Positions 1 through 52,446 of a stretch of DNA of 52,446 nt are shown here, piece by piece. The notes beneath the pieces were generated by a model. The model did no database searches. It was not told the DNA's origin and saw only the letters and a list, made by a program, of their open reading frames with translations. Source of the stretch: Nevskia sp. (GTDB lineage Bacteria > Pseudomonadota > Gammaproteobacteria > Nevskiales > Nevskiaceae); the NCBI GenBank assembly GCA_028291705.1, contig JAQGNS010000538.1:1-52446 (forward strand), read 5' to 3'. Every line of letters begins with the position of its first letter. The stretch's first letter is position 1. The translations under genes were made by a program, and so were the position numbers.

Positions 1-995
1 GCCTTGTTCTCGCCGTCGACGATCCAGACGTAGTTCTTGCCCTGCAGGTCGAGGATGGCGCGCTGCGGCAGCACGATGGCGTCGCTCAACACGGCCGCCG
101 CCACCTGCACCCGCGCGAACTGCCCGGCATGGAGCAGATGGTCCGGGTTATCCACTTCCAGGCGCATCGCCAGGGTGCCGGTGCGCTGGTCCACAGCCGG
201 ATCGATGAAGTTGAGGCGCGGCTTCTGCGTGTACTCGGAGCCGTCGGCGAGGAAGATGCGGAACGGCGGCGCGGTGGTGGAATCCTGGTTCGCCGCCCGG
301 CCCAGCTGGCGCTGCATGGTCAGCATGCGCTGCTCGCTGATGCTGAAATTGATGTAGATGCGGTCGGTCTGGTACAGCGTGGTCAGCAGGGTGGTGTTGG
401 CCGTGACCAGGCCGCCCAGGCGCAGCTGGGCGCGGCCCATGATGCCTTCGATGGGGCTGCTGATAGTGGTGTAGCCCAGGTTCAGCTCGGCAGTCCTGAC
501 CCCGGCCCGGCTGGCGTCGACCGAGGCCAGGTTGGCGTCGTTCTTGGCCACGGCGGCGTCCAGTTCCTGCTGGCTGACGGCGTCGATTTCGGACAGCGAC
601 TTGGCGCGGCCCAGGTCGCGCTGCGACTGCACCAGCGCAGCCTGGCTTTGCGCCAGCGCCGCCTTGGCCTGGGACAGCGCGGCGATGTAGGGCTGCTGGT
701 CGATGACGAACAGCAGTTCGCCGACCTTGAGGCGCTCGCCTTCATTGGGTAGCTGTTTTTCCAGCACGCCACCGACGCGGGGCCGGATTTCGACGGTATT
801 GACCGCCTCGGTCTGGGCGACGTAATCCTCGGTCACGGTGGCCGCTTGCGGCGTCACGCTGACGGTGGCGACATCGACGGATGGGGGAGGAGGTGGGGGC
901 TTCTTGCCGCAGCCCGTCAACATCAGGGAAGCGGCGCCGAAACAAAGGGCGAGCCGCACCGTTTTCAAGCCAAACTCGACGCCATGTTGAGACAT
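1..995 (-). CDS. RND efflux periplasmic adaptor (membrane fusion lipoprotein), partial
   Basis: This gene reads leftwards and leaves the window after about 331 codons, so its C-terminus is missing. The start at 995 gives a short N-terminus, a hydrophobic stretch and a lipobox (LTGC), so the protein should be a lipoprotein anchored to the inner membrane and facing the periplasm. A proline run follows the lipobox. After it come the barrel-sandwich and alpha-hairpin regions of AcrA/MexA-type adaptors, with motifs such as RVGGVLEK, LFVIDQQPY and SPIEGIMGR. Such adaptors link an RND pump to an outer-membrane channel. It is divergent from the mdtABC-like operon, with about 270 bp of shared promoter region, so it probably belongs to a separate efflux operon whose pump lies left of the window. 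Family is clear; substrate is unknown. Confidence 0.85.
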   Translation of the reverse strand, partial: MSQHGVEFGLKTVRLALCFGAASLMLTGCGKKPPPPPPSVDVATVSVTPQAATVTEDYVAQTEAVNTVEIRPRVGGVLEKQLPNEGERLKVGELLFVIDQQPYIAALSQAKAALAQSQAALVQSQRDLGRAKSLSEIDAVSQQELDAAVAKNDANLASVDASRAGVRTAELNLGYTTISSPIEGIMGRAQLRLGGLVTANTTLLTTLYQTDRIYINFSISEQRMLTMQRQLGRAANQDSTTAPPFRIFLADGSEYTQKPRLNFIDPAVDQRTGTLAMRLEVDNPDHLLHAGQFARVQVAAAVLSDAIVLPQRAILDLQGKNYVWIVDGENK

Positions 996-1267
996 GAGCG
1001 GATCCCTGTCGTTTGCCGTCGCGGACGCGAGCGGACCGACCATGCTTTTCCCCTAGCGCCGGTCGGGCATGGAGACAAACTAGCCTAGTGTGTGGTCGGG
1101 TGCAAACCGCCGATGGCGCGCCCTGCGGCGGAAAGGGCCGTTTCCCTGATACATTTCTTAACTGATACCGTAATGAACCAGCTGCGATTTTTATGCATCC
1201 AAGCCGCATAATTCCGCGTCTACATCCCCCCTGCGGCGAAAGTTCGCCGCCTCTGGAGTCAAGCACT

Positions 1268-2563
1268 ATGCGCAAGGCGACCCTGATCGTCGTCGCGTCC
1301 ATCGCGGCAGCGGGTTTTCTCGCCGCCTGTTCGCATTCCTCTTCATCGCAGGACTCCAACGCCAAGAAGGGCAGCGGCAAGCGCGGCAAGATGGCCGAGA
1401 CCGGTCCGATCCCGGTGACCGTCGCCACGGTCGCCAAGCAGGACATGCCGGTCTATCTCAACGGCCTCGGCTCGGTGGTGGCGTTCAACACCGCCACCAT
1501 CCTGGCCCAGGTTTCCGGCCAGCTGGTCGCGGTGCCGTTCAAGGAAGGCGACGAGGTGGCGAAGGGCGCCTTGCTGGCGCAGGTCGACCCGCGTCCGTTC
1601 CAGGCCACGCTGGATCAGGCCGTCGCCAAGAAGGCGCAGGACGCGGCGGCCCTGGTCAGCGCCAAACTCGATCTGAAGCGCTACCAGGACCTGCTGCCCG
1701 ACGGTTACGTCACCGGCCAGCAGGTCGATCAGCAGAAAGCCACGGTGGATGCCGACGCGGCCCTGGTGCAGGCCGACGAGGCTTCGATCGAAAGCGCCCG
1801 CGTGCAGGTCTCCTTCACCCGCATCACCGCGCCGTTCGACGGCGTGGCGGGCATCCGCCAGGTCGACGTCGGCAACCTGGTGTCCGCTTCCGGCGCCACC
1901 GGCATCGTGGTGCTGACGCAGATCAAGCCGATCACGCTCACCTTCACCCTGCCGGAGCAGTCCCTGCCGCAGATCCGCTCCGCCGAAGACCAGCCGCTGA
2001 CCGTGCTGGCGGTGACCCGCGACAACCAGACCGAGCTGGCGCGCGGCAAGCTGACCGCCTTCGACAGCCAGATCGATACCTCGACCGGCACCATCAAGAT
2101 CAAGGCCACCTTCGACAACCAGGACAAGAAGCTGTGGCCGGGCCAGTTCGTCAACGCGCGCCTGCTGGTGCGCACCGCGCACAACGCGCTGACGGTGCCG
2201 GCGCCGGCGGTGCAGCTCGGCCCCAACGGCAGCTATGTGTACAAGGTGGGGGCCGACGAGACGGTGCAGATGCAGCCGGTCACGGTAGGTCAGACCGAGG
2301 GCAACCTGGCACTGGTCACCGAAGGCCTGGCCGAGGGCGATACGGTGGTGGTGGATGGGCAGTCGCGCCTGCAGCCGGGTTCCAAGGTGGAGGTCACCAC
2401 GCCGGGCGCCGATGCGGGCAGTTCATCCTCTTCCGGCGGCGGTTCCTCCGGCAGCGGTTCTTCCTCGGGTGGTCAGCATCACCACCACAAGAAGGATCAG
2501 GACGGAAGCGGCGGTAGCAGCAGTGGCGGTAGCGGTGGCGGAGTTTCCGGCGGCCTGCAATGA
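1268..2563 (+). CDS. mdtA: MdtA-like RND periplasmic adaptor lipoprotein
   Basis: 431 aa. The start at 1268 (MRKATL) puts a signal peptide with a lipobox (LAAC) right at the N-terminus; an upstream in-frame ATG at 1193 would bury it and is less likely. The mature protein shows the adaptor layout: a beta-strand with GLGSVVAFNTATI, the biotinyl-lipoyl-like segment (VPFKEGDEV, LAQVDPRPF), a coiled hairpin, then ITAPFDGVAGIRQVDVGNLV and the beta-barrel/membrane-proximal domains. It should connect the two downstream pumps to a TolC-like channel. Its stop overlaps the next start by 4 bp (ATGA), so it is translationally coupled. The last 45 or so residues are an unusual Gly/Ser-rich tail with a four-histidine cluster and no counterpart in typical MdtA; its role is unknown. 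Confidence 0.88.
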   Translation: MRKATLIVVASIAAAGFLAACSHSSSSQDSNAKKGSGKRGKMAETGPIPVTVATVAKQDMPVYLNGLGSVVAFNTATILAQVSGQLVAVPFKEGDEVAKGALLAQVDPRPFQATLDQAVAKKAQDAAALVSAKLDLKRYQDLLPDGYVTGQQVDQQKATVDADAALVQADEASIESARVQVSFTRITAPFDGVAGIRQVDVGNLVSASGATGIVVLTQIKPITLTFTLPEQSLPQIRSAEDQPLTVLAVTRDNQTELARGKLTAFDSQIDTSTGTIKIKATFDNQDKKLWPGQFVNARLLVRTAHNALTVPAPAVQLGPNGSYVYKVGADETVQMQPVTVGQTEGNLALVTEGLAEGDTVVVDGQSRLQPGSKVEVTTPGADAGSSSSSGGGSSGSGSSSGGQHHHHKKDQDGSGGSSSGGSGGGVSGGLQ

Positions 2564-5500
2564 GCGTCAGCGAACCCTTCATCGAGCGCCCCATCGCCAC
2601 CTCGCTGCTGATGGTGGCGGTGCTGTTGCTGGGCATCCTCGGTTATCGCTTCCTGGCCATTTCCGCTTTGCCCGCGGTGGATTTTCCCACCATCCAGGTC
2701 ACCACCCAGTATCCCGGGGCCAGTCCCTCGGTGATGAGTTCGCTGGTGACGACGCCGCTGGAGCGGCAGTTCGGCGAGATCGCCGGCCTGTCGGCGATGA
2801 ATTCAGTCAGTTCCTTCGGCGTTTCCACCATCACCCTGCAGTTCGGACTCGACCGCAACATCGACGACGCGGCGCAGGATGTGCAGTCGGCGATCAACGC
2901 CACCAAGGGTGTGTTGCCGAGCAACCTGCCGTATCCGCCGTCCTACAGCAAGGTCAACCCCGCCGACGCGCCGATCCTGTCGCTGGCGGTGACCTCCGAC
3001 ACCCTGACCATCGACAAGGTCAATGATTTCGCCGACACCATCCTGGGACAGAAGCTGTCACAGGTTTCCGGCGTCGGCCTGGTCAGCATCGAGGGCAACC
3101 AGAAGCCGGCGGTGCGCATCCAGGTCAACCCGGCGGCGCTGGCCGGCATCGGCCTCGGCCTCGAGGACGTGCGCTCCACGCTGACGGTGGCGAACGTCAA
3201 TGCGCCCAAGGGCAGCTTCAACGGCGCCTCGCAGTCCTACACCATCGGTTCGAACGACCAGATCACCGCGGCCGCCGATTACCGCCCGATCATCGTCACC
3301 TACAAGAACGGCGCCCCGGTGCGCCTGTCCGATATCGCCAACGTCGTCGACGGCGCCGAGAACGAGATGCTGTCGGCCTGGGTCAGCACGCCCCAAGGCA
3401 CCAAGCCGGCGGTGTTGCTGGATATCCGGCGCCAGCCCGGCGCCAACATCATCCAGACGGTGGACGCCATCAAGGCCCTGCTGCCGAAGCTGGAGGCGAG
3501 CATCCCGGCGACGGTCAAGGTCAGCATCCTGTCCGACCGCACCCAGACCATCCGCGCCTCGGTCAGCGACGTGCAGTTCACCCTGCTGCTGACGGTGGGG
3601 CTGGTGGTGATGGTGATCTTCGTATTCCTGCGCAAGCTGTGGGCGACGGTGATCCCCAGCGTGGCGCTGCCGTTGTCGCTGGTCGGCACTTTCGGCGTGA
3701 TGGCGCTGTGCAATTTCTCGCTCGACAACCTGTCGCTGATGGCGTTGACCATCGCCACCGGTTTCGTGGTGGACGATGCCATCGTCATGATCGAGAACAT
3801 CGTGCGCTACATCGAGCAGGGCATGGAGCCGGAAGAGGCGGCGCGGGTCGGCGCCAGCCAGATCGGCTTCACCGTGATCTCGCTGACGGTCTCGCTGATC
3901 GCGGTGTTCATTCCGCTGCTGCTGATGTCCGGCATCGTCGGCCGCCTGTTCCGTGAATTCGCCCTGGTGCTGTCGATCGCGGTGGTGCTGTCGGCGGTGG
4001 TCTCGCTGACCTTGACGCCGATGATGTGCGCCAAGCTGCTCAAGGCCGAGGATGCGCACCAGCCCGGCGCCGAAGGCCACGGCATCCTGGCCTGGAGTGA
4101 GCGCATGTTCCAGCGCGGCATCGAGGCCTATGGGCGCAGCCTGCGCTGGGTGATGAAGCGGCAGTTCATCACCCTGATGGTGGCGGTCGCCACCCTGGTG
4201 TTCACCGTGCTGCTGTATATCCTGATCCCCAAGGGCCTGATCCCGATCCAGGATACCGGTGTCATCACCGGCATCACCGAAGCCGGGCAGAGCATCTCGT
4301 TCCCGGCCATGGAAGCGCGGCAGCATGCCATCTCGGACATCGTGCGCCAGGACCCGGCGGTGCAGAACGTGTCTTCCTTCGTCGGCGCCGGCACGGTCAA
4401 CCCCACGCTCAACTCGGGCCGGCTGACCATCGTGCTCAAGCCGCACGGCCAGCGTCCGGACATCGACACGGTGATGCGGCGCCTGAAGAACGCCGTCGCC
4501 AATGTCGAGGGCATCGCGCTGTTCATGCAGCCGGTGCAGGACCTGCAGATCGACAGCCAGGTCAGCCGCACGCAGTACCAGTACGTGCTGCAGGACACCG
4601 ACAACGACGAACTGCGCCAGTGGGCGCCGAAGCTCACCGCGGCGATCCAGCAGCGTCCCGAGTTCGCCGATGTCACCAGCGACCTGCAGGCGCAGGGGCA
4701 GCAGCTGCTACTCAATATCGACCGCGATCGCGCCAGCCAGTTCGGCGTGCCGATCCAGTCCATCGACGACACGCTGTACGACGCGTTCGGCCAGCGCCAA
4801 GTCAGCACCATCTACACCGAGCTGAACCAGTACCGTGTGGTGCTGGAAGTGGCGCCGGAATTCCGCGACCGGCCGGAGACGATGCAGAAACTGTACGTGC
4901 GCGCGAACGCCAACTACACCACGCTGTCCAGCGCCAGCGCGTCCAACGCCAACGCGTCGAAGGCGATCAATACGGCTTCGACCAGCGCGTCTTCCAGCAT
5001 CGACATGGTGCCGCTGTCGGCGGTGGCCAGCATGAGCATCACCACCGCGCCGTTGGTGGTGACACACGAGGATCAGCTGTCGGCGGTGACGATCTCCTTC
5101 AACCTGGCGCCGGGCTCTTCGCTCGGCGATGCCCTGACGGGGATCACCGAGGTGGAGAAGGAAATCGGCATGCCGAACACCATCCAGTCCAGCTATTCCG
5201 GCACCGCGGCGGAGTTCAAGTCCTCGCTGGCGAGCGAGCCGATGCTGATCCTGGCGGCGGTGGTGGTGATCTACATCGTGCTGGGCGTGCTGTACGAGAG
5301 CTACATCCACCCCATCACCATCCTGTCGACGCTGCCGTCCGCGGGCGTGGGCGCGCTGCTGGCGCTGATGATCACCGGGCAGGAGCTGTCGATCGTGGCC
5401 CTGATCGGTATCATTTTGTTGATCGGCATCGTCAAGAAAAACGCCATCATGATGATCGACTTCGCGCTCGAGGCGGAGCGTGAGCACGGCATGGCGCCGG

Positions 5501-5778
5501 AGGAGTCGATCTACCAGGCGGCGTTGTTGCGCTTCCGGCCGATCATGATGACCACCATGGCAGCCCTGCTGGGCGCCCTGCCGCTGGCCCTGGCGCACGG
5601 CAATGGCTCGGAGTTGCGCCTGCCGCTGGGCATTTCCATCGTCGGCGGCCTGCTGCTGTCGCAGGTGCTGACCCTGTACACCACGCCGGTGATCTACCTG
5701 TACATGGACCGGCTGGCGGCATGGGTGGGTGAGCTGCGGGGTTCGTCCGCGCGGCAACAGCCGGCGACGAACCATTAG
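2560..5778 (+). CDS. mdtB: RND multidrug transporter permease, MdtB-like
   Basis: 1072 aa inner-membrane proton-driven pump of the hydrophobe/amphiphile efflux (HAE1) family. The N-terminus (ERPIATSLLMVA), the large first periplasmic loop with PAVDFPTIQV and the YPGASP motif, the TM4 aspartate pair (GFVVDDAIVMIENI), the second periplasmic loop, and the TM10-11 region (GIVKKNAIMMIDFALE, FRPIMMTT) are all present and in the expected order. It is slightly longer than E. coli MdtB because of an Asn/Ala/Ser-rich insert around residues 787-810. In MdtABC two different RND proteins form a heterotrimer, and the second pump follows 12 bp downstream, so the same arrangement is inferred. No outer-membrane channel gene is in the window. 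Confidence 0.88.
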   Translation: MSVSEPFIERPIATSLLMVAVLLLGILGYRFLAISALPAVDFPTIQVTTQYPGASPSVMSSLVTTPLERQFGEIAGLSAMNSVSSFGVSTITLQFGLDRNIDDAAQDVQSAINATKGVLPSNLPYPPSYSKVNPADAPILSLAVTSDTLTIDKVNDFADTILGQKLSQVSGVGLVSIEGNQKPAVRIQVNPAALAGIGLGLEDVRSTLTVANVNAPKGSFNGASQSYTIGSNDQITAAADYRPIIVTYKNGAPVRLSDIANVVDGAENEMLSAWVSTPQGTKPAVLLDIRRQPGANIIQTVDAIKALLPKLEASIPATVKVSILSDRTQTIRASVSDVQFTLLLTVGLVVMVIFVFLRKLWATVIPSVALPLSLVGTFGVMALCNFSLDNLSLMALTIATGFVVDDAIVMIENIVRYIEQGMEPEEAARVGASQIGFTVISLTVSLIAVFIPLLLMSGIVGRLFREFALVLSIAVVLSAVVSLTLTPMMCAKLLKAEDAHQPGAEGHGILAWSERMFQRGIEAYGRSLRWVMKRQFITLMVAVATLVFTVLLYILIPKGLIPIQDTGVITGITEAGQSISFPAMEARQHAISDIVRQDPAVQNVSSFVGAGTVNPTLNSGRLTIVLKPHGQRPDIDTVMRRLKNAVANVEGIALFMQPVQDLQIDSQVSRTQYQYVLQDTDNDELRQWAPKLTAAIQQRPEFADVTSDLQAQGQQLLLNIDRDRASQFGVPIQSIDDTLYDAFGQRQVSTIYTELNQYRVVLEVAPEFRDRPETMQKLYVRANANYTTLSSASASNANASKAINTASTSASSSIDMVPLSAVASMSITTAPLVVTHEDQLSAVTISFNLAPGSSLGDALTGITEVEKEIGMPNTIQSSYSGTAAEFKSSLASEPMLILAAVVVIYIVLGVLYESYIHPITILSTLPSAGVGALLALMITGQELSIVALIGIILLIGIVKKNAIMMIDFALEAEREHGMAPEESIYQAALLRFRPIMMTTMAALLGALPLALAHGNGSELRLPLGISIVGGLLLSQVLTLYTTPVIYLYMDRLAAWVGELRGSSARQQPATNH

Positions 5779-5790
5779 CACGCCAGCACC

Positions 5791-8700
5791 ATGAGCACGG
5801 ATCAGGAGCAGGCACCGGCCGGCGAAAGCCGGCAGGAAAAGGCCAACGTCGTGCTGTTCAATATCAGCGCGCCGTTCATCCGCCGCCCCATCGGCACCAC
5901 CCTGCTGGCGGCGGGCATCTTCCTGGTCGGCATGCTGGCGCGCTATGCCTTGCCGGTGGCGCCGCTGCCGAACGTGGACATGCCGATCGTCTTCGTCTCC
6001 GCCAGCCAGCCCGGCGCGTCGCCGGGCAACATGGCGACCACTGTGTCCGCGCCGCTGGAGCGCCACTTCGGCCAGATCGGCGGCATCAACGAGATCACCT
6101 CGACCAGTGCGCTGGGCAGCACCACGGTGATCATGCAGTTCGATCTGAGCAAGAACGTCGACAGCGCCGCGCGCGACGTTTCCGAGGCAATCAGCGCCGC
6201 CTCGGCCGATCTTCCCGCCGGTCTGCCGTCGCCGCCGACCTATCGCAAGGCCAATCCGAGCAATGCGCCGGTGATGATCCTGGCGCTGACCTCGAAGACG
6301 CATACGCTGGCGGACCTGTACAACTATTCCGACTCGCTGCTGGCGCAGCGCATCAGCCAGGTCAAGGGCGTCAGCCAGGTCGACGTGGTCGGCGGCGCGC
6401 AGCCGGCGGTGCACATCCAGGTGAATACCGGCGCGCTGGCCGCCATGGGCCTGAACCTGGCCGATGTGCAGAACGCGCTGGCCGGCCTCAGCGCGCTGTC
6501 GCCCAAGGGTTCGCTGGGCGACGGCGCCCAGACTTTCGTCATCGACGCCAACGACCAGCTCAACGGCGCCAAGGACTTCAAGTCCCTGATCGTGGGCATG
6601 CACAACGGCGTGCCGGTGCCGATGTCGGCGGTGGCCACCATCATCGACGGCCAGCTCAATCCGTTCCAGGCCGGCTGGTTCAACAAGGACCGCTCGGTGC
6701 TGTTGATGATCCGCAAGCAGTCCGACGCCAATGTCATCGAAACCGTCGACGGCGTGACGGCGCTGATGCCCTTGCTGAGCAGCTGGCTGCCGCCCGGCGT
6801 GAACCTGGATGTGCAGACCGACCGCACGGTGACCATCCGCGCCTCGGTCAACGATGTGCAGTTCTCGCTGCTGCTGTCGGTGACCCTGGTGGTGCTGGTG
6901 ATGCTGCTGTTCCTGCGCCGCGGCGTGCCCACCGCCATTGCCGGCGTTACCGTGCCGCTGTCGCTGGCCGCTACCTTCGCCGTGATGTGGCTGTTTGGCT
7001 TCAGCATCGACAATTTCTCGCTGATGGCCCTGACCATCGCGGTGGGCTTCGTGGTGGACGACGCCATCGTCGTCATCGAGAACATCACGCGACATATCGA
7101 AGCCGGCATGAAGCCGTTCCCCGCCGCCCTGCAGGGCGGCCGCGAGATCGGCTTCACCGTGCTGTCGATGAGCCTGTCGCTGATCGCGGTATTCATCCCG
7201 ATCCTGTTCATGGGCGGGGTGGTGGGCAAGCTGTTCCATGAGTTCGCGGTGACGCTGACGGCGGCGATCGCCGTATCCGGCGTAGTCTCGCTGACGCTGA
7301 CGCCCTCGCTGTGCGGGCATTACCTGCGCGCGGAGCGCAAGGACAAGCCGCCCGGCCGTTTCTCGCGCGGCGCCGAGCGCGGCTTCGACTGGCTGCTCGA
7401 CGGCTACCGCAGGGGCCTGGAATTCACCCTGCGGCATAGCTGGCTGATGCTGTTGGTCACCCTGGCCGCGGTGATCGGCACCGTGTACCTGTATATCGCC
7501 GTGCCCAAGGGCTTCTTCCCGCAGCAGGACACGGGCATGATCCAGGGCTCGACCCAGGCGGCGCAGAACATCTCCTACGACGCCATGGTGGCGAAGCAGC
7601 AGTTGGCAGCGGACATCGTGCTGAAGGATCCGGATGTGGAGTCGATGGGTTCCTTCCTCGGTGGCCGCAACACCGCCAACAACGGCAGCATGTTCATCAC
7701 GCTCAAGACCAAGGCCAATGGCCGCAAGGCGACGGTGGATCAGATCATCGCGCGCATGCGGCCCAAGTTTTCCTCGATCACCGGGCTCAGCGTGTTCCTG
7801 CAGCCGGTGCAGGACGTGAGGGCAGGGGGGCGCACCGGTAATTCACAGTACATCTATGCCCTGCAATCTTCGGATATCCAGGAGCTGTACACCTGGGTGC
7901 CCAAGCTGGTGGACAAGCTCAGCGTGCTGCCGCAGCTCAAGGATGTGAGCAGCGACATGCAGAAAACCGGTCTGCAGATGAACGTGGTGGTGGATCGCGA
8001 CACCGCTTCGCGCCTGGGCCTCACGCCGGCCGACATCGACCGTGCGCTGGGCAATGCCTTCGGCCAGGCGCAGGTGCTGATCACCTACACCGAGCTGAAC
8101 CAGTACCACGTGATCCTGGAAGCGCTGCCCAGCGACCAGCGCGATCCCGATACCCTGAACCGTATTCATCTCGTCTCGGCCAGCGGCGCCATCATTCCGC
8201 TGTCGGCGGTGGCACACTTCGAAAGCGGCATCGCGCCGCTGTCGATCAGCCACCAGGGGCAGTTCCCGGTGGTCAACGTCAGTTTCAACCTGGCACCGGA
8301 CGTGTCGCTGGGCGATGCCACGCTGCTGATCCAGAAGGCGCTGCTCGATCTGCATGTGCCGGGCGACATGCGCGGCGATTTCGCCGGTAATGCGCAACTA
8401 TTCCAGGATTCGCTGAGCACCCTGCCGATTCTGATCCTCACCGCGCTGCTGGCGGTGTACATCGTGCTGGGCATGCTTTACGAGAGCCTGATCCACCCGC
8501 TGACCATCCTGTCGACCCTGCCGACGGCGGGCATCGGCGCGCTGCTGGCGCTGCTGGTGACCGGCACCGACCTGTCGATCGTGGCCATCATCGGCATCAT
8601 CCTGCTGATCGGCATCGTCAAGAAGAACGCGATCATGATGATCGACTTCGCCCTGGACGCGGAGCGCACCCGCGGCGTGTCGCCGCGCGACGCCATCTAC

Positions 8701-8961
8701 GAGGCCTGCCTGATCCGCTTCCGGCCGATCATGATGACCACCATGGCGGCCCTGTTCGGCGCGGTGCCGCTGGCGGCGGGCATGGGCACTGGCTCGGAAC
8801 TGCGCCAGCCCCTGGGCATTGCGGTGATCGGCGGCCTGCTGCTGTCGCAGATGCTGACCCTGTTCACCACGCCGGTGGTGTATCTGGCGCTGGAGCGTCT
8901 CGCCGTGCGCAAGCACAAGCGGAAGGTAATCCCTCCTGCCGGCTCGCTACCCGCGAATTGA
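5791..8961 (+). CDS. mdtC: RND multidrug transporter permease, MdtC-like
   Basis: 1056 aa, last gene of the three-gene efflux operon. It shows the same HAE1 signatures as the preceding pump: RRPIGTTLLAAG at the first TM, QPGASPGNM in the periplasmic pore domain, the TM4 proton-relay aspartates (GFVVDDAIVVIENI), and GIVKKNAIMMIDFALD near TM10. The two pumps are clearly paralogous but diverged throughout, which fits the MdtB/MdtC heteromer rather than a recent duplication. An N-terminal extension of about 25 residues precedes the first membrane segment; an internal start near 5851 (LFNISAPFIRR region) would match family length better, but no ATG sits there. The tRNA-Pro(UGG) gene follows within 50 bp. 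Confidence 0.87.
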   Translation: MSTDQEQAPAGESRQEKANVVLFNISAPFIRRPIGTTLLAAGIFLVGMLARYALPVAPLPNVDMPIVFVSASQPGASPGNMATTVSAPLERHFGQIGGINEITSTSALGSTTVIMQFDLSKNVDSAARDVSEAISAASADLPAGLPSPPTYRKANPSNAPVMILALTSKTHTLADLYNYSDSLLAQRISQVKGVSQVDVVGGAQPAVHIQVNTGALAAMGLNLADVQNALAGLSALSPKGSLGDGAQTFVIDANDQLNGAKDFKSLIVGMHNGVPVPMSAVATIIDGQLNPFQAGWFNKDRSVLLMIRKQSDANVIETVDGVTALMPLLSSWLPPGVNLDVQTDRTVTIRASVNDVQFSLLLSVTLVVLVMLLFLRRGVPTAIAGVTVPLSLAATFAVMWLFGFSIDNFSLMALTIAVGFVVDDAIVVIENITRHIEAGMKPFPAALQGGREIGFTVLSMSLSLIAVFIPILFMGGVVGKLFHEFAVTLTAAIAVSGVVSLTLTPSLCGHYLRAERKDKPPGRFSRGAERGFDWLLDGYRRGLEFTLRHSWLMLLVTLAAVIGTVYLYIAVPKGFFPQQDTGMIQGSTQAAQNISYDAMVAKQQLAADIVLKDPDVESMGSFLGGRNTANNGSMFITLKTKANGRKATVDQIIARMRPKFSSITGLSVFLQPVQDVRAGGRTGNSQYIYALQSSDIQELYTWVPKLVDKLSVLPQLKDVSSDMQKTGLQMNVVVDRDTASRLGLTPADIDRALGNAFGQAQVLITYTELNQYHVILEALPSDQRDPDTLNRIHLVSASGAIIPLSAVAHFESGIAPLSISHQGQFPVVNVSFNLAPDVSLGDATLLIQKALLDLHVPGDMRGDFAGNAQLFQDSLSTLPILILTALLAVYIVLGMLYESLIHPLTILSTLPTAGIGALLALLVTGTDLSIVAIIGIILLIGIVKKNAIMMIDFALDAERTRGVSPRDAIYEACLIRFRPIMMTTMAALFGAVPLAAGMGTGSELRQPLGIAVIGGLLLSQMLTLFTTPVVYLALERLAVRKHKRKVIPPAGSLPAN

Positions 8962-9010
8962 CATCAAAAATCACCGGCTTGCGTGCATTTCGCGCTAAAA
9001 TCCCGGAACT

Positions 9011-9087
9011 CGGGGTGTAGCTCAGCTTGGTAGAGCATCTGCTTTGGGAGCAGAGGGTCGCAGGTTCGAATCCTGTCACCCCGACCA
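9011..9087 (+). tRNA. tRNA-Pro (anticodon UGG)
   Basis: 77 nt with encoded CCA. The acceptor arms CGGGGTG and CACCCCG pair. The anticodon stem TCTGC/GCAGA encloses loop TTTGGGA, giving anticodon TGG. The T-arm GCAGG-TTCGAAT-CCTGT is standard. It lies directly downstream of the RND operon and upstream of ispB. Confidence 0.97.
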
Positions 9088-9150
9088 TTTCAATTGGTAT
9101 TTTTTGGTATGCTGCTGTAAGTCTTTGAATTACTAGGGCGGTTCGAATCA

Positions 9151-9204
9151 CGCACTTGCCTTGGGCGCAGGTGGTCGCAGGTTCGAATCCTGTCGCCCCG
9201 ACCA
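9151..9204 (+). pseudogene. tRNA-Pro 3' remnant (anticodon arm to CCA), likely old attachment site
   Basis: The last 32 nt (9173-9204, from GGTCGCAGG to the final CCA) are identical to the 3' end of tRNA-Pro(CGG). The preceding part can still form a degenerate anticodon arm (CTTGC/GCAGG) around loop CTTGGGC, i.e. a TGG anticodon. No matching D-arm or 5' acceptor strand precedes it, so it cannot be a working tRNA. A 3' tRNA copy 64 bp downstream of an intact tRNA-Pro is the typical trace of an earlier tRNA-targeted integration and loss, though duplication during tRNA turnover is also possible. Confidence 0.7.
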
Positions 9205-9257
9205 AATAGCTTCTACAACCATCAACTTACGCTCAACCGGGCGCCTCTGACTACTGA

Positions 9258-10226
9258 ATGGACCTGAAATCCGTCCTTGCTCCCGTTACGGGCGACATGG
9301 ACCGCGTCGACACCCTGATTCGCGCGCGTCTGTCTTCCGAGGTGGTCCTGATCAACGAGATCGGCGGCTACATCATCAATGCCGGCGGCAAGCGTCTGCG
9401 TCCGGCGCTGGTGCTGCTCGCCGCACGCGCTTGCGGCGCGCAGAACGAGCTGCCCTGCCTGCTGGCCGCGGTGATCGAGTTCATCCATACCGCGACCCTG
9501 CTGCACGATGACGTGGTGGACCATTCCGACCGCCGGCGCGGCCTCAAGACCGCCAATGCGGTGTGGGGCAATTCCGGCGCGGTGCTGTCGGGCGATTTCC
9601 TCTATTCGCGCAGCTTCCAGCTGATGGTCGAAGCCAACCGCATGCCGATCATGCGGGTCATGGCCGACGCCACCAACGCCATCTCCGAGGGCGAAGTGCT
9701 GCAGCTGATGAACTGCAACGACCCGGAGGTCACCGAGGAACGCTACCTGCGGGTGATCGAGTTGAAGACCTCGCGCCTGTTCCAGGCCGCTTCCGAGGTC
9801 GGCGCCATCGCCGCCGATGCCACGCCGCAGCAGCAGGCGCAGATGGCCGCCTACGGCCACGCCCTGGGCATGGCCTATCAGTTGGTGGACGACCTGCTGG
9901 ACTACACCGCCGACCCCGAAGTCAGCGGCAAGAACCTGGGCATCGACCTGGCGGAAGGCAAGCCGACGCTGCCGTTGATCTACACAATGCGCAAGGGCAC
10001 GGCCGAGCAGGGCGCCCTGATCCGCGACGCCATCGTGCAGGGCCGTGCGGAAAAACTCACCGAAGTGCTCACGGCCGTTGAAGCAGCGGGCGCAATCCCG
10101 TACACTCGCGCCCTCGCTGAACGCTATAGCGATTCAGCGATCGCGGCACTGGGGGGATTTCCCGATTCTCCGTTCAAACAGGCGCTGCAAGATCTGGCCC
10201 GTTTTACCATCCAGCGGATGAGTTGA
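9258..10226 (+). CDS. ispB: Octaprenyl diphosphate synthase
   Basis: 322 aa trans-polyprenyl diphosphate synthase that extends farnesyl diphosphate with isopentenyl diphosphate to make the ubiquinone side chain. Both Asp-rich Mg-binding motifs are present: HDDVVDHSD near residue 84, with the following RRG, and DDLLDYTAD near residue 211. The GGKRLRP substrate-binding motif near residue 44 and the GKNLGIDLAEGKPTLP segment are also intact. Length matches IspB of gammaproteobacteria. It is flanked by two tRNA-Pro genes with different anticodons; the second starts 11 bp after its stop and is the island insertion site, so the island lies just downstream without damaging ispB. Confidence 0.95.
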   Translation: MDLKSVLAPVTGDMDRVDTLIRARLSSEVVLINEIGGYIINAGGKRLRPALVLLAARACGAQNELPCLLAAVIEFIHTATLLHDDVVDHSDRRRGLKTANAVWGNSGAVLSGDFLYSRSFQLMVEANRMPIMRVMADATNAISEGEVLQLMNCNDPEVTEERYLRVIELKTSRLFQAASEVGAIAADATPQQQAQMAAYGHALGMAYQLVDDLLDYTADPEVSGKNLGIDLAEGKPTLPLIYTMRKGTAEQGALIRDAIVQGRAEKLTEVLTAVEAAGAIPYTRALAERYSDSAIAALGGFPDSPFKQALQDLARFTIQRMS

Positions 10227-10237
10227 GAGGGGCCTAG

Positions 10238-10314
10238 CGGGGCGTAGCTCAGCTTGGTAGAGCGCTTGCTTCGGGAGCAAGAGGTCGCAGGTTCGAATCC
10301 TGTCGCCCCGACCA
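10238..10314 (+). tRNA. tRNA-Pro (anticodon CGG), integration target
   Basis: 77 nt with encoded CCA. Acceptor strands CGGGGCG/CGCCCCG pair. Anticodon stem CTTGC/GCAAG encloses loop TTCGGGA, giving CGG. The last 49 nt (from 10266) recur exactly at 51094-51142, so the island is inserted at its 3' end and the tRNA stays whole. Confidence 0.97.
10266..10314 (+). repeat. attL core: 49-bp direct repeat of tRNA-Pro 3' end
   Basis: The 49 bases from the anticodon stem to the terminal CCA of tRNA-Pro(CGG) are identical, with no mismatch, to 51094-51142. The match breaks at 10265 (C versus G) and after the CCA. This is the expected duplication at a tyrosine-integrase site in a tRNA gene, and the integrase starts about 110 bp inside. 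Confidence 0.9.
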
Positions 10315-10389
10315 CCTTTAGTATTGTTTTTACTCATCTTTTTGATGAGGCGCGAACCCATTCCCTGCTGTAAAATTTTTCCTGCGTGC

Positions 10390-10411
10390 AATATCTGCAC
10401 TCCATCTGCAC
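10390..10411 (+). repeat. Left candidate integrase arm site (two ATCTGCAC boxes)
   Basis: Two ATCTGCAC boxes lie 11 bp apart, start to start, roughly one helical turn. The 22-bp block matches 50957-50978 near the right end at 21 of 22 positions and in the same orientation. It sits between attL and the integrase start. The role as an arm-type integrase binding site is inferred from position and repetition. Confidence 0.6.
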
Positions 10412-10421
10412 TCGGGGAACG

Positions 10422-11606
10422 ATGGCGTCGATTAAAAAACGCGAACTGGTGCGTGCCGATGGGAAGCGCGTAACGAAGTACGACGCGTGCGTGACAAAAA
10501 AAGGCGCGCGTCGTCAGACTAAGACTTTCACCACGAGAGCCGCGGCCGAGAAATGGGCACGGCGCGTTGAGGGCGACATCGAGGCGGGCAGCTGGGTAGA
10601 TCAATCTGCCGCACAGCTCATGACGGTAGCCCGCGCGCTCGACATTTACCTGGTCGAAGTTGTCCCGCATCTCAAGTCACAGGACGCTTTGCCCTACCAG
10701 GCAAAGAACATCAAACGTCGACTTGGAAACCGCCCACTTTCCTCACTGACGAGCGCCGACTTGGCGGAGTATCGGGACGATCGCCTGAAGGACCGTGCGC
10801 GCCGTGGCACCGGCCGCAAGGACGGAGGCACAGTCGAACTGGACCGCCTCGTCTCTCCGCAGACAGTGAAGCATGAGCTGGGGCTCGTGAACCTGGCGCT
10901 TGCCCACGTTGAACACGCGCACAACGTCTCATTCCCGCGTGGGCGACCGCATTTGGACCATCGCCGGAATAACGCGCTTTCGCTACCGCCTGGTCGCGAT
11001 CGGATTCTCGATGCCGACGAAAAGGTGCGCTTGATGGCCGCCTGCACGTCCAACCAGGTTACGTCGGACGAGAAATACGCGGGCCTCAAGACCGCACGCA
11101 ACCCGATCTTGCGCAATGCCGTCGAATTCATGATTGAGAACGCAAACCGGCCTGGCGAGGTGGTGGTTTTCCGTTGGCGCGATGCCAACTGGCACGAAGG
11201 TACCGTAACTTTCAAAAATAAGAAGAAAAAGGCGAGTAAAACCCCTGAGACACGCACCTTTCCCATGTCGCCTCGAGCGCGCGAGATCCTGGAGTCGATG
11301 CCAGGGGCGCGCAAGCCGGATGCTTTCGTGTTTGGTGGCATCACCAGGTCGGCCCTCTACCAGGCGTTCCGAAGGGCCCTAAAGCGCGCGAAGATCGAGG
11401 ACTTCTCTACTCGTGATCTTCGGCACGTGGGCGCAACGAGGCTTGCCAGCGTCCTCAAGGGCGACTTACTAATGCTGGCCGACATCACCGGCCACAACGA
11501 CATTCGCTTGCTTCGCCGCTACGTTGCGCCGCGCCGTGCCGAGATCAGTAAGCTGCTCAACGACGCACCACCGGCGATCCAACAAGCTGCCCAAGCTGAA
11601 AAATGA
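10422..11606 (+). CDS. int: Site-specific tyrosine recombinase / integrase
   Basis: 394 aa. It excises and integrates the island at tRNA-Pro(CGG). The start at 10422 (MASIKK) follows GGGGA; the in-frame upstream start at 10386 would run through the ATCTGCAC repeats and is less likely. Catalytic residues in order: Arg243 in NRPGEV, Arg334 in RDLRH, His358 in ITGHND and the nucleophile Tyr367 in RRYVA. The first position of the HxxR box is Arg here rather than His, a known variation. The Lys-rich KNKKKKASK segment corresponds to the beta-hairpin lysine region. Residues 1-100 resemble the arm-binding and SAM-like core-binding regions. It is transcribed away from attL into the island and is followed by a strong hairpin. 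Confidence 0.92.
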   Translation: MASIKKRELVRADGKRVTKYDACVTKKGARRQTKTFTTRAAAEKWARRVEGDIEAGSWVDQSAAQLMTVARALDIYLVEVVPHLKSQDALPYQAKNIKRRLGNRPLSSLTSADLAEYRDDRLKDRARRGTGRKDGGTVELDRLVSPQTVKHELGLVNLALAHVEHAHNVSFPRGRPHLDHRRNNALSLPPGRDRILDADEKVRLMAACTSNQVTSDEKYAGLKTARNPILRNAVEFMIENANRPGEVVVFRWRDANWHEGTVTFKNKKKKASKTPETRTFPMSPRAREILESMPGARKPDAFVFGGITRSALYQAFRRALKRAKIEDFSTRDLRHVGATRLASVLKGDLLMLADITGHNDIRLLRRYVAPRRAEISKLLNDAPPAIQQAAQAEK

Positions 11607-11691
11607 TCTTACGGTAACTCGTCGAAGCCTGAATACACTCATAATCGATTCGAGCGCTTCCCAATCTTCTGGGCGGCCTACACTCCTTTGT

Positions 11692-11727
11692 AACGAAAAC
11701 GGGCCGCCATAGCGGCCCATTTTCGTT
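11692..11727. terminator. Strong hairpin, likely bidirectional terminator after integrase
   Basis: A 16-bp stem (AACGAAAACGGGCCGC pairing with GCGGCCCATTTTCGTT, one G-T pair) surrounds loop CATA. The stem ends in A-rich and T-rich sides, so each strand has a U-rich tail. It lies 86 bp after the integrase stop. Confidence 0.75.
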
Positions 11728-11814
11728 GCGTGGTATGCACGGGGTGCGTTGCCCCCTGGTAGCTAACACCGCAGTGGAGGCGCGGAACAGCAGCGCGAGA
11801 AAGCGCTCAAATCA

Positions 11815-11851
11815 CCCCGTCATTTGACGGGGGACCCCGGCAAATGACGGG
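11815..11851. promoter_or_regulatory. Candidate operator: three CCCGTCA boxes
   Basis: CCCCGTCA-TT-TGACGGGG is a perfect 8-bp inverted repeat at 11815-11832. A third half-site, CAAATGACGGG at 11841-11851, is the exact reverse complement of 11816-11826. The cluster lies about 70 bp upstream of the HTH gene at 11920, whose product could bind it. The 313 bp between the integrase and that gene otherwise holds only the terminator hairpin. Confidence 0.5.
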
Positions 11852-11919
11852 ATGACACAGTCGCGTCTGCCTTCGAGACTGTGGTCGTGTTCAATCCCGA
11901 TTGTTACCGAAGGTTCTAA

Positions 11920-12207
11920 ATGGCGAAGTTCACGGGGCAGTCTTCCAAGTACAACCCGGACAATCCGGAGTCCGAAATCCTCGGACCCAAGGGCCTTGCG
12001 TTGTTCCTTGGCGTTTCTGAGGCAACTATTCTCAACAGGAGGTCACGGTCTCCGGAGCGCTGTCCGCCGGCCTTCTGTGACCATCCACTGCGTTGGCGTC
12101 GCGGCGTGGTTTTGACGTGGCAAGAGCAACGGGAATGTGAAGAACGCGCGCGCGCTGAGCGTCATGTCGCCTCAGTGTCGCCGTCGAATCGCCGCCAGGT
12201 CGGCTAA
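11920..12207 (+). CDS. AlpA/excisionase-like helix-turn-helix protein
   Basis: 95 aa. Residues 24-55 (LGPKGLALFLGVSEATILNRR, then a PPAF-like turn) have the form of a short MerR/AlpA-type HTH as found in phage and island regulators and excisionases. A good ribosome site (CGAAGG) lies 6 nt before the ATG. The C-terminal third is charged and probably helical. The stop is directly followed by the ATG of the replication initiator, so the two are co-transcribed. Likely roles, inferred from family and position: control of repA or of excision. The CCCGTCA palindrome upstream is a possible target. Confidence 0.72.
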   Translation: MAKFTGQSSKYNPDNPESEILGPKGLALFLGVSEATILNRRSRSPERCPPAFCDHPLRWRRGVVLTWQEQRECEERARAERHVASVSPSNRRQVG

Positions 12208-13194
12208 ATGTCCGGCGCGCCACCTACGCTGGAATCCGCTGGGCAACTGGATCTGTTCAAGGCGAAATATGACGATGCGCCACTCAGATCGGACATTTTT
12301 TCGCTCGAACATCCGTTTTTCGTGCTGTCAAAGCAGCGGTTCCAGAAAGTCAGAGTGTACGAGTACGAATACAAAGACAAAAACAAACAAAGTGTCCGGA
12401 TTGAAGTCATTCCTCTTGTGAACATTGGTGCTCCTACGCAATGGGACAAAGACGTATTGATCTACGCCCAGGCGCAACTGACGGAGGGAATTAAGCTCGG
12501 ACAAGCACCAAGCCGCACTTTGAAATTTAACGCCCACGCCTTTCTGACTTTCACGCGCCGAGGCGTGACAGGTCGTGACTACAACCGACTGAAGGCGGCG
12601 CTGACGAGATTGAGGGGGACGACAATTCGAACTTCGATCAAGACTGGAGGCAAAGAATCCATTGAAGCATTTGGGTTCATTGAGCAGTTCAAATGGCAGA
12701 GTTCAAGCGGCACAGAGTGCGCACATATCGAAATTACACTCTCAGAGTGGCTATATAGGGCGGTACTGCAACACCAGGTGCTCGCGCTAAATAAAAGGTA
12801 CTTCGAACTTGGTGGGGCACTTACTAGGCGGCTCTACGAAATCGTTCGGAAGCACTGCGGCACTCAACGTAAGTGGGCTATCGGATTTGAACTTCTTCAG
12901 CGAAAAATTGGGAGCCAGAATAGCGCAAAAAATTTCAAGCACGAACTGAAGGTATTGGTTGATGGCTTGAGGCAAAACGGCCGACATATCGACAGAACTG
13001 CAAATCTCTCTCGCGCGTCCTCCCCATGTGGGCAACATGGCGTGCTTCTCGACTACATCATTTGGCTTCCTCCACGGCAGGAGGTTCTAGTTGCGTATTT
13101 CGGTGACCTTGGACGGGACGCCTTTGCAAATGACCTGAAACGGACGCGGGTGAAGTTCTTATCAGAAAAGTCCGATGCGGAAGATGGCTTATGA
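12208..13194 (+). CDS. repA: Plasmid replication initiator protein A (RPA family)
   Basis: 328 aa. The sequence matches my memory of the replication initiator protein A family (PF10134) found on broad-host plasmids and some islands. Seen here are an N-terminal LDLF start, HPFFVLSK, the WDKDVLIYAQAQL region, KFNAHAFL and the LNKRYFELGGALTRRLYEIVRKHC segment typical of the winged-helix core. Such proteins bind iterons near their own gene and start plasmid replication. The gene follows the HTH gene without a gap. Iteron-like repeats begin at its stop codon. On an integrated element it would allow the excised circle to replicate. Family assignment is fairly firm; activity is not shown. Confidence 0.82.
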   Translation: MSGAPPTLESAGQLDLFKAKYDDAPLRSDIFSLEHPFFVLSKQRFQKVRVYEYEYKDKNKQSVRIEVIPLVNIGAPTQWDKDVLIYAQAQLTEGIKLGQAPSRTLKFNAHAFLTFTRRGVTGRDYNRLKAALTRLRGTTIRTSIKTGGKESIEAFGFIEQFKWQSSSGTECAHIEITLSEWLYRAVLQHQVLALNKRYFELGGALTRRLYEIVRKHCGTQRKWAIGFELLQRKIGSQNSAKNFKHELKVLVDGLRQNGRHIDRTANLSRASSPCGQHGVLLDYIIWLPPRQEVLVAYFGDLGRDAFANDLKRTRVKFLSEKSDAEDGL

Positions 13195-13620
13195 AAGCAC
13201 GTATTCGACTGTCTACTTGGGGCGGCTGCAAGACGTGTACGTTCAAGTGGAACAAGTCAGGGCTGGATACCCTGCGGGAATTGCCCGGATTTGTCACGCG
13301 GCTTACGAAAGCACGTATCGGAATGTCCACCTGGGCTGGCATAACCGCTTGCGCTGCCGGTATCACGCTGCCGCTGCTGACTTTTGTTTCGGCTCTGTCC
13401 TCACCTGGGGATAGCCTGTGAACGCACGTGTGTCAATACCAGCTCAGGTTGGCGAAAGCACGTGTGTTTTCACAAGCCGAGTATTTCGTGCTTTTAGCAG
13501 CAGAAAATCCACTGAAACGCAGTTGCTGCGGGCATCTTCAGAATCCGTAACGCGCGCGCGCACCAATAACAAAGTTTCTTCTTTAACCGCTCTACACACA
13601 GTTCATCTTGTGGACAAGAC
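13186..13620. other. Candidate replication origin with iteron-like repeats
   Basis: The region between repA and the next gene holds four related repeats built on GAAAGCACGT. R1 (13186-13226) and R2 (13300-13340) match over 41 bp at 33 positions. R3 (from 13418) and R4 (from 13452) are shorter and 34 bp apart. All point the same way. TTGTGGACAA at 13608-13617 is one mismatch from a DnaA box on the reverse strand. Overlapping open frames exist (e.g. 13191-13421) but R3 is out of frame with R1 and R2, which argues for a DNA rather than a protein repeat. Origin function is inferred. Confidence 0.5.
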
Positions 13621-13638
13621 ACAGAGAGGGCAATACGC

Positions 13639-14016
13639 ATGAGTTCAAGGTCGAAGTCGAAGTTCAGGAGGCTGCGCATTCAAATGCCGCGCACGCACTT
13701 GGATGACGTGAGTGCCGAAAAGGCCTTTCTCGGACGCTCTCGATGGCTCGTCACGTTACCTGCGGCGCTTGTCTCGCCAACGCTCGCGCTTACCTCTGTT
13801 GGTGAATTCTATCGTGGCCTAACCCATCCGAGCGTCTTGATCCGCCAAGAGCAGATTGCGTTGGCGACCGACTGCTTGAGCCTTATCACTGTTTTATATC
13901 AATGGTTCGTTTTGCGTCGGCGCGAGCGTGCGAAGGTCATTCTCGCAAAGAGCAATTGTCCCAAAGGCAAAGTCACCACTCGCAAAAAAAGCGATTCACA
14001 GGGAGGCCTTTCATGA
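13639..14016 (+). CDS. Small membrane protein upstream of traH, unknown function
   Basis: 125 aa. An AGAGAGGG ribosome site lies 8 nt before the ATG. The N-terminus is very basic (SSRSKSKFRRLR). Two hydrophobic stretches (about residues 36-55 and 79-95) suggest one or two membrane passes, followed by a basic tail. The stop codon overlaps the traH start (ATGA), so it is translationally coupled to traH and probably works with the transfer proteins. I do not recognise a family. Confidence 0.6.
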   Translation: MSSRSKSKFRRLRIQMPRTHLDDVSAEKAFLGRSRWLVTLPAALVSPTLALTSVGEFYRGLTHPSVLIRQEQIALATDCLSLITVLYQWFVLRRRERAKVILAKSNCPKGKVTTRKKSDSQGGLS

Positions 14017-15440
14017 TGATGTTCTTTCCAGACCCGCAGCGGCTACGCTTGGCTTTTCTCGTCCTCATCTTGTCCGGTTTGGTGTTGCCATTCTCAGCAT
14101 TCGCTTCCGGTGATTGGGTCAATGACTGGTTCGATCAATCCACAACGACTGCGCCAGGTCAATATCAATCCCAGCAGCGGGGTTACTACACCGCCGGAGG
14201 GTTCGACGCTCGTTACAGAATGACGAATGACCACCTGGTGTCGATCCAGCCACCTTCGATTAAGGTTGGTTGTGGCGGCATCGATCTGATGGCGGGCTCG
14301 ATGTCTTACCTCAACGCGGATTACGTGGTTCAAAAGCTTGAGCGAATCCTCCAGGCGGCGCCAGCGTTCGCCTTCGATTTGGCGATGCAGGAGTATTGCA
14401 AACCCTGCACCGCCACCATCCAATTCTTGGAACATACAAGCGACCAGCTCAACCAATTGCAGATGAATGATTGTCAAGCCTCACAAAAGCTGGCCACTGC
14501 AATCGTAGATCCTTCAACCGTCGGCCCGGATCTACAGGGATTGGCTGGCAGTACTGATGCGATGGTGAACGGCATAGAAGACAGCTGGGAGAAATTCCAG
14601 ACGGATGCGCGATCGAGTAACGGCCAATCTCCTGTGTCCATGAAGGATACGACCAAAGGCTGTTCCAGCGATTTCAACAACACATTTCTCAACGGATCTG
14701 TTGTTCAGAACACTGCATCCCTGGTCGGCTTGGACTCCTATGCTCCGCTGATGCGTGGCCTGGTGGGGGATGTAACTGTCAGTTACAACACAACTCAGCA
14801 GCTGTATCAGTTTCAATATCTAAACGCTTGTCCCGGCAATGACAGTGTCACCGGCAACGATTTTATGAATGGAACCGTCCAGGTCGAGGACACTGCTGGA
14901 AAGTGCTCCCAGCCAGGATACGGAGCAGTTTTGACGACCGTGGACAACGCCCTGGTTGGCATAGCCGGTGCCATCCAATCCGGAACGCCTCTCACTGCCG
15001 CGCAGCTGGCGTTCATCAATGCGTCGCCGATTCCGCTATACGTCGTTTTCAAGGACAGCACGGAGGCTGGTAATACCGCTCAGATGATCACCCTCCTGGA
15101 TCAAGATTTGGCCCAGGCGTATACCGCGCGTGTGCTTGCAGATTTCTACCAGGCCATCCAGCAAGTGTTGAACAAAGCTGACGAATTGAATAAGCAGACG
15201 GCCAGCAGCGCCGGTGGCAATCCCAATTCATGCAACATTGGCTTTCTCGCACCTGCAATGGATCGCTTGAAGACCTTAAGGGACGAGTCGATCAAATATC
15301 GTGGCTTGGCACAGGAAGCCTATGCAAAGGCGTCCGCAGAGACTGTTGCCAACCTCCAGGTGACCAAGCAGCTGTATGAACAGCACGTCCAGCTGATGAA
15401 TGCTCATGCCACCGTGGCCGACCACGGCTCCGGACACTGA
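14013..15440 (+). CDS. traH: F-type conjugative transfer protein TraH
   Basis: 475 aa, normal TraH length. Start ATG at 14013 follows GGGAGG. It has a cleavable signal peptide (hydrophobic residues 13-28 ending AFASG) and the TraH features: the SIQPPSIKVGCGGIDLMAGSMSYLN motif region, the QEYCKPC pair of cysteines, coiled-coil segments around residues 130-150, and a C-terminal helical region. TraH is a periplasmic/outer-membrane-associated protein of F-like type IV secretion, needed for pilus assembly and mating-pair stabilisation together with TraG. Here only TraH and TraG are present, with no other pilus genes, so it presumably joins a T4SS supplied by another element. Confidence 0.9.
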   Translation: MMMFFPDPQRLRLAFLVLILSGLVLPFSAFASGDWVNDWFDQSTTTAPGQYQSQQRGYYTAGGFDARYRMTNDHLVSIQPPSIKVGCGGIDLMAGSMSYLNADYVVQKLERILQAAPAFAFDLAMQEYCKPCTATIQFLEHTSDQLNQLQMNDCQASQKLATAIVDPSTVGPDLQGLAGSTDAMVNGIEDSWEKFQTDARSSNGQSPVSMKDTTKGCSSDFNNTFLNGSVVQNTASLVGLDSYAPLMRGLVGDVTVSYNTTQQLYQFQYLNACPGNDSVTGNDFMNGTVQVEDTAGKCSQPGYGAVLTTVDNALVGIAGAIQSGTPLTAAQLAFINASPIPLYVVFKDSTEAGNTAQMITLLDQDLAQAYTARVLADFYQAIQQVLNKADELNKQTASSAGGNPNSCNIGFLAPAMDRLKTLRDESIKYRGLAQEAYAKASAETVANLQVTKQLYEQHVQLMNAHATVADHGSGH

Positions 15441-15450
15441 GGATCTACCC

Positions 15451-15654
15451 GTGAAAAAAGCCCTTGCTATCCTGCTTCTGCTGATGCCGTTGCCGGCCTT
15501 TTGTCTGGACATGGATTTCTACACCTATGACGGCTTTCAGGAGACCGTGGATGCCTTCACGCGCCTGGCGCTGATTTTCAGCGACACGGCATTCATGGGC
15601 TTTGCCGCGACGTTCGCAATTTTTGGCATTTTGGCATTGTCGCCGGCGCGGTGA
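15451..15654 (+). pseudogene. traG: TraG N-terminal fragment (frame broken)
   Basis: 67 codons from GTG 15451 to the stop at 15652-15654. It encodes a signal-peptide-like start (MKKALAILLLLMPLPAF) and the beginning of the TraG N-terminal membrane domain (DFYTYDGFQETVDAF, then a TM segment). The frame is lost at an 8-bp tandem duplication TTGGCATT (15623-15638). Deleting one unit joins this frame to the large TraG frame that follows, reading FAIFGIVAGAVMFG across the join. So this is the 5' part of a once intact traG of about 1094 codons, or one that is still expressed by frameshifting or slippage. It starts 10 bp after traH. Confidence 0.72.
15623..15638 (+). repeat. 8-bp tandem duplication splitting traG
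   Basis: TTGGCATT occurs twice in direct tandem. Removal of one copy restores a single TraG frame from 15451 to 18743. A two-unit octamer is a typical slippage site, so this may be a reversible mutation. Confidence 0.85.
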
Positions 15655-18600
15655 TGTTCGGGACTAAGGCTCACATGGGGCAGGCGTCGGCGCCGCTTGC
15701 GTGGGTTATACCCATCATTTTTGGTATGGCCATTTTCAAAGGTCTGGTGATTCCGACCGGGACGATCTTCGTTTATGACCAGGTCTTAAACGCTAACCAG
15801 GCTGTGGGCGGAGTGCCGGATATCGTCGTGTTCTTGGCCGGCGGCCTGAATGAGCTGGAGCGGGACATTGTTCAGGTTGTGGATACTGCTTCGGCGAACC
15901 CGTACGCGACATCCGGCGGAATGGCTCAGTTCAACTTGATCATGTCTTCCGTAGGTGCTCAGCCGGACGATATCGACTTAGGTAGAAGCATCCAGCAATA
16001 TTACAAAGATTGCGGTGTTTGGTCTGTCAACACCAATTTCCACGGCGTGAGCCTGCAGGAGCTGATGCGAGGCAGTTCGGACCTCGCTGTCACCTTTGGA
16101 AAATTCGCAAACCCGGCCCTTTCTACGGTGTATTACACCAGCACCAACGATCAGGGGACTCCTGTCAGTTGTTCTGCAGCCTGGGCGTCGATCAACGGGG
16201 CACTGATCAGTGGCGCCGAAATGAAGTCCATGGAGAGCGAGATCTGCCAACGGTCCGGATTCTCAAACTCCAGCTCAACTCAGATGGCGCAGTGCGACAC
16301 AGATCTATCCAGCGTCGGGCAGACCTTTGGAGTGGCTGGCGCCGATAGCCAGGCGTTCATGAGGTCAGTATTTTTGGCGCAGTCAATGGCCACGGCCCTG
16401 CAGAGCGGTGATTTTGCGCTCGGCCAGTCGGAGATCATGAACCGCCAGGTCATGACGGAATCGCTCGGCAGCGCCAACGCGATGAACGAATGGATACCGA
16501 AACTTCGATCCTTTATGACTGCAACGGTGCTTGGGCTGATCCCGCTGCTGGCCCTGTTCATGATGACGCCGCTTTCGATGAAGGCACTGGCAACCATCAT
16601 GGGCCTGTTTATGTGGCTATTTTTTTGGGGGATATCGGATGCCATCGCCGCCACTGCGGTCAATGATGCCGCGACTAACGCTTTCGCGCAGATTAGTCAC
16701 TATGGGCTGGGCTTCGATTCAATCATGAACATGCCGGAGGGCGCAGTTAAGGCCTTGGGCGTGTTCGGTAAGGCCCGGGCGATGGCCCTGGGCGTTGCTA
16801 CTCTGCTCAGCAGCTCCCTAATGGCGTTTGGCGGTGTGGCGCTCTCTTCGATCAGCAAGAACCTCCAGCAGGACCTGGAAGGGAAGGGGGAGCGTTCGGC
16901 TGGAACCGCTCTGCTTCCGGAGCAAAGGGGGGCGTACCTACAGCAGCTTTCGTCTGGAATCGGCTCAGAGGGCGCTGTGGGGCGCTATGGAATGACGGAC
17001 GTTGCGGCGGGAGGGGCGGCGAGCACCTACCGCAATGCGGCCTCAGCGCGCGAGCTGGCGATCAACCCAAGCCTGGCGGGAGGTATGGCTGGCCTGCAGG
17101 ACGGATTAGGCCGCGTTGATGCTGGATCTCAGTCGGGACAGCTGTCTGGAGCCGCAGCAGCCACCACAGCCAAAGGCATCCACGACGCTGCGGATGCAGT
17201 ATCCCGTGGCCTGCCGCCGCCGGCGCCGCTGTCTCTGGCGTCTACGGCGGCCGACAAGGCGGAGTCGGACACATCGTCGTCGTACGGAGCCACGCGGGCG
17301 CAAAAGGACGCATTCGCGGGCGCCGGCAAGTCGATGTACGAAGGCGGTTACCTGCAGGGTGGCACAGCCGCCGGCCGGCAGATGGCGTTCGACGACATCT
17401 ACCGCAACGTGACGGGCGGCGATCGCTACACCGCAGAAGGCTTCCGCAGCATGGGTAAGCTGCTGGAAGGCGCCTACGAAGCTCAGTCGCAGGTGACGCC
17501 GAACCCGGAGGCGTACATCGCGCAACAGCGCGAATTCGCGAAGAAGCTGTATGCGCAGGCGGATTTCCTGGAAAAGAACCCGGGCGCGGCCGAATTCATC
17601 GGTCGGACGGGGGAACTGAATAACCTCCTGCAGAACCAAGGGTTCGTGGACACCATTCACAGCTTCGGCGAGCACGGCGTCCGCCAGGGCTACGCTTACT
17701 CCGGGCAGGGCCAGGCGGCGCGCGGCGAAGCTGCGGCCGCCGCCGGCGGTACTACTGCCGTTGCGCGTGAAACCGGGCGGTCAGGCGTTGCGCAGGATCT
17801 CGCTGGCGCCCATGTGTCGGAAGCCATGGTGAGAGCCCTTGGCCTCAACCCGAACAACGTACGCGATCTAACTGTGGGGGCAGACAAGCGCGGCTTCTCC
17901 ACGGTGTCGTACGCCCTGGACGACGACACCAGGGAGCCGACGATCCGTGGGCTGCTTGCCAACAGCCAGATTACCTCCCAGCAGGCACAGGAAATGCGCG
18001 ATCGAAAGGAAACCGGCCGGGCGACGGTTACGTTGGGCGAAAACGGAACGATCCGTGCCGGCAGCATCGATGGCGGCACGCAAACGAACTACCGCAGCAC
18101 CGACACGTCGGTGGTTGGAAGGGACTCCACCAAGATCGACTCACAGCAGGACATTTCCCGGCGCACGGTTCTACAGGATCACAGCACAACTCTGGCCGGC
18201 GGCCAAGCGGTCGTCTCGACCAAAGGTGCAGCCGCCGACTTCATCCTCAAAGGTATGGACGGATACGGAAACGTTGGCGAATCGTACAAGACGCAGCTGG
18301 CGAGCCAGTACGCCGCATCTATCGCTGAGTTCGGTCATCGGGCAGGTGCGGATACCAGCAGGGTGTTCAACAGCGAGGTGGCTTCGCGGGTGGGTGCGGA
18401 CATTGGATTGCCCTTGGGCTTTGCCCGTGTTGGCGCGGGCGTCAGTAGTACCGAGTCCCGTGCGGATCAGGAGAGAATCAGTGCATCGAGCGATGCCGGA
18501 AACCTGTTCTTCCGCCAAGTCATAGATACGGCATTCAGCCAGGGAGAAAAGGAAGCCGCAAGGGTATACGGGACCGACTTCCGCCGGTCACCACGGGCTG

Positions 18601-18743
18601 GAGAGGCCAACGAATACGTCGCAAAATTTACCGAGGAAAAGCTCCGGGCGGCGCACGGCGTTCTGCTGCGTTCGCTCGACCAGCAGGCATCCGAGGGGAC
18701 GACGGATTTACAGAAAGCTTTGAAGGTTTCGCCCGGCAACTAG
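15651..18743 (+). CDS. traG: TraG N-terminal-domain conjugation protein (lacks its first ~65 residues)
   Basis: 1030 aa frame opening at GTG 15651 (ATG 15654). Residues 1-400 form the TraG_N membrane domain: TM segments near residues 14-32, then several around 285-335 and 375-400 (TVLGLIPLLALFMMTPLSM, LFMWLFFWGISDAIAAT), with a cysteine-containing periplasmic loop between. The C-terminal 600 residues are Ala/Gly/Ser/Gln-rich and mostly helical, like the periplasmic region of F TraG that acts in mating-pair stabilisation and entry exclusion. The first TM region is encoded in the broken upstream fragment, so this product alone should lack the signal peptide. Whether it is functional is uncertain. 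GC and codon use match traH. Confidence 0.85.
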   Translation: MMFGTKAHMGQASAPLAWVIPIIFGMAIFKGLVIPTGTIFVYDQVLNANQAVGGVPDIVVFLAGGLNELERDIVQVVDTASANPYATSGGMAQFNLIMSSVGAQPDDIDLGRSIQQYYKDCGVWSVNTNFHGVSLQELMRGSSDLAVTFGKFANPALSTVYYTSTNDQGTPVSCSAAWASINGALISGAEMKSMESEICQRSGFSNSSSTQMAQCDTDLSSVGQTFGVAGADSQAFMRSVFLAQSMATALQSGDFALGQSEIMNRQVMTESLGSANAMNEWIPKLRSFMTATVLGLIPLLALFMMTPLSMKALATIMGLFMWLFFWGISDAIAATAVNDAATNAFAQISHYGLGFDSIMNMPEGAVKALGVFGKARAMALGVATLLSSSLMAFGGVALSSISKNLQQDLEGKGERSAGTALLPEQRGAYLQQLSSGIGSEGAVGRYGMTDVAAGGAASTYRNAASARELAINPSLAGGMAGLQDGLGRVDAGSQSGQLSGAAAATTAKGIHDAADAVSRGLPPPAPLSLASTAADKAESDTSSSYGATRAQKDAFAGAGKSMYEGGYLQGGTAAGRQMAFDDIYRNVTGGDRYTAEGFRSMGKLLEGAYEAQSQVTPNPEAYIAQQREFAKKLYAQADFLEKNPGAAEFIGRTGELNNLLQNQGFVDTIHSFGEHGVRQGYAYSGQGQAARGEAAAAAGGTTAVARETGRSGVAQDLAGAHVSEAMVRALGLNPNNVRDLTVGADKRGFSTVSYALDDDTREPTIRGLLANSQITSQQAQEMRDRKETGRATVTLGENGTIRAGSIDGGTQTNYRSTDTSVVGRDSTKIDSQQDISRRTVLQDHSTTLAGGQAVVSTKGAAADFILKGMDGYGNVGESYKTQLASQYAASIAEFGHRAGADTSRVFNSEVASRVGADIGLPLGFARVGAGVSSTESRADQERISASSDAGNLFFRQVIDTAFSQGEKEAARVYGTDFRRSPRAGEANEYVAKFTEEKLRAAHGVLLRSLDQQASEGTTDLQKALKVSPGN

Positions 18744-18769
18744 AACAACAGCTGGTAGGGTGAAAGCCG

Positions 18770-19093
18770 TCAAAATCGCCGGCTGTCACCCAGGTCTATG
18801 CCGTAGGGATTTCCACCGGAGTCAGTAGCGCGCCCTGCCTCGATCGTCAGGCCGGTCGCGGGATTGGTGCGAGGCTGCCCATGATAGTCGGGGTAGTCGC
18901 CAGGTTGGACTGCATTGGGATGCAGGAACACGAAAGACAGCCCTGCGACAAGCACCAGAGGAATCACAGCGAACGCTTCGGCTGGCACATCGTGGCTGCT
19001 ATTGAGGACGTAGTGGATGACGGCAACGCCGACCATGGCAATTGCGGAGATTGCCGCACCACGGTGAATTACGACTAGCACGGAGCGATTCAT
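18770..19093 (-). CDS. Small two-TM membrane protein, unknown
   Basis: 107 aa from ATG 19093 (MNRSVLVV), convergent with traG. Two hydrophobic segments (about residues 3-25 and 38-57) are followed by a hydrophilic tail containing repeated Gly/Asp/Pro turns (PGDYPDYHGQP, GGNPYGIDLGD). Small membrane proteins of this kind next to TraG often include entry-exclusion or anchoring proteins, but no such family is recognised here. The upstream extension to 19129 lacks a ribosome site. Confidence 0.5.
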   Translation of the reverse strand: MNRSVLVVIHRGAAISAIAMVGVAVIHYVLNSSHDVPAEAFAVIPLVLVAGLSFVFLHPNAVQPGDYPDYHGQPRTNPATGLTIEAGRATDSGGNPYGIDLGDSRRF

Positions 19094-19320
19094 GGCGATA
19101 CCCTCAAACCACCAACAACTACAGGACATATTGTACTCCTACGTCCTGGATTGGGGTACACGCCATGCAATATTCCGGCGAAAGGTCCGACGAATGCGAC
19201 GGTAGTCTTCAGGCAAAGCTCTAGACCATACGGACGACAAATCGCTGGCTGATTGACAGTCTTGATGCCGGACAAAAGCCGAAGGCAACGCGCTCAGTTT
19301 ATTGGTACAACAGGTAAGCG

Positions 19321-19453
19321 CCCCACGGTTTCCGTGGGGGCCCGAATCCTACACACCTGATGCACCATTGGGTGCAGCAAAAAAACACAGCAACGGCGCG
19401 GCATTCGGGGTACTAGGTCCGCTTCTCGAAACCTATTTGGTTTCTAGTACCCC
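19321..19453. other. Candidate oriT region with nested palindromes
   Basis: The 500 bp between the membrane gene (19093) and the relaxase leader (19595) has no convincing gene but contains two strong inverted repeats. CCCCACGG-TTT-CCGTGGGG lies at 19321-19339. A perfect 10-bp pair GGGGTACTAG (19407-19416) and CTAGTACCCC (19444-19453) brackets an inner pair GAAACC/GGTTTC (19428-19444) that partly overlaps the right arm. No T-run follows either, so they are not ordinary terminators. MobF origins of transfer usually lie just upstream of the relaxase gene and carry such inverted repeats beside the nick site. I cannot identify the nick site itself. Confidence 0.45.
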
Positions 19454-19594
19454 TCGTAACGCCTTGTTTCGCTTGGCGCTGTCGCGCGGGACTCAACACC
19501 ACCAGGCGAAGGTTTGACGCCAGCTGAAAAGCACCGCAAGCTTCCCATCGCAACGCGGACGGGCGTTCCACCTTGGGCAACCAAAGGGAGACAT

Positions 19595-19705
19595 ATGCCC
19601 ACGTCCCGTGTATTCAGCCTGTACTACACAGACGCCGATATGGCGCTCTGGAAAGCCTACGCCGTCAACCGAGGGTTGCAGCGGCGCGACGAAAGCCCAT
19701 GCTGA
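19595..19705 (+). CDS. 36-residue ORF coupled to the relaxase
   Basis: ATG 19595 follows an AAAGGGAG ribosome site at 4-nt spacing, the best such site in this region. The 36-aa product (MPTSRVFSLYYTD start, RRDESPC end) ends at TGA 19703-19705 and overlaps the relaxase start (ATGCTGA), so its translation should feed ribosomes into the relaxase. It may be a leader peptide, a small relaxosome factor or the stump of a larger gene. No family recognised. Confidence 0.5.
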   Translation: MPTSRVFSLYYTDADMALWKAYAVNRGLQRRDESPC

Positions 19706-22509
19706 GCATCGCGCTGATTAATTCGAGCGCGGCGGCAGTCGCGTACTTCGAAAAAGACGACTACTACACAAAGGGAGAGGGCGAAGGCGCCTGGTATGGC
19801 AAGGGTGCCGAAGCCCTCGGCCTGGCCGGCGGCGTCACCCGCGAAGCGTTCACTGACATCCTGGAAGGACGTTTGCCGGATGGCACCAACCTTGGCCGGA
19901 TGCGTAACGGCGAGCTGGAACATTCCCCAGGGTGGGATCTCACCTTTTCGGCGCCTAAAAGCGTATCCATCGCCGCCGAAGTCGGCGGTGATGAGCGCCT
20001 GTTCGATGCCCACGATGCGGCCGCTAAAGCGGCCGTCGACTGGGTGCAGGCCAACGCCGCCGGCAACCGCACCCGCGGCTTTTTCGGCACGAAGGAGATC
20101 CGCACCGACAACCTGGTGGTTGCGCTGTTCCAGCACGATACCAGCCGCGAGCAGGACCCGCAGCTGCATACGCATGCCGTCGTCGCCAATGCCACGTTGC
20201 GCGACGACGGCAAGTGGGCCAGCCTGGATTCACGCGACCTTTTCACCTTCAAGATGGCCGCCGGCAACGTCTACCGCGCCGCGCTGGCCCAGGAGGTTCA
20301 AAAGCTTGGTTACACCATCGAGCGGACCGGCACCGATGGCCGCTTCGAGCTGTCCGGCGTGGCTCCGGAAGTGTTGGAAGTGTTCTCCACCAGGCGGGCG
20401 CAGATCGAGCAGGCGATGAAGGAACGCGGCATGGAGGGCGCCATTGCGTCCGCCCAAGCCACGCTAATGACCCGCGCCAACAAAGAGAACCTACCGCGCG
20501 AGGATCTTGCCGCCATGTGGAGCCAGAAGCTGGGCGCGCAGCGCGAAGATCTGCAGCAGCTGATCGCCGGCGCCAGGGACGCCGGCGACGTGCGCAGCGC
20601 CGCCCCGTTCCGCGCCGATCGTGCGGTGGAACGCGCCGTAGACCGCCTCTCGGAAGCGGAGGCGGTGTTCACCAGGGCCGAGCTGATCCGCTGGAGCCTG
20701 GCGAACGCGATGGGGCGCGGCACCGTCGACCAGATCGAGGCGGCCGCGGCGCTGGGGACCAACGCCGGCCACATGGAAGCAACCAAGCTCGGCCGCCTCG
20801 ATGCGTACACCACGCCCCGGGCCCGGGACCAGGAGCGCCGCGTCCAAGATGCCGTCCGCGCCGGCAAAAACGCCGTCCCGCGCATGGTCGAACCCTCCCT
20901 GGTCCGGGCCTTCATCACGGGCACCACCCTGAATGAAGGCCAGCGCGAGGCGTTGGAAGTCATCGCCACGTCGACGGACCGGTATGTAGGCCTGGTCGGA
21001 CGCCCCGGAACCGGCAAAAGCTACCTCATGGGGCAGACGCGCGAACTGCTCGAAAGCCAGGGCATGAAGCTGCTCGGCATGGCGCAGAACTCGGAAGCGG
21101 CGCGCAAGCTGCAGGCGGATAGCGGCATCCTCTCGGGGACCTTGCACCGCCAGCTGAACCGCGCATTCAGGGATCTGCAGACCATGCGCAGCGCAGATCC
21201 GCAAGCCGCGGCCGCGATCCGTGACGACTACGCCCGCCAGGTCTGGATCGTCGATGAAGCGACGCAGGTGGGGTCCCGCCTCGCTCGTCGCATGACCACG
21301 GCCGCCGAAAAACTCGGCTTCCGCGTGGTCCTGATCGGCGACCCCAAGCAGCTCGCGGCGATCGACGCCGGCAAGCCGTTTGAACTGATGATTGCCGCCG
21401 GCATGAAGACGGTCGAGCTGGACGAGATACGCCGCCAGCAGAACCCGGAACACCTCAAGGCGGTGCGCCAGGTCATCAAGGGCGACGTCGACCAGGCGCT
21501 GCAAACCCTCGCCGGCGATACCATTGAGGAGCACGACCGCGAGGCTCGCCTTGGGCGCATCCTGAGCGCCTGGCGCGACCTCGGCGACTCCCGCCGCGAC
21601 ACCTTTATGCTCACCGCCGGCAACGCGGAAAAGATCGTTTTAAACGACGGTGCCCGCGAGATCCTGCGCGGCGAGGGCAAGCTTGCCGGCGAGACGCGCG
21701 CCGACCAGCTGGGCCGCATCTTTTCCAGCGGCGCTGATCGCACCGAAGCGGTGTTTTACACGCGCGGAGACGTGGTGCGCTTCGGCGTCAAGGTCAACTC
21801 CCTGCAGATCGAGCGCGGCGAATACCTGCGCATCGCCGGCGTCGACCGCGGCCGCCGCACCGTCCAGCTCGAACGCTTGCGTCCGGACGGCGGCACCGAC
21901 CGCATCGAGTGGGACCCGCGCCGCGTCGCCGGCGGCGGGAAGCGCGGCGTGGAAGTCTTTCGGCCCCGCGAAAGCAGCGTCGCACCAGGTGAGACGATTC
22001 GCTGGACCCGCAACACCAAGGAGATTGCGGGCGAAAAGATCAGCCTCAACAACGGCCAGCTGGTGACCGTGACGGGGGTTAAGACCGGCGCGCTCGAGGT
22101 GCGAACGGCCGAGGGCGAAACCAAAACCATCAACACCACAGTCCCCGAGGGCCGGCATTGGGAGCATTCCTATGCCTCCACCGTCTATTCCGCCCAGGGC
22201 GGCACCGCAAAGCACGTCCTGGTGAACGCCGAAGGCAGCAAGGCGGAGCTGTTCAATCAGAAGGCTTTCCTGGTCGCAATTTCGCGCCAGAAGGAAACCC
22301 TGACCCTTTTCACCGACAACAACGAGCATTTCCAGCAAAACGTAGAAAAACGGCTCGGCATCAAGTCCAGTGCCATCGAAAGCCGGAAGGAAAGCCTGGC
22401 TGACCGCGTTCTGGGCATGCTGGACCGCCTGGAAGCGGATTGGCTGCGCGATCGGTCGCAGGCGCCTACACCCACTCCCGAGCGTGAAGCGCGCGACAGG
22501 GGCCTTTGA
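19699..22509 (+). CDS. MobF-family conjugative relaxase with RecD-like helicase (TrwC/TraI type)
   Basis: 936 aa from ATG 19699 (MLSIALINSS). The N-terminal relaxase domain carries the catalytic tyrosines Tyr22-Tyr23 (DDYYT) and the metal-binding histidines His146, His157 and His159 (QLHTHAVV). Residues from about 420 on form a superfamily-1 helicase of the RecD2/TraI type: Walker A GRPGTGKS near residue 434, Walker B-like IVDEATQVGS near 515, GDPKQL, and the C-terminal VYSAQGGT and ISRQKE motifs. It nicks oriT, stays attached to the 5' end and unwinds the strand for transfer. An upstream in-frame ATG (19573) only adds a non-conserved leader. No coupling protein gene is present, so a helper must supply one. 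The proposed oriT lies just upstream. Confidence 0.93.
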   Translation: MLSIALINSSAAAVAYFEKDDYYTKGEGEGAWYGKGAEALGLAGGVTREAFTDILEGRLPDGTNLGRMRNGELEHSPGWDLTFSAPKSVSIAAEVGGDERLFDAHDAAAKAAVDWVQANAAGNRTRGFFGTKEIRTDNLVVALFQHDTSREQDPQLHTHAVVANATLRDDGKWASLDSRDLFTFKMAAGNVYRAALAQEVQKLGYTIERTGTDGRFELSGVAPEVLEVFSTRRAQIEQAMKERGMEGAIASAQATLMTRANKENLPREDLAAMWSQKLGAQREDLQQLIAGARDAGDVRSAAPFRADRAVERAVDRLSEAEAVFTRAELIRWSLANAMGRGTVDQIEAAAALGTNAGHMEATKLGRLDAYTTPRARDQERRVQDAVRAGKNAVPRMVEPSLVRAFITGTTLNEGQREALEVIATSTDRYVGLVGRPGTGKSYLMGQTRELLESQGMKLLGMAQNSEAARKLQADSGILSGTLHRQLNRAFRDLQTMRSADPQAAAAIRDDYARQVWIVDEATQVGSRLARRMTTAAEKLGFRVVLIGDPKQLAAIDAGKPFELMIAAGMKTVELDEIRRQQNPEHLKAVRQVIKGDVDQALQTLAGDTIEEHDREARLGRILSAWRDLGDSRRDTFMLTAGNAEKIVLNDGAREILRGEGKLAGETRADQLGRIFSSGADRTEAVFYTRGDVVRFGVKVNSLQIERGEYLRIAGVDRGRRTVQLERLRPDGGTDRIEWDPRRVAGGGKRGVEVFRPRESSVAPGETIRWTRNTKEIAGEKISLNNGQLVTVTGVKTGALEVRTAEGETKTINTTVPEGRHWEHSYASTVYSAQGGTAKHVLVNAEGSKAELFNQKAFLVAISRQKETLTLFTDNNEHFQQNVEKRLGIKSSAIESRKESLADRVLGMLDRLEADWLRDRSQAPTPTPEREARDRGL

Positions 22510-22617
22510 CGGCGCTCAGAGGCGTCTATACGAGGTTCTTTCCCTGGCGACGAAGGCCATTGAGGCCTACTGCGTGCCTGGATTGCAGCACCAATGGTTG
22601 CCTACCGTCGCCTAGCC

Positions 22618-22720
22618 CTGGACAACCTGTGCGCGGCTCGGCTATCGCCGATCGCACCGGCGCCGGCCCTTTTGAGGGGGCCGGCCAGTGCCGGTGCTGC
22701 CGTGCACAGGTTGCCCACCG
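22618..22720 (-). repeat. ~100-bp palindromic intergenic repeat, copy A (inverted)
   Basis: An imperfect palindrome with outer arms GACAACCTGTGC and GCACAGGTTG and a central GGCCGGCC-type hairpin. Its reverse complement aligns end to end with 42148-42252 and 48302-48400, keeping CAGCACC, GGCCCCCT, GGGCCGGCG, GGTGCGGTCGGC-like and GCCGAGC blocks. It follows the relaxase gene. The 428 bp from 22510 to 22937 hold this copy and the inverted-terminus element at 22749-22860. Confidence 0.8.
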
Positions 22721-22748
22721 CTAGGCTATTCCTTGTTCGGATACAGGG

Positions 22749-22860
22749 CGTTCCCGATAGCACGATACTGCGAAGGATGTTGGCGCGATTCGATTGGCCG
22801 CCGTAGTGAGTCTTCGCATCGTTCCATCGATTTATCGATATCTCCGTGCTATCGGGAACG
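22749..22860. repeat. 112-bp element with perfect 16-bp terminal inverted repeats
   Basis: CGTTCCCGATAGCACG at 22749-22764 is the exact reverse complement of 22845-22860. The interior holds a second pair (TGCGAAG / CTTCGCA) and ATCGAT-TT-ATCGAT. No clear target-site duplication is seen. It could be a MITE-like relic or a structured RNA/regulatory region ahead of the small-gene operon that starts at 22938. Confidence 0.55.
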
Positions 22861-22937
22861 GGCAATAAATCCCGTTGTTCTGGGGTATTTCCAGACACCG
22901 AATGCTATAATTCGTTGGTGTTTTTCGGAGCGTTTAT

Positions 22938-23075
22938 ATGGACCCCGGGAACCTTTCTGTGTTGCTTCTAGCCGTCGTTGGCGGCGGAATTGTCGGCCTC
23001 GTCGCGCTCTTAAAGTACCTGCCGGGCGCGCCTGACGAGAAGCGGCCGCCAAGCCGCGGCAGCGGACCGAAATGA
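22938..23075 (+). CDS. 45-aa single-TM protein, unknown
   Basis: ATG 22938 is preceded by CGGAG at 7 nt. The product begins MDPGNLSV, has one membrane segment (about residues 6-27, LLLAVVGGGIVGLVALL) and a short basic Pro/Gly-rich tail ending GSGPK. It is the first of four closely spaced small genes (10, 2 and 21 bp gaps), so it is probably an operon member. Too short for family assignment. Confidence 0.5.
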   Translation: MDPGNLSVLLLAVVGGGIVGLVALLKYLPGAPDEKRPPSRGSGPK

Positions 23076-23085
23076 GCCAGGTTCG

Positions 23086-23451
23086 ATGAAGAACTTGCCT
23101 CGCATTGCCCAAATCCAATTTCCTGCAGCAGGCCCCGCCGCGCATGCCGCGGAGTCTGCAGCATACGAGGCGTTCAATCGCCGCGTGACTGCTCGTGTCC
23201 TTGACGGAGTGGCACTCGAAGCGCCCGACGAGATCGAACGCCGCCTTTTAGTGTCATTCGCAGAAAAGGCGGCGGCTCGCCGGCGCAAAGGGGTTGCATC
23301 GAAGCGAAGCATCGTTGCGCGATGGAGCCAAGCGACTTACATTGCCACGTCTCTCGCCATCATCGACAAGGGTATAGGTCGAAGCCCTTTCTCATGTCCC
23401 GAACTCACAGCGCTTTACAACGATCAGCGCAAGCTGTTAGGAGTCCACTGA
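23086..23451 (+). CDS. Hypothetical protein, basic helical, 121 aa
   Basis: Second gene of the small operon downstream of the relaxase. The ATG follows AGG at 5 nt. The product is Ala/Arg-rich and predicted helical, with a basic patch KAAARRRKGVASKRS around residues 64-78 that could contact nucleic acid. There are no cysteines in a zinc pattern and no membrane segment. The stop lies 2 bp before the next ATG. Not recognised; its position suggests a mobilization accessory or stability role. Confidence 0.6.
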   Translation: MKNLPRIAQIQFPAAGPAAHAAESAAYEAFNRRVTARVLDGVALEAPDEIERRLLVSFAEKAAARRRKGVASKRSIVARWSQATYIATSLAIIDKGIGRSPFSCPELTALYNDQRKLLGVH

Positions 23452-23453
23452 CA

Positions 23454-23666
23454 ATGAAAGCTAACTTCTTGCAGGCGGCAGAAGGAATGCGAATTACGTG
23501 GCGGCGCGCATTTGAATATGCAAATCGATCGAATGCAATTGAGGGTCTACCTCCACCTTCACCATTTGGCCTGCAGATCCAGAGACGGGTGATTAACGGA
23601 CAAATCTCCGTTGACCGAGGCGCCGAGCTGATTAAGCGTTACTACAAGGCGATGGCCTTTCATTAG
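23454..23666 (+). CDS. Small protein with VbhA-antitoxin-like pattern, 70 aa
   Basis: ATG 23454 follows TTAGGAG. The last 40 residues (GLPPPSPFGLQIQRR, then VINGQISVDRGAELIKRYY) fit the pattern of small VbhA/YhfG-like antitoxin domains: a Pro-rich turn, an amphipathic helix, Gly-x-Ile-Ser/Thr, and a final helix. This is a weak resemblance from memory. If it were an antitoxin, a Fic toxin would be expected, and none is seen in the window. Coupled by a 2-bp gap to the gene before it. Confidence 0.55.
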   Translation: MKANFLQAAEGMRITWRRAFEYANRSNAIEGLPPPSPFGLQIQRRVINGQISVDRGAELIKRYYKAMAFH

Positions 23667-23687
23667 ACGGTTTATTGAAGATCCCAC

Positions 23688-24032
23688 ATGACCAGAGGCA
23701 AGGGTAGGCGGGGTTCCGAGGCTAAAGCCGCCGGTGCTGCTGGTTCTAAGCGTCCCAGGGTGTTGACTGGATTGGCCGACACGCTCAAGGCGATTATGCA
23801 TTGGACGCCGGCGCAATTCACCGAGTTCTTCAGTAGCGATGAAGGCGAGCGGTTCGCCGAAGAATTTATGAAGCGCTTTAGCACGACACCTCCGTATTAT
23901 CCCGTCTCTGCTGGGAAAACGGAGATCTGCCGCGCTTCGCCCGATCCGTTGACCGATGCCGAATACGCGGCTTTCCTTCGGGTGATCAACCGCGGTCTGC
24001 GGTCAAATAAACTTTCGCCCGCGAAACTTTAG
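23688..24032 (+). CDS. Hypothetical protein, 114 aa
   Basis: Last gene of the small operon. The basic N-terminus (TRGKGRRGSEAKAAG) is followed by a mixed helical region and a conserved-looking end (LTDAEYAAFLRVINRGL). No membrane segment or known motif. Its stop overlaps by 4 bp the stop end of the convergent SRAP gene, so there is no room for a terminator between them. Function unknown. Confidence 0.6.
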   Translation: MTRGKGRRGSEAKAAGAAGSKRPRVLTGLADTLKAIMHWTPAQFTEFFSSDEGERFAEEFMKRFSTTPPYYPVSAGKTEICRASPDPLTDAEYAAFLRVINRGLRSNKLSPAKL

Positions 24033-24994
24033 GCGGCCAGCCGATGTTCGTAATAGGGCCGGTCTCGATCATCGAGAATCGCCTGCATTGCAGCCAAATT
24101 ATTGGGGTCGGGGTTGAGCCATGCCTCAACATTCTGCGGCTTAATCGGCACAATGCAGCGGTCATGGCCGGCCGCAGCGACCTCCGCCGGCGGTTCGTCG
24201 GTGATCGCGGCGAAGCTGTAGAATTCATCTAGCTCTTCGCCGAACCCGCGGGAGCGATGCCATAGGCAGGCCACCAGCATGTCATGCGCCGGGTTTGGGT
24301 TGAACTCCAGTCGCACGTTCTCCTTCTTTTCGCCAGGCCGCAATGGGCGACCTTCCATGTCGTGGCGGGCGACATTCTCGTAAAACCGGTTCACCACCAT
24401 GATTCCGTGTTGGTAGCCGAACTGCTTCTTCCAGGTCCCGCCGAAACTATCCCGCCGGGCGTTGTAGGTGCCGTAGTCTTTCTCCATGGCCGCATGCCAG
24501 CCGTCGAGGCGGCAGTGGTAACGCATCGGCTTCACCACCAGCTTGCCGCCCTCCATCACCATGACCGGCGCCCACCAGAATGGGAATATCCGACCGTCGC
24601 CGGCCTTGGTCTCGGTGCGGTGCAGGTCAGCAAGCTTATCCTTGGCGCCCTCGATCTTGTCGCCGGCGATGCGCTTGTCCTCCCGGGCCTTCTTCGTAGT
24701 CTTGGTTTGCAGAGTCCGCTCGGCGTCCGCCTTGCGCTTGGTCTGCTTGAACAGCTCGGCCTCCAGTATTTTCGCCTGATCGAAGTTGTACTGATCGATC
24801 AGGGACTTGATCTCGCGCTCCTCGGCCGTGGTCGGCTCCACGAATGCCGCGTCCATACCTTTCGGAATATAGACCTTGGAGGCAGCGGCTTCGCGAAAGC
24901 GATACAGCTTCAGGTACTCCTTGATGGAGATATCGACACCCCATTCGCGGACGTAGCTGCGATAAGAGGTCCAGACCTGGGCGGAGTAGCACAT
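24029..24994 (-). CDS. SRAP-domain protein (YedK/HMCES type), abasic-site DNA-protein crosslinker
   Basis: 321 aa. SRAP proteins form a covalent thiazolidine link between Cys2 and abasic sites in single-stranded DNA and so protect them. The four key residues are all present: Cys2 exposed after Met removal (MCYSA), Asn178 in TYNAR, Glu206 in RFYEN and His277 in AAGHDRC. It is longer than YedK (about 220 aa) because of a Lys/Glu-rich, probably coiled insertion at about residues 55-130. A protein guarding ssDNA is a natural passenger on an element that transfers as single strands, and it lies near the imuABC/dnaE2 cassette; a joint role is inferred. No LexA-like box is seen in its upstream region. 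Confidence 0.85.
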   Translation of the reverse strand: MCYSAQVWTSYRSYVREWGVDISIKEYLKLYRFREAAASKVYIPKGMDAAFVEPTTAEEREIKSLIDQYNFDQAKILEAELFKQTKRKADAERTLQTKTTKKAREDKRIAGDKIEGAKDKLADLHRTETKAGDGRIFPFWWAPVMVMEGGKLVVKPMRYHCRLDGWHAAMEKDYGTYNARRDSFGGTWKKQFGYQHGIMVVNRFYENVARHDMEGRPLRPGEKKENVRLEFNPNPAHDMLVACLWHRSRGFGEELDEFYSFAAITDEPPAEVAAAGHDRCIVPIKPQNVEAWLNPDPNNLAAMQAILDDRDRPYYEHRLAA

Positions 24995-25059
24995 TCTGGA
25001 ATCTTAGCCTGTGACGCAATTTGCGGAAAAAATTGCCGCGAGACTACCGGCTACTTAGA

Positions 25060-25740
25060 TCAGGCGACGACCAACCGCGTTTGTGCCAGTTTACGTAACG
25101 TTCTAAGTTCCTCGATTGACCGGGTAATACCCCCCAGGTGCAACGCCGTATGACAGTTGGGACAGACAGGTCGCAGATCCTTTATGGGGTCCACCTCGTA
25201 GGCTTTTCCAACTTCTGCCAGCGGCACCAAGTGATGAACGTGGATGTAGCCGTCCGCGAACGCGCCAAACTCATCGGCAAAATTAAATTCACATACCGAG
25301 CAGGAATGGCCGTAGTGTGCCAAGCAGGCCTTCCGCGCGATCGGATTCCGCTCGTATGCGTTGACCTTGATCGTCCGCAGAGCGCCTTCCGTCAGCCCGG
25401 CTAAGGCAATCACCTCCTCAGCAAGAGGAATGCTGAGATTATCGATGTCGGGGACACAGGTCTTGCATGATTTGTACGTCTTGGCCGCAGGCCGATTTTT
25501 AGCGGCCCACTCCATCAAATCCGCGGGTCGATCAGAACAGATTTTGAAGTATCCGCGGGTGGTAAAAGCGTTGCCCTTGTGTGTTGAGGTGTGGCCCGCT
25601 ATATGGTGACAACCGGAGCTGTGGAACAGCAAATAGCTGCTATCTTTTCCAGACGCCACATTTAAAACGAATCCTTCCGGATGTTGGCGCATCCAGCTCA
25701 GAAATGGCTGGTCACCTTTTCTAAAAACCTTGGCGGTCAC
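25060..25740 (-). CDS. HNH endonuclease (McrA-like C-terminal domain)
   Basis: 226 aa. The GTG start at 25740 is supported by a perfect AAGGAGG site 6 nt upstream. The C-terminal half is an HNH nuclease with a zinc site: Cys147 and Cys150 (CSVC), His169-His170 (HVHHLVPL, the catalytic His), Asp188-Leu, and Cys193-Cys196-His197 (VCPNCH) then His201. Residues 1-100 form a separate domain with Cys/His clusters (SSGCHH, ICSD, SCKTC) that may bind DNA or modified bases. Such nucleases occur in modification-dependent restriction and in mobile elements. It stands alone, divergent from the next gene. Confidence 0.82.
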   Translation of the reverse strand: MTAKVFRKGDQPFLSWMRQHPEGFVLNVASGKDSSYLLFHSSGCHHIAGHTSTHKGNAFTTRGYFKICSDRPADLMEWAAKNRPAAKTYKSCKTCVPDIDNLSIPLAEEVIALAGLTEGALRTIKVNAYERNPIARKACLAHYGHSCSVCEFNFADEFGAFADGYIHVHHLVPLAEVGKAYEVDPIKDLRPVCPNCHTALHLGGITRSIEELRTLRKLAQTRLVVA

Positions 25741-25904
25741 GCTGTACCTCCTTCGGGCTCTGCCCGGGATACGAATACTAAGCTCCGATCCACCCTTCGG
25801 AGGAGTTACAGGCTACCTTTGAGCAATCGCCACAGCCATGTTACGAGCATGGCGTCGCCGCTTGATGCCGGACTCTCATGGCTCGAGTACCTTCAAATTT
25901 CATG

Positions 25905-25936
25905 GTAATCTCTTCGCGTCGTAATCTCTTCGCGTC
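25905..25936. repeat. Perfect 16-bp tandem repeat (two units)
   Basis: GTAATCTCTTCGCGTC occurs twice in direct tandem. It sits in the 393-bp gap between the HNH gene (25740, reading left) and the gene at 26134 (reading right), which otherwise shows no gene. It may be an operator or a slippage duplication. Confidence 0.7.
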
Positions 25937-26133
25937 CAGTGTGACGCTCTAATGCCTATACGGCCCCCTTCTCAGCAGTTGCTGACAAAAGGGTAGTGAC
26001 CTAGCGACTTATTCGCGCAGTTCGCCCTAAGCTGCAAAAAATTCCACGCGCAAGAAATCGGAGGACCTGTCCTTCCCGATCGGGTTTGCTTGCGCCAATT
26101 TTTTTGCTTGGGAAGGACAATAGAGCGAGTTAC

Positions 26134-26766
26134 ATGAAAAAATTGAAGGAAGTCGCATTTCCCACGCCAGCGACAATTTTTGGAGTTGCATACGCCACTG
26201 CGGAGGCAGTTGGGGCCAATGGGACTCGTTGGCCTATCTTTAGGCAGCAGCCAGATTGGATCGACGAGGTCCGAAGAATTCGGCCACCTGGCCGTGAGCG
26301 AGAGATAGCGTATGTCTTTGCCAGTATTGTGACTGCATCGATGGAGGAACTAGGCCGAGACCAACATCGGGGCTATCTATTTACTCCAGAACATTGGAGG
26401 GGTAATTCCCTGTCCGGCTACGTTCAATGTGCGCCTCGGCATCCAGTCTTCCATGCGGACGCTAGATGCTCTGCGCGTTTGGCAGATTTGGAAATATGGC
26501 GCTACCGCGGTGATCACGGAGTGGTCGATTTGTATCCAGGTGACTACGAGACCGACGCGGTTCTAGGCATTGACCGATTCGAAGAATTGCAGAGGGGAAA
26601 TATTGAGATTGTTTCCTGCAAGAATTCGGCCGGTCTAGCGCATCGCCTTGGAGCGCCAAGGACAATTCGAGAACACCTTTATGGATGTTTTGCGTCAGCG
26701 ATCGAAAGTGGTCTGGATTCAGATGCCCTGCGATTTATGGGATTTACACGAGCAAGTTGCTGTTGA
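26134..26766 (+). CDS. Hypothetical protein, 210 aa
   Basis: Start ATG 26134 (MKKLKEVAF) is chosen over upstream TTG codons; the ribosome site is weak (GAGCGAG). The product is soluble, with conserved-looking stretches (TRWPIFRQQPDWIDEVRR, YVQCAPRHPVFHADARCSARLADLEIWRY) and four cysteines scattered without a zinc pattern. I recognise no family. It stands alone between the HNH gene and the mutagenesis cassette, both on the other strand. Base composition is lower in GC than the conserved genes, which fits acquired cargo. Confidence 0.6.
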   Translation: MKKLKEVAFPTPATIFGVAYATAEAVGANGTRWPIFRQQPDWIDEVRRIRPPGREREIAYVFASIVTASMEELGRDQHRGYLFTPEHWRGNSLSGYVQCAPRHPVFHADARCSARLADLEIWRYRGDHGVVDLYPGDYETDAVLGIDRFEELQRGNIEIVSCKNSAGLAHRLGAPRTIREHLYGCFASAIESGLDSDALRFMGFTRASCC

Positions 26767-26891
26767 TTGAGTAGTCAGTAATTGAAGCCCGGTATTCGCT
26801 TCTTGGATGCCGGGCCTCTCACTGCATTGGAGGTGCGGCGTCATCACGCTACGGCCGCCATGAGATTTAACGGGAATCCAGCGGCGCACGA

Positions 26892-29953
<3,062 letters not shown>

Positions 29954-29957
<4 letters not shown>

Positions 29958-31354
29958 GCCCACAAGCCGTGCAGGAACCATCCTCCGGTTGCGCCGTCGC
30001 GGTACAGCCACAGCTTGGCGCCGTCGCGCGATTCCGCAGTGAAGTAATCGCGCTGCTGGTCCTCGCCATCCCACCAGCCGGACTCGATCCGCTCGGGCAT
30101 GCCCATACGCTGTGGCAGCAGTGTCACCTGCCGCGGCTCCAGCAGCCACAGGGGGCGATCCGGCAGCGTGCCGTCAGGCTGCCGCTCCTTGCCCTCCACG
30201 GTGCACCACGCCTGCTCCGGCAGGTGCTGGTCCTGCAGACCGAGCTTACGCACGGCAATGTCACCCATGCGAGCACGCAGGGTGTCGAGCAGATCCTCCC
30301 AGTCCCGGTCCTTGCGCTGACCGCCTTCGATCAGCTCCAGCTGGGTATCGCCCAGCGGCACGAATACGTCCACGGTGACGGTGATGGCTTCGACTGGCTG
30401 CGGCAGCGTGGTCCGCTCCAGGCGCTCCCGCACCAGGGCGAAGAGGCGCAGGCCGTCGCGGAGCGGTCGCGACGACCGTACCTGCAGCCGGGTGGGCTCG
30501 GCGCCGTCGTGGACCAGCTCCAGGTGCAGCTCCTGCACGGCGGTGTCGCGGCCGATCAGGTAGCCCTGCAGTTCGCCTAGGATGCGTCGCAATGGGAACA
30601 GCAGGCCTTCGGTGGTCTCGACATTGCCCAGCAGTTCGAAGGTGCGCCGGTATTTCGCCGGTGCGCGGAAGGGCTTGCGCGGATCTCGCCGCCGGCCGGT
30701 GAGTCGATCGAGGTAGTCGACCAGGTCAGGATCGAAGCGGCGCGCCATGGAGTCGCGCGGCAACGCCAGGACCTGGCCGATGGTACGCAGGCCCAAGCCG
30801 GCGAATGCGTCTGATACGTCCTCTTGCAGGGCCAGCGCGGCCATGGGCAACGGCGCCAATGCCTCGACCAGATCGGTGCTGCCCTCGATCGTCGGCGCGT
30901 CGTGGATGCGCGCCAGCACTGCAGCTGCTTCCAGGGTTGGCGCCACTCCGCAACACGCCTCATACCCGAGCTGGGCCAGGCCGTGCTCAACCCGGCTGCG
31001 TACGACTTCGACGCCGCCGAAGTAGCGAAGACCGCTGTAGACTTCGAGCCAGACCAAGTGCCGTTCGGCGTCGTAGCAGGTCCAGCTGCTGAACTGCTCG
31101 GCCCAGGCGGCCAGAGATTTGAGGGCGTCGCCTTCTCGCGGGCGCGATCGTTCGATAAGTCGAACAGACGGCAGTAGAGCCAGCGCCGTCGTTGCATCCA
31201 TGCCCGGGCGCACGCCGGCGGAGAAGCAGGCGGAATTGCAACCGATCAGCCAGCGTCGGGCACCACGGCGATCTGTGACCGCCACAGGCTCATCCGCTGG
31301 CGGCTGGCGGGCATCCAGGGACAACTGAGGAAAGGACATGCACAGGTAGAGCAT
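29954..31354 (-). CDS. imuB: ImuB, Y-family polymerase-like mutasome hub
   Basis: 466 aa. It resembles DinB-type polymerases from the start (LYLCMSFPQLSLDA) and keeps the fingers/palm layout and a little-finger region. The catalytic acidic residues of true Y-family enzymes are not evident, as is usual for ImuB, which serves as a scaffold linking DnaE2, ImuA/RecA and the beta clamp. A helix-hairpin-helix-like segment (FAGLGLRTIGQVLALPRDSMARRF) lies near residues 185-210. It is the middle gene: 15 bp after imuA and overlapping dnaE2 by 4 bp, so all three are one transcript from the LexA-type promoter. Confidence 0.93.
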
Positions 31355-31369
31355 CGAACGACCTGCGCA

Positions 31370-32026
31370 TCAGGCGGCGCATCGGAGGGGGCAGAGGACG
31401 GAGCCACCGTGGCCGCCGCGGGCTTTCACGACATCAATGCGCAGCGCATCGGTGGCGGGATGCAGGGCAAGTCGTACTGCGGCCGGTGAAGCGTTGCGCA
31501 GGGCTCGCGGGCCGCGGAAGACGAAGCACAGGGCATGGCCTTCCTCGGCGCTCAACTGCATCCGGCGCAGTGCCATATCGGCGGTGGTGGTGCTCCAAAG
31601 CAGCACGGCACCGGCGATCCCAGCGCGCAGGATCTGTTCGGCGGCCCATTGAGCCTCCGCGTCGGTGCTTGGCTGCAGCCATACCAGGCGATGCAACGGA
31701 AGGCCTGCGCGGGCCCAAGCTGGGGCATACGGAATATAGGGTGGCCGGATTAGAACCACCGGCCGCGCTTGGTCGCAGGCGATGCGCTGTAGGGCTGGAA
31801 TCAATAGTCGAAGTTCGCCGATGCCTTCGCAGACGGGGAGGATCTCGGTTAGTGCTCCCACGGGCCACCCGCAGCCGGGAAGCAGGCGGTCCAGTGCTAC
31901 GAGCCCAGTGGCCACCGACGGTACAGCCGCCGTTCCATAGCCGCGCCACACCCGCGTTTGTGAGCGCAGAATCTGATCTAGCACCGCGGCGCGTGCAACC
32001 GGCAGTGTGGGGGAATTTTTGAGCAT
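31370..32026 (-). CDS. imuA: ImuA, RecA-like mutasome protein
   Basis: 218 aa, first gene of the imuA-imuB-dnaE2 operon. It resembles RecA/SulA-related ImuA proteins: ATGLVALDRLLPGCGWPVGALTEIL near residues 40-64, PVVLIRPPYIPYAPAWARAGL, and RMQLSAEEGHALCFVFRG. The Walker A position is degenerate, as usual for ImuA. Members of this family work with ImuB and DnaE2 in SOS mutagenesis. The ATG at 32026 lies 11 bp from a LexA-like box. Confidence 0.9.
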   Translation of the reverse strand: MLKNSPTLPVARAAVLDQILRSQTRVWRGYGTAAVPSVATGLVALDRLLPGCGWPVGALTEILPVCEGIGELRLLIPALQRIACDQARPVVLIRPPYIPYAPAWARAGLPLHRLVWLQPSTDAEAQWAAEQILRAGIAGAVLLWSTTTADMALRRMQLSAEEGHALCFVFRGPRALRNASPAAVRLALHPATDALRIDVVKARGGHGGSVLCPLRCAA

Positions 32027-32037
32027 GTCAGGATATA

Positions 32038-32053
32038 CTGTACATGCGTGCAG
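32038..32053 (-). promoter_or_regulatory. LexA (SOS) box upstream of imuA
   Basis: CTGTACATGCGTGCAG keeps the CTG-N10-CAG core of the gammaproteobacterial LexA box, with one mismatch in the extended CTGT-N8-ACAG form. It is centred about 20 bp before the imuA start, where repression would block the promoter. imuA cassettes are classic LexA targets. Confidence 0.75.
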
Positions 32054-32266
32054 TTATTGGGCAAGTCGGAAATTCGACAGACGCAATTAGGCCTCTGTTT
32101 TTCTTCGCTATTCAGCTGGCCTCCGTGGTGAAATATAAAAATGCGCCCTTTCTTTAATCCACCCATGCTTGTCGGAAGAGCTTCCACGACTGACGGGTTT
32201 CGCTCTGATGAACTGAAACATTAATTGGTACAACCGCAACAGATTTTATTTCTCAGTGAGGATAAA

Positions 32267-35200
32267 TTGGACCGTAAGCGCGAACTTGGACCGGTTGGCC
32301 CTCCAGTTGCCGTCAGGTTCGACAACAACTGCGCTCCGCTCCCTACGGAACTGGTAAAGGCGCAGGAAAAGGGCGAAGTGGTTGTAATTTGTGGCGCAGG
32401 TGTTTCGAGGACCGTTGGTCTACCGTCGTTCCTGGATTTGGTGAAGGGCATTTATTGCGATCGGAACGAAAATTGGGACTCGCATCCTGCAGAGCGCGCA
32501 GCGATGGAGCCCGGAGCGGGTCAGATGCTCGACCGTGCCGTATTCGCCCTTCGGTTGCGCCTAGGTGGGCGTGATCGACGAACAGAGCATCAAGCTCGGG
32601 CAAACATCCTTGCTGCAGTCCAAGCCCAGCTTGCTGCGCCCGCACAGTCCGTCGCGCTATCGAACCACCTAAGTCTCCTACGTCTGTCTAGGGACGCTGA
32701 AAGGCGGCCTTGCCTGGTGACTACAAACTTCGACACTTTGTTTGAACGATCTTGGATGGCATACAAAGGGACCGAGTTGCCAAGTCGAGCGTGTGCCGAC
32801 CTTCCTGCTCCCCGCTCGCCCGATTTTCATGGAGTTCTGCATCTTCACGGTCGGATATCGGACGAAGTTCTCAACTTGCCTCGGACCGATATTGTTTTAG
32901 ACAGCGCCGAGTTTGGGGAAGCCTATCTGCGATCAGGATGGGCGGCGCGCTATGTTTACGATCTCGCGCGCGCCGTAACTGTGGTTATTGTCGGCTATGG
33001 CGCCGACGACCCTCCAATGCGGTACTTGCTTGAGGTGCTTACAGCCGACCGCGCGAGATTTCCTGATCTACGAGAAATCTACGCATTTGTCTCGACTGAC
33101 CCGATGCCAGAAGCACGATCAGAAAAGGAAGCATTGTGGAGGGCTAAAGGAGCAACGCCTATTCTCTACGATAGTACCGGACCCGCGGACCATGCTGCGC
33201 TATATCACACGCTTCAGACGTGGGCTGAATATTCCGAAAATCCAAAGTTGTGGTGGGGTCAAGAAGCGCAGCGTATTTTCGCTCTTGATCCAAGTACTTT
33301 AGGGGGCGACGATTGGGAGCGAATAAGATGGATACTGACTCGCGGCGACGGTATGCGAATTCTTGCGGAATCAAATCCATCACCGGCATGGGCCGTTCCA
33401 CTCTACCAAGAGGGTTTATTAGGGGCCGATGCAACTAACCCGGGTCCATGGATTCGTGCGAATTTGCATCAACGGGAGATGCTGCTCGCGTTAATTACGG
33501 GTTTTAAGGCTGATGCGGGACTGATTCAAGAACTTAATTTAGGGTTGGTCCAGCGATCCCTGAAATTGCAACCTCTTGTCGCACAGGCGTGGCGTCTCGT
33601 ATTCAGAGCTTGGACGCAAGCACTCTCACGGGGTGCCGCGGAGTGGTACGCAGCTTCGCACATGGTAGAAATCGGCGACACGTCCCTCGACGTGCGCCGC
33701 AGGATTGCCAGGGAATTGCAGCCCATTCTAGAGATTCGACGTCCATTCCAATGGTTCGCTAGGGGGGCGACGCAGGAGGATCCCGTCGACTCACTAGATA
33801 AATGGCTGCGAGTCGATTTTGAGATATCAACATATTTAAGCTTTGACGCTATTTTCTTGAAATGGCCTAAGGAAAAAGATTCAAGCCTTCTGCAAACCCT
33901 TGAGCGATGTTTGGAATCAACGTTGGAGGAGGCAGCCGACTGCGAGTTCGACAGACCAGGGTTCTCTCAATCAAGCAGTGACGTTCCTTCAATTGCTCCG
34001 CATCCGCAGAATCAGCATCGCCAAGGGTTCTTGCCTCTAGTCAGCGCGATTACCAAACTATGGGAGCGCCTTGCCACCAATGAGCCCGCTGCCGCCATTC
34101 GATTTGGTCGCCGTTGGAGTGAGTCGTCTTACGTGCTTTTTCGTCGATTGTGGCTCCACGCTTTAACCAACTCCGTTTTCCAGGCAGAGGACGCCGGCTC
34201 GGCTATTCTTGCGCTGACCGATGACGATTTTTGGTCGGACGAACTTCGGAGAGAGGCTATGCGGCTAATTGGGTCGCGTTGGCCGGAACTAGGAACTGCA
34301 CTGCGTGCTCAACTTGAAATGCGGATTGTCGAGGGGCCTCCGAGACGCTTATTCATTGACGACGCTGACCCATCTACTCTTAGAAATGTGATGTTGCATT
34401 ACTCTTTCGTGCGGTTGATGCGCATTGTGGCCTCGGGGTCACCGTTAAGCGCTACAGGGCGTATAGCTCTCACTAAAATTAAAGCCGAATATCCAACTTG
34501 GGAAACAGCGGAGGAAGAGAAGGACGACTTCGGGCGTTGGTCAGGGCGAGCGATGCACAGCGCCGGAGGAGATCCAACGCGCCTTGAAGGTGTGCCGGCC
34601 GAACGGCTCATTGAACGTGCTAGGGAACTCGCGCAAGCCAATGAATTCTCTCAAGGCAGTGTATGGCCGTTGTTTTGCCAAGCAGATCCTTCTATGGCAC
34701 TTGCAGGTCTTGTTTCAAAGCTCGATCAAGGTGAATTCGCGGAAAGAGAATGGAGCTCATTTCTTTGGAGCCAGCGGCTTAGCACTGATGTCGAGTTAGT
34801 TGCGCGCATTTTCGCGGCAATGGAACACCATAATTTCGTTGTAGATGATTCGCAGGATGCCGCGGTTGATTTTATGGTTGAACAATTCTCTCGCATTCGG
34901 TCTCTGCCAGAAATGCCGAGTCGATTTTTGGCCCTATGCGATCGAGCAACTGATCAACTTACCAGTCCACACCGAGCCGTGGTGTTGCAGCTCGATCAGG
35001 ATTTGCCGAACCGCGTTCTCGGCCGAACGGAAGGGCGGCTGATAGCGCTAATCGTAAAAGAATTGCAGGAACGTGATATTGCCGGTGGCGCGGGATTTCC
35101 TTCTGACATTCGAAACTTGCTGGACCGCCTGGCTAACGCATCTGGAGCAAGCGGCATCATCACCCGTGTGTCGATGAGCTATAACTTGCCATTTTTCCAT

Positions 35201-35953
35201 TCTATAGACCCGGACTGGGTCGAAAGTGCATTGGTTCCACATATGACTTGGGCTGATCAGCCTGGGAGGGCTATGTGGAATCTGTACGTCCTAAACAATG
35301 CAATTGGACTAGCGAGGCTGTTTAATAAGTTGAAGCCAACGCTGCTCGATGGCTTTAGCCAAATCGGATTAAATGACGATACGCTTGGGGGCTTGGTCGA
35401 TCGACTCTTACGTGTTTACGCCACAATAGTTAGACATTCGCCGCAAAGCTATTTGCTTTTGAGCCGAGAGGTGAAATCCGCTTTAGCTCAAGGCGGCATC
35501 AGAGCCCTTCGTGTCGCCGCGTTCGAAATTGCTCGAGGGATCTTGTCGAGTCTCGACCGTGAGGAGGCTTGGAGCGAATGGGCGGCCCCGCTATTCCAAC
35601 AAATCTGGCCAATGGATGCATGCTTTCAAGACCAGGTTGTTACGCGTGATCTCGTACGCTTGGCACTAAGTGCGCGAGATTCTTTTCCAGCGGCCATCGA
35701 CATTCTGGCTCCAGCTATGACTCATGTAGATCGAGGAATTGGGATGTGGTTGTCATCGGACCAAGGATATACAGAGACCGCAGAGAAGTACCCGAAGGCA
35801 ACTATGAAATTGTTCTATGCGGTGACAGATCGCAACGCGCCGCCAGACGACTTAGGTGCTTGGCTAGATAGGCTGCTCTCAATTGATCCATCATTGTCGG
35901 CGGCCTTGAATACCGACGCATTGTTAACCGCCGTGCGCAGGGCGGGAGCGTAA
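32267..35953 (+). CDS. SIR2-domain protein, probable anti-phage NADase
   Basis: 1228 aa. TTG 32267 is chosen because GTGAGGA lies 5 nt upstream; an in-frame TTG at 32225 has no ribosome site. Residues 30-290 form a SIR2-like fold: GAGVSR at 43-48, TTNFD with Asn154, HLHG with the catalytic-type His194, and VVIVGYGADDPPMRYLL. The remaining 900 residues are largely helical with no motif I know, like the sensor regions of defence-associated sirtuins, which deplete NAD+ when they detect phage proteins. GC content is visibly lower than the flanks, suggesting separate acquisition. No partner gene is adjacent on the same strand, so it may act alone. Defence is inferred; NADase-type residues are seen. 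Confidence 0.8.
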   Translation: MDRKRELGPVGPPVAVRFDNNCAPLPTELVKAQEKGEVVVICGAGVSRTVGLPSFLDLVKGIYCDRNENWDSHPAERAAMEPGAGQMLDRAVFALRLRLGGRDRRTEHQARANILAAVQAQLAAPAQSVALSNHLSLLRLSRDAERRPCLVTTNFDTLFERSWMAYKGTELPSRACADLPAPRSPDFHGVLHLHGRISDEVLNLPRTDIVLDSAEFGEAYLRSGWAARYVYDLARAVTVVIVGYGADDPPMRYLLEVLTADRARFPDLREIYAFVSTDPMPEARSEKEALWRAKGATPILYDSTGPADHAALYHTLQTWAEYSENPKLWWGQEAQRIFALDPSTLGGDDWERIRWILTRGDGMRILAESNPSPAWAVPLYQEGLLGADATNPGPWIRANLHQREMLLALITGFKADAGLIQELNLGLVQRSLKLQPLVAQAWRLVFRAWTQALSRGAAEWYAASHMVEIGDTSLDVRRRIARELQPILEIRRPFQWFARGATQEDPVDSLDKWLRVDFEISTYLSFDAIFLKWPKEKDSSLLQTLERCLESTLEEAADCEFDRPGFSQSSSDVPSIAPHPQNQHRQGFLPLVSAITKLWERLATNEPAAAIRFGRRWSESSYVLFRRLWLHALTNSVFQAEDAGSAILALTDDDFWSDELRREAMRLIGSRWPELGTALRAQLEMRIVEGPPRRLFIDDADPSTLRNVMLHYSFVRLMRIVASGSPLSATGRIALTKIKAEYPTWETAEEEKDDFGRWSGRAMHSAGGDPTRLEGVPAERLIERARELAQANEFSQGSVWPLFCQADPSMALAGLVSKLDQGEFAEREWSSFLWSQRLSTDVELVARIFAAMEHHNFVVDDSQDAAVDFMVEQFSRIRSLPEMPSRFLALCDRATDQLTSPHRAVVLQLDQDLPNRVLGRTEGRLIALIVKELQERDIAGGAGFPSDIRNLLDRLANASGASGIITRVSMSYNLPFFHSIDPDWVESALVPHMTWADQPGRAMWNLYVLNNAIGLARLFNKLKPTLLDGFSQIGLNDDTLGGLVDRLLRVYATIVRHSPQSYLLLSREVKSALAQGGIRALRVAAFEIARGILSSLDREEAWSEWAAPLFQQIWPMDACFQDQVVTRDLVRLALSARDSFPAAIDILAPAMTHVDRGIGMWLSSDQGYTETAEKYPKATMKLFYAVTDRNAPPDDLGAWLDRLLSIDPSLSAALNTDALLTAVRRAGA

Positions 35954-36770
35954 ATAGAATGTGGGAGCCGGGAGATTTGTTTTGGAATCCACCGGAAGAG
36001 CGCACCAAAAATGCGGCGCATCAGCGTTACAAATTTCATCCGAATTTCGGAACAAATTTCGACACAGGATTCGGACGTAAACTACGTCCAAATCTTCGCT
36101 CAAAAAGTGCGCAAAAGTGCGCTATTAGTCGCGCTAATACTTTTTGCTAGGAAGAAACTTAGCAAATTGCTAAGGTGTCAATTTGTCAACAAGGACAATT
36201 AGTTACGTCAAATTCAAATTGACGGGACGGTCAATTTGACGGTTAAGCATCCTTGACTGTTAGAGCTAACGTAATTAATTTCGGGTCCGTAACGGAATTC
36301 CGTTGCGAAAAAAGGGCCGTATCTGGGTTGGAATCAGATACACGACGGTTGCAGTGGACACTGGTCGGGGCTGGAAGCCGATCAGTTGGGACGCCCTAGC
36401 AATCATCGCTGCCCTTAGTGCCGAGGATTACGGGCCTATGTCAGTAGGCCCGTGCCTTATTGGCACAACCATTGTTACCGAAAATCCCTGCCGTGCAAGC
36501 CTCGCTTCCCTTACTTACCTGGGGACAAGTGTGTAAGCCTTTGTTTAAAGAGTGAATCTTCTTCGCTGCCCCTTCATTAAATTTCAGCCTTCCTAACGAG
36601 TTCACTATCGCAACGGCTAAATTTGACAAAGCATCAGATATGGATTTTCTCGGTAATTTTTAGCTAAATCTAAAAATAATGTTTAGATTGGCGCCTAGCA
36701 GGTCCTAATCTTTATGGCAATAGGCGAGGGCGGGAAGATCAAATGCTTGGGAGGCCGAGTTGCACCCGCC
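35954..36770. other. 817-bp AT-rich intergenic region with several palindromes
   Basis: This lies between two convergent genes and shows no convincing gene (the best frame, 36303-36536, begins with TTG and lacks a ribosome site). It contains CTTAGCAA-A-TTGCTAAG (36158-36174), a run of GTCAA/TTGAC half-sites (36177-36240), AACGGAATTCCGTT (36291-36304) and CGGGCCTA-N6-TAGGCCCG (36431-36452). The last could be a terminator; the others look like protein-binding sites. It may be the remains of a lost gene's control region. Confidence 0.5.
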
Positions 36771-38270
36771 TTACCCGGGCTCAGCAGCCCCTTGGATGAG
36801 GTCCAAGGCATCTCGATATAAGAATGGCACCCAAAAGGATGGCTCTTGTTTTTGCCCTCGAACCTCAAAGAGACCTATGTCGGCGAGTGCCAGCGCGCGA
36901 ACTGTTGCTTCCTCTGGCGATAGTTGCCAGATATCCGAAAGGGTCTGAGGGGTCTGCAGCGTCTTCTCCCCACGTAACTTCTCGATCCAAGGTTTCAGCT
37001 CCGCCTGTTCGGAATAGATAGTCTGCTCTAGCCTTACTTTGGATACCTCCGGCAGGGCTTCTTTGAATGCTCCTCGCACAAACAAAAGCTCGCCTTCTGG
37101 CTCAGAATCGCCATGTTCCAAGCGCTTGACCTGAATCTCGCGCAAGCTATTCATCATGTGAATCAACTCGCGTGGGGCGTTGACCTGCTTACCATCCCGG
37201 GTTCGGCTCAACAGCCAATCCAAAGTTGTTGACTTGCTTGGGCCTACGTCCACTTGCTCTGGGCAAAGGCGATAAAAGAAGTTCTCTTGATCCTTCACCG
37301 GCTCCGTTGCCAGAGTCACGTCCACGGTGTACGCATTTCGGATCGCTTCGTTGTGGACCGCCCGCCTCACGAGAAGATTCAACAATGAATTTCTGTTCCA
37401 GTTGATGGTTACGTGCTTTGTGATGTGACTGGCTTCACGAAACCCGGCGCTAGTAATTCGCGCCCATATATCAGTACGCAGAAATATTTTTAGCTGAATT
37501 GACGAGTACTCGAGTAGATCTAGGTAGACGCGGAAGAGAGACCGCAGAGCGTTGATTTCGAGTGTTGTGTTCTCCGCAAAGGCTACGTCAAGCCGATCCA
37601 GCAAAATCCACGTTTTCAATTTGCTCTTGGACAAAGCGGAAGAAGCTAACGCTAGGAGACGATCTACAGATCGAAGTTCCGGATCTGGATTCTTTGCGCC
37701 AGGCTCGGCAAACATAATCTTGCCGGTGAAGCCGACAGGAAGCTGCGTCGTCGGATCAAGCTTCACTCCGCCTTCGATCGCCTGGGGATTTAGTGCCCGC
37801 CGTACATAGTCGCCAACAGCATGGAGAAGGCCGGTGAGCGTCAACGCGCCTTTAGTCAATCCTTCCCGTTCGAGTGCTGCACTTAGTTGTTTGCTCTCGT
37901 CTGTTGCAACGTTGTAGCTCCGAAGGACATCATGAAGAAGGACTGCGAAATACAGCTTCCAAAGGCCGATGAACTCACGTTCTGACGCCGGCGGGTCGGT
38001 AAGAAGGTCCCGAAATGCAGGAGCTCCACGAGGATTTTCGGCTGGCACTAGCAACACGCTGCGGTCGAAAAGTTCACTGCTCTTTGACAACAGCAAGGAA
38101 TAAAGAGCGCTCTTGCCGGCGCCTTTGGTTCCATAAACAATGTCTATGTCCCCGCGGTACAGCCGATCCCAGATGTCCGTCTCTACGAAGTACGTAGACA
38201 GGGTGTCCGTTTCTTCTTCCGCGACACGGTGGCCAAAGGTAGTTGCTCGTAGCAAATCCCGTTTTGACAT
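36771..38270 (-). CDS. P-loop ATPase, probable defence or regulatory NTPase
   Basis: 499 aa. Walker A GTKGAGKS is at residues 47-54, and a Walker B-like strand TWILLDRLDVAF is near residue 230. The N-terminus (MSKRDLLRATTFGHRVAEEE) and layout recall the Sll1717-type/ORC-like P-loop ATPases often found in defence islands. The C-terminal part (about 330-499) is probably a helical and winged-helix-like region; LSDIWQLSPEEATVRALALADIGLFEVR resembles a small HTH. No membrane segment is seen. It is convergent with the SIR2 gene but 817 bp away. A functional link between them is possible but not shown. Confidence 0.75.
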   Translation of the reverse strand: MSKRDLLRATTFGHRVAEEETDTLSTYFVETDIWDRLYRGDIDIVYGTKGAGKSALYSLLLSKSSELFDRSVLLVPAENPRGAPAFRDLLTDPPASEREFIGLWKLYFAVLLHDVLRSYNVATDESKQLSAALEREGLTKGALTLTGLLHAVGDYVRRALNPQAIEGGVKLDPTTQLPVGFTGKIMFAEPGAKNPDPELRSVDRLLALASSALSKSKLKTWILLDRLDVAFAENTTLEINALRSLFRVYLDLLEYSSIQLKIFLRTDIWARITSAGFREASHITKHVTINWNRNSLLNLLVRRAVHNEAIRNAYTVDVTLATEPVKDQENFFYRLCPEQVDVGPSKSTTLDWLLSRTRDGKQVNAPRELIHMMNSLREIQVKRLEHGDSEPEGELLFVRGAFKEALPEVSKVRLEQTIYSEQAELKPWIEKLRGEKTLQTPQTLSDIWQLSPEEATVRALALADIGLFEVRGQKQEPSFWVPFLYRDALDLIQGAAEPG

Positions 38271-38367
38271 GGGGTGATACCTGTGGTCGACATGGTCTGA
38301 GGTTAATATCCTAGCCTACCCGAAAGCAGTCATCGACGAGAGGCCGCTACGCGCCGGGAGCAGCCGG

Positions 38368-38402
38368 ATGAATGACGTGCTTTGACAGCACCCGTCATTC
38401 AT
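38368..38402. terminator. Long hairpin upstream of the ATPase gene
   Basis: ATGAATGACG pairs exactly with CGTCATTCAT, with an inner TGCT/AGCA pair around TTGAC. There is no T-run. It lies about 100 bp upstream of the ATPase start, in the 289-bp gap 38271-38559, so it could be a terminator for the minus-strand gene at 38560 or a regulatory structure. Confidence 0.45.
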
Positions 38403-38559
38403 TCTGGAATAAGCGCAGGTGATAAAGTGACCTTCGCAGGCATAAGCCTGCAAATCCACCCCGTCGCAGTGGTCAACGACTTGGCGGCATTGAGCAGCAA
38501 CTTGGTGCCAATGGTCAGTGGCAGTGGCGGCGCTGATCAGCCTGGTTGGCGATTGGCGG

Positions 38560-38850
38560 TCAACTCAATTGGCGCTTCCGGGCATCGACAAGGTTTTTCG
38601 CAAACCACTCCACATTGATCTCTTCCGCCAAGCGATCGCAGACATCCTTGAGTAGGCGATGGCACGGTCCTGAACACCCGGCCTCCTCAATGCGAGACGG
38701 AATGCTCCAGTTCCTACCATCGGGGCCATTGGCCACGATTTCCAGTCCTTTCAGATGACAACGCTTACAGCGCATGTCAGGATTTCGTAAATTCCTCATG
38801 ACGAAATTGATGCGCCTTCGGAGCACCGATTCGCGCATAAGGGTTCGCAT
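38560..38850 (-). CDS. Small putative zinc-binding protein, 96 aa
   Basis: ATG 38850 is preceded by a GGAGG ribosome site at 9 nt, which supports real translation. The product has CKRCH near residue 28, CSGPCH near residue 58 and a further Cys (VCDRL), a pattern that could bind one zinc. The first 25 residues are strongly basic (MRESVLRRRINFVMRNLR), suggesting nucleic-acid contact. No family recognised. It is divergent from the next gene and upstream of the ATPase on the same strand, about 290 bp away. Confidence 0.5.
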   Translation of the reverse strand: MRTLMRESVLRRRINFVMRNLRNPDMRCKRCHLKGLEIVANGPDGRNWSIPSRIEEAGCSGPCHRLLKDVCDRLAEEINVEWFAKNLVDARKRQLS

Positions 38851-38958
38851 ATCCAGATACCTCCAAAAATTCGCTCAAAGCCGATTAAAGCATAGTGTGC
38901 TAGATCGCCACCCCCATTTCTTGCTTAGTGGTACTTGCCGGCCTGAGGATACGACGCA

Positions 38959-39231
38959 ATGACTCGAAAAGTGGAAAGCCTGCCTGGTTTGTATAAGCGG
39001 CGAAAGCGGCTTGATAAGCACCAAGGCATCGTCCGCTGCGAAGTTTCCAGCCGTTGGCTGCAAATGCCCAAGGAGGCCGTTGCAATCTCCGGCAACACCT
39101 ACTTGGCGATCGATGTGTTGACAGACATACAGGAAGGAAAGCAGCGGAAACTGTGTCAGCTCGTAATTTTGAAAGAGGATCTTCTGGACGCACTAAATGC
39201 TATCCCTGTAAGAACCAACAAAAACGAGTAG
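38959..39231 (+). CDS. Hypothetical protein, 90 aa
   Basis: ATG 38959 follows GAGG at 10 nt. The product starts with a basic KVESLPGLYKRRKRLDKHQG and continues as mixed alpha/beta, with a C-terminal segment LCQLVILKEDLLDALNAI. Its stop is 22 bp before the HEPN-LOTUS gene on the same strand, so the two are probably one operon and it may be that protein's partner, possibly an antitoxin-sized regulator. No known motif. Confidence 0.55.
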   Translation: MTRKVESLPGLYKRRKRLDKHQGIVRCEVSSRWLQMPKEAVAISGNTYLAIDVLTDIQEGKQRKLCQLVILKEDLLDALNAIPVRTNKNE

Positions 39232-39253
39232 TAAGAGCGACCAAGCGAAACGT

Positions 39254-40054
39254 ATGTTCCCGGATGAAGTGTTGCAAAAGATTGGTCGAAATCTCGTACT
39301 TTTTCAGCAGGTGGAAGCCTTACTGAAGTTCCTGCTGGTGTACGGCTATTTCCGTGGGCCAGCTACTGATGCGGCGGTTGCCTATGGTCAAAAGCAAGCC
39401 GCGTTGCACCGGCAGACAATGGGCCAGTTGGTGGGTCAGATGACGGACGAGTTCCTGTCCGACGCCGGCGAAGATCGGGAACTGCCGGTGGATGGCCAGG
39501 CCGGGTGGATGTCGTTCTCATTCAGGATGCAAGGCGATTCCACGGTCTACGAACAGGAACGGGCCGACATGGAGCTGATGGTGTCGGAGCGGAACGACCT
39601 GGTGCACCACTTCAGTCAGCGGTGGGATCAGGCCTCGGCCGCGAGCATGGCTGCGGCCGCAGCGGCGCTGGATGTACAGCACGCCCGCATCGTCTCAATC
39701 CGCGATCGCCTCAAAGCGTTCTGCGACGCCATGCAGCGAGGTAGGAAGGCCCTGGCGGAATTCATGGCCACCGACACGGCCAAGCGCACCCTGGAACTGC
39801 TATGGCTGCGTGGCAGCCCCTTGGTCGAGGTCCTGCGCGAGATCTCGGTCAAGGCCTGCCGGCCCGACGGGTGGATGCCTTTGGCGGCCGCAGGACACCT
39901 CGCGCGGCAACAGCTGCCGGAAGATATTGCCGCGATGTCAGCACGGTATGGACACAAGACGCTGAAGCGGCTGTTGCTGGCCACCGAGCTATTCGATATC
40001 CAGGATGAGGCAACTGAGAAAGGTGTTCGCACGATTTACCGTTTGCTAACGTAG
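39254..40054 (+). CDS. HEPN-like protein with C-terminal LOTUS/OST-HTH domain
   Basis: 266 aa. Residues 1-180 are all-helical and contain SERNDLVHHF, giving Arg113-x4-His118, the RX4-6H motif of HEPN ribonucleases. Residues 206-266 (GWMPLAAAGHLARQQL, ARYGHKTLKRLLLATELFDI, ending in YRLL) match the LOTUS/OST-HTH pattern, a winged helix known to bind RNA (G-rich or structured). The combination suggests an RNA-directed nuclease or RNA-binding regulator. It follows a 90-aa gene by 22 bp, as a toxin-antitoxin pair might. The ribosome site is weak, consistent with coupling. Domain calls are from motif reading; RNase activity is inferred. Confidence 0.72.
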   Translation: MFPDEVLQKIGRNLVLFQQVEALLKFLLVYGYFRGPATDAAVAYGQKQAALHRQTMGQLVGQMTDEFLSDAGEDRELPVDGQAGWMSFSFRMQGDSTVYEQERADMELMVSERNDLVHHFSQRWDQASAASMAAAAAALDVQHARIVSIRDRLKAFCDAMQRGRKALAEFMATDTAKRTLELLWLRGSPLVEVLREISVKACRPDGWMPLAAAGHLARQQLPEDIAAMSARYGHKTLKRLLLATELFDIQDEATEKGVRTIYRLLT

Positions 40055-40159
40055 CAGCCGGTGGGTGCCTAATAGCTATAAAGAAACGGGCTGAGGTTTG
40101 ATTCCTAGGCTTTGTATCGATCTAGCCTAAGCCGTAGTTGCGGATCATTGGAGTCAAAC

Positions 40160-40951
40160 ATGCGCACAAGAGTTGCGGCGGTCACCATGCTGGTCCTGAT
40201 GTTCGTCCGGAGCCCAGTGTATGCAGCGTCGCCGGCTTCTCCAGGAAAGTACGCGGAGGGTGTCATGGAAGTCACCATGTCGCAGCTAATAGACGATGCG
40301 GCGCGCAACACGATCGCAGCTGAGCAGAAGTACAAAGGCAAACGGTTCCGACTTATGGGCCTGGTGAAAGGGGTCGCGCGAGGGGCTGGTGACGAGCCGT
40401 TTGTCGACATCACCGATGCGACGGGCACGGTGACTATCATCGCCAAGCTGCTGCCATCGGAACTGAACAATGCCGCCGCCCTGGTGCGTGATCGCATTGT
40501 TACCGTCGAATGCGTCGGTGTTGAGTTACGATTTGAGGTGGACCTGCTGAATTGCAGGGTGGTGAAAGAGTCGGACGGGATCGAGATGCCGATGCATCCG
40601 CCGCAGTGGGTCGCTTCCGGGAAGTTCACGGACGATTATCAGGACTACAACGACGCAGCCAACATTGTTCGGCGCGACAACATAGCCACAATTTGGGGGT
40701 TACGGGATTTCCGAACCCCGATCGCGCCTGGTGGCGAGTATCAAACGTTCTCTATCGCGTCGAAGATGGAGTTCGATTGTTCCAAGCCCGGTGGGAATTT
40801 TAACGCAGTCTATTTCGCGCACTACTCCGAAAACATGGGGAAGGGGAAGATCGTCAACGACCTGAGCGGGCATGGCAAGTGGACGGCGATCGACGGCGAT
40901 CCCGCGGTGCTGGCGTCAGAGAAGCTGGCGTGCGGCGAGGCTCATAAATAG
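40160..40951 (+). CDS. Exported OB-fold / surface-adhesin-E-like protein
   Basis: 263 aa from ATG 40160, preceded by GGAG at 6 nt. A signal peptide (MRTRVAAVTMLVLMFV, cleavage near VYAAS) sends it to the periplasm. Residues 40-140 fit the tRNA_anti-like OB fold (QKYKGKRFRLMGLVKGV, DATGTVTI, DRIVTVECVGV). Residues 170-263 fit the surface-adhesin protein E pattern (MEFDCSKPGG, YSENMGKGKIV, EKLACGE), with two Cys that may form a disulfide. It is 9 bp before the next gene, another envelope protein. Function on the island is unknown; surface modification or exclusion is possible. Confidence 0.65.
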   Translation: MRTRVAAVTMLVLMFVRSPVYAASPASPGKYAEGVMEVTMSQLIDDAARNTIAAEQKYKGKRFRLMGLVKGVARGAGDEPFVDITDATGTVTIIAKLLPSELNNAAALVRDRIVTVECVGVELRFEVDLLNCRVVKESDGIEMPMHPPQWVASGKFTDDYQDYNDAANIVRRDNIATIWGLRDFRTPIAPGGEYQTFSIASKMEFDCSKPGGNFNAVYFAHYSENMGKGKIVNDLSGHGKWTAIDGDPAVLASEKLACGEAHK

Positions 40952-40960
40952 GGGGCTCGG

Positions 40961-42109
40961 ATGAGCAAAAAGATTTGGATCGGCGTGGGTGTAGTGGTGT
41001 TGGTGCTGGCGGCTGCGGCTTATTTCACATCGCCAATCCTTGCATTTTCCCAGCTCAGCGCAGCAGCGCGATCGGGTGACCGCGATCGCCTCGAGCAAGT
41101 GGTGGATTTCCCTGCTGTGCGAGAAAGCCTGAAAGGGCAAATCTCCGCCAGTGTGATGAAGGCCATGGGGTCCGACCCGGAATTGCGGCGCAACCCGTTT
41201 GCCGCCCTCGGTGGGATGCTCGTGCCCGCGCTGACCGACCGCATGGTGGATAGCATTGTGACGCCGGATGGCGTGGCCGCCATGATCACTCAGGGCAAGG
41301 TGAATAAACCGGTGCAGCTGCAAGGACAGGGCAGCGCCGCCGGCGACGAAAAAGCCGGCGGGAAGAACGAAGCCGTAAACGTCTCGTATGGCTATCGGAC
41401 CTTGGATCGCTTCCGAGTGGAGGTGGCGAGGAAGGATGATCCGCAGAAGGTTCTGTCGCTAACCTTGGAGCGCCGCGGCCTGTTTTCCTGGAAATTGATC
41501 CGCATAGAGCTGCCGGACGGCGTGTTTGGCGACTTCGCTAACAGGGCGTCGCCGGCAGCGGGCGAAGCGCCACCGCCTCAGCCAGTGCCCAGCGCCGCAG
41601 CTTCAGATGACGAAGGCACTGGCAGCGATTTGTGCCGGGCCGTGGCTTTGGCGCGCGTGCCGGCATTGGAAGATCCAAACAGCGCTTTGAAGTCAGGCGA
41701 GGTGGACGAGGCCGTGACGCAGTACCAAGTGGACAAGCGGACGGGAGCAGGATCGTTCTGCTCGCACGGTGGGTATTGCTATCCACGCTACCTGCAGGGG
41801 AAAGAAGTTCTGCAACTGCAGAACTGCAGGATTGGTAAAAAATTTGACGATATGGATGGCATGGAACTGTACGCCATCGTGCTGGACCGCTCCAAAAATT
41901 CGGCCGAGGATCTGCAGTACAACGACGTGGACAACAGCTTGCTGCGGATGGGGATGTGCAGTGCCTGCGCCAGCAACGCGGCGATGTTCTATCTACGCAA
42001 GCCGCAGTCGCAATGCGGCTTGTTGGTTAAGAACGCACTGGAGGGGAATCCGCAGGCGCAACAAACTCTGAACGACAATCCCGACTACTGCAATTGGACC
42101 GACGGTTAA
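40961..42109 (+). CDS. DUF2939-like membrane-anchored protein with Cys-rich C-terminus
   Basis: 382 aa. One N-terminal TM (residues 5-24) is followed by a DUF2939-like region: YFTSPILAFSQLSAAARSGDRDRLEQVVDFPAVRESLKGQI and SIVTPDGVAAMI. A Pro/Ala linker (AGEAPPPQPVPSAAASDDE) leads to a C-terminal region of about 160 residues with eight or more cysteines (CSHGGYCYPRY, GMCSACASN, PDYCNW), likely disulfide-bonded outside the cytoplasm. A GGGG-type ribosome site precedes it. It is co-transcribed with the exported protein upstream. A palindromic repeat (copy B) follows. Confidence 0.65.
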   Translation: MSKKIWIGVGVVVLVLAAAAYFTSPILAFSQLSAAARSGDRDRLEQVVDFPAVRESLKGQISASVMKAMGSDPELRRNPFAALGGMLVPALTDRMVDSIVTPDGVAAMITQGKVNKPVQLQGQGSAAGDEKAGGKNEAVNVSYGYRTLDRFRVEVARKDDPQKVLSLTLERRGLFSWKLIRIELPDGVFGDFANRASPAAGEAPPPQPVPSAAASDDEGTGSDLCRAVALARVPALEDPNSALKSGEVDEAVTQYQVDKRTGAGSFCSHGGYCYPRYLQGKEVLQLQNCRIGKKFDDMDGMELYAIVLDRSKNSAEDLQYNDVDNSLLRMGMCSACASNAAMFYLRKPQSQCGLLVKNALEGNPQAQQTLNDNPDYCNWTDG

Positions 42110-42147
42110 CTGGATGCCGGTTCGATTCAATAGGCGGCGCATGCTGG

Positions 42148-42252
42148 GCTGTGGGTAGGCTGTGCGCAGCAGCACCAGCTCTGTCCGGCCCCCTAGAAGG
42201 GCCGGCGCTGGTGCGGTCGGCGAAGCCGAGCTGTGCATGGCCTATCCACAGC
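42148..42252 (+). repeat. ~100-bp palindromic intergenic repeat, copy B
   Basis: Outer arms GCTGTGGGTAGGC and GCCTATCCACAGC pair; inner blocks CAGCACCAGC, GGCCCCCT, GGGCCGGCGCTGGTGC and GGTCGGCGAAGCCGAGC form further hairpins. It matches copies at 22618-22720 (inverted) and 48302-48400. It lies between convergent genes, where it could end transcription in both directions. Confidence 0.8.
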
Positions 42253-42267
42253 GCGCCACAGAATGGA

Positions 42268-42981
42268 TCACGAGGGGCGCGTTTTTAGAGCGGATGAAGC
42301 CCTGTTAATGATCGCCTGTCGAAGCTCTGTAAGTTCTTCGGTGCCGAGCAGGCTTCGCAACTTTCTAATTACGGCAGCGACCGCCAATTCATCGGTGATG
42401 GCTTTTCCTTCCCACTGCGGCAAACCGAGAACTTGGGCCAACATCTTGTACATTTCGGGGATGGTCTTCTGACGTACATCCTGATGCTCGGGGCTTTCAC
42501 GAGTGGACTTCACAAGACCGGCCGCGGCGCCTAGTTCGCGGAGTGCCCGTTCAAATACGTCCAACTCTTTTTCCAATGCCGGCGTAAGCCAAACAATGTA
42601 GTCCTCGCGAATTTGGAATAGGCGTCTCGCACATTGAAGGGCTTCTTCTGTTGCTCCGTCGCGGAACAACGTGTGTATAGATGCCTGCGCCTCGGCCACA
42701 TATTTTTCACTGAACAAAATATGCTTGTCGAAGGCAACATCTGCCATGTGGGAGCTGGCACCAATGGCGAAATGTTGTTGGTCAACCTGCAAGGCGATGG
42801 CGCGTTCATGAGCGGCAACATCCCGAAAGAATTTGAAGAGGGCTCCGCCAAGTGCTGCAACCATCGGCAATGCAAACAGCTGTTGTAAAAAGGGGCTATT
42901 GCGCGCGGCAAATATTGAGCCTGCGAAGGCGGCCGCAAAAATTAATGAGAAGCCAATGTAGGTCTTTGTTTTGTTCGACAT
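42268..42981 (-). CDS. Two-TM membrane protein with cytoplasmic helical domain, unknown
   Basis: 237 aa. Two hydrophobic segments (about residues 8-27 and 33-53) are followed by a long soluble, mostly helical domain rich in Glu/Ala/Arg (KYVAEAQASIHTLFRDGATEEALQCARRLFQ). This layout, a TM hairpin plus helical effector, recalls some membrane-anchored defence proteins, but no named family is recognised. It is divergent from the HNH gene at 43065 with 83 bp between, so the two may share a control region. Confidence 0.6.
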   Translation of the reverse strand: MSNKTKTYIGFSLIFAAAFAGSIFAARNSPFLQQLFALPMVAALGGALFKFFRDVAAHERAIALQVDQQHFAIGASSHMADVAFDKHILFSEKYVAEAQASIHTLFRDGATEEALQCARRLFQIREDYIVWLTPALEKELDVFERALRELGAAAGLVKSTRESPEHQDVRQKTIPEMYKMLAQVLGLPQWEGKAITDELAVAAVIRKLRSLLGTEELTELRQAIINRASSALKTRPS

Positions 42982-43064
42982 GCCTTAGAGTACGCTTATT
43001 GGGACTTCACCGAGCAACGAAATGTTAATTACATATCTCGAAAATCATCAGCCGATACAGGACC

Positions 43065-44135
43065 ATGACAACTCAAAGCTCTCCCTCGACGCCGACCACG
43101 GCCGTACTCAAAAGGCTTTTTGCAGTTTCGGGGAATCGATGCGCGTTTCCCAAGTGCGAACACCGTCTAGTTCAGCAGGACACCCTGATTGGCGAGGTCT
43201 GCCACATCAAGGCGGCCAGCGACAACGGGCCAAGAGGCGATGTCAGCCTGCCGCCTGAGCAGCGGCATAGCTACGAAAACCTGATTTTATTGTGCGCAAA
43301 TCACCACACAGTGGTTGACGATGACCCCGAGGCGTACACGGTCGACCGTCTGCTCAAGATGAAGAAGGACCATGAGGCGCGCTGGGCTACAGAGCCGAAT
43401 GGGGATTCCGAACGTGGAGCCCAGTTGCTCCTTGCTCAACTAGTGAGCTCGAATGGTCAATCTGGCGGGATCACGGCGCATACCGTCCACCAGGTCATCA
43501 ACGTGCATGCGCCAGCGGAAAACGCGCCGGACGACGTGTCGCGCAAGCAAAGGGAAGCGAGGCGTGCACTGGCTCCGGAATTGCAGCGCACCATCGAGCG
43601 GGCGCTGTACATTCACGGTCGCGCGATGGCAAATTTCATCTGCCACTCTGCAGAGAACGACATCAAGCCCAACGACAGGAAGCAAGACTTCATTCCCTAC
43701 TGGCCCAGCTTGTACCCGAATGCTCCGCAGGTTCGTGATCTGCATGATGACGATGTTGCTGCGCTGGCTGCGTTTTATGATTCCCTCACTGCGCTGAACG
43801 ATCAGGTAAATGATTGGTGGGAGCGTGAGGGACAGATGCCGGTCAATCTCTTCAACGTGTTTAGAGACTCCGCGTCAAAGAGTCTAAAGCTCGGCCTAAC
43901 GTGCATTGAGAAATTCGGAGTGGAACTATTTCGGCCCGAATACGAATCGTGGGGCAGCCTCTCCGACCGAATAAATCGGTCGTTAGCCTCCGAGAAAAGT
44001 GCCATGGAACATCACCTCAAGCGCTTTGAGGCGAAACGGGTTCAGGATGAGGGGCAGCGGGCGCTGGCCGCGGCGCAAAGAATGAAGGGGCCGCTCACAA
44101 CCAGCTGGCCACCAGGTGGCCCTCGTAGGAAGTAG
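43065..44135 (+). CDS. HNH endonuclease-domain protein
   Basis: 356 aa. The N-terminal 90 residues are an HNH domain with zinc ligands: Cys26 and Cys31 (CAFPKC), His47 in EVCHIKA, Asn72 in ENLILLC, Cys77, and His80-His81 (ANHHTVVD). A linker with a GITAHTVHQVINV segment follows, then an alpha-helical C-terminal region (about 155-340) rich in charged residues and without known motifs, probably a sensing or protein-interaction domain. HNH nucleases fused to helical domains are common effectors in defence islands. It is a separate lineage from the HNH protein at 25060. No methylase is adjacent. Confidence 0.8.
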   Translation: MTTQSSPSTPTTAVLKRLFAVSGNRCAFPKCEHRLVQQDTLIGEVCHIKAASDNGPRGDVSLPPEQRHSYENLILLCANHHTVVDDDPEAYTVDRLLKMKKDHEARWATEPNGDSERGAQLLLAQLVSSNGQSGGITAHTVHQVINVHAPAENAPDDVSRKQREARRALAPELQRTIERALYIHGRAMANFICHSAENDIKPNDRKQDFIPYWPSLYPNAPQVRDLHDDDVAALAAFYDSLTALNDQVNDWWEREGQMPVNLFNVFRDSASKSLKLGLTCIEKFGVELFRPEYESWGSLSDRINRSLASEKSAMEHHLKRFEAKRVQDEGQRALAAAQRMKGPLTTSWPPGGPRRK

Positions 44136-44162
44136 CTAAGTAGGCGGGGCAATGCGCTGATG

Positions 44163-44209
44163 GCGAACCCCTGCGGGGCCGGGCTCTATTCGCTGTGCTC
44201 ACCGAGCCA
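44163..44209 (+). repeat. 47-bp direct repeat, left copy
   Basis: It matches 44984-45030 at 45 of 47 positions, same orientation. It begins GCGAACCCC and ends CACCGAGCCA. The pair brackets a low-GC segment with the cold-shock gene. The rest of the 319-bp gap 44136-44454 holds only a weak hairpin (CGTCCT/AGGACG near 44225-44242). Confidence 0.8.
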
Positions 44210-44454
44210 TTTGTATGATGGTGGCGTCCTTTTCAGAGGACGTCCGGCTTTTTGACTCTTGGAATACCCAGCCTAACAGCATCGTACAACGCGTTGTAGG
44301 CCTTAGTCATCGGATGCCACGTCGACGGATAGGGCGCCAATCGATCCGCTACACTCCTTAGACTTGCGACGGGCAGAAAAGGGTGTAACGATCCTGAAAA
44401 CCAGACGATCCGTTTGGCCTCGCCTTCAACACATCTGAAAGCATTGGGGAAAAA

Positions 44455-44688
44455 ATGATGAGCGAACACGGCACAGTAAGATGGTTTAACTATGATAAAA
44501 AGTTTGGTTACGTCATTCCGGAAAATGGTAATTCAGACATTTACATACCCCTCAAAAGCTTGGAAGCATCCGGTATTTATAGTATTAAAGAAGGCCAGAA
44601 GATTTCTTTCGAGATAGAAGAAGGACTGGATAAAACTTCAGGGAATATGAGATCGTCAGCTATTAATATAAAAATAATTGAGCCCTAA
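44455..44688 (+). CDS. Cold-shock-domain (CspA-like) protein
   Basis: 77 aa OB-fold nucleic-acid chaperone. The pattern GTVRWFNYDKKFGYVIPENG, then DIYIP, corresponds to the RNP1 and RNP2 strands, though RNP1 has KKFGYV in place of the usual KGFGFI. An EGQKISFEIEEG segment matches the later strands. Two adjacent ATG codons (44455, 44458) are possible starts after GGGGA. The gene is strikingly AT-rich compared with its surroundings and is framed by 47-bp direct repeats, so it looks like a recent import. It may help single-stranded or phage-stressed RNA; that is inference. Confidence 0.8.
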   Translation: MMSEHGTVRWFNYDKKFGYVIPENGNSDIYIPLKSLEASGIYSIKEGQKISFEIEEGLDKTSGNMRSSAINIKIIEP

Positions 44689-44983
44689 TCTGATACCGCA
44701 AACACGCCCGATTTCGCGTAACTTCTGAAGCATTTCAACTGTCCGTCAAACAAACGGGCTTTTGTTGCTTCCCTTAGATTTCTGTGATCTCTGCTTGATC
44801 GATTTGCTGGCGCCAAAGCGGTCAATTCCGCTGACGGCTTTGGTCATTTCATATGGCGGCAAGTGTTCAATTTGCTGGTGATTCGCATCAACCAAGGCCA
44901 AGGTAGAAATAATTATCGGAGCGGTGATGTCCGCGGTGCAGGGCATTCCTTTGGTTGAATGATTGGACAGTATTTTAAGCGGA

Positions 44984-45030
44984 GCGAACCCCGGCGGGGC
45001 CGGGCTCTATTCGCTGCGCTCACCGAGCCA
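44984..45030 (+). repeat. 47-bp direct repeat, right copy
   Basis: It differs from 44163-44209 at two positions (T/G and T/C). It lies in the 403-bp gap 44689-45091, which shows no convincing gene; a minus-strand frame at 44746-44946 lacks support. Confidence 0.8.
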
Positions 45031-45091
45031 CGAGAACCCGTGTCTCGGCCCATTCGGGTGACGATCCCTTTCGCGAAAAAAAGGGCACTAG

Positions 45092-46015
45092 CTAGAGTCG
45101 ATCTGCTACCCATCGCTCTAGACCAAGCCTGACGACCAGTTCCGAAATTCGGGTTCGATCCCAAACTTGAATGGGCTCCCCAGCTGGGGCTTGGAGAATG
45201 CCTTGCGGGGTATGGACAACAAAAATCATGCGTGCGTAACGCGTGCGCTGTCTGGCAAATCGCTTCACGTAGTCATCCAGAATAGCCTGGGCCGCAACGC
45301 TTTTTACCTGCACAAACGCGATTTCATCCACGGCAGCATTTTGAACCTCCAAGTCAACGCCCTCAGTATTACCACCCAATACACCGAGGCGTAGCCAACC
45401 AGTGCGCGTTAGGATGAGATCAGTGAGGAGTTCGAAGTCTTGGGGTGAGAGCCTGGCCACGAGTACCGAAACTGCCGTTTCGTATGTTTGGCGTGCCTTC
45501 GTAGCTGCGAGCGCATCGGCATCTTCTTCACCCTTGATGATGCGCAGCGCCTCCTTAGCGCCACCTGGCGTGCAGACCGTTGCTCGAAATCCTGCGGTTG
45601 CAGTCACTATGCCTGGAAGGTTGCCGGTAGCCAAGTGCCGGCCGGTGACAGATTCACACCGCCAGGGTAGTGCACATTTGAGCCAAAAGTGACCTTCGGT
45701 TTCCGATTCCCTTAAGGGATTTACAACTACACCGTCCTGGACGGTGCACCACCACATGCACCCTTCGGCGAAGGTCATCCAAATATGCTGGCTCGGGCGA
45801 ACGAGCAGATCACATAGCGCGTTGAATTCCTGTGTGGCACCGCGAATGTCTGTCGGAAGCGCTTCTATTGCGCCGACATCCGCTTTCTCAATGAGATCTG
45901 CGGGTACTTTTCTCCAGCCGCAATGTACTTCGCTGCGGCTCTTGGCTGCACCCCACCATTTCCCACCTTTGCCACTTTTAACGTAGCGGATGCTGGACGG
46001 AAGGGTTGTGTTCAT
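45092..46015 (-). CDS. Restriction-endonuclease-fold protein, second gene of Mrr pair
   Basis: 307 aa from ATG 46015 (MNTTLPSS), 10 bp after the stop of the upstream nuclease gene; a start at 46057 inside that gene is also possible. The C-terminal third has the PD-(D/E)xK form: GVDLEVQ at 219-225 then FVQVKS with Gln236-Val-Lys238, and a following VKRFARQRTRYARMIFVVH helix-strand. The N-terminal 190 residues (HIWMTFAEGCMWWCTVQDG, FWLKCALPWRC) are Trp/Cys-rich and unfamiliar, perhaps a substrate-reading domain. It is almost certainly co-expressed with the Mrr-like nuclease. Specificity unknown. Confidence 0.7.
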   Translation of the reverse strand: MNTTLPSSIRYVKSGKGGKWWGAAKSRSEVHCGWRKVPADLIEKADVGAIEALPTDIRGATQEFNALCDLLVRPSQHIWMTFAEGCMWWCTVQDGVVVNPLRESETEGHFWLKCALPWRCESVTGRHLATGNLPGIVTATAGFRATVCTPGGAKEALRIIKGEEDADALAATKARQTYETAVSVLVARLSPQDFELLTDLILTRTGWLRLGVLGGNTEGVDLEVQNAAVDEIAFVQVKSVAAQAILDDYVKRFARQRTRYARMIFVVHTPQGILQAPAGEPIQVWDRTRISELVVRLGLERWVADRL

Positions 46016-46025
46016 AAGCTGCCGG

Positions 46026-48275
46026 TCATGACCTTGCTTCCATTGTTCGTGGATCAATAAGTGTAGCGCCGCCTGTAGGCTCTATACGCATCAAGCGTAG
46101 TTCGATGCCCTGCGCAAGCGCCAGATCAGTCGCGCCTTTCGTGAAGTCACTGGTGGTAACGAGCATGCCGCGAGTCCCTGCTGGGCTCAATGTTATCGTC
46201 CCCAGCAACTCGCGCAGCACGGCAGGCCCAATCTTCCGAGCGGCCGAATAGCATTTGCACTGAATAACCCACGTCAACGCGCTGATGTGTTCCTCTGCCA
46301 GGAGGTCAATACCATTGTCGCCGTTCTTTGCCGAGGCCACGTGGTCGACGGTGAAGCCTGCGGCCTGGAGCAACCCTTGTACGTCTCGCTCAAATTTGAA
46401 CCATTCGGATGGAACGCCACCGGACACCGTGGCCGCCTCACCGTAGAGTGACTGGAGCGCGGATCGGCTGCGGTAGATAACTTCACGGTCCGCAACGATG
46501 CCTCCCCGCTGGTGTGGCCGCACAAAGGTATGTCCCTCGGTGACTTTTAGCCCGTAACGCTCCGCAAGCATTACTTGGCTTGGCTTTGCATGGTCGGCCT
46601 TACGCAAGTGGGGCTTGACGTGATGTGAGCGACGAGAAGCGTAGTCGAGCCGTTCTTCCAGCCTGGCGGTGGCTGGCCCGTGTTTGTAATCGATCTTTGG
46701 GATATAGACGATCAGCGGAGTCGACGGGTTGCCTTTTACTTGCGGTCCAGTGGTGCGCCGGGTTTCAAATACAGTCTCTCGAAGTTCAACTACAACGAAG
46801 TCGCGAACAATCGCGGTAATGATCAGCTGAAAGGCAACTTCCATTTCCAGCATCCACGGCTCGTCCTCTTTTTTGCCCAGGTGCTTCTTGTTGTCATCTC
46901 GCACCAAATGCTCTAGGTTCCAAGCATCCTTACGAAGATTAAATGCGGCCCAGCGATACTCTCCGGCTTCCGTCAGCAATAAGATGGAAATTTCATCGCC
47001 GAATGGAAAGAACTGGATCTCCTTGAAGGGGCCGATTGCCAGCTGAACGCGAGCGGCCCAGGGGATCGTCCACCTGTTTAGAATGTTCGCTTCGTCAGTC
47101 AGAGTTTGAATTGCACGGCGCGCATCCTCGACGCTACAGCCTAAGCAGACATTCTGAATCTCAGGACGCAGCGCTTTGAGAGACGCTGGTTGCAACTCCA
47201 GGGCGATGACGGCGCCGCCAAATTGCGTGAACTCCGATGGCGTGTTAGGCCAGAAATCGCGCGCCTGCTCCGCAGTCCGGCCCACCAGAGGAAGCGGTCG
47301 GATTTCCTTGTGCCTGGTGTGAGGATCGAAGGACGCGATTTTGCGGCCGAAATCCGTGTCCCGATCGTTCATGTTTGCTGCGTGCATAAGCGCGGCGATC
47401 GCCCACCGCCATTCATGGAGTGGGTTGATGTCGCCCTCAGCCGCGGGGTCACCAATTATGGCCGCGAGATCCCATGGGTCCACGCTGCGTACATAGTCCA
47501 AAGTAGATTCGCGTCCTTTCAGAACCTCGATTAGGCGCTTGACAACCGTATTCCACATCTCACGGGTCCAACTCAAACCCCTGTCACAAACCAGCCTCTG
47601 GTACGCCGCTTCATCAGCCTCAAAAAGCTCATCTAAATAAGTCTTGCCCTCACCGGCGGGCAGCGCTCTAGTCGACGTCATTTCTGCGAGCTTCAGTCGG
47701 AAAACGTCAATCCAACCGATTTGAAGCTGGTCTTCTGGTCGCAACAAAGAATCCCAGGCGCTCGAAATTGCAAAAGACTCCAGGTGCCCGAGGGTATGGT
47801 CGATCTCAAGACGCTGGCCCCATGGCCTATGCACATCAGTCTCGCTTTGGGTGAGGTGGGCAATGGCGTCCTCTACTTGGCTCTCCTTGAACTCTAGCCG
47901 AATCATTCTTATTGGAGCGCCGTTGTAGACGGTGACCATCGGAAGGATGCGGTTCTCAACGAGTTGTGTGTAAGCGGCGTGGTCGACCGGGAGCCAGGCA
48001 CGGGCTATCCACCCGGACCCCTCGACGGCAAAAGTGAGCGTAAGGCCACTGCCGAATGCGCCATCCCAGCGAAAACAAAAAGCGGCCCTGACACCTTCGG
48101 ACAAGCGAAGCGAAGGAAACTTCACTCCTAGTGTCCAGTCGCCGATCTCGGCGAGCGCCCCTCTCAGTCGATGCTGGGCCTGAGTCTGTTGAGCAAGGGC
48201 GCGCAAGCGCACTAGGTCGACGCCAGACTTTGCCACCGGGACGGAGGACCCAGCCAAGGTAATAATTTTGGTCAT
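46026..48275 (-). CDS. Mrr-family restriction endonuclease, large
   Basis: 749 aa. ATG 48275 (MTKIITLAG) is chosen; the longer frame to 48473 would translate the palindromic repeat copy C. The last 130 residues are a clear Mrr catalytic domain: FERDVQGLLQAAGF, NGDNGIDLL (Asp near 657), IQCKCY (Gln672-x-Lys674 pattern), then GMLVTTSDFTKGA and a final LALAQGIELRL. Mrr enzymes cut methylated or otherwise modified DNA. The first 600 residues have no motif I recognise and are far larger than the N-terminal DNA-binding domain of E. coli Mrr. Together with the next gene it forms a two-gene operon with two nuclease-fold proteins and no methylase. Confidence 0.82.
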   Translation of the reverse strand: MTKIITLAGSSVPVAKSGVDLVRLRALAQQTQAQHRLRGALAEIGDWTLGVKFPSLRLSEGVRAAFCFRWDGAFGSGLTLTFAVEGSGWIARAWLPVDHAAYTQLVENRILPMVTVYNGAPIRMIRLEFKESQVEDAIAHLTQSETDVHRPWGQRLEIDHTLGHLESFAISSAWDSLLRPEDQLQIGWIDVFRLKLAEMTSTRALPAGEGKTYLDELFEADEAAYQRLVCDRGLSWTREMWNTVVKRLIEVLKGRESTLDYVRSVDPWDLAAIIGDPAAEGDINPLHEWRWAIAALMHAANMNDRDTDFGRKIASFDPHTRHKEIRPLPLVGRTAEQARDFWPNTPSEFTQFGGAVIALELQPASLKALRPEIQNVCLGCSVEDARRAIQTLTDEANILNRWTIPWAARVQLAIGPFKEIQFFPFGDEISILLLTEAGEYRWAAFNLRKDAWNLEHLVRDDNKKHLGKKEDEPWMLEMEVAFQLIITAIVRDFVVVELRETVFETRRTTGPQVKGNPSTPLIVYIPKIDYKHGPATARLEERLDYASRRSHHVKPHLRKADHAKPSQVMLAERYGLKVTEGHTFVRPHQRGGIVADREVIYRSRSALQSLYGEAATVSGGVPSEWFKFERDVQGLLQAAGFTVDHVASAKNGDNGIDLLAEEHISALTWVIQCKCYSAARKIGPAVLRELLGTITLSPAGTRGMLVTTSDFTKGATDLALAQGIELRLMRIEPTGGATLIDPRTMEARS

Positions 48276-48301
48276 GCTGTGATTATGGCCCGGGTTGGGC
48301 G

Positions 48302-48400
48302 CGGTGGGCAGGCGGTGTGCGGCAGCACCATAGGCCGGCCCCCTAAATGGGCCGGCGCTGGTGCGGTCGGCAAGGCCGAGCCGTACACTGGCTGTCCACG
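48302..48400 (+). repeat. ~100-bp palindromic intergenic repeat, copy C
   Basis: It aligns with 42148-42252 over its length (GGTGGGCAGGC, GGCAGCACC, GGCCGGCCCCCT, GGGCCGGCGCTGGTGCGGTCGGC, GCCGAGCCGT, GGCTGTCCAC blocks). It lies in the 175-bp gap between the divergent Mrr gene and the gene at 48451, so here it is close to promoters rather than terminators. Confidence 0.8.
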
Positions 48401-48450
48401 GCAAGTTCGGCCAAGTGTCGGTTTGGTATCTGTAGTGGAGTGATAGGCAG

Positions 48451-49056
48451 ATGGGCGAAGCTAAGCGACGCAAGGCGGAAATCGAACGCCAAAAAAATGA
48501 AGAGCTGGCATGGCGAGCCTCATTGAGCCCGGAGCAAAAGATCTCTGCAGACGTGGCGATGAGAGCCCACGACCGGATCGTCAGGGCGTTGAATTTGCGA
48601 GAGGCGTGCTACCAGATGGCGCTGTTTTTGAACCAATGCCTCCGCGAGCTTCACCAGGTAGAGACTGAAGCCGTCATAGGATGGATCAACGACGGCACCT
48701 GGGAGGGAGTGGCTTCCCACGCCTGGATCGAGCTGGGCGGCAAGAAAATCGATATTTCGCTGACACATACCAGCCATCGTGATCCACAGCCATCCGGCGG
48801 CCTACTGATCCTCGATCGTCTAGTAACAAAGGGGGCAGCGAACTACTCCTACTACAAGGAGCAGCCGCAGTCTGCAATCGAATACCTGAATAAATTAAAG
48901 GTGGCCAGCCCGAAGGCGATGGAAATAATGGCCCAAAAAAATAAGCAGCACCAGATGTTTGAGGGTATCGCCCGAGATCCGGAGCGCATCCACCTGTATC
49001 TCAACAGTGCCCCGTCGCCGACTCGGTACGATGCACTGCTGCGCCTCATGTCCTAA
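48451..49056 (+). CDS. Hypothetical protein with transglutaminase-like triad, 201 aa
   Basis: The start MGEAKRRKAEIERQK is a common basic N-terminus of small cytoplasmic proteins. The middle contains REACYQMALF (Cys), ASHAWIELGGKKIDIS (His and Asp in the spacing of transglutaminase-like cysteine proteases) and a C-terminal helical region. The Cys-His-Asp order fits a papain/transglutaminase fold, but I do not recognise a specific family. A GGAG lies 10 nt before the ATG. It is divergent from the Mrr operon and may share its control region. Confidence 0.6.
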   Translation: MGEAKRRKAEIERQKNEELAWRASLSPEQKISADVAMRAHDRIVRALNLREACYQMALFLNQCLRELHQVETEAVIGWINDGTWEGVASHAWIELGGKKIDISLTHTSHRDPQPSGGLLILDRLVTKGAANYSYYKEQPQSAIEYLNKLKVASPKAMEIMAQKNKQHQMFEGIARDPERIHLYLNSAPSPTRYDALLRLMS

Positions 49057-49117
49057 GGTAAAAAATCGAAGGATCGTTATACGAACAGGAAAGGTGTATT
49101 TAAAAGTGCGGCCCGCT

Positions 49118-49756
49118 TCAACTGCTGAAGGTTTGTAATTTATAAAATCTACAAAGATCATCGCCTGCTTCAACGACGGCGCGCCAAATGAGGTCGGTTA
49201 TTCCATATGGATGCTGGGCCGCTTCCAGCCATTCAACCATTTTCTCCGCATCAACTGGCCTGTATTCTGGGATTTTTCCCTTGTTAAATCCATCTAATTG
49301 CAATAAATGCGAAGCGGTAAGTCCTTCGACATACCATAGCGAGCAGTTGACTGGCTGGGCATTGGGGAGATTCTTGAGTTGAAGTGCCACTTGCCTGTCT
49401 GAAAGTGTATTGCTCTGTACATGCACATTGAGGTGTCGCAGAAGTCTAAAAATATGCGGCAACGGCCACTGGTTTCCGCGCACGCTGAATTTCGAGAACT
49501 GCCGGTCACCCTCCTGTGTTGCTACATCTTCAATTGATACATATTCGGCAAGGCTTGCTCTGAAATAGAGTCGAGCCGCCTCATGTTCACTTGGCTGAGC
49601 AAGACTGAGCTTGTGTGCAAAAGTAAGAGTGCCATTAAGGCGCTCAAGAGTTGCCGGAAGAAACTGACGGAGAAGGCGCTCAATTGGTTCTGCGAGACAT
49701 TCAAACGTAGGCGTCCAGGTCGCGATATGCGGTTTGAAATCGAGCGTACGCTGCAT
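49118..49756 (-). CDS. Hypothetical protein, 212 aa
   Basis: A soluble protein with no recognised motif. Features include FECLAEPIERLLRQFLPATLERL, a helical middle, and WPLPHIFRLLRHLNVHVQ. The C-terminus (VEWLEAAQHPYGITDLIWRAVVEAGDDLCRFYKL) looks helical and amphipathic. It lies 32 bp downstream of the partition RHH gene on the same strand, so it may be read from the partition operon, but base composition is lower in GC. Role unknown. Confidence 0.55.
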   Translation of the reverse strand: MQRTLDFKPHIATWTPTFECLAEPIERLLRQFLPATLERLNGTLTFAHKLSLAQPSEHEAARLYFRASLAEYVSIEDVATQEGDRQFSKFSVRGNQWPLPHIFRLLRHLNVHVQSNTLSDRQVALQLKNLPNAQPVNCSLWYVEGLTASHLLQLDGFNKGKIPEYRPVDAEKMVEWLEAAQHPYGITDLIWRAVVEAGDDLCRFYKLQTFSS

Positions 49757-49788
49757 TCTTTCGTCCTATGGGTATTTGCCTAGCTCAA

Positions 49789-50025
49789 CTAAGCTGTGCG
49801 TGTAGTTTTGCGGTGCTGGAAGCACTCTATCAGCAGTTCGTTGAGCTTCATGTCGCAATCGAGCGCCTCGCGCTTGAATTCCTTAACAAATGCTGCGGGC
49901 AGCTTGAAGTTGAGACTGTCCAACTCCGCCGATGGCGGAACACCTCGCTGACGCATCGGGGCTGCGCCAGGCGCCGGCTGAGGGTTCAGATCTTCGCTAG
50001 TAAGGGGTTGCGCAAGCTTACCCAT
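49789..50025 (-). CDS. ParG-like ribbon-helix-helix partition protein
   Basis: 78 aa. The N-terminal 35 residues are flexible and Pro-rich. Residues 37-71 (DSLNFKLPAAFVKEF then KREALDCDMKLNELLIECF) have the strand-helix-helix pattern of Arc/MetJ/CopG dimers. This layout and length match ParG (76 aa) of plasmid TP228, which binds its centromere and stimulates the ParF ATPase through its N-terminal tail. The ATG lies within the parA stop region (ATGGGTAA), so the two are translationally coupled. The octamer array at 50687-50870 is the likely binding site and operator. Confidence 0.75.
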   Translation of the reverse strand: MGKLAQPLTSEDLNPQPAPGAAPMRQRGVPPSAELDSLNFKLPAAFVKEFKREALDCDMKLNELLIECFQHRKTTRTA

Positions 50026-50677
50026 GAGTCACTTCCTCCTCGAGCACAGCTGCACGTGTCCTCGGAATACAACTTTGAACCTCCGTCCACAGTGCGGCAA
50101 TTTCATCCGCGGCGGCGCCCTTGGGCGCCAGTTCGGGTGCTGTCCGCCCGCCCGTCATTGCAACTGCGTAAGCGACGCGATCCGCGATGAATGACTGCGC
50201 GATCCGGCCGTGTCCCGACAGTGCAGCGACTGTTTGTGCGGTAATGTTGGCGTGGGCTTTTGCCTGCGTCATGATGAACAGAAACGGCTTTCCTACCTGC
50301 TTTACCAGTCGAACCGTTTCCGCCACGGCCCAAAGGTCCGCCGGTGACGGCCGAACAGGGATCAACACTAGATCGGCCAAACGCTGCAGCTCGGAGCTTT
50401 GATCCGAAATGGTCGGTGCGGTGTCGATGAAGCAGATCGCCGTTCCTTGGTGTTTCTGTTTTGCCAGGCCGGCGGCGAGCTGGTGAAAGGGAAATGGTGC
50501 GCGCTCTGGTGAATCTTCCTCACGCCGATCGTGCCAACGTGAGAGGGTCGCTTGCTTGTCCATGTCTATGACGCATACCGGGCCGGCGCCAGATCTCCCA
50601 GCTTCGACTGCCAGGTGCGCCGTCAGAGTAGTTTTGCCGCTGCCACCTTTTTGAGACGTGATTACTATGGTTTTCAC
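50018..50677 (-). CDS. parA: ParA/ParF-type partition ATPase
   Basis: 219 aa from GTG 50677 (MKTIVITSQ), with AAGGTGG upstream. The longer frame to 50830 is an artefact of reading through the octamer repeats. It has the deviant Walker A KGGSGKTT near residues 10-17, the Walker A-prime Asp in VIDMDKQATLSRW, and Walker B FIDTAP. It lacks the N-terminal HTH of type Ia ParA proteins, so it belongs to type Ib with ParF, which polymerises or forms gradients to move plasmids. Its presence with an RHH partner and repeats implies the island has an extrachromosomal phase that needs segregation, in line with repA at the other end. Confidence 0.9.
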   Translation of the reverse strand: MKTIVITSQKGGSGKTTLTAHLAVEAGRSGAGPVCVIDMDKQATLSRWHDRREEDSPERAPFPFHQLAAGLAKQKHQGTAICFIDTAPTISDQSSELQRLADLVLIPVRPSPADLWAVAETVRLVKQVGKPFLFIMTQAKAHANITAQTVAALSGHGRIAQSFIADRVAYAVAMTGGRTAPELAPKGAAADEIAALWTEVQSCIPRTRAAVLEEEVTHG

Positions 50678-50686
50678 GAAATCCAC

Positions 50687-50870
50687 CTTTCGAGTTTGTG
50701 GGCTTTCCCGAAATAGAGCTTTCGTTCCTTCGGGCTTTCCTACTGTCGGGCTTTCTGGCATCCTATCTGTCTGGCTTTCGTGCCTTCTGCCTTTCTGGCC
50801 ATCTGGCCTCCGGGCTTTCGAGCCTTCCAACTTTCTGACCTTCGAGCCTTCTAGCTTTCTGGCTATGAAG
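50687..50870 (-). repeat. Candidate centromere: 23 octamers in strict 8-bp register
   Basis: Starting at 50687, every 8 bases begin a unit close to CYTTCKRG (CTTTCTGG, CCTTCGGG, CTTTCGAG and so on). Exact CTTTC words start at 50687, 50703, 50719, 50735, 50751, 50775, 50791, 50815, 50831 and 50855, all separated by multiples of 8. Position 1 is C in 21 of 23 units and position 5 is C in 20 of 23. It ends 9 bp before the parA start. The parH site of TP228 also has short boxes at 8-bp spacing, bound by ParG. Centromere and operator roles are inferred. Confidence 0.8.
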
Positions 50871-50956
50871 AAGGGCGGAAATTGTGAAGGGCAGAAAACG
50901 GTTTCGCGGTTAATCCCGTTTTCCGGTTTTAACGAAAGCCCGAAATGCAGGTTGAT

Positions 50957-50978
50957 AATATCTGCACTCTATCTGCAC
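50957..50978 (+). repeat. Right candidate integrase arm site (two ATCTGCAC boxes)
   Basis: It matches 10390-10411 at 21 of 22 positions in the same orientation and lies 115 bp inside attR. Two ATCTGCAC boxes are 11 bp apart. No gene is seen from 50871 to 51093. Confidence 0.6.
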
Positions 50979-51093
50979 AGCAGGCGGTATCAAGCGGTAG
51001 TTTCAGTGAACAATCGGTAACCGAATTTAGACGTAATGGTAGTTAATTCAATAACTTGCTCGCAGTGCCGAGGCGGCTAAAAGTTACAAGCCG

Positions 51094-51142
51094 TTGCTTC
51101 GGGAGCAAGAGGTCGCAGGTTCGAATCCTGTCGCCCCGACCA
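51094..51142 (+). repeat. attR core: 49-bp copy of tRNA-Pro 3' end
   Basis: Identical to 10266-10314. No D-arm or acceptor 5' strand precedes it, so it is not a tRNA gene. A TTTTTT run right after it (51144-51149) is probably the original tRNA-Pro terminator, now separated from its gene by the island. Confidence 0.9.
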
Positions 51143-51321
51143 TTTTTTGATATCCATATCAACAGCTTGTTTTCCGGCCTTGATGGCTGAAGCTGACACC
51201 CTCTGCCTCGCTTCGCACAGCGATCCCGGGCAGATTCCCCGGACTGGGTGATCCTCCGGCGCGTGCATCGCGCCACCGTTGAACCGGGCGGAGCGGCATC
51301 CCCGGCAAAGAGAAATGAGCG

Positions 51322-51897
51322 ATGGAACAGCGGGCCATAATTCCTTGGTGTGATCGCCGCCGGGCGTACTGTGCTTCCGGTTGCTCGACTGACCCGCGTA
51401 CGCACTCCGGTGTCTGCGACTGGGAAGCGAAATTCGCGGCCACGGCGCCCGCGCCCCTGGTCGTGGCTCCTCAGGTTTCCGCCGCGCCTGAGCGCCGGCC
51501 TGCCCCGCAGCAGCAACAGCCCAGCCAGCAGCAGCCCAACTCCCAGCAGCAGCCCAATCCGCAGCAGCCGCCGCCGCGGCAGCAGCAGGCGCGCCATCCG
51601 TCGCAGCTGCGCTCCAGGCCCGGCAAGGGCCAAGGGCAGCCTGGTGGACAGCCTGCCGGACAGGGCCGTCCGGAACGCCCTCATAGGCAGCCGCGCGTTG
51701 CTCCGGTTGTAGACGCGGCTGCGACTACTGCCGTACCCGCAGCAAGCGCTGACGCGGGCGTGGAAGCTGCCGTGGTGCAGGTGGAATTGTTCGCGGCCCC
51801 GGCTTCCGCGCCTGTGGAAGTCAGGGCGCCGATCGTTGCCGCGCCGGTGACCGAGGCTGTTTCCCAGGCTCCGGTCGAGCCGGTCAGCAACGACTAG
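51322..51897 (+). CDS. Q/P-rich low-complexity open frame, uncertain
   Basis: 191 aa. The middle is a Gln/Pro-rich run (QQQQPSQQQPNSQQQP type), followed by a Gly/Arg/Pro segment and an Ala/Val/Pro-rich end. Codon use in the last 60 codons (strong G/C at third positions) suggests a real coding sequence, and the composition resembles disordered C-terminal tails such as that of RNase E. The first 35 residues look random and no good ribosome site precedes the ATG, so the true start, or a lost N-terminal part, is unclear. It could be the leftover 3' end of a larger gene beside the island. A GC-rich hairpin near 51911-51945 may end its transcript. Confidence 0.4.
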   Translation: MEQRAIIPWCDRRRAYCASGCSTDPRTHSGVCDWEAKFAATAPAPLVVAPQVSAAPERRPAPQQQQPSQQQPNSQQQPNPQQPPPRQQQARHPSQLRSRPGKGQGQPGGQPAGQGRPERPHRQPRVAPVVDAAATTAVPAASADAGVEAAVVQVELFAAPASAPVEVRAPIVAAPVTEAVSQAPVEPVSND

Positions 51898-52021
51898 GAC
51901 GGTTTGAAGTGCCCGGCCGCCGTTGCTGCGGCGCCCGGGCCGGACACATGGACCCGGATTTGCAGCGGATGCGGTCGTACCGGCAAATATCCTTCCGGGG
52001 CCTCAGCGCAAAGGCGGTTCG

Positions 52022-52446
52022 ATGATCGAGCGGAACCCCGCGCCGCACAAAGCCGGCCCGGTCCTGTTTGCACTCGCGGTCGGCGGCTTCGCCATCGGCA
52101 CCACCGAGTTCGCGACGATGAGTCTGCTGCCGGACTTCGCCCGCGGCCTGGATATTGATGCCCCCACTGCCGGCCACGTCATCAGCGCCTATGCCTTGGG
52201 CGTGGTGGTCGGCGCGCCGGTGATTGCGGTGCTGGCGGCACGATTGGCACGGCGCACCCTTCTGATCCTGCTGATGGCGCTGTTCGCACTGGGCAATGGC
52301 CTCAGTGCACTGGCGCCGGATTATGGCTGGATGATGGCCTTCCGTTTCCTCAGCGGCTTGCCGCATGGCGCCTATTTCGGCACGGCCGCGCTGGTGGCCG
52401 CTTCGCTGGTGCCGGCCAACCGGCGCACCCAGGCGGTTGGAAGGAT
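52022..52446 (+). CDS. MFS transporter (DHA1/AraJ-like), partial
   Basis: 141 codons before the right edge. The start MIERNPAPHKAG leads into TM1 (VLFALAVGGFAIGTTEFATM), the LPDFARGL loop, TM2 (VISAYALGVVVGAPVIAVL), the RLARR loop of motif A type, TM3 and the start of TM4-5 (FRFLSGLPHGAYFG, with motif similar to drug:H+ antiporters of the AraJ/YdhP group). It should be a 12-TM exporter of sugars or drugs in the inner membrane. It belongs to the chromosomal right flank and has the high GC of the left flank genes. Confidence 0.9.
   Translation, partial: MIERNPAPHKAGPVLFALAVGGFAIGTTEFATMSLLPDFARGLDIDAPTAGHVISAYALGVVVGAPVIAVLAARLARRTLLILLMALFALGNGLSALAPDYGWMMAFRFLSGLPHGAYFGTAALVAASLVPANRRTQAVGR

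Follow-up and report, generated by a model that had tools for sequence, protein, structure and literature searches.

An octamer lattice upstream of a type Ib parA gene on an integrated plasmid-like element of Nevskia sp., probably a centromere and operator

The window described here, a stretch of 52,446 nucleotides of Nevskia sp. DNA, contains a lattice of octamer boxes directly upstream of a small parA gene. We consider it very probable that this lattice is the centromere and operator of a type Ib (ParF/ParG-like) partition system, carried by an integrated plasmid-like element and bound by dimers of a ribbon-helix-helix (RHH) protein encoded beside parA. The initial annotation of this DNA had read the region in much the same way and was right in substance.

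An octamer array with an exact 8-bp period

The boxes and the sites around them are the following.

50685..50868, minus strand: direct block of 23 contiguous octamers, parA-strand consensus (A/C)GAAAGC(C/T)
50869..50948, plus strand: inverted block, with boxes at 50869, 50885, 50893, 50933 and 50941 in the array's 8-bp register
50669..50684: two register matches over the parA start, 50669 on the minus strand (TGAAAACC) and 50677 on the plus strand (CGAAATCC), partly coding-constrained
50966..50993, minus strand: TTGATA-16-TAGAGT, a weak promoter-like site ahead of the lattice (one found against 0.5 expected by chance)

The direct block had been annotated as a gapless run of 23 octamers in 184 bp near CYTTCKRG, and positions 50685-50868 do split into 23 octamers without a gap. 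Lag-8 identity over this block was 0.562 against 0.287 (sd 0.033) for dinucleotide-preserving shuffles, with 0/1000 shuffles reaching the observed value. Autocorrelation peaked at 8 and its multiples as the annotation had predicted, with equal peaks at lags 16, 24, 32 and 40 that 0/1000 shuffles likewise reached, and for lags 1-39 without the multiples of 8 the maximum was 0.39 (lag 20, 5/1000 shuffles). In the rest of the window the top 184-bp stretch had a lag-8 identity of 0.381, and no second phased cluster was found there. The ten CTTTC words reported on one register are also as described: between 50600 and 50900 they begin at 50687, 50703, 50719, 50735, 50751, 50775, 50791, 50815, 50831 and 50855, all in a single 8-bp register.

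Against the CYTTCKRG frame, 8 of the 23 units are perfect, 7 match at 7/8 positions, 3 at 6/8, 4 at 5/8 and 1 at 4/8, while 1.9% of island octamers on the plus strand match at 6/8 or better. Nineteen of the 23 units score at least 4 against a profile made from these same units. On the parA strand the core columns hold G in 20 units, A in 20, A in 18, A in 14 or G in 7, and G in 21. The unit at 50709 fits the inverted box, those at 50693 and 50861 are poor, and the octamer nearest parA overlaps the ribosome-binding sequence AAAGGTGG. By one measure, applied to regions that were not dereplicated, the array is the second longest of 94 upstream regions.

The array had been taken to be 184 bp long, without an inverted block; this proved too short, as the register extends into both flanks. 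Within 50560-50684 and 50869-51092 every box-profile match scoring at least 4 (10/10) lies in the array register on one strand or the other, whereas 2000 random 340-bp island regions included 1696 with at least five matches, and in no such region did all matches share one register. At lower scores the flank matches in register were 10/13 (score 3) and 11/20 (score 2). Most of the off-register matches sit beyond 50960, past which 1/4 (score 3) and 1/8 (score 2) are in register. Read toward parA, the order is thus an inverted block, a long direct block, and finally boxes over the ribosome-binding sequence and start codon; two relatives, L095 and L231, likewise have an inverted block followed by a direct block. 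The weak promoter-like site would, if used, put the array within the parA 5' leader.

The same geometry was seen across 22 relatives, in which 45/82 same-orientation box pairs (at most 120 bp apart) were spaced at multiples of 8 bp and 35/68 opposite-orientation pairs stood at the window's single offset, both counts taking in the box at the start codon, which is part of the coding sequence as well. Boxes of both orientations in the same slots are what would be expected of tandem dimers with near two-fold symmetry sitting on 8-bp slots.

The ParA ATPase and its RHH partner

Two overlapping genes follow the array.

50018..50677, minus strand: parA, 219-aa ParA ATPase with GTG start and deviant Walker A KGGSGKTT, without an N-terminal DNA-binding domain
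49789..50025, minus strand: RHH gene, 78 aa, presumed centromere-binding, overlapping parA by 8 bp

The assignment of the larger protein to type Ib ParA held up well. A length of ~200 residues, a deviant Walker A motif and the lack of an N-terminal HTH domain are the marks of that class and all are present. The protein matched the whole profile of NCBIfam NF041546 (ParA family partition ATPase) over residues 3-199 (E 7.6e-48), its 162.8 bits falling under the curated 180-bit cut-off of that family, and it matched CbiA and AAA_31 above cut-off. ParF (PDB 4dzz) was one of its two best matches among solved structures (E 5.6e-11, residues 1-201 of 206).

Since the reading frame 50018-50830 stays open through the array to a TTG at 50830, the repeats could in principle encode an N-terminal extension of ParA, a reading to which we give next to no chance: a ribosome-binding sequence precedes the GTG, and in 14 relatives ParA, taken from its own start codon, starts at the equivalent residue, most of them with MKT.

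A small RHH protein directly downstream of parA is a further type Ib trait, for which family, alignment and fold each give evidence of moderate strength. Searched by itself, the 78-aa protein had no Pfam match at E 0.1 or at E 1, no NCBIfam match and no PDB sequence match, and it matched PHROG 6024, a family of unknown function, at E 7.6e-5. In our alignment A3, six of the 12 members, not including the window's own, matched Pfam RHH_10, and the RHH protein of the plasmid locus L029 used as query found the window's protein at E 6.4e-4. In alignment A2 the protein has S-L-N-F-K-L as its strand, then a helix, and an M-K-L-N-E-L-L segment that it shares with relatives. An AlphaFold model has helices at 44-56 and 61-77, mostly with pLDDT above 90, and a low-confidence tail; its mean pLDDT is 73, and DSSP assigns no strand to the single chain. 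The leading Foldseek matches were RHH proteins (StnY, Arc, CopG and CdbA, the last of which we take to be one), with ParG at rank 29 and all matches at E 0.4 or worse. Together the RHH_10 and Foldseek matches support the original description of this protein as RHH.

The ParF half of the label ParF/ParG-like is backed by the match to 4dzz, and the RHH protein had no match to the ParG model. The six families matched at E 1 by the 12 aligned members did not include ParG, assuming that PF09274 is in the library copy searched. Since that model is matched neither by the window's protein nor by a single one of the 12 members aligned with it, we describe the protein as ParG-like in role and layout and not as a demonstrated member of the ParG family. 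Its N-terminal tail contains an RQRG motif common to the close relatives L004, L005, L006, L133 and L024. An arginine-finger-like motif in the tail of ParG is reported to stimulate ParF (PMC5389482, PMC7308502), which makes RQRG, purely by analogy, a candidate arginine finger.

Eight-bp spacing upstream of parA in relatives

We assign the 8-bp spacing to this class of ParA-RHH operon because the signal is enriched over control stretches and because positive controls were recovered. Among 44 dereplicated ParA relatives on viral contigs (80 loci less those with under 300 bp upstream or with at least 60% ParA identity to a representative), 23 had a lag-8 signal at p<0.02 upstream of parA, as against 1/43, 1/43, 0/44 and 1/37 in four sets of control stretches from these loci. 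Lag 8 was the best lag in 25/44. When the 80 loci were instead reduced to 71 distinct regions by removing those with under 120 bp upstream or with duplicate upstream ends, lag 8 outscored every other lag from 5 to 13 in 41. Of the positive controls, the region upstream of parA in the mycobacteriophage RedRock scored 0.715 at lag 8 (0/200 shuffles) and that upstream of parF on a ParFG plasmid 0.528 (0/200 shuffles). The latter has ACTC boxes, and it confirms the earlier remark that parH is built of such boxes on 8-bp spacing.

The set tested first gave 12/26 loci with lag-8 p ≤0.015 within 400 bp upstream of parA, a count that takes in the window itself, L142 and L031 (two loci with one and the same scored array), L050, which is AT-rich, and L003, whose signal lies far from the gene (p 0.01 at lag 8, at -355, with lag 7 higher). 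For 24 ParA homologues from other genomes, mostly inside long contigs, one upstream region passed with 200 shuffles and two with fewer shuffles; the single passing locus (L050, the same as L136) is a member of the window's own RHH clade.

The lag-8 test detected no such spacing at roughly half of the loci. The closest ParA relatives (L004-L007, L024 and L133, 49-72% identical) had no long array, with lag-8 p of 0.085-0.99 over the 400 bp upstream, and at L006, L024 and L133 a small number of phased TGAAA boxes lay close to the start codon. Nearer to the window taxonomically, a search for the RHH protein in 369 genomes of the class returned the window's own genome only, and among 18 genomes of the genus, including its own, the remaining ParA matches were distant. 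The upstream regions of L002 and L011-L014, from the genus, had raw scores of 0.35-0.41, under the array cut-off of 0.45. A ParA match was present in 3033 plasmid records. A family-wide 8-bp rule was not found stated in the literature surveyed, which consisted of titles and the beginnings of abstracts and included few subscription papers.

Association of the box with the RHH protein

Within the window's own clade the box is likely linked to the RHH protein. We named the residues of the RHH strand on the basis of the Arc contact residues Q9, N11 and R13. Phased pairs of (A/C)GAARG, a motif derived from the window, occurred upstream of parA at 5/8 loci with an N-K strand, 1/7 with N-R, 0/6 with Q-R and 0/1 with G-K, counted without L004, a near-copy of L003. 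They occurred at 0/76 other viral-contig ParA loci, a set that was not dereplicated and whose RHH proteins were identified only in part. Same-strand pairs of the motif at distances of 5-29 in the 22 relatives fell only at 8, 12, 15 and 16 (8, 2, 2 and 4 pairs). With a broader motif, picked after the relatives had been seen, phased pairs were present at 9/22 loci as against 0/42, and the base before GAAA in the phased boxes was T in 4/4 cases for Q-R strands, A or C in 20/21 for N-K and C or A in 7/7 for N-R.

Whole octamer profiles gave a similar picture for some relatives. Correlation with the window profile was 0.74 for L095, 0.76 for L231 and 0.68 for L029, against 0.67 for the best of 40 other viral-contig ParA arrays. 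L095 and L231 have an RHH protein related to that of the window and a ParA that is only distantly related (22% identical in L095). L095, L231, L029, L155 and L144, from viral contigs and plasmids, resemble the window in having a KLNELL-type helix, a P-L-N-F-(K/R) strand and phased (A/C)GAARG upstream of parA, and differ from it in having few boxes per orientation. The profiles of L025, L031, L144 and L233 were not above all 40 baseline arrays, the L233 array having a different core, ACGAATTA, and L007 and L140 have the N-K strand without phased boxes.

A general code linking RHH protein and box is unproven. In a Mantel test over 44 arrays (946 pairs) with RHH genes picked automatically, RHH similarity and box similarity were weakly correlated (0.16, 1/500 permutations), and the correlation vanished (-0.05) when restricted to the 836 pairs whose ParA proteins are dissimilar. 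Sixteen pairs with similar RHH and dissimilar ParA, many of them near-copies, had a mean box correlation of 0.61, compared with 0.43 for the 745 pairs dissimilar in both.

The integrated element

The module lies at one end of an island whose integration, asserted in the initial annotation, is borne out by an integrase gene and by 49-bp att repeats at tRNA-Pro(CGG).

10266..10314, plus strand: attL, the 3' end of tRNA-Pro(CGG), whose intact gene is at 10238-10314
10386..11606, plus strand: tyrosine integrase, 406 aa (Phage_integrase, E 1.3e-15)
12208..13194, plus strand: replication initiator protein A (RPA PF10134, E 5.7e-66)
51094..51142, plus strand: attR, a 49-bp repeat of the tRNA-Pro(CGG) 3' end just past the array

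Between the att repeats lie the genes for the integrase, replication initiator protein A, TraH, TraG and a TrwC relaxase along with cargo, and a Pfam scan of the 24 larger ORFs found no further T4SS or coupling-protein genes. An integrative and conjugative element combines an integrase, att repeats at a tRNA gene, a relaxase and a T4SS; with TraH and TraG as the T4SS genes seen in that scan, self-transfer would be no more than a possibility. A partition module makes sense on this element because the element encodes a replication initiator. By map arithmetic, an excised circle would bring the par lattice, the att site and the genes for integrase and initiator within ~2 kb of one another. Related plasmids keep parA, rhh and the replication gene together as well, with the difference that their replication gene follows rhh and that of the present element would sit on the array side.

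This proximity bears on the idea that the boxes are iterons, forming a replication origin to which the element's RPA initiator binds, since by their coordinates array and initiator gene would be about 2 kb apart in the circle. We nevertheless regard iterons as highly improbable. Initiator iterons are usually longer units, the 8-bp architecture recurs upstream of parA in 23/44 relatives, and within the clade the box tracks the type of RHH protein.

Comparison with known systems

The Psychrobacter plasmid pP62BP1 is a published case of contiguous 8-bp repeats ahead of a type Ib parA, and RedRock is similar. The par region of pP62BP1, also type Ib, is described as having 17 adjacent 8-bp direct repeats with units AATACTCA, presumed to sit downstream of the promoter and ahead of the ribosome-binding site of parA (212 aa), after which comes a predicted RHH parB, an arrangement that its authors called apparently unique (PMC3346939). 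Compared by the published description, it differs from the window in having identical units and a ParB with a ParG domain (PF09274). RedRock, a cluster A mycobacteriophage, shares with the window a small ParA (185 aa), an 89-aa ParB encoded downstream and direct 8-bp repeats that run to the parA start. Its sites parS-L and parS-R, each with eight 8-bp repeats, are reported to be recognised by ParB, and its parABS to stabilise plasmids (PMC7157519). It is unlike the window in its box (TCGAGTNN), in its second site behind parB, in having eight units per site and in being an actinophage, and its octamer profile correlates with that of the window at only 0.47.

TP228 parFGH resembles the window in the size and sequence of ParA, in an RHH partner encoded downstream and in upstream boxes on 8-bp spacing, described for parH as degenerate tetramers with AT-rich spacers (PMC7308502). 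The window array has the parH-type spacing and lacks the ACTC boxes, its profile correlating at 0.23 with the region upstream of parF, and the TP228 partner is a ParG (PF09274), which the window's RHH protein does not match. The delta-omega-parS system of pSM19035 likewise pairs an RHH protein with short repeats that follow one another without gaps and occur in both orientations, and differs in its 7-bp units and in belonging to a Gram-positive plasmid. According to the reports on it, at least four contiguous repeats are required for full ParA activation (PMC9499535) and the genes have separate promoters (PMC5016525). What is new in the present case is the box, the length of the array, the two-way lattice, an RHH protein outside the ParG model, and the comparison across relatives.

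Proposed function of the lattice

In the mechanism that we favour, the 78-aa RHH protein would use the two-stranded sheet of its dimers to bind the octamer boxes (A/C)GAAAGNN. As the boxes recur every 8 bp with both orientations in the same slots, dimers side by side would form a continuous protein lattice of ~35 slots (50669-50948). On an excised, replicating circle this lattice would serve as the centromere, the RHH tails (RQRG, the candidate arginine finger) would act on nucleoid-bound ParA to stimulate its ATP hydrolysis, and the element would take up its position on the nucleoid. Binding to the lattice would also repress parA-rhh, since the lattice extends over the leader of parA, its ribosome-binding site and its start. 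Short repeats are present upstream of the operon as in other type Ib systems, and we infer their centromere role, along with RHH binding, repression and partition, from the behaviour of the protein families. In the integrated state the array may serve self-repression only.

Taken further, this last point becomes the view that the boxes are solely an operator for self-repression of parA-rhh, with the centromere elsewhere or with no partition use while the element is integrated. The position of the lattice over the leader, ribosome-binding sequence and start would suit such a role, as would the several relatives with just a few phased boxes there. Still, we think it unlikely: 23 contiguous units and an inverted block far exceed the needs of an operator, no other phased cluster was found in the window, and repeats of this kind in RedRock are described as parS sites recognised by ParB in a system that stabilises plasmids (PMC7157519).

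A broader hypothesis also suggests itself, which we put forward tentatively and at slightly less than an even chance. Small ParA-RHH systems of plasmids, phages and integrated elements may share an 8-bp lattice of RHH dimers, with both orientations in the same slots and reaching up to the parA start, in which the box drifts freely and follows the residues of the RHH sheet and not ParA; within the present clade, N-K would correspond to (A/C)GAAA and Q-R to TGAAA. If this is true, the centromere and incompatibility group of an unstudied plasmid could be read from its RHH strand and an autocorrelation plot. The array makes a clear test case for DNA reading by RHH proteins, having one box, exact spacing, many units and both orientations in a single register. 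Through the comparison, the arrangement that the pP62BP1 authors called apparently unique (PMC3346939) is now seen in roughly one in two of 44 diverse ParA relatives. The element, with genes for both replication and partition, is also one more case on the already blurred boundary between conjugative plasmids and integrating elements, for which SXT/R391 may be compared (PMC4489591).

Searches starting from the array

The initial annotation had suggested looking for similar arrays upstream of other ParA-RHH pairs. Five phased GAARG units were found at 70 viral-contig loci, some of them on the same contig, and in the DNA fetched only one of these, L095, had a related ParA-RHH pair. L075 and L119 had a distant ParA and L118 an RHH-like ORF alone. 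The phased GAARG pattern by itself is therefore not diagnostic of a ParA-RHH pair. BLASTN of the array against plasmids returned three rhizobial records, and in the two that were viewed the arrays were intergenic with no annotated parA beside them.

That such arrays are not rare, and that similar ones occur on rhizobial plasmids away from an annotated parA, would be expected if the window array were a neutral, microsatellite-like tandem repeat with no protein bound. We hold this to be very unlikely, because no two adjacent units of the array are identical and only the spacing is exact. Since neighbouring units differ while the period stays exact, recent slippage is not the explanation. The flanking inverted boxes hold the same register, and location upstream of parA is enriched relative to controls, both of which weigh against a neutral repeat as well. 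L095, the one related locus, came to light solely because of the array pattern, its five-unit array lying ~1.8 kb past the RHH gene; it proved to have an RHH strand of the same kind as the window's, a ParA that is distant, and boxes preceding parA.

Octamer arrays and ParA homologues at other loci

On the Roseomonas and Lichenicola plasmids (loci L026, L145, and L147), 8-bp arrays precede parA genes related to that of the window, lying up to 250 bp upstream, and their box is GCTNGC-like, unlike the (A/C)GAAAGC(C/T) box of the window. Long phased arrays of GAARG-like octamers, 12-30 units by a loose count, were found in viral contigs, at loci L080, L098, L104, L113, and L129 as well as at others, with no related ParA within the stretches of DNA examined around them. 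Similar 8-bp arrays occur between genes on the rhizobial plasmids pNK6d and pRi_1724 (L134 and L135, each near position 3000), and no annotated parA adjoined these arrays within the stretches viewed.

A further set of ParA homologues, 41-44% identical to that of the window, came from genomes elsewhere in the phylum (L033-L056) and mostly lay within long contigs. Upstream of parA these loci lacked 8-bp arrays, the sole locus to pass the lag-8 autocorrelation test being L050, a plasmid-like member of the clade defined by RHH proteins related to that of the window. The set possibly represents a chromosomal branch of the ParA family.

Other genes of the element

The par-bearing element encodes the following further proteins:

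24029-32026, SRAP peptidase, DNA polymerase III alpha-like protein, Y-family IMS-domain protein, and 218-aa protein
32225-35953, SIR2-domain protein of 1242 aa, matching the anti-phage defence protein Dsr1 (E 3.6e-112)
36771-38270, 499-aa protein, matching PDC-M28C (8.9e-17)
43065-44135, HNH-type protein, matching PDC-M68A (7e-34)
45092-48473, two Mrr-type restriction endonuclease-like proteins, side by side, close to the par end
49118-49756, protein of 212 aa, encoded on the strand of the RHH gene (-) and downstream of it

Judging from their matches, the 499-aa and HNH-type proteins are candidate defence proteins, the latter being similar also to several endonuclease effectors. The four genes at 24029-32026 may form a DNA-damage cassette, in which the polymerase (1085 aa) is possibly DnaE2-like, as judged by gene position, and the 218-aa protein, which had no match in the Pfam scan, occupies the usual position of ImuA. 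Searches of Pfam, NCBIfam, PHROGs, and PADLOC with the 212-aa protein gave no hit within the thresholds applied.

Repeats and a further copy of the tRNA-Pro end

An additional copy of the tRNA-Pro 3' end (9149-9204), located between the two tRNA-Pro genes, may be the scar of an older integration. The cargo region contains an 84-bp repeat (42169-42252 and 48319-48402, 79% identical), and copies of a 47-bp repeat, 96% identical, lie at 44163 and 44984.
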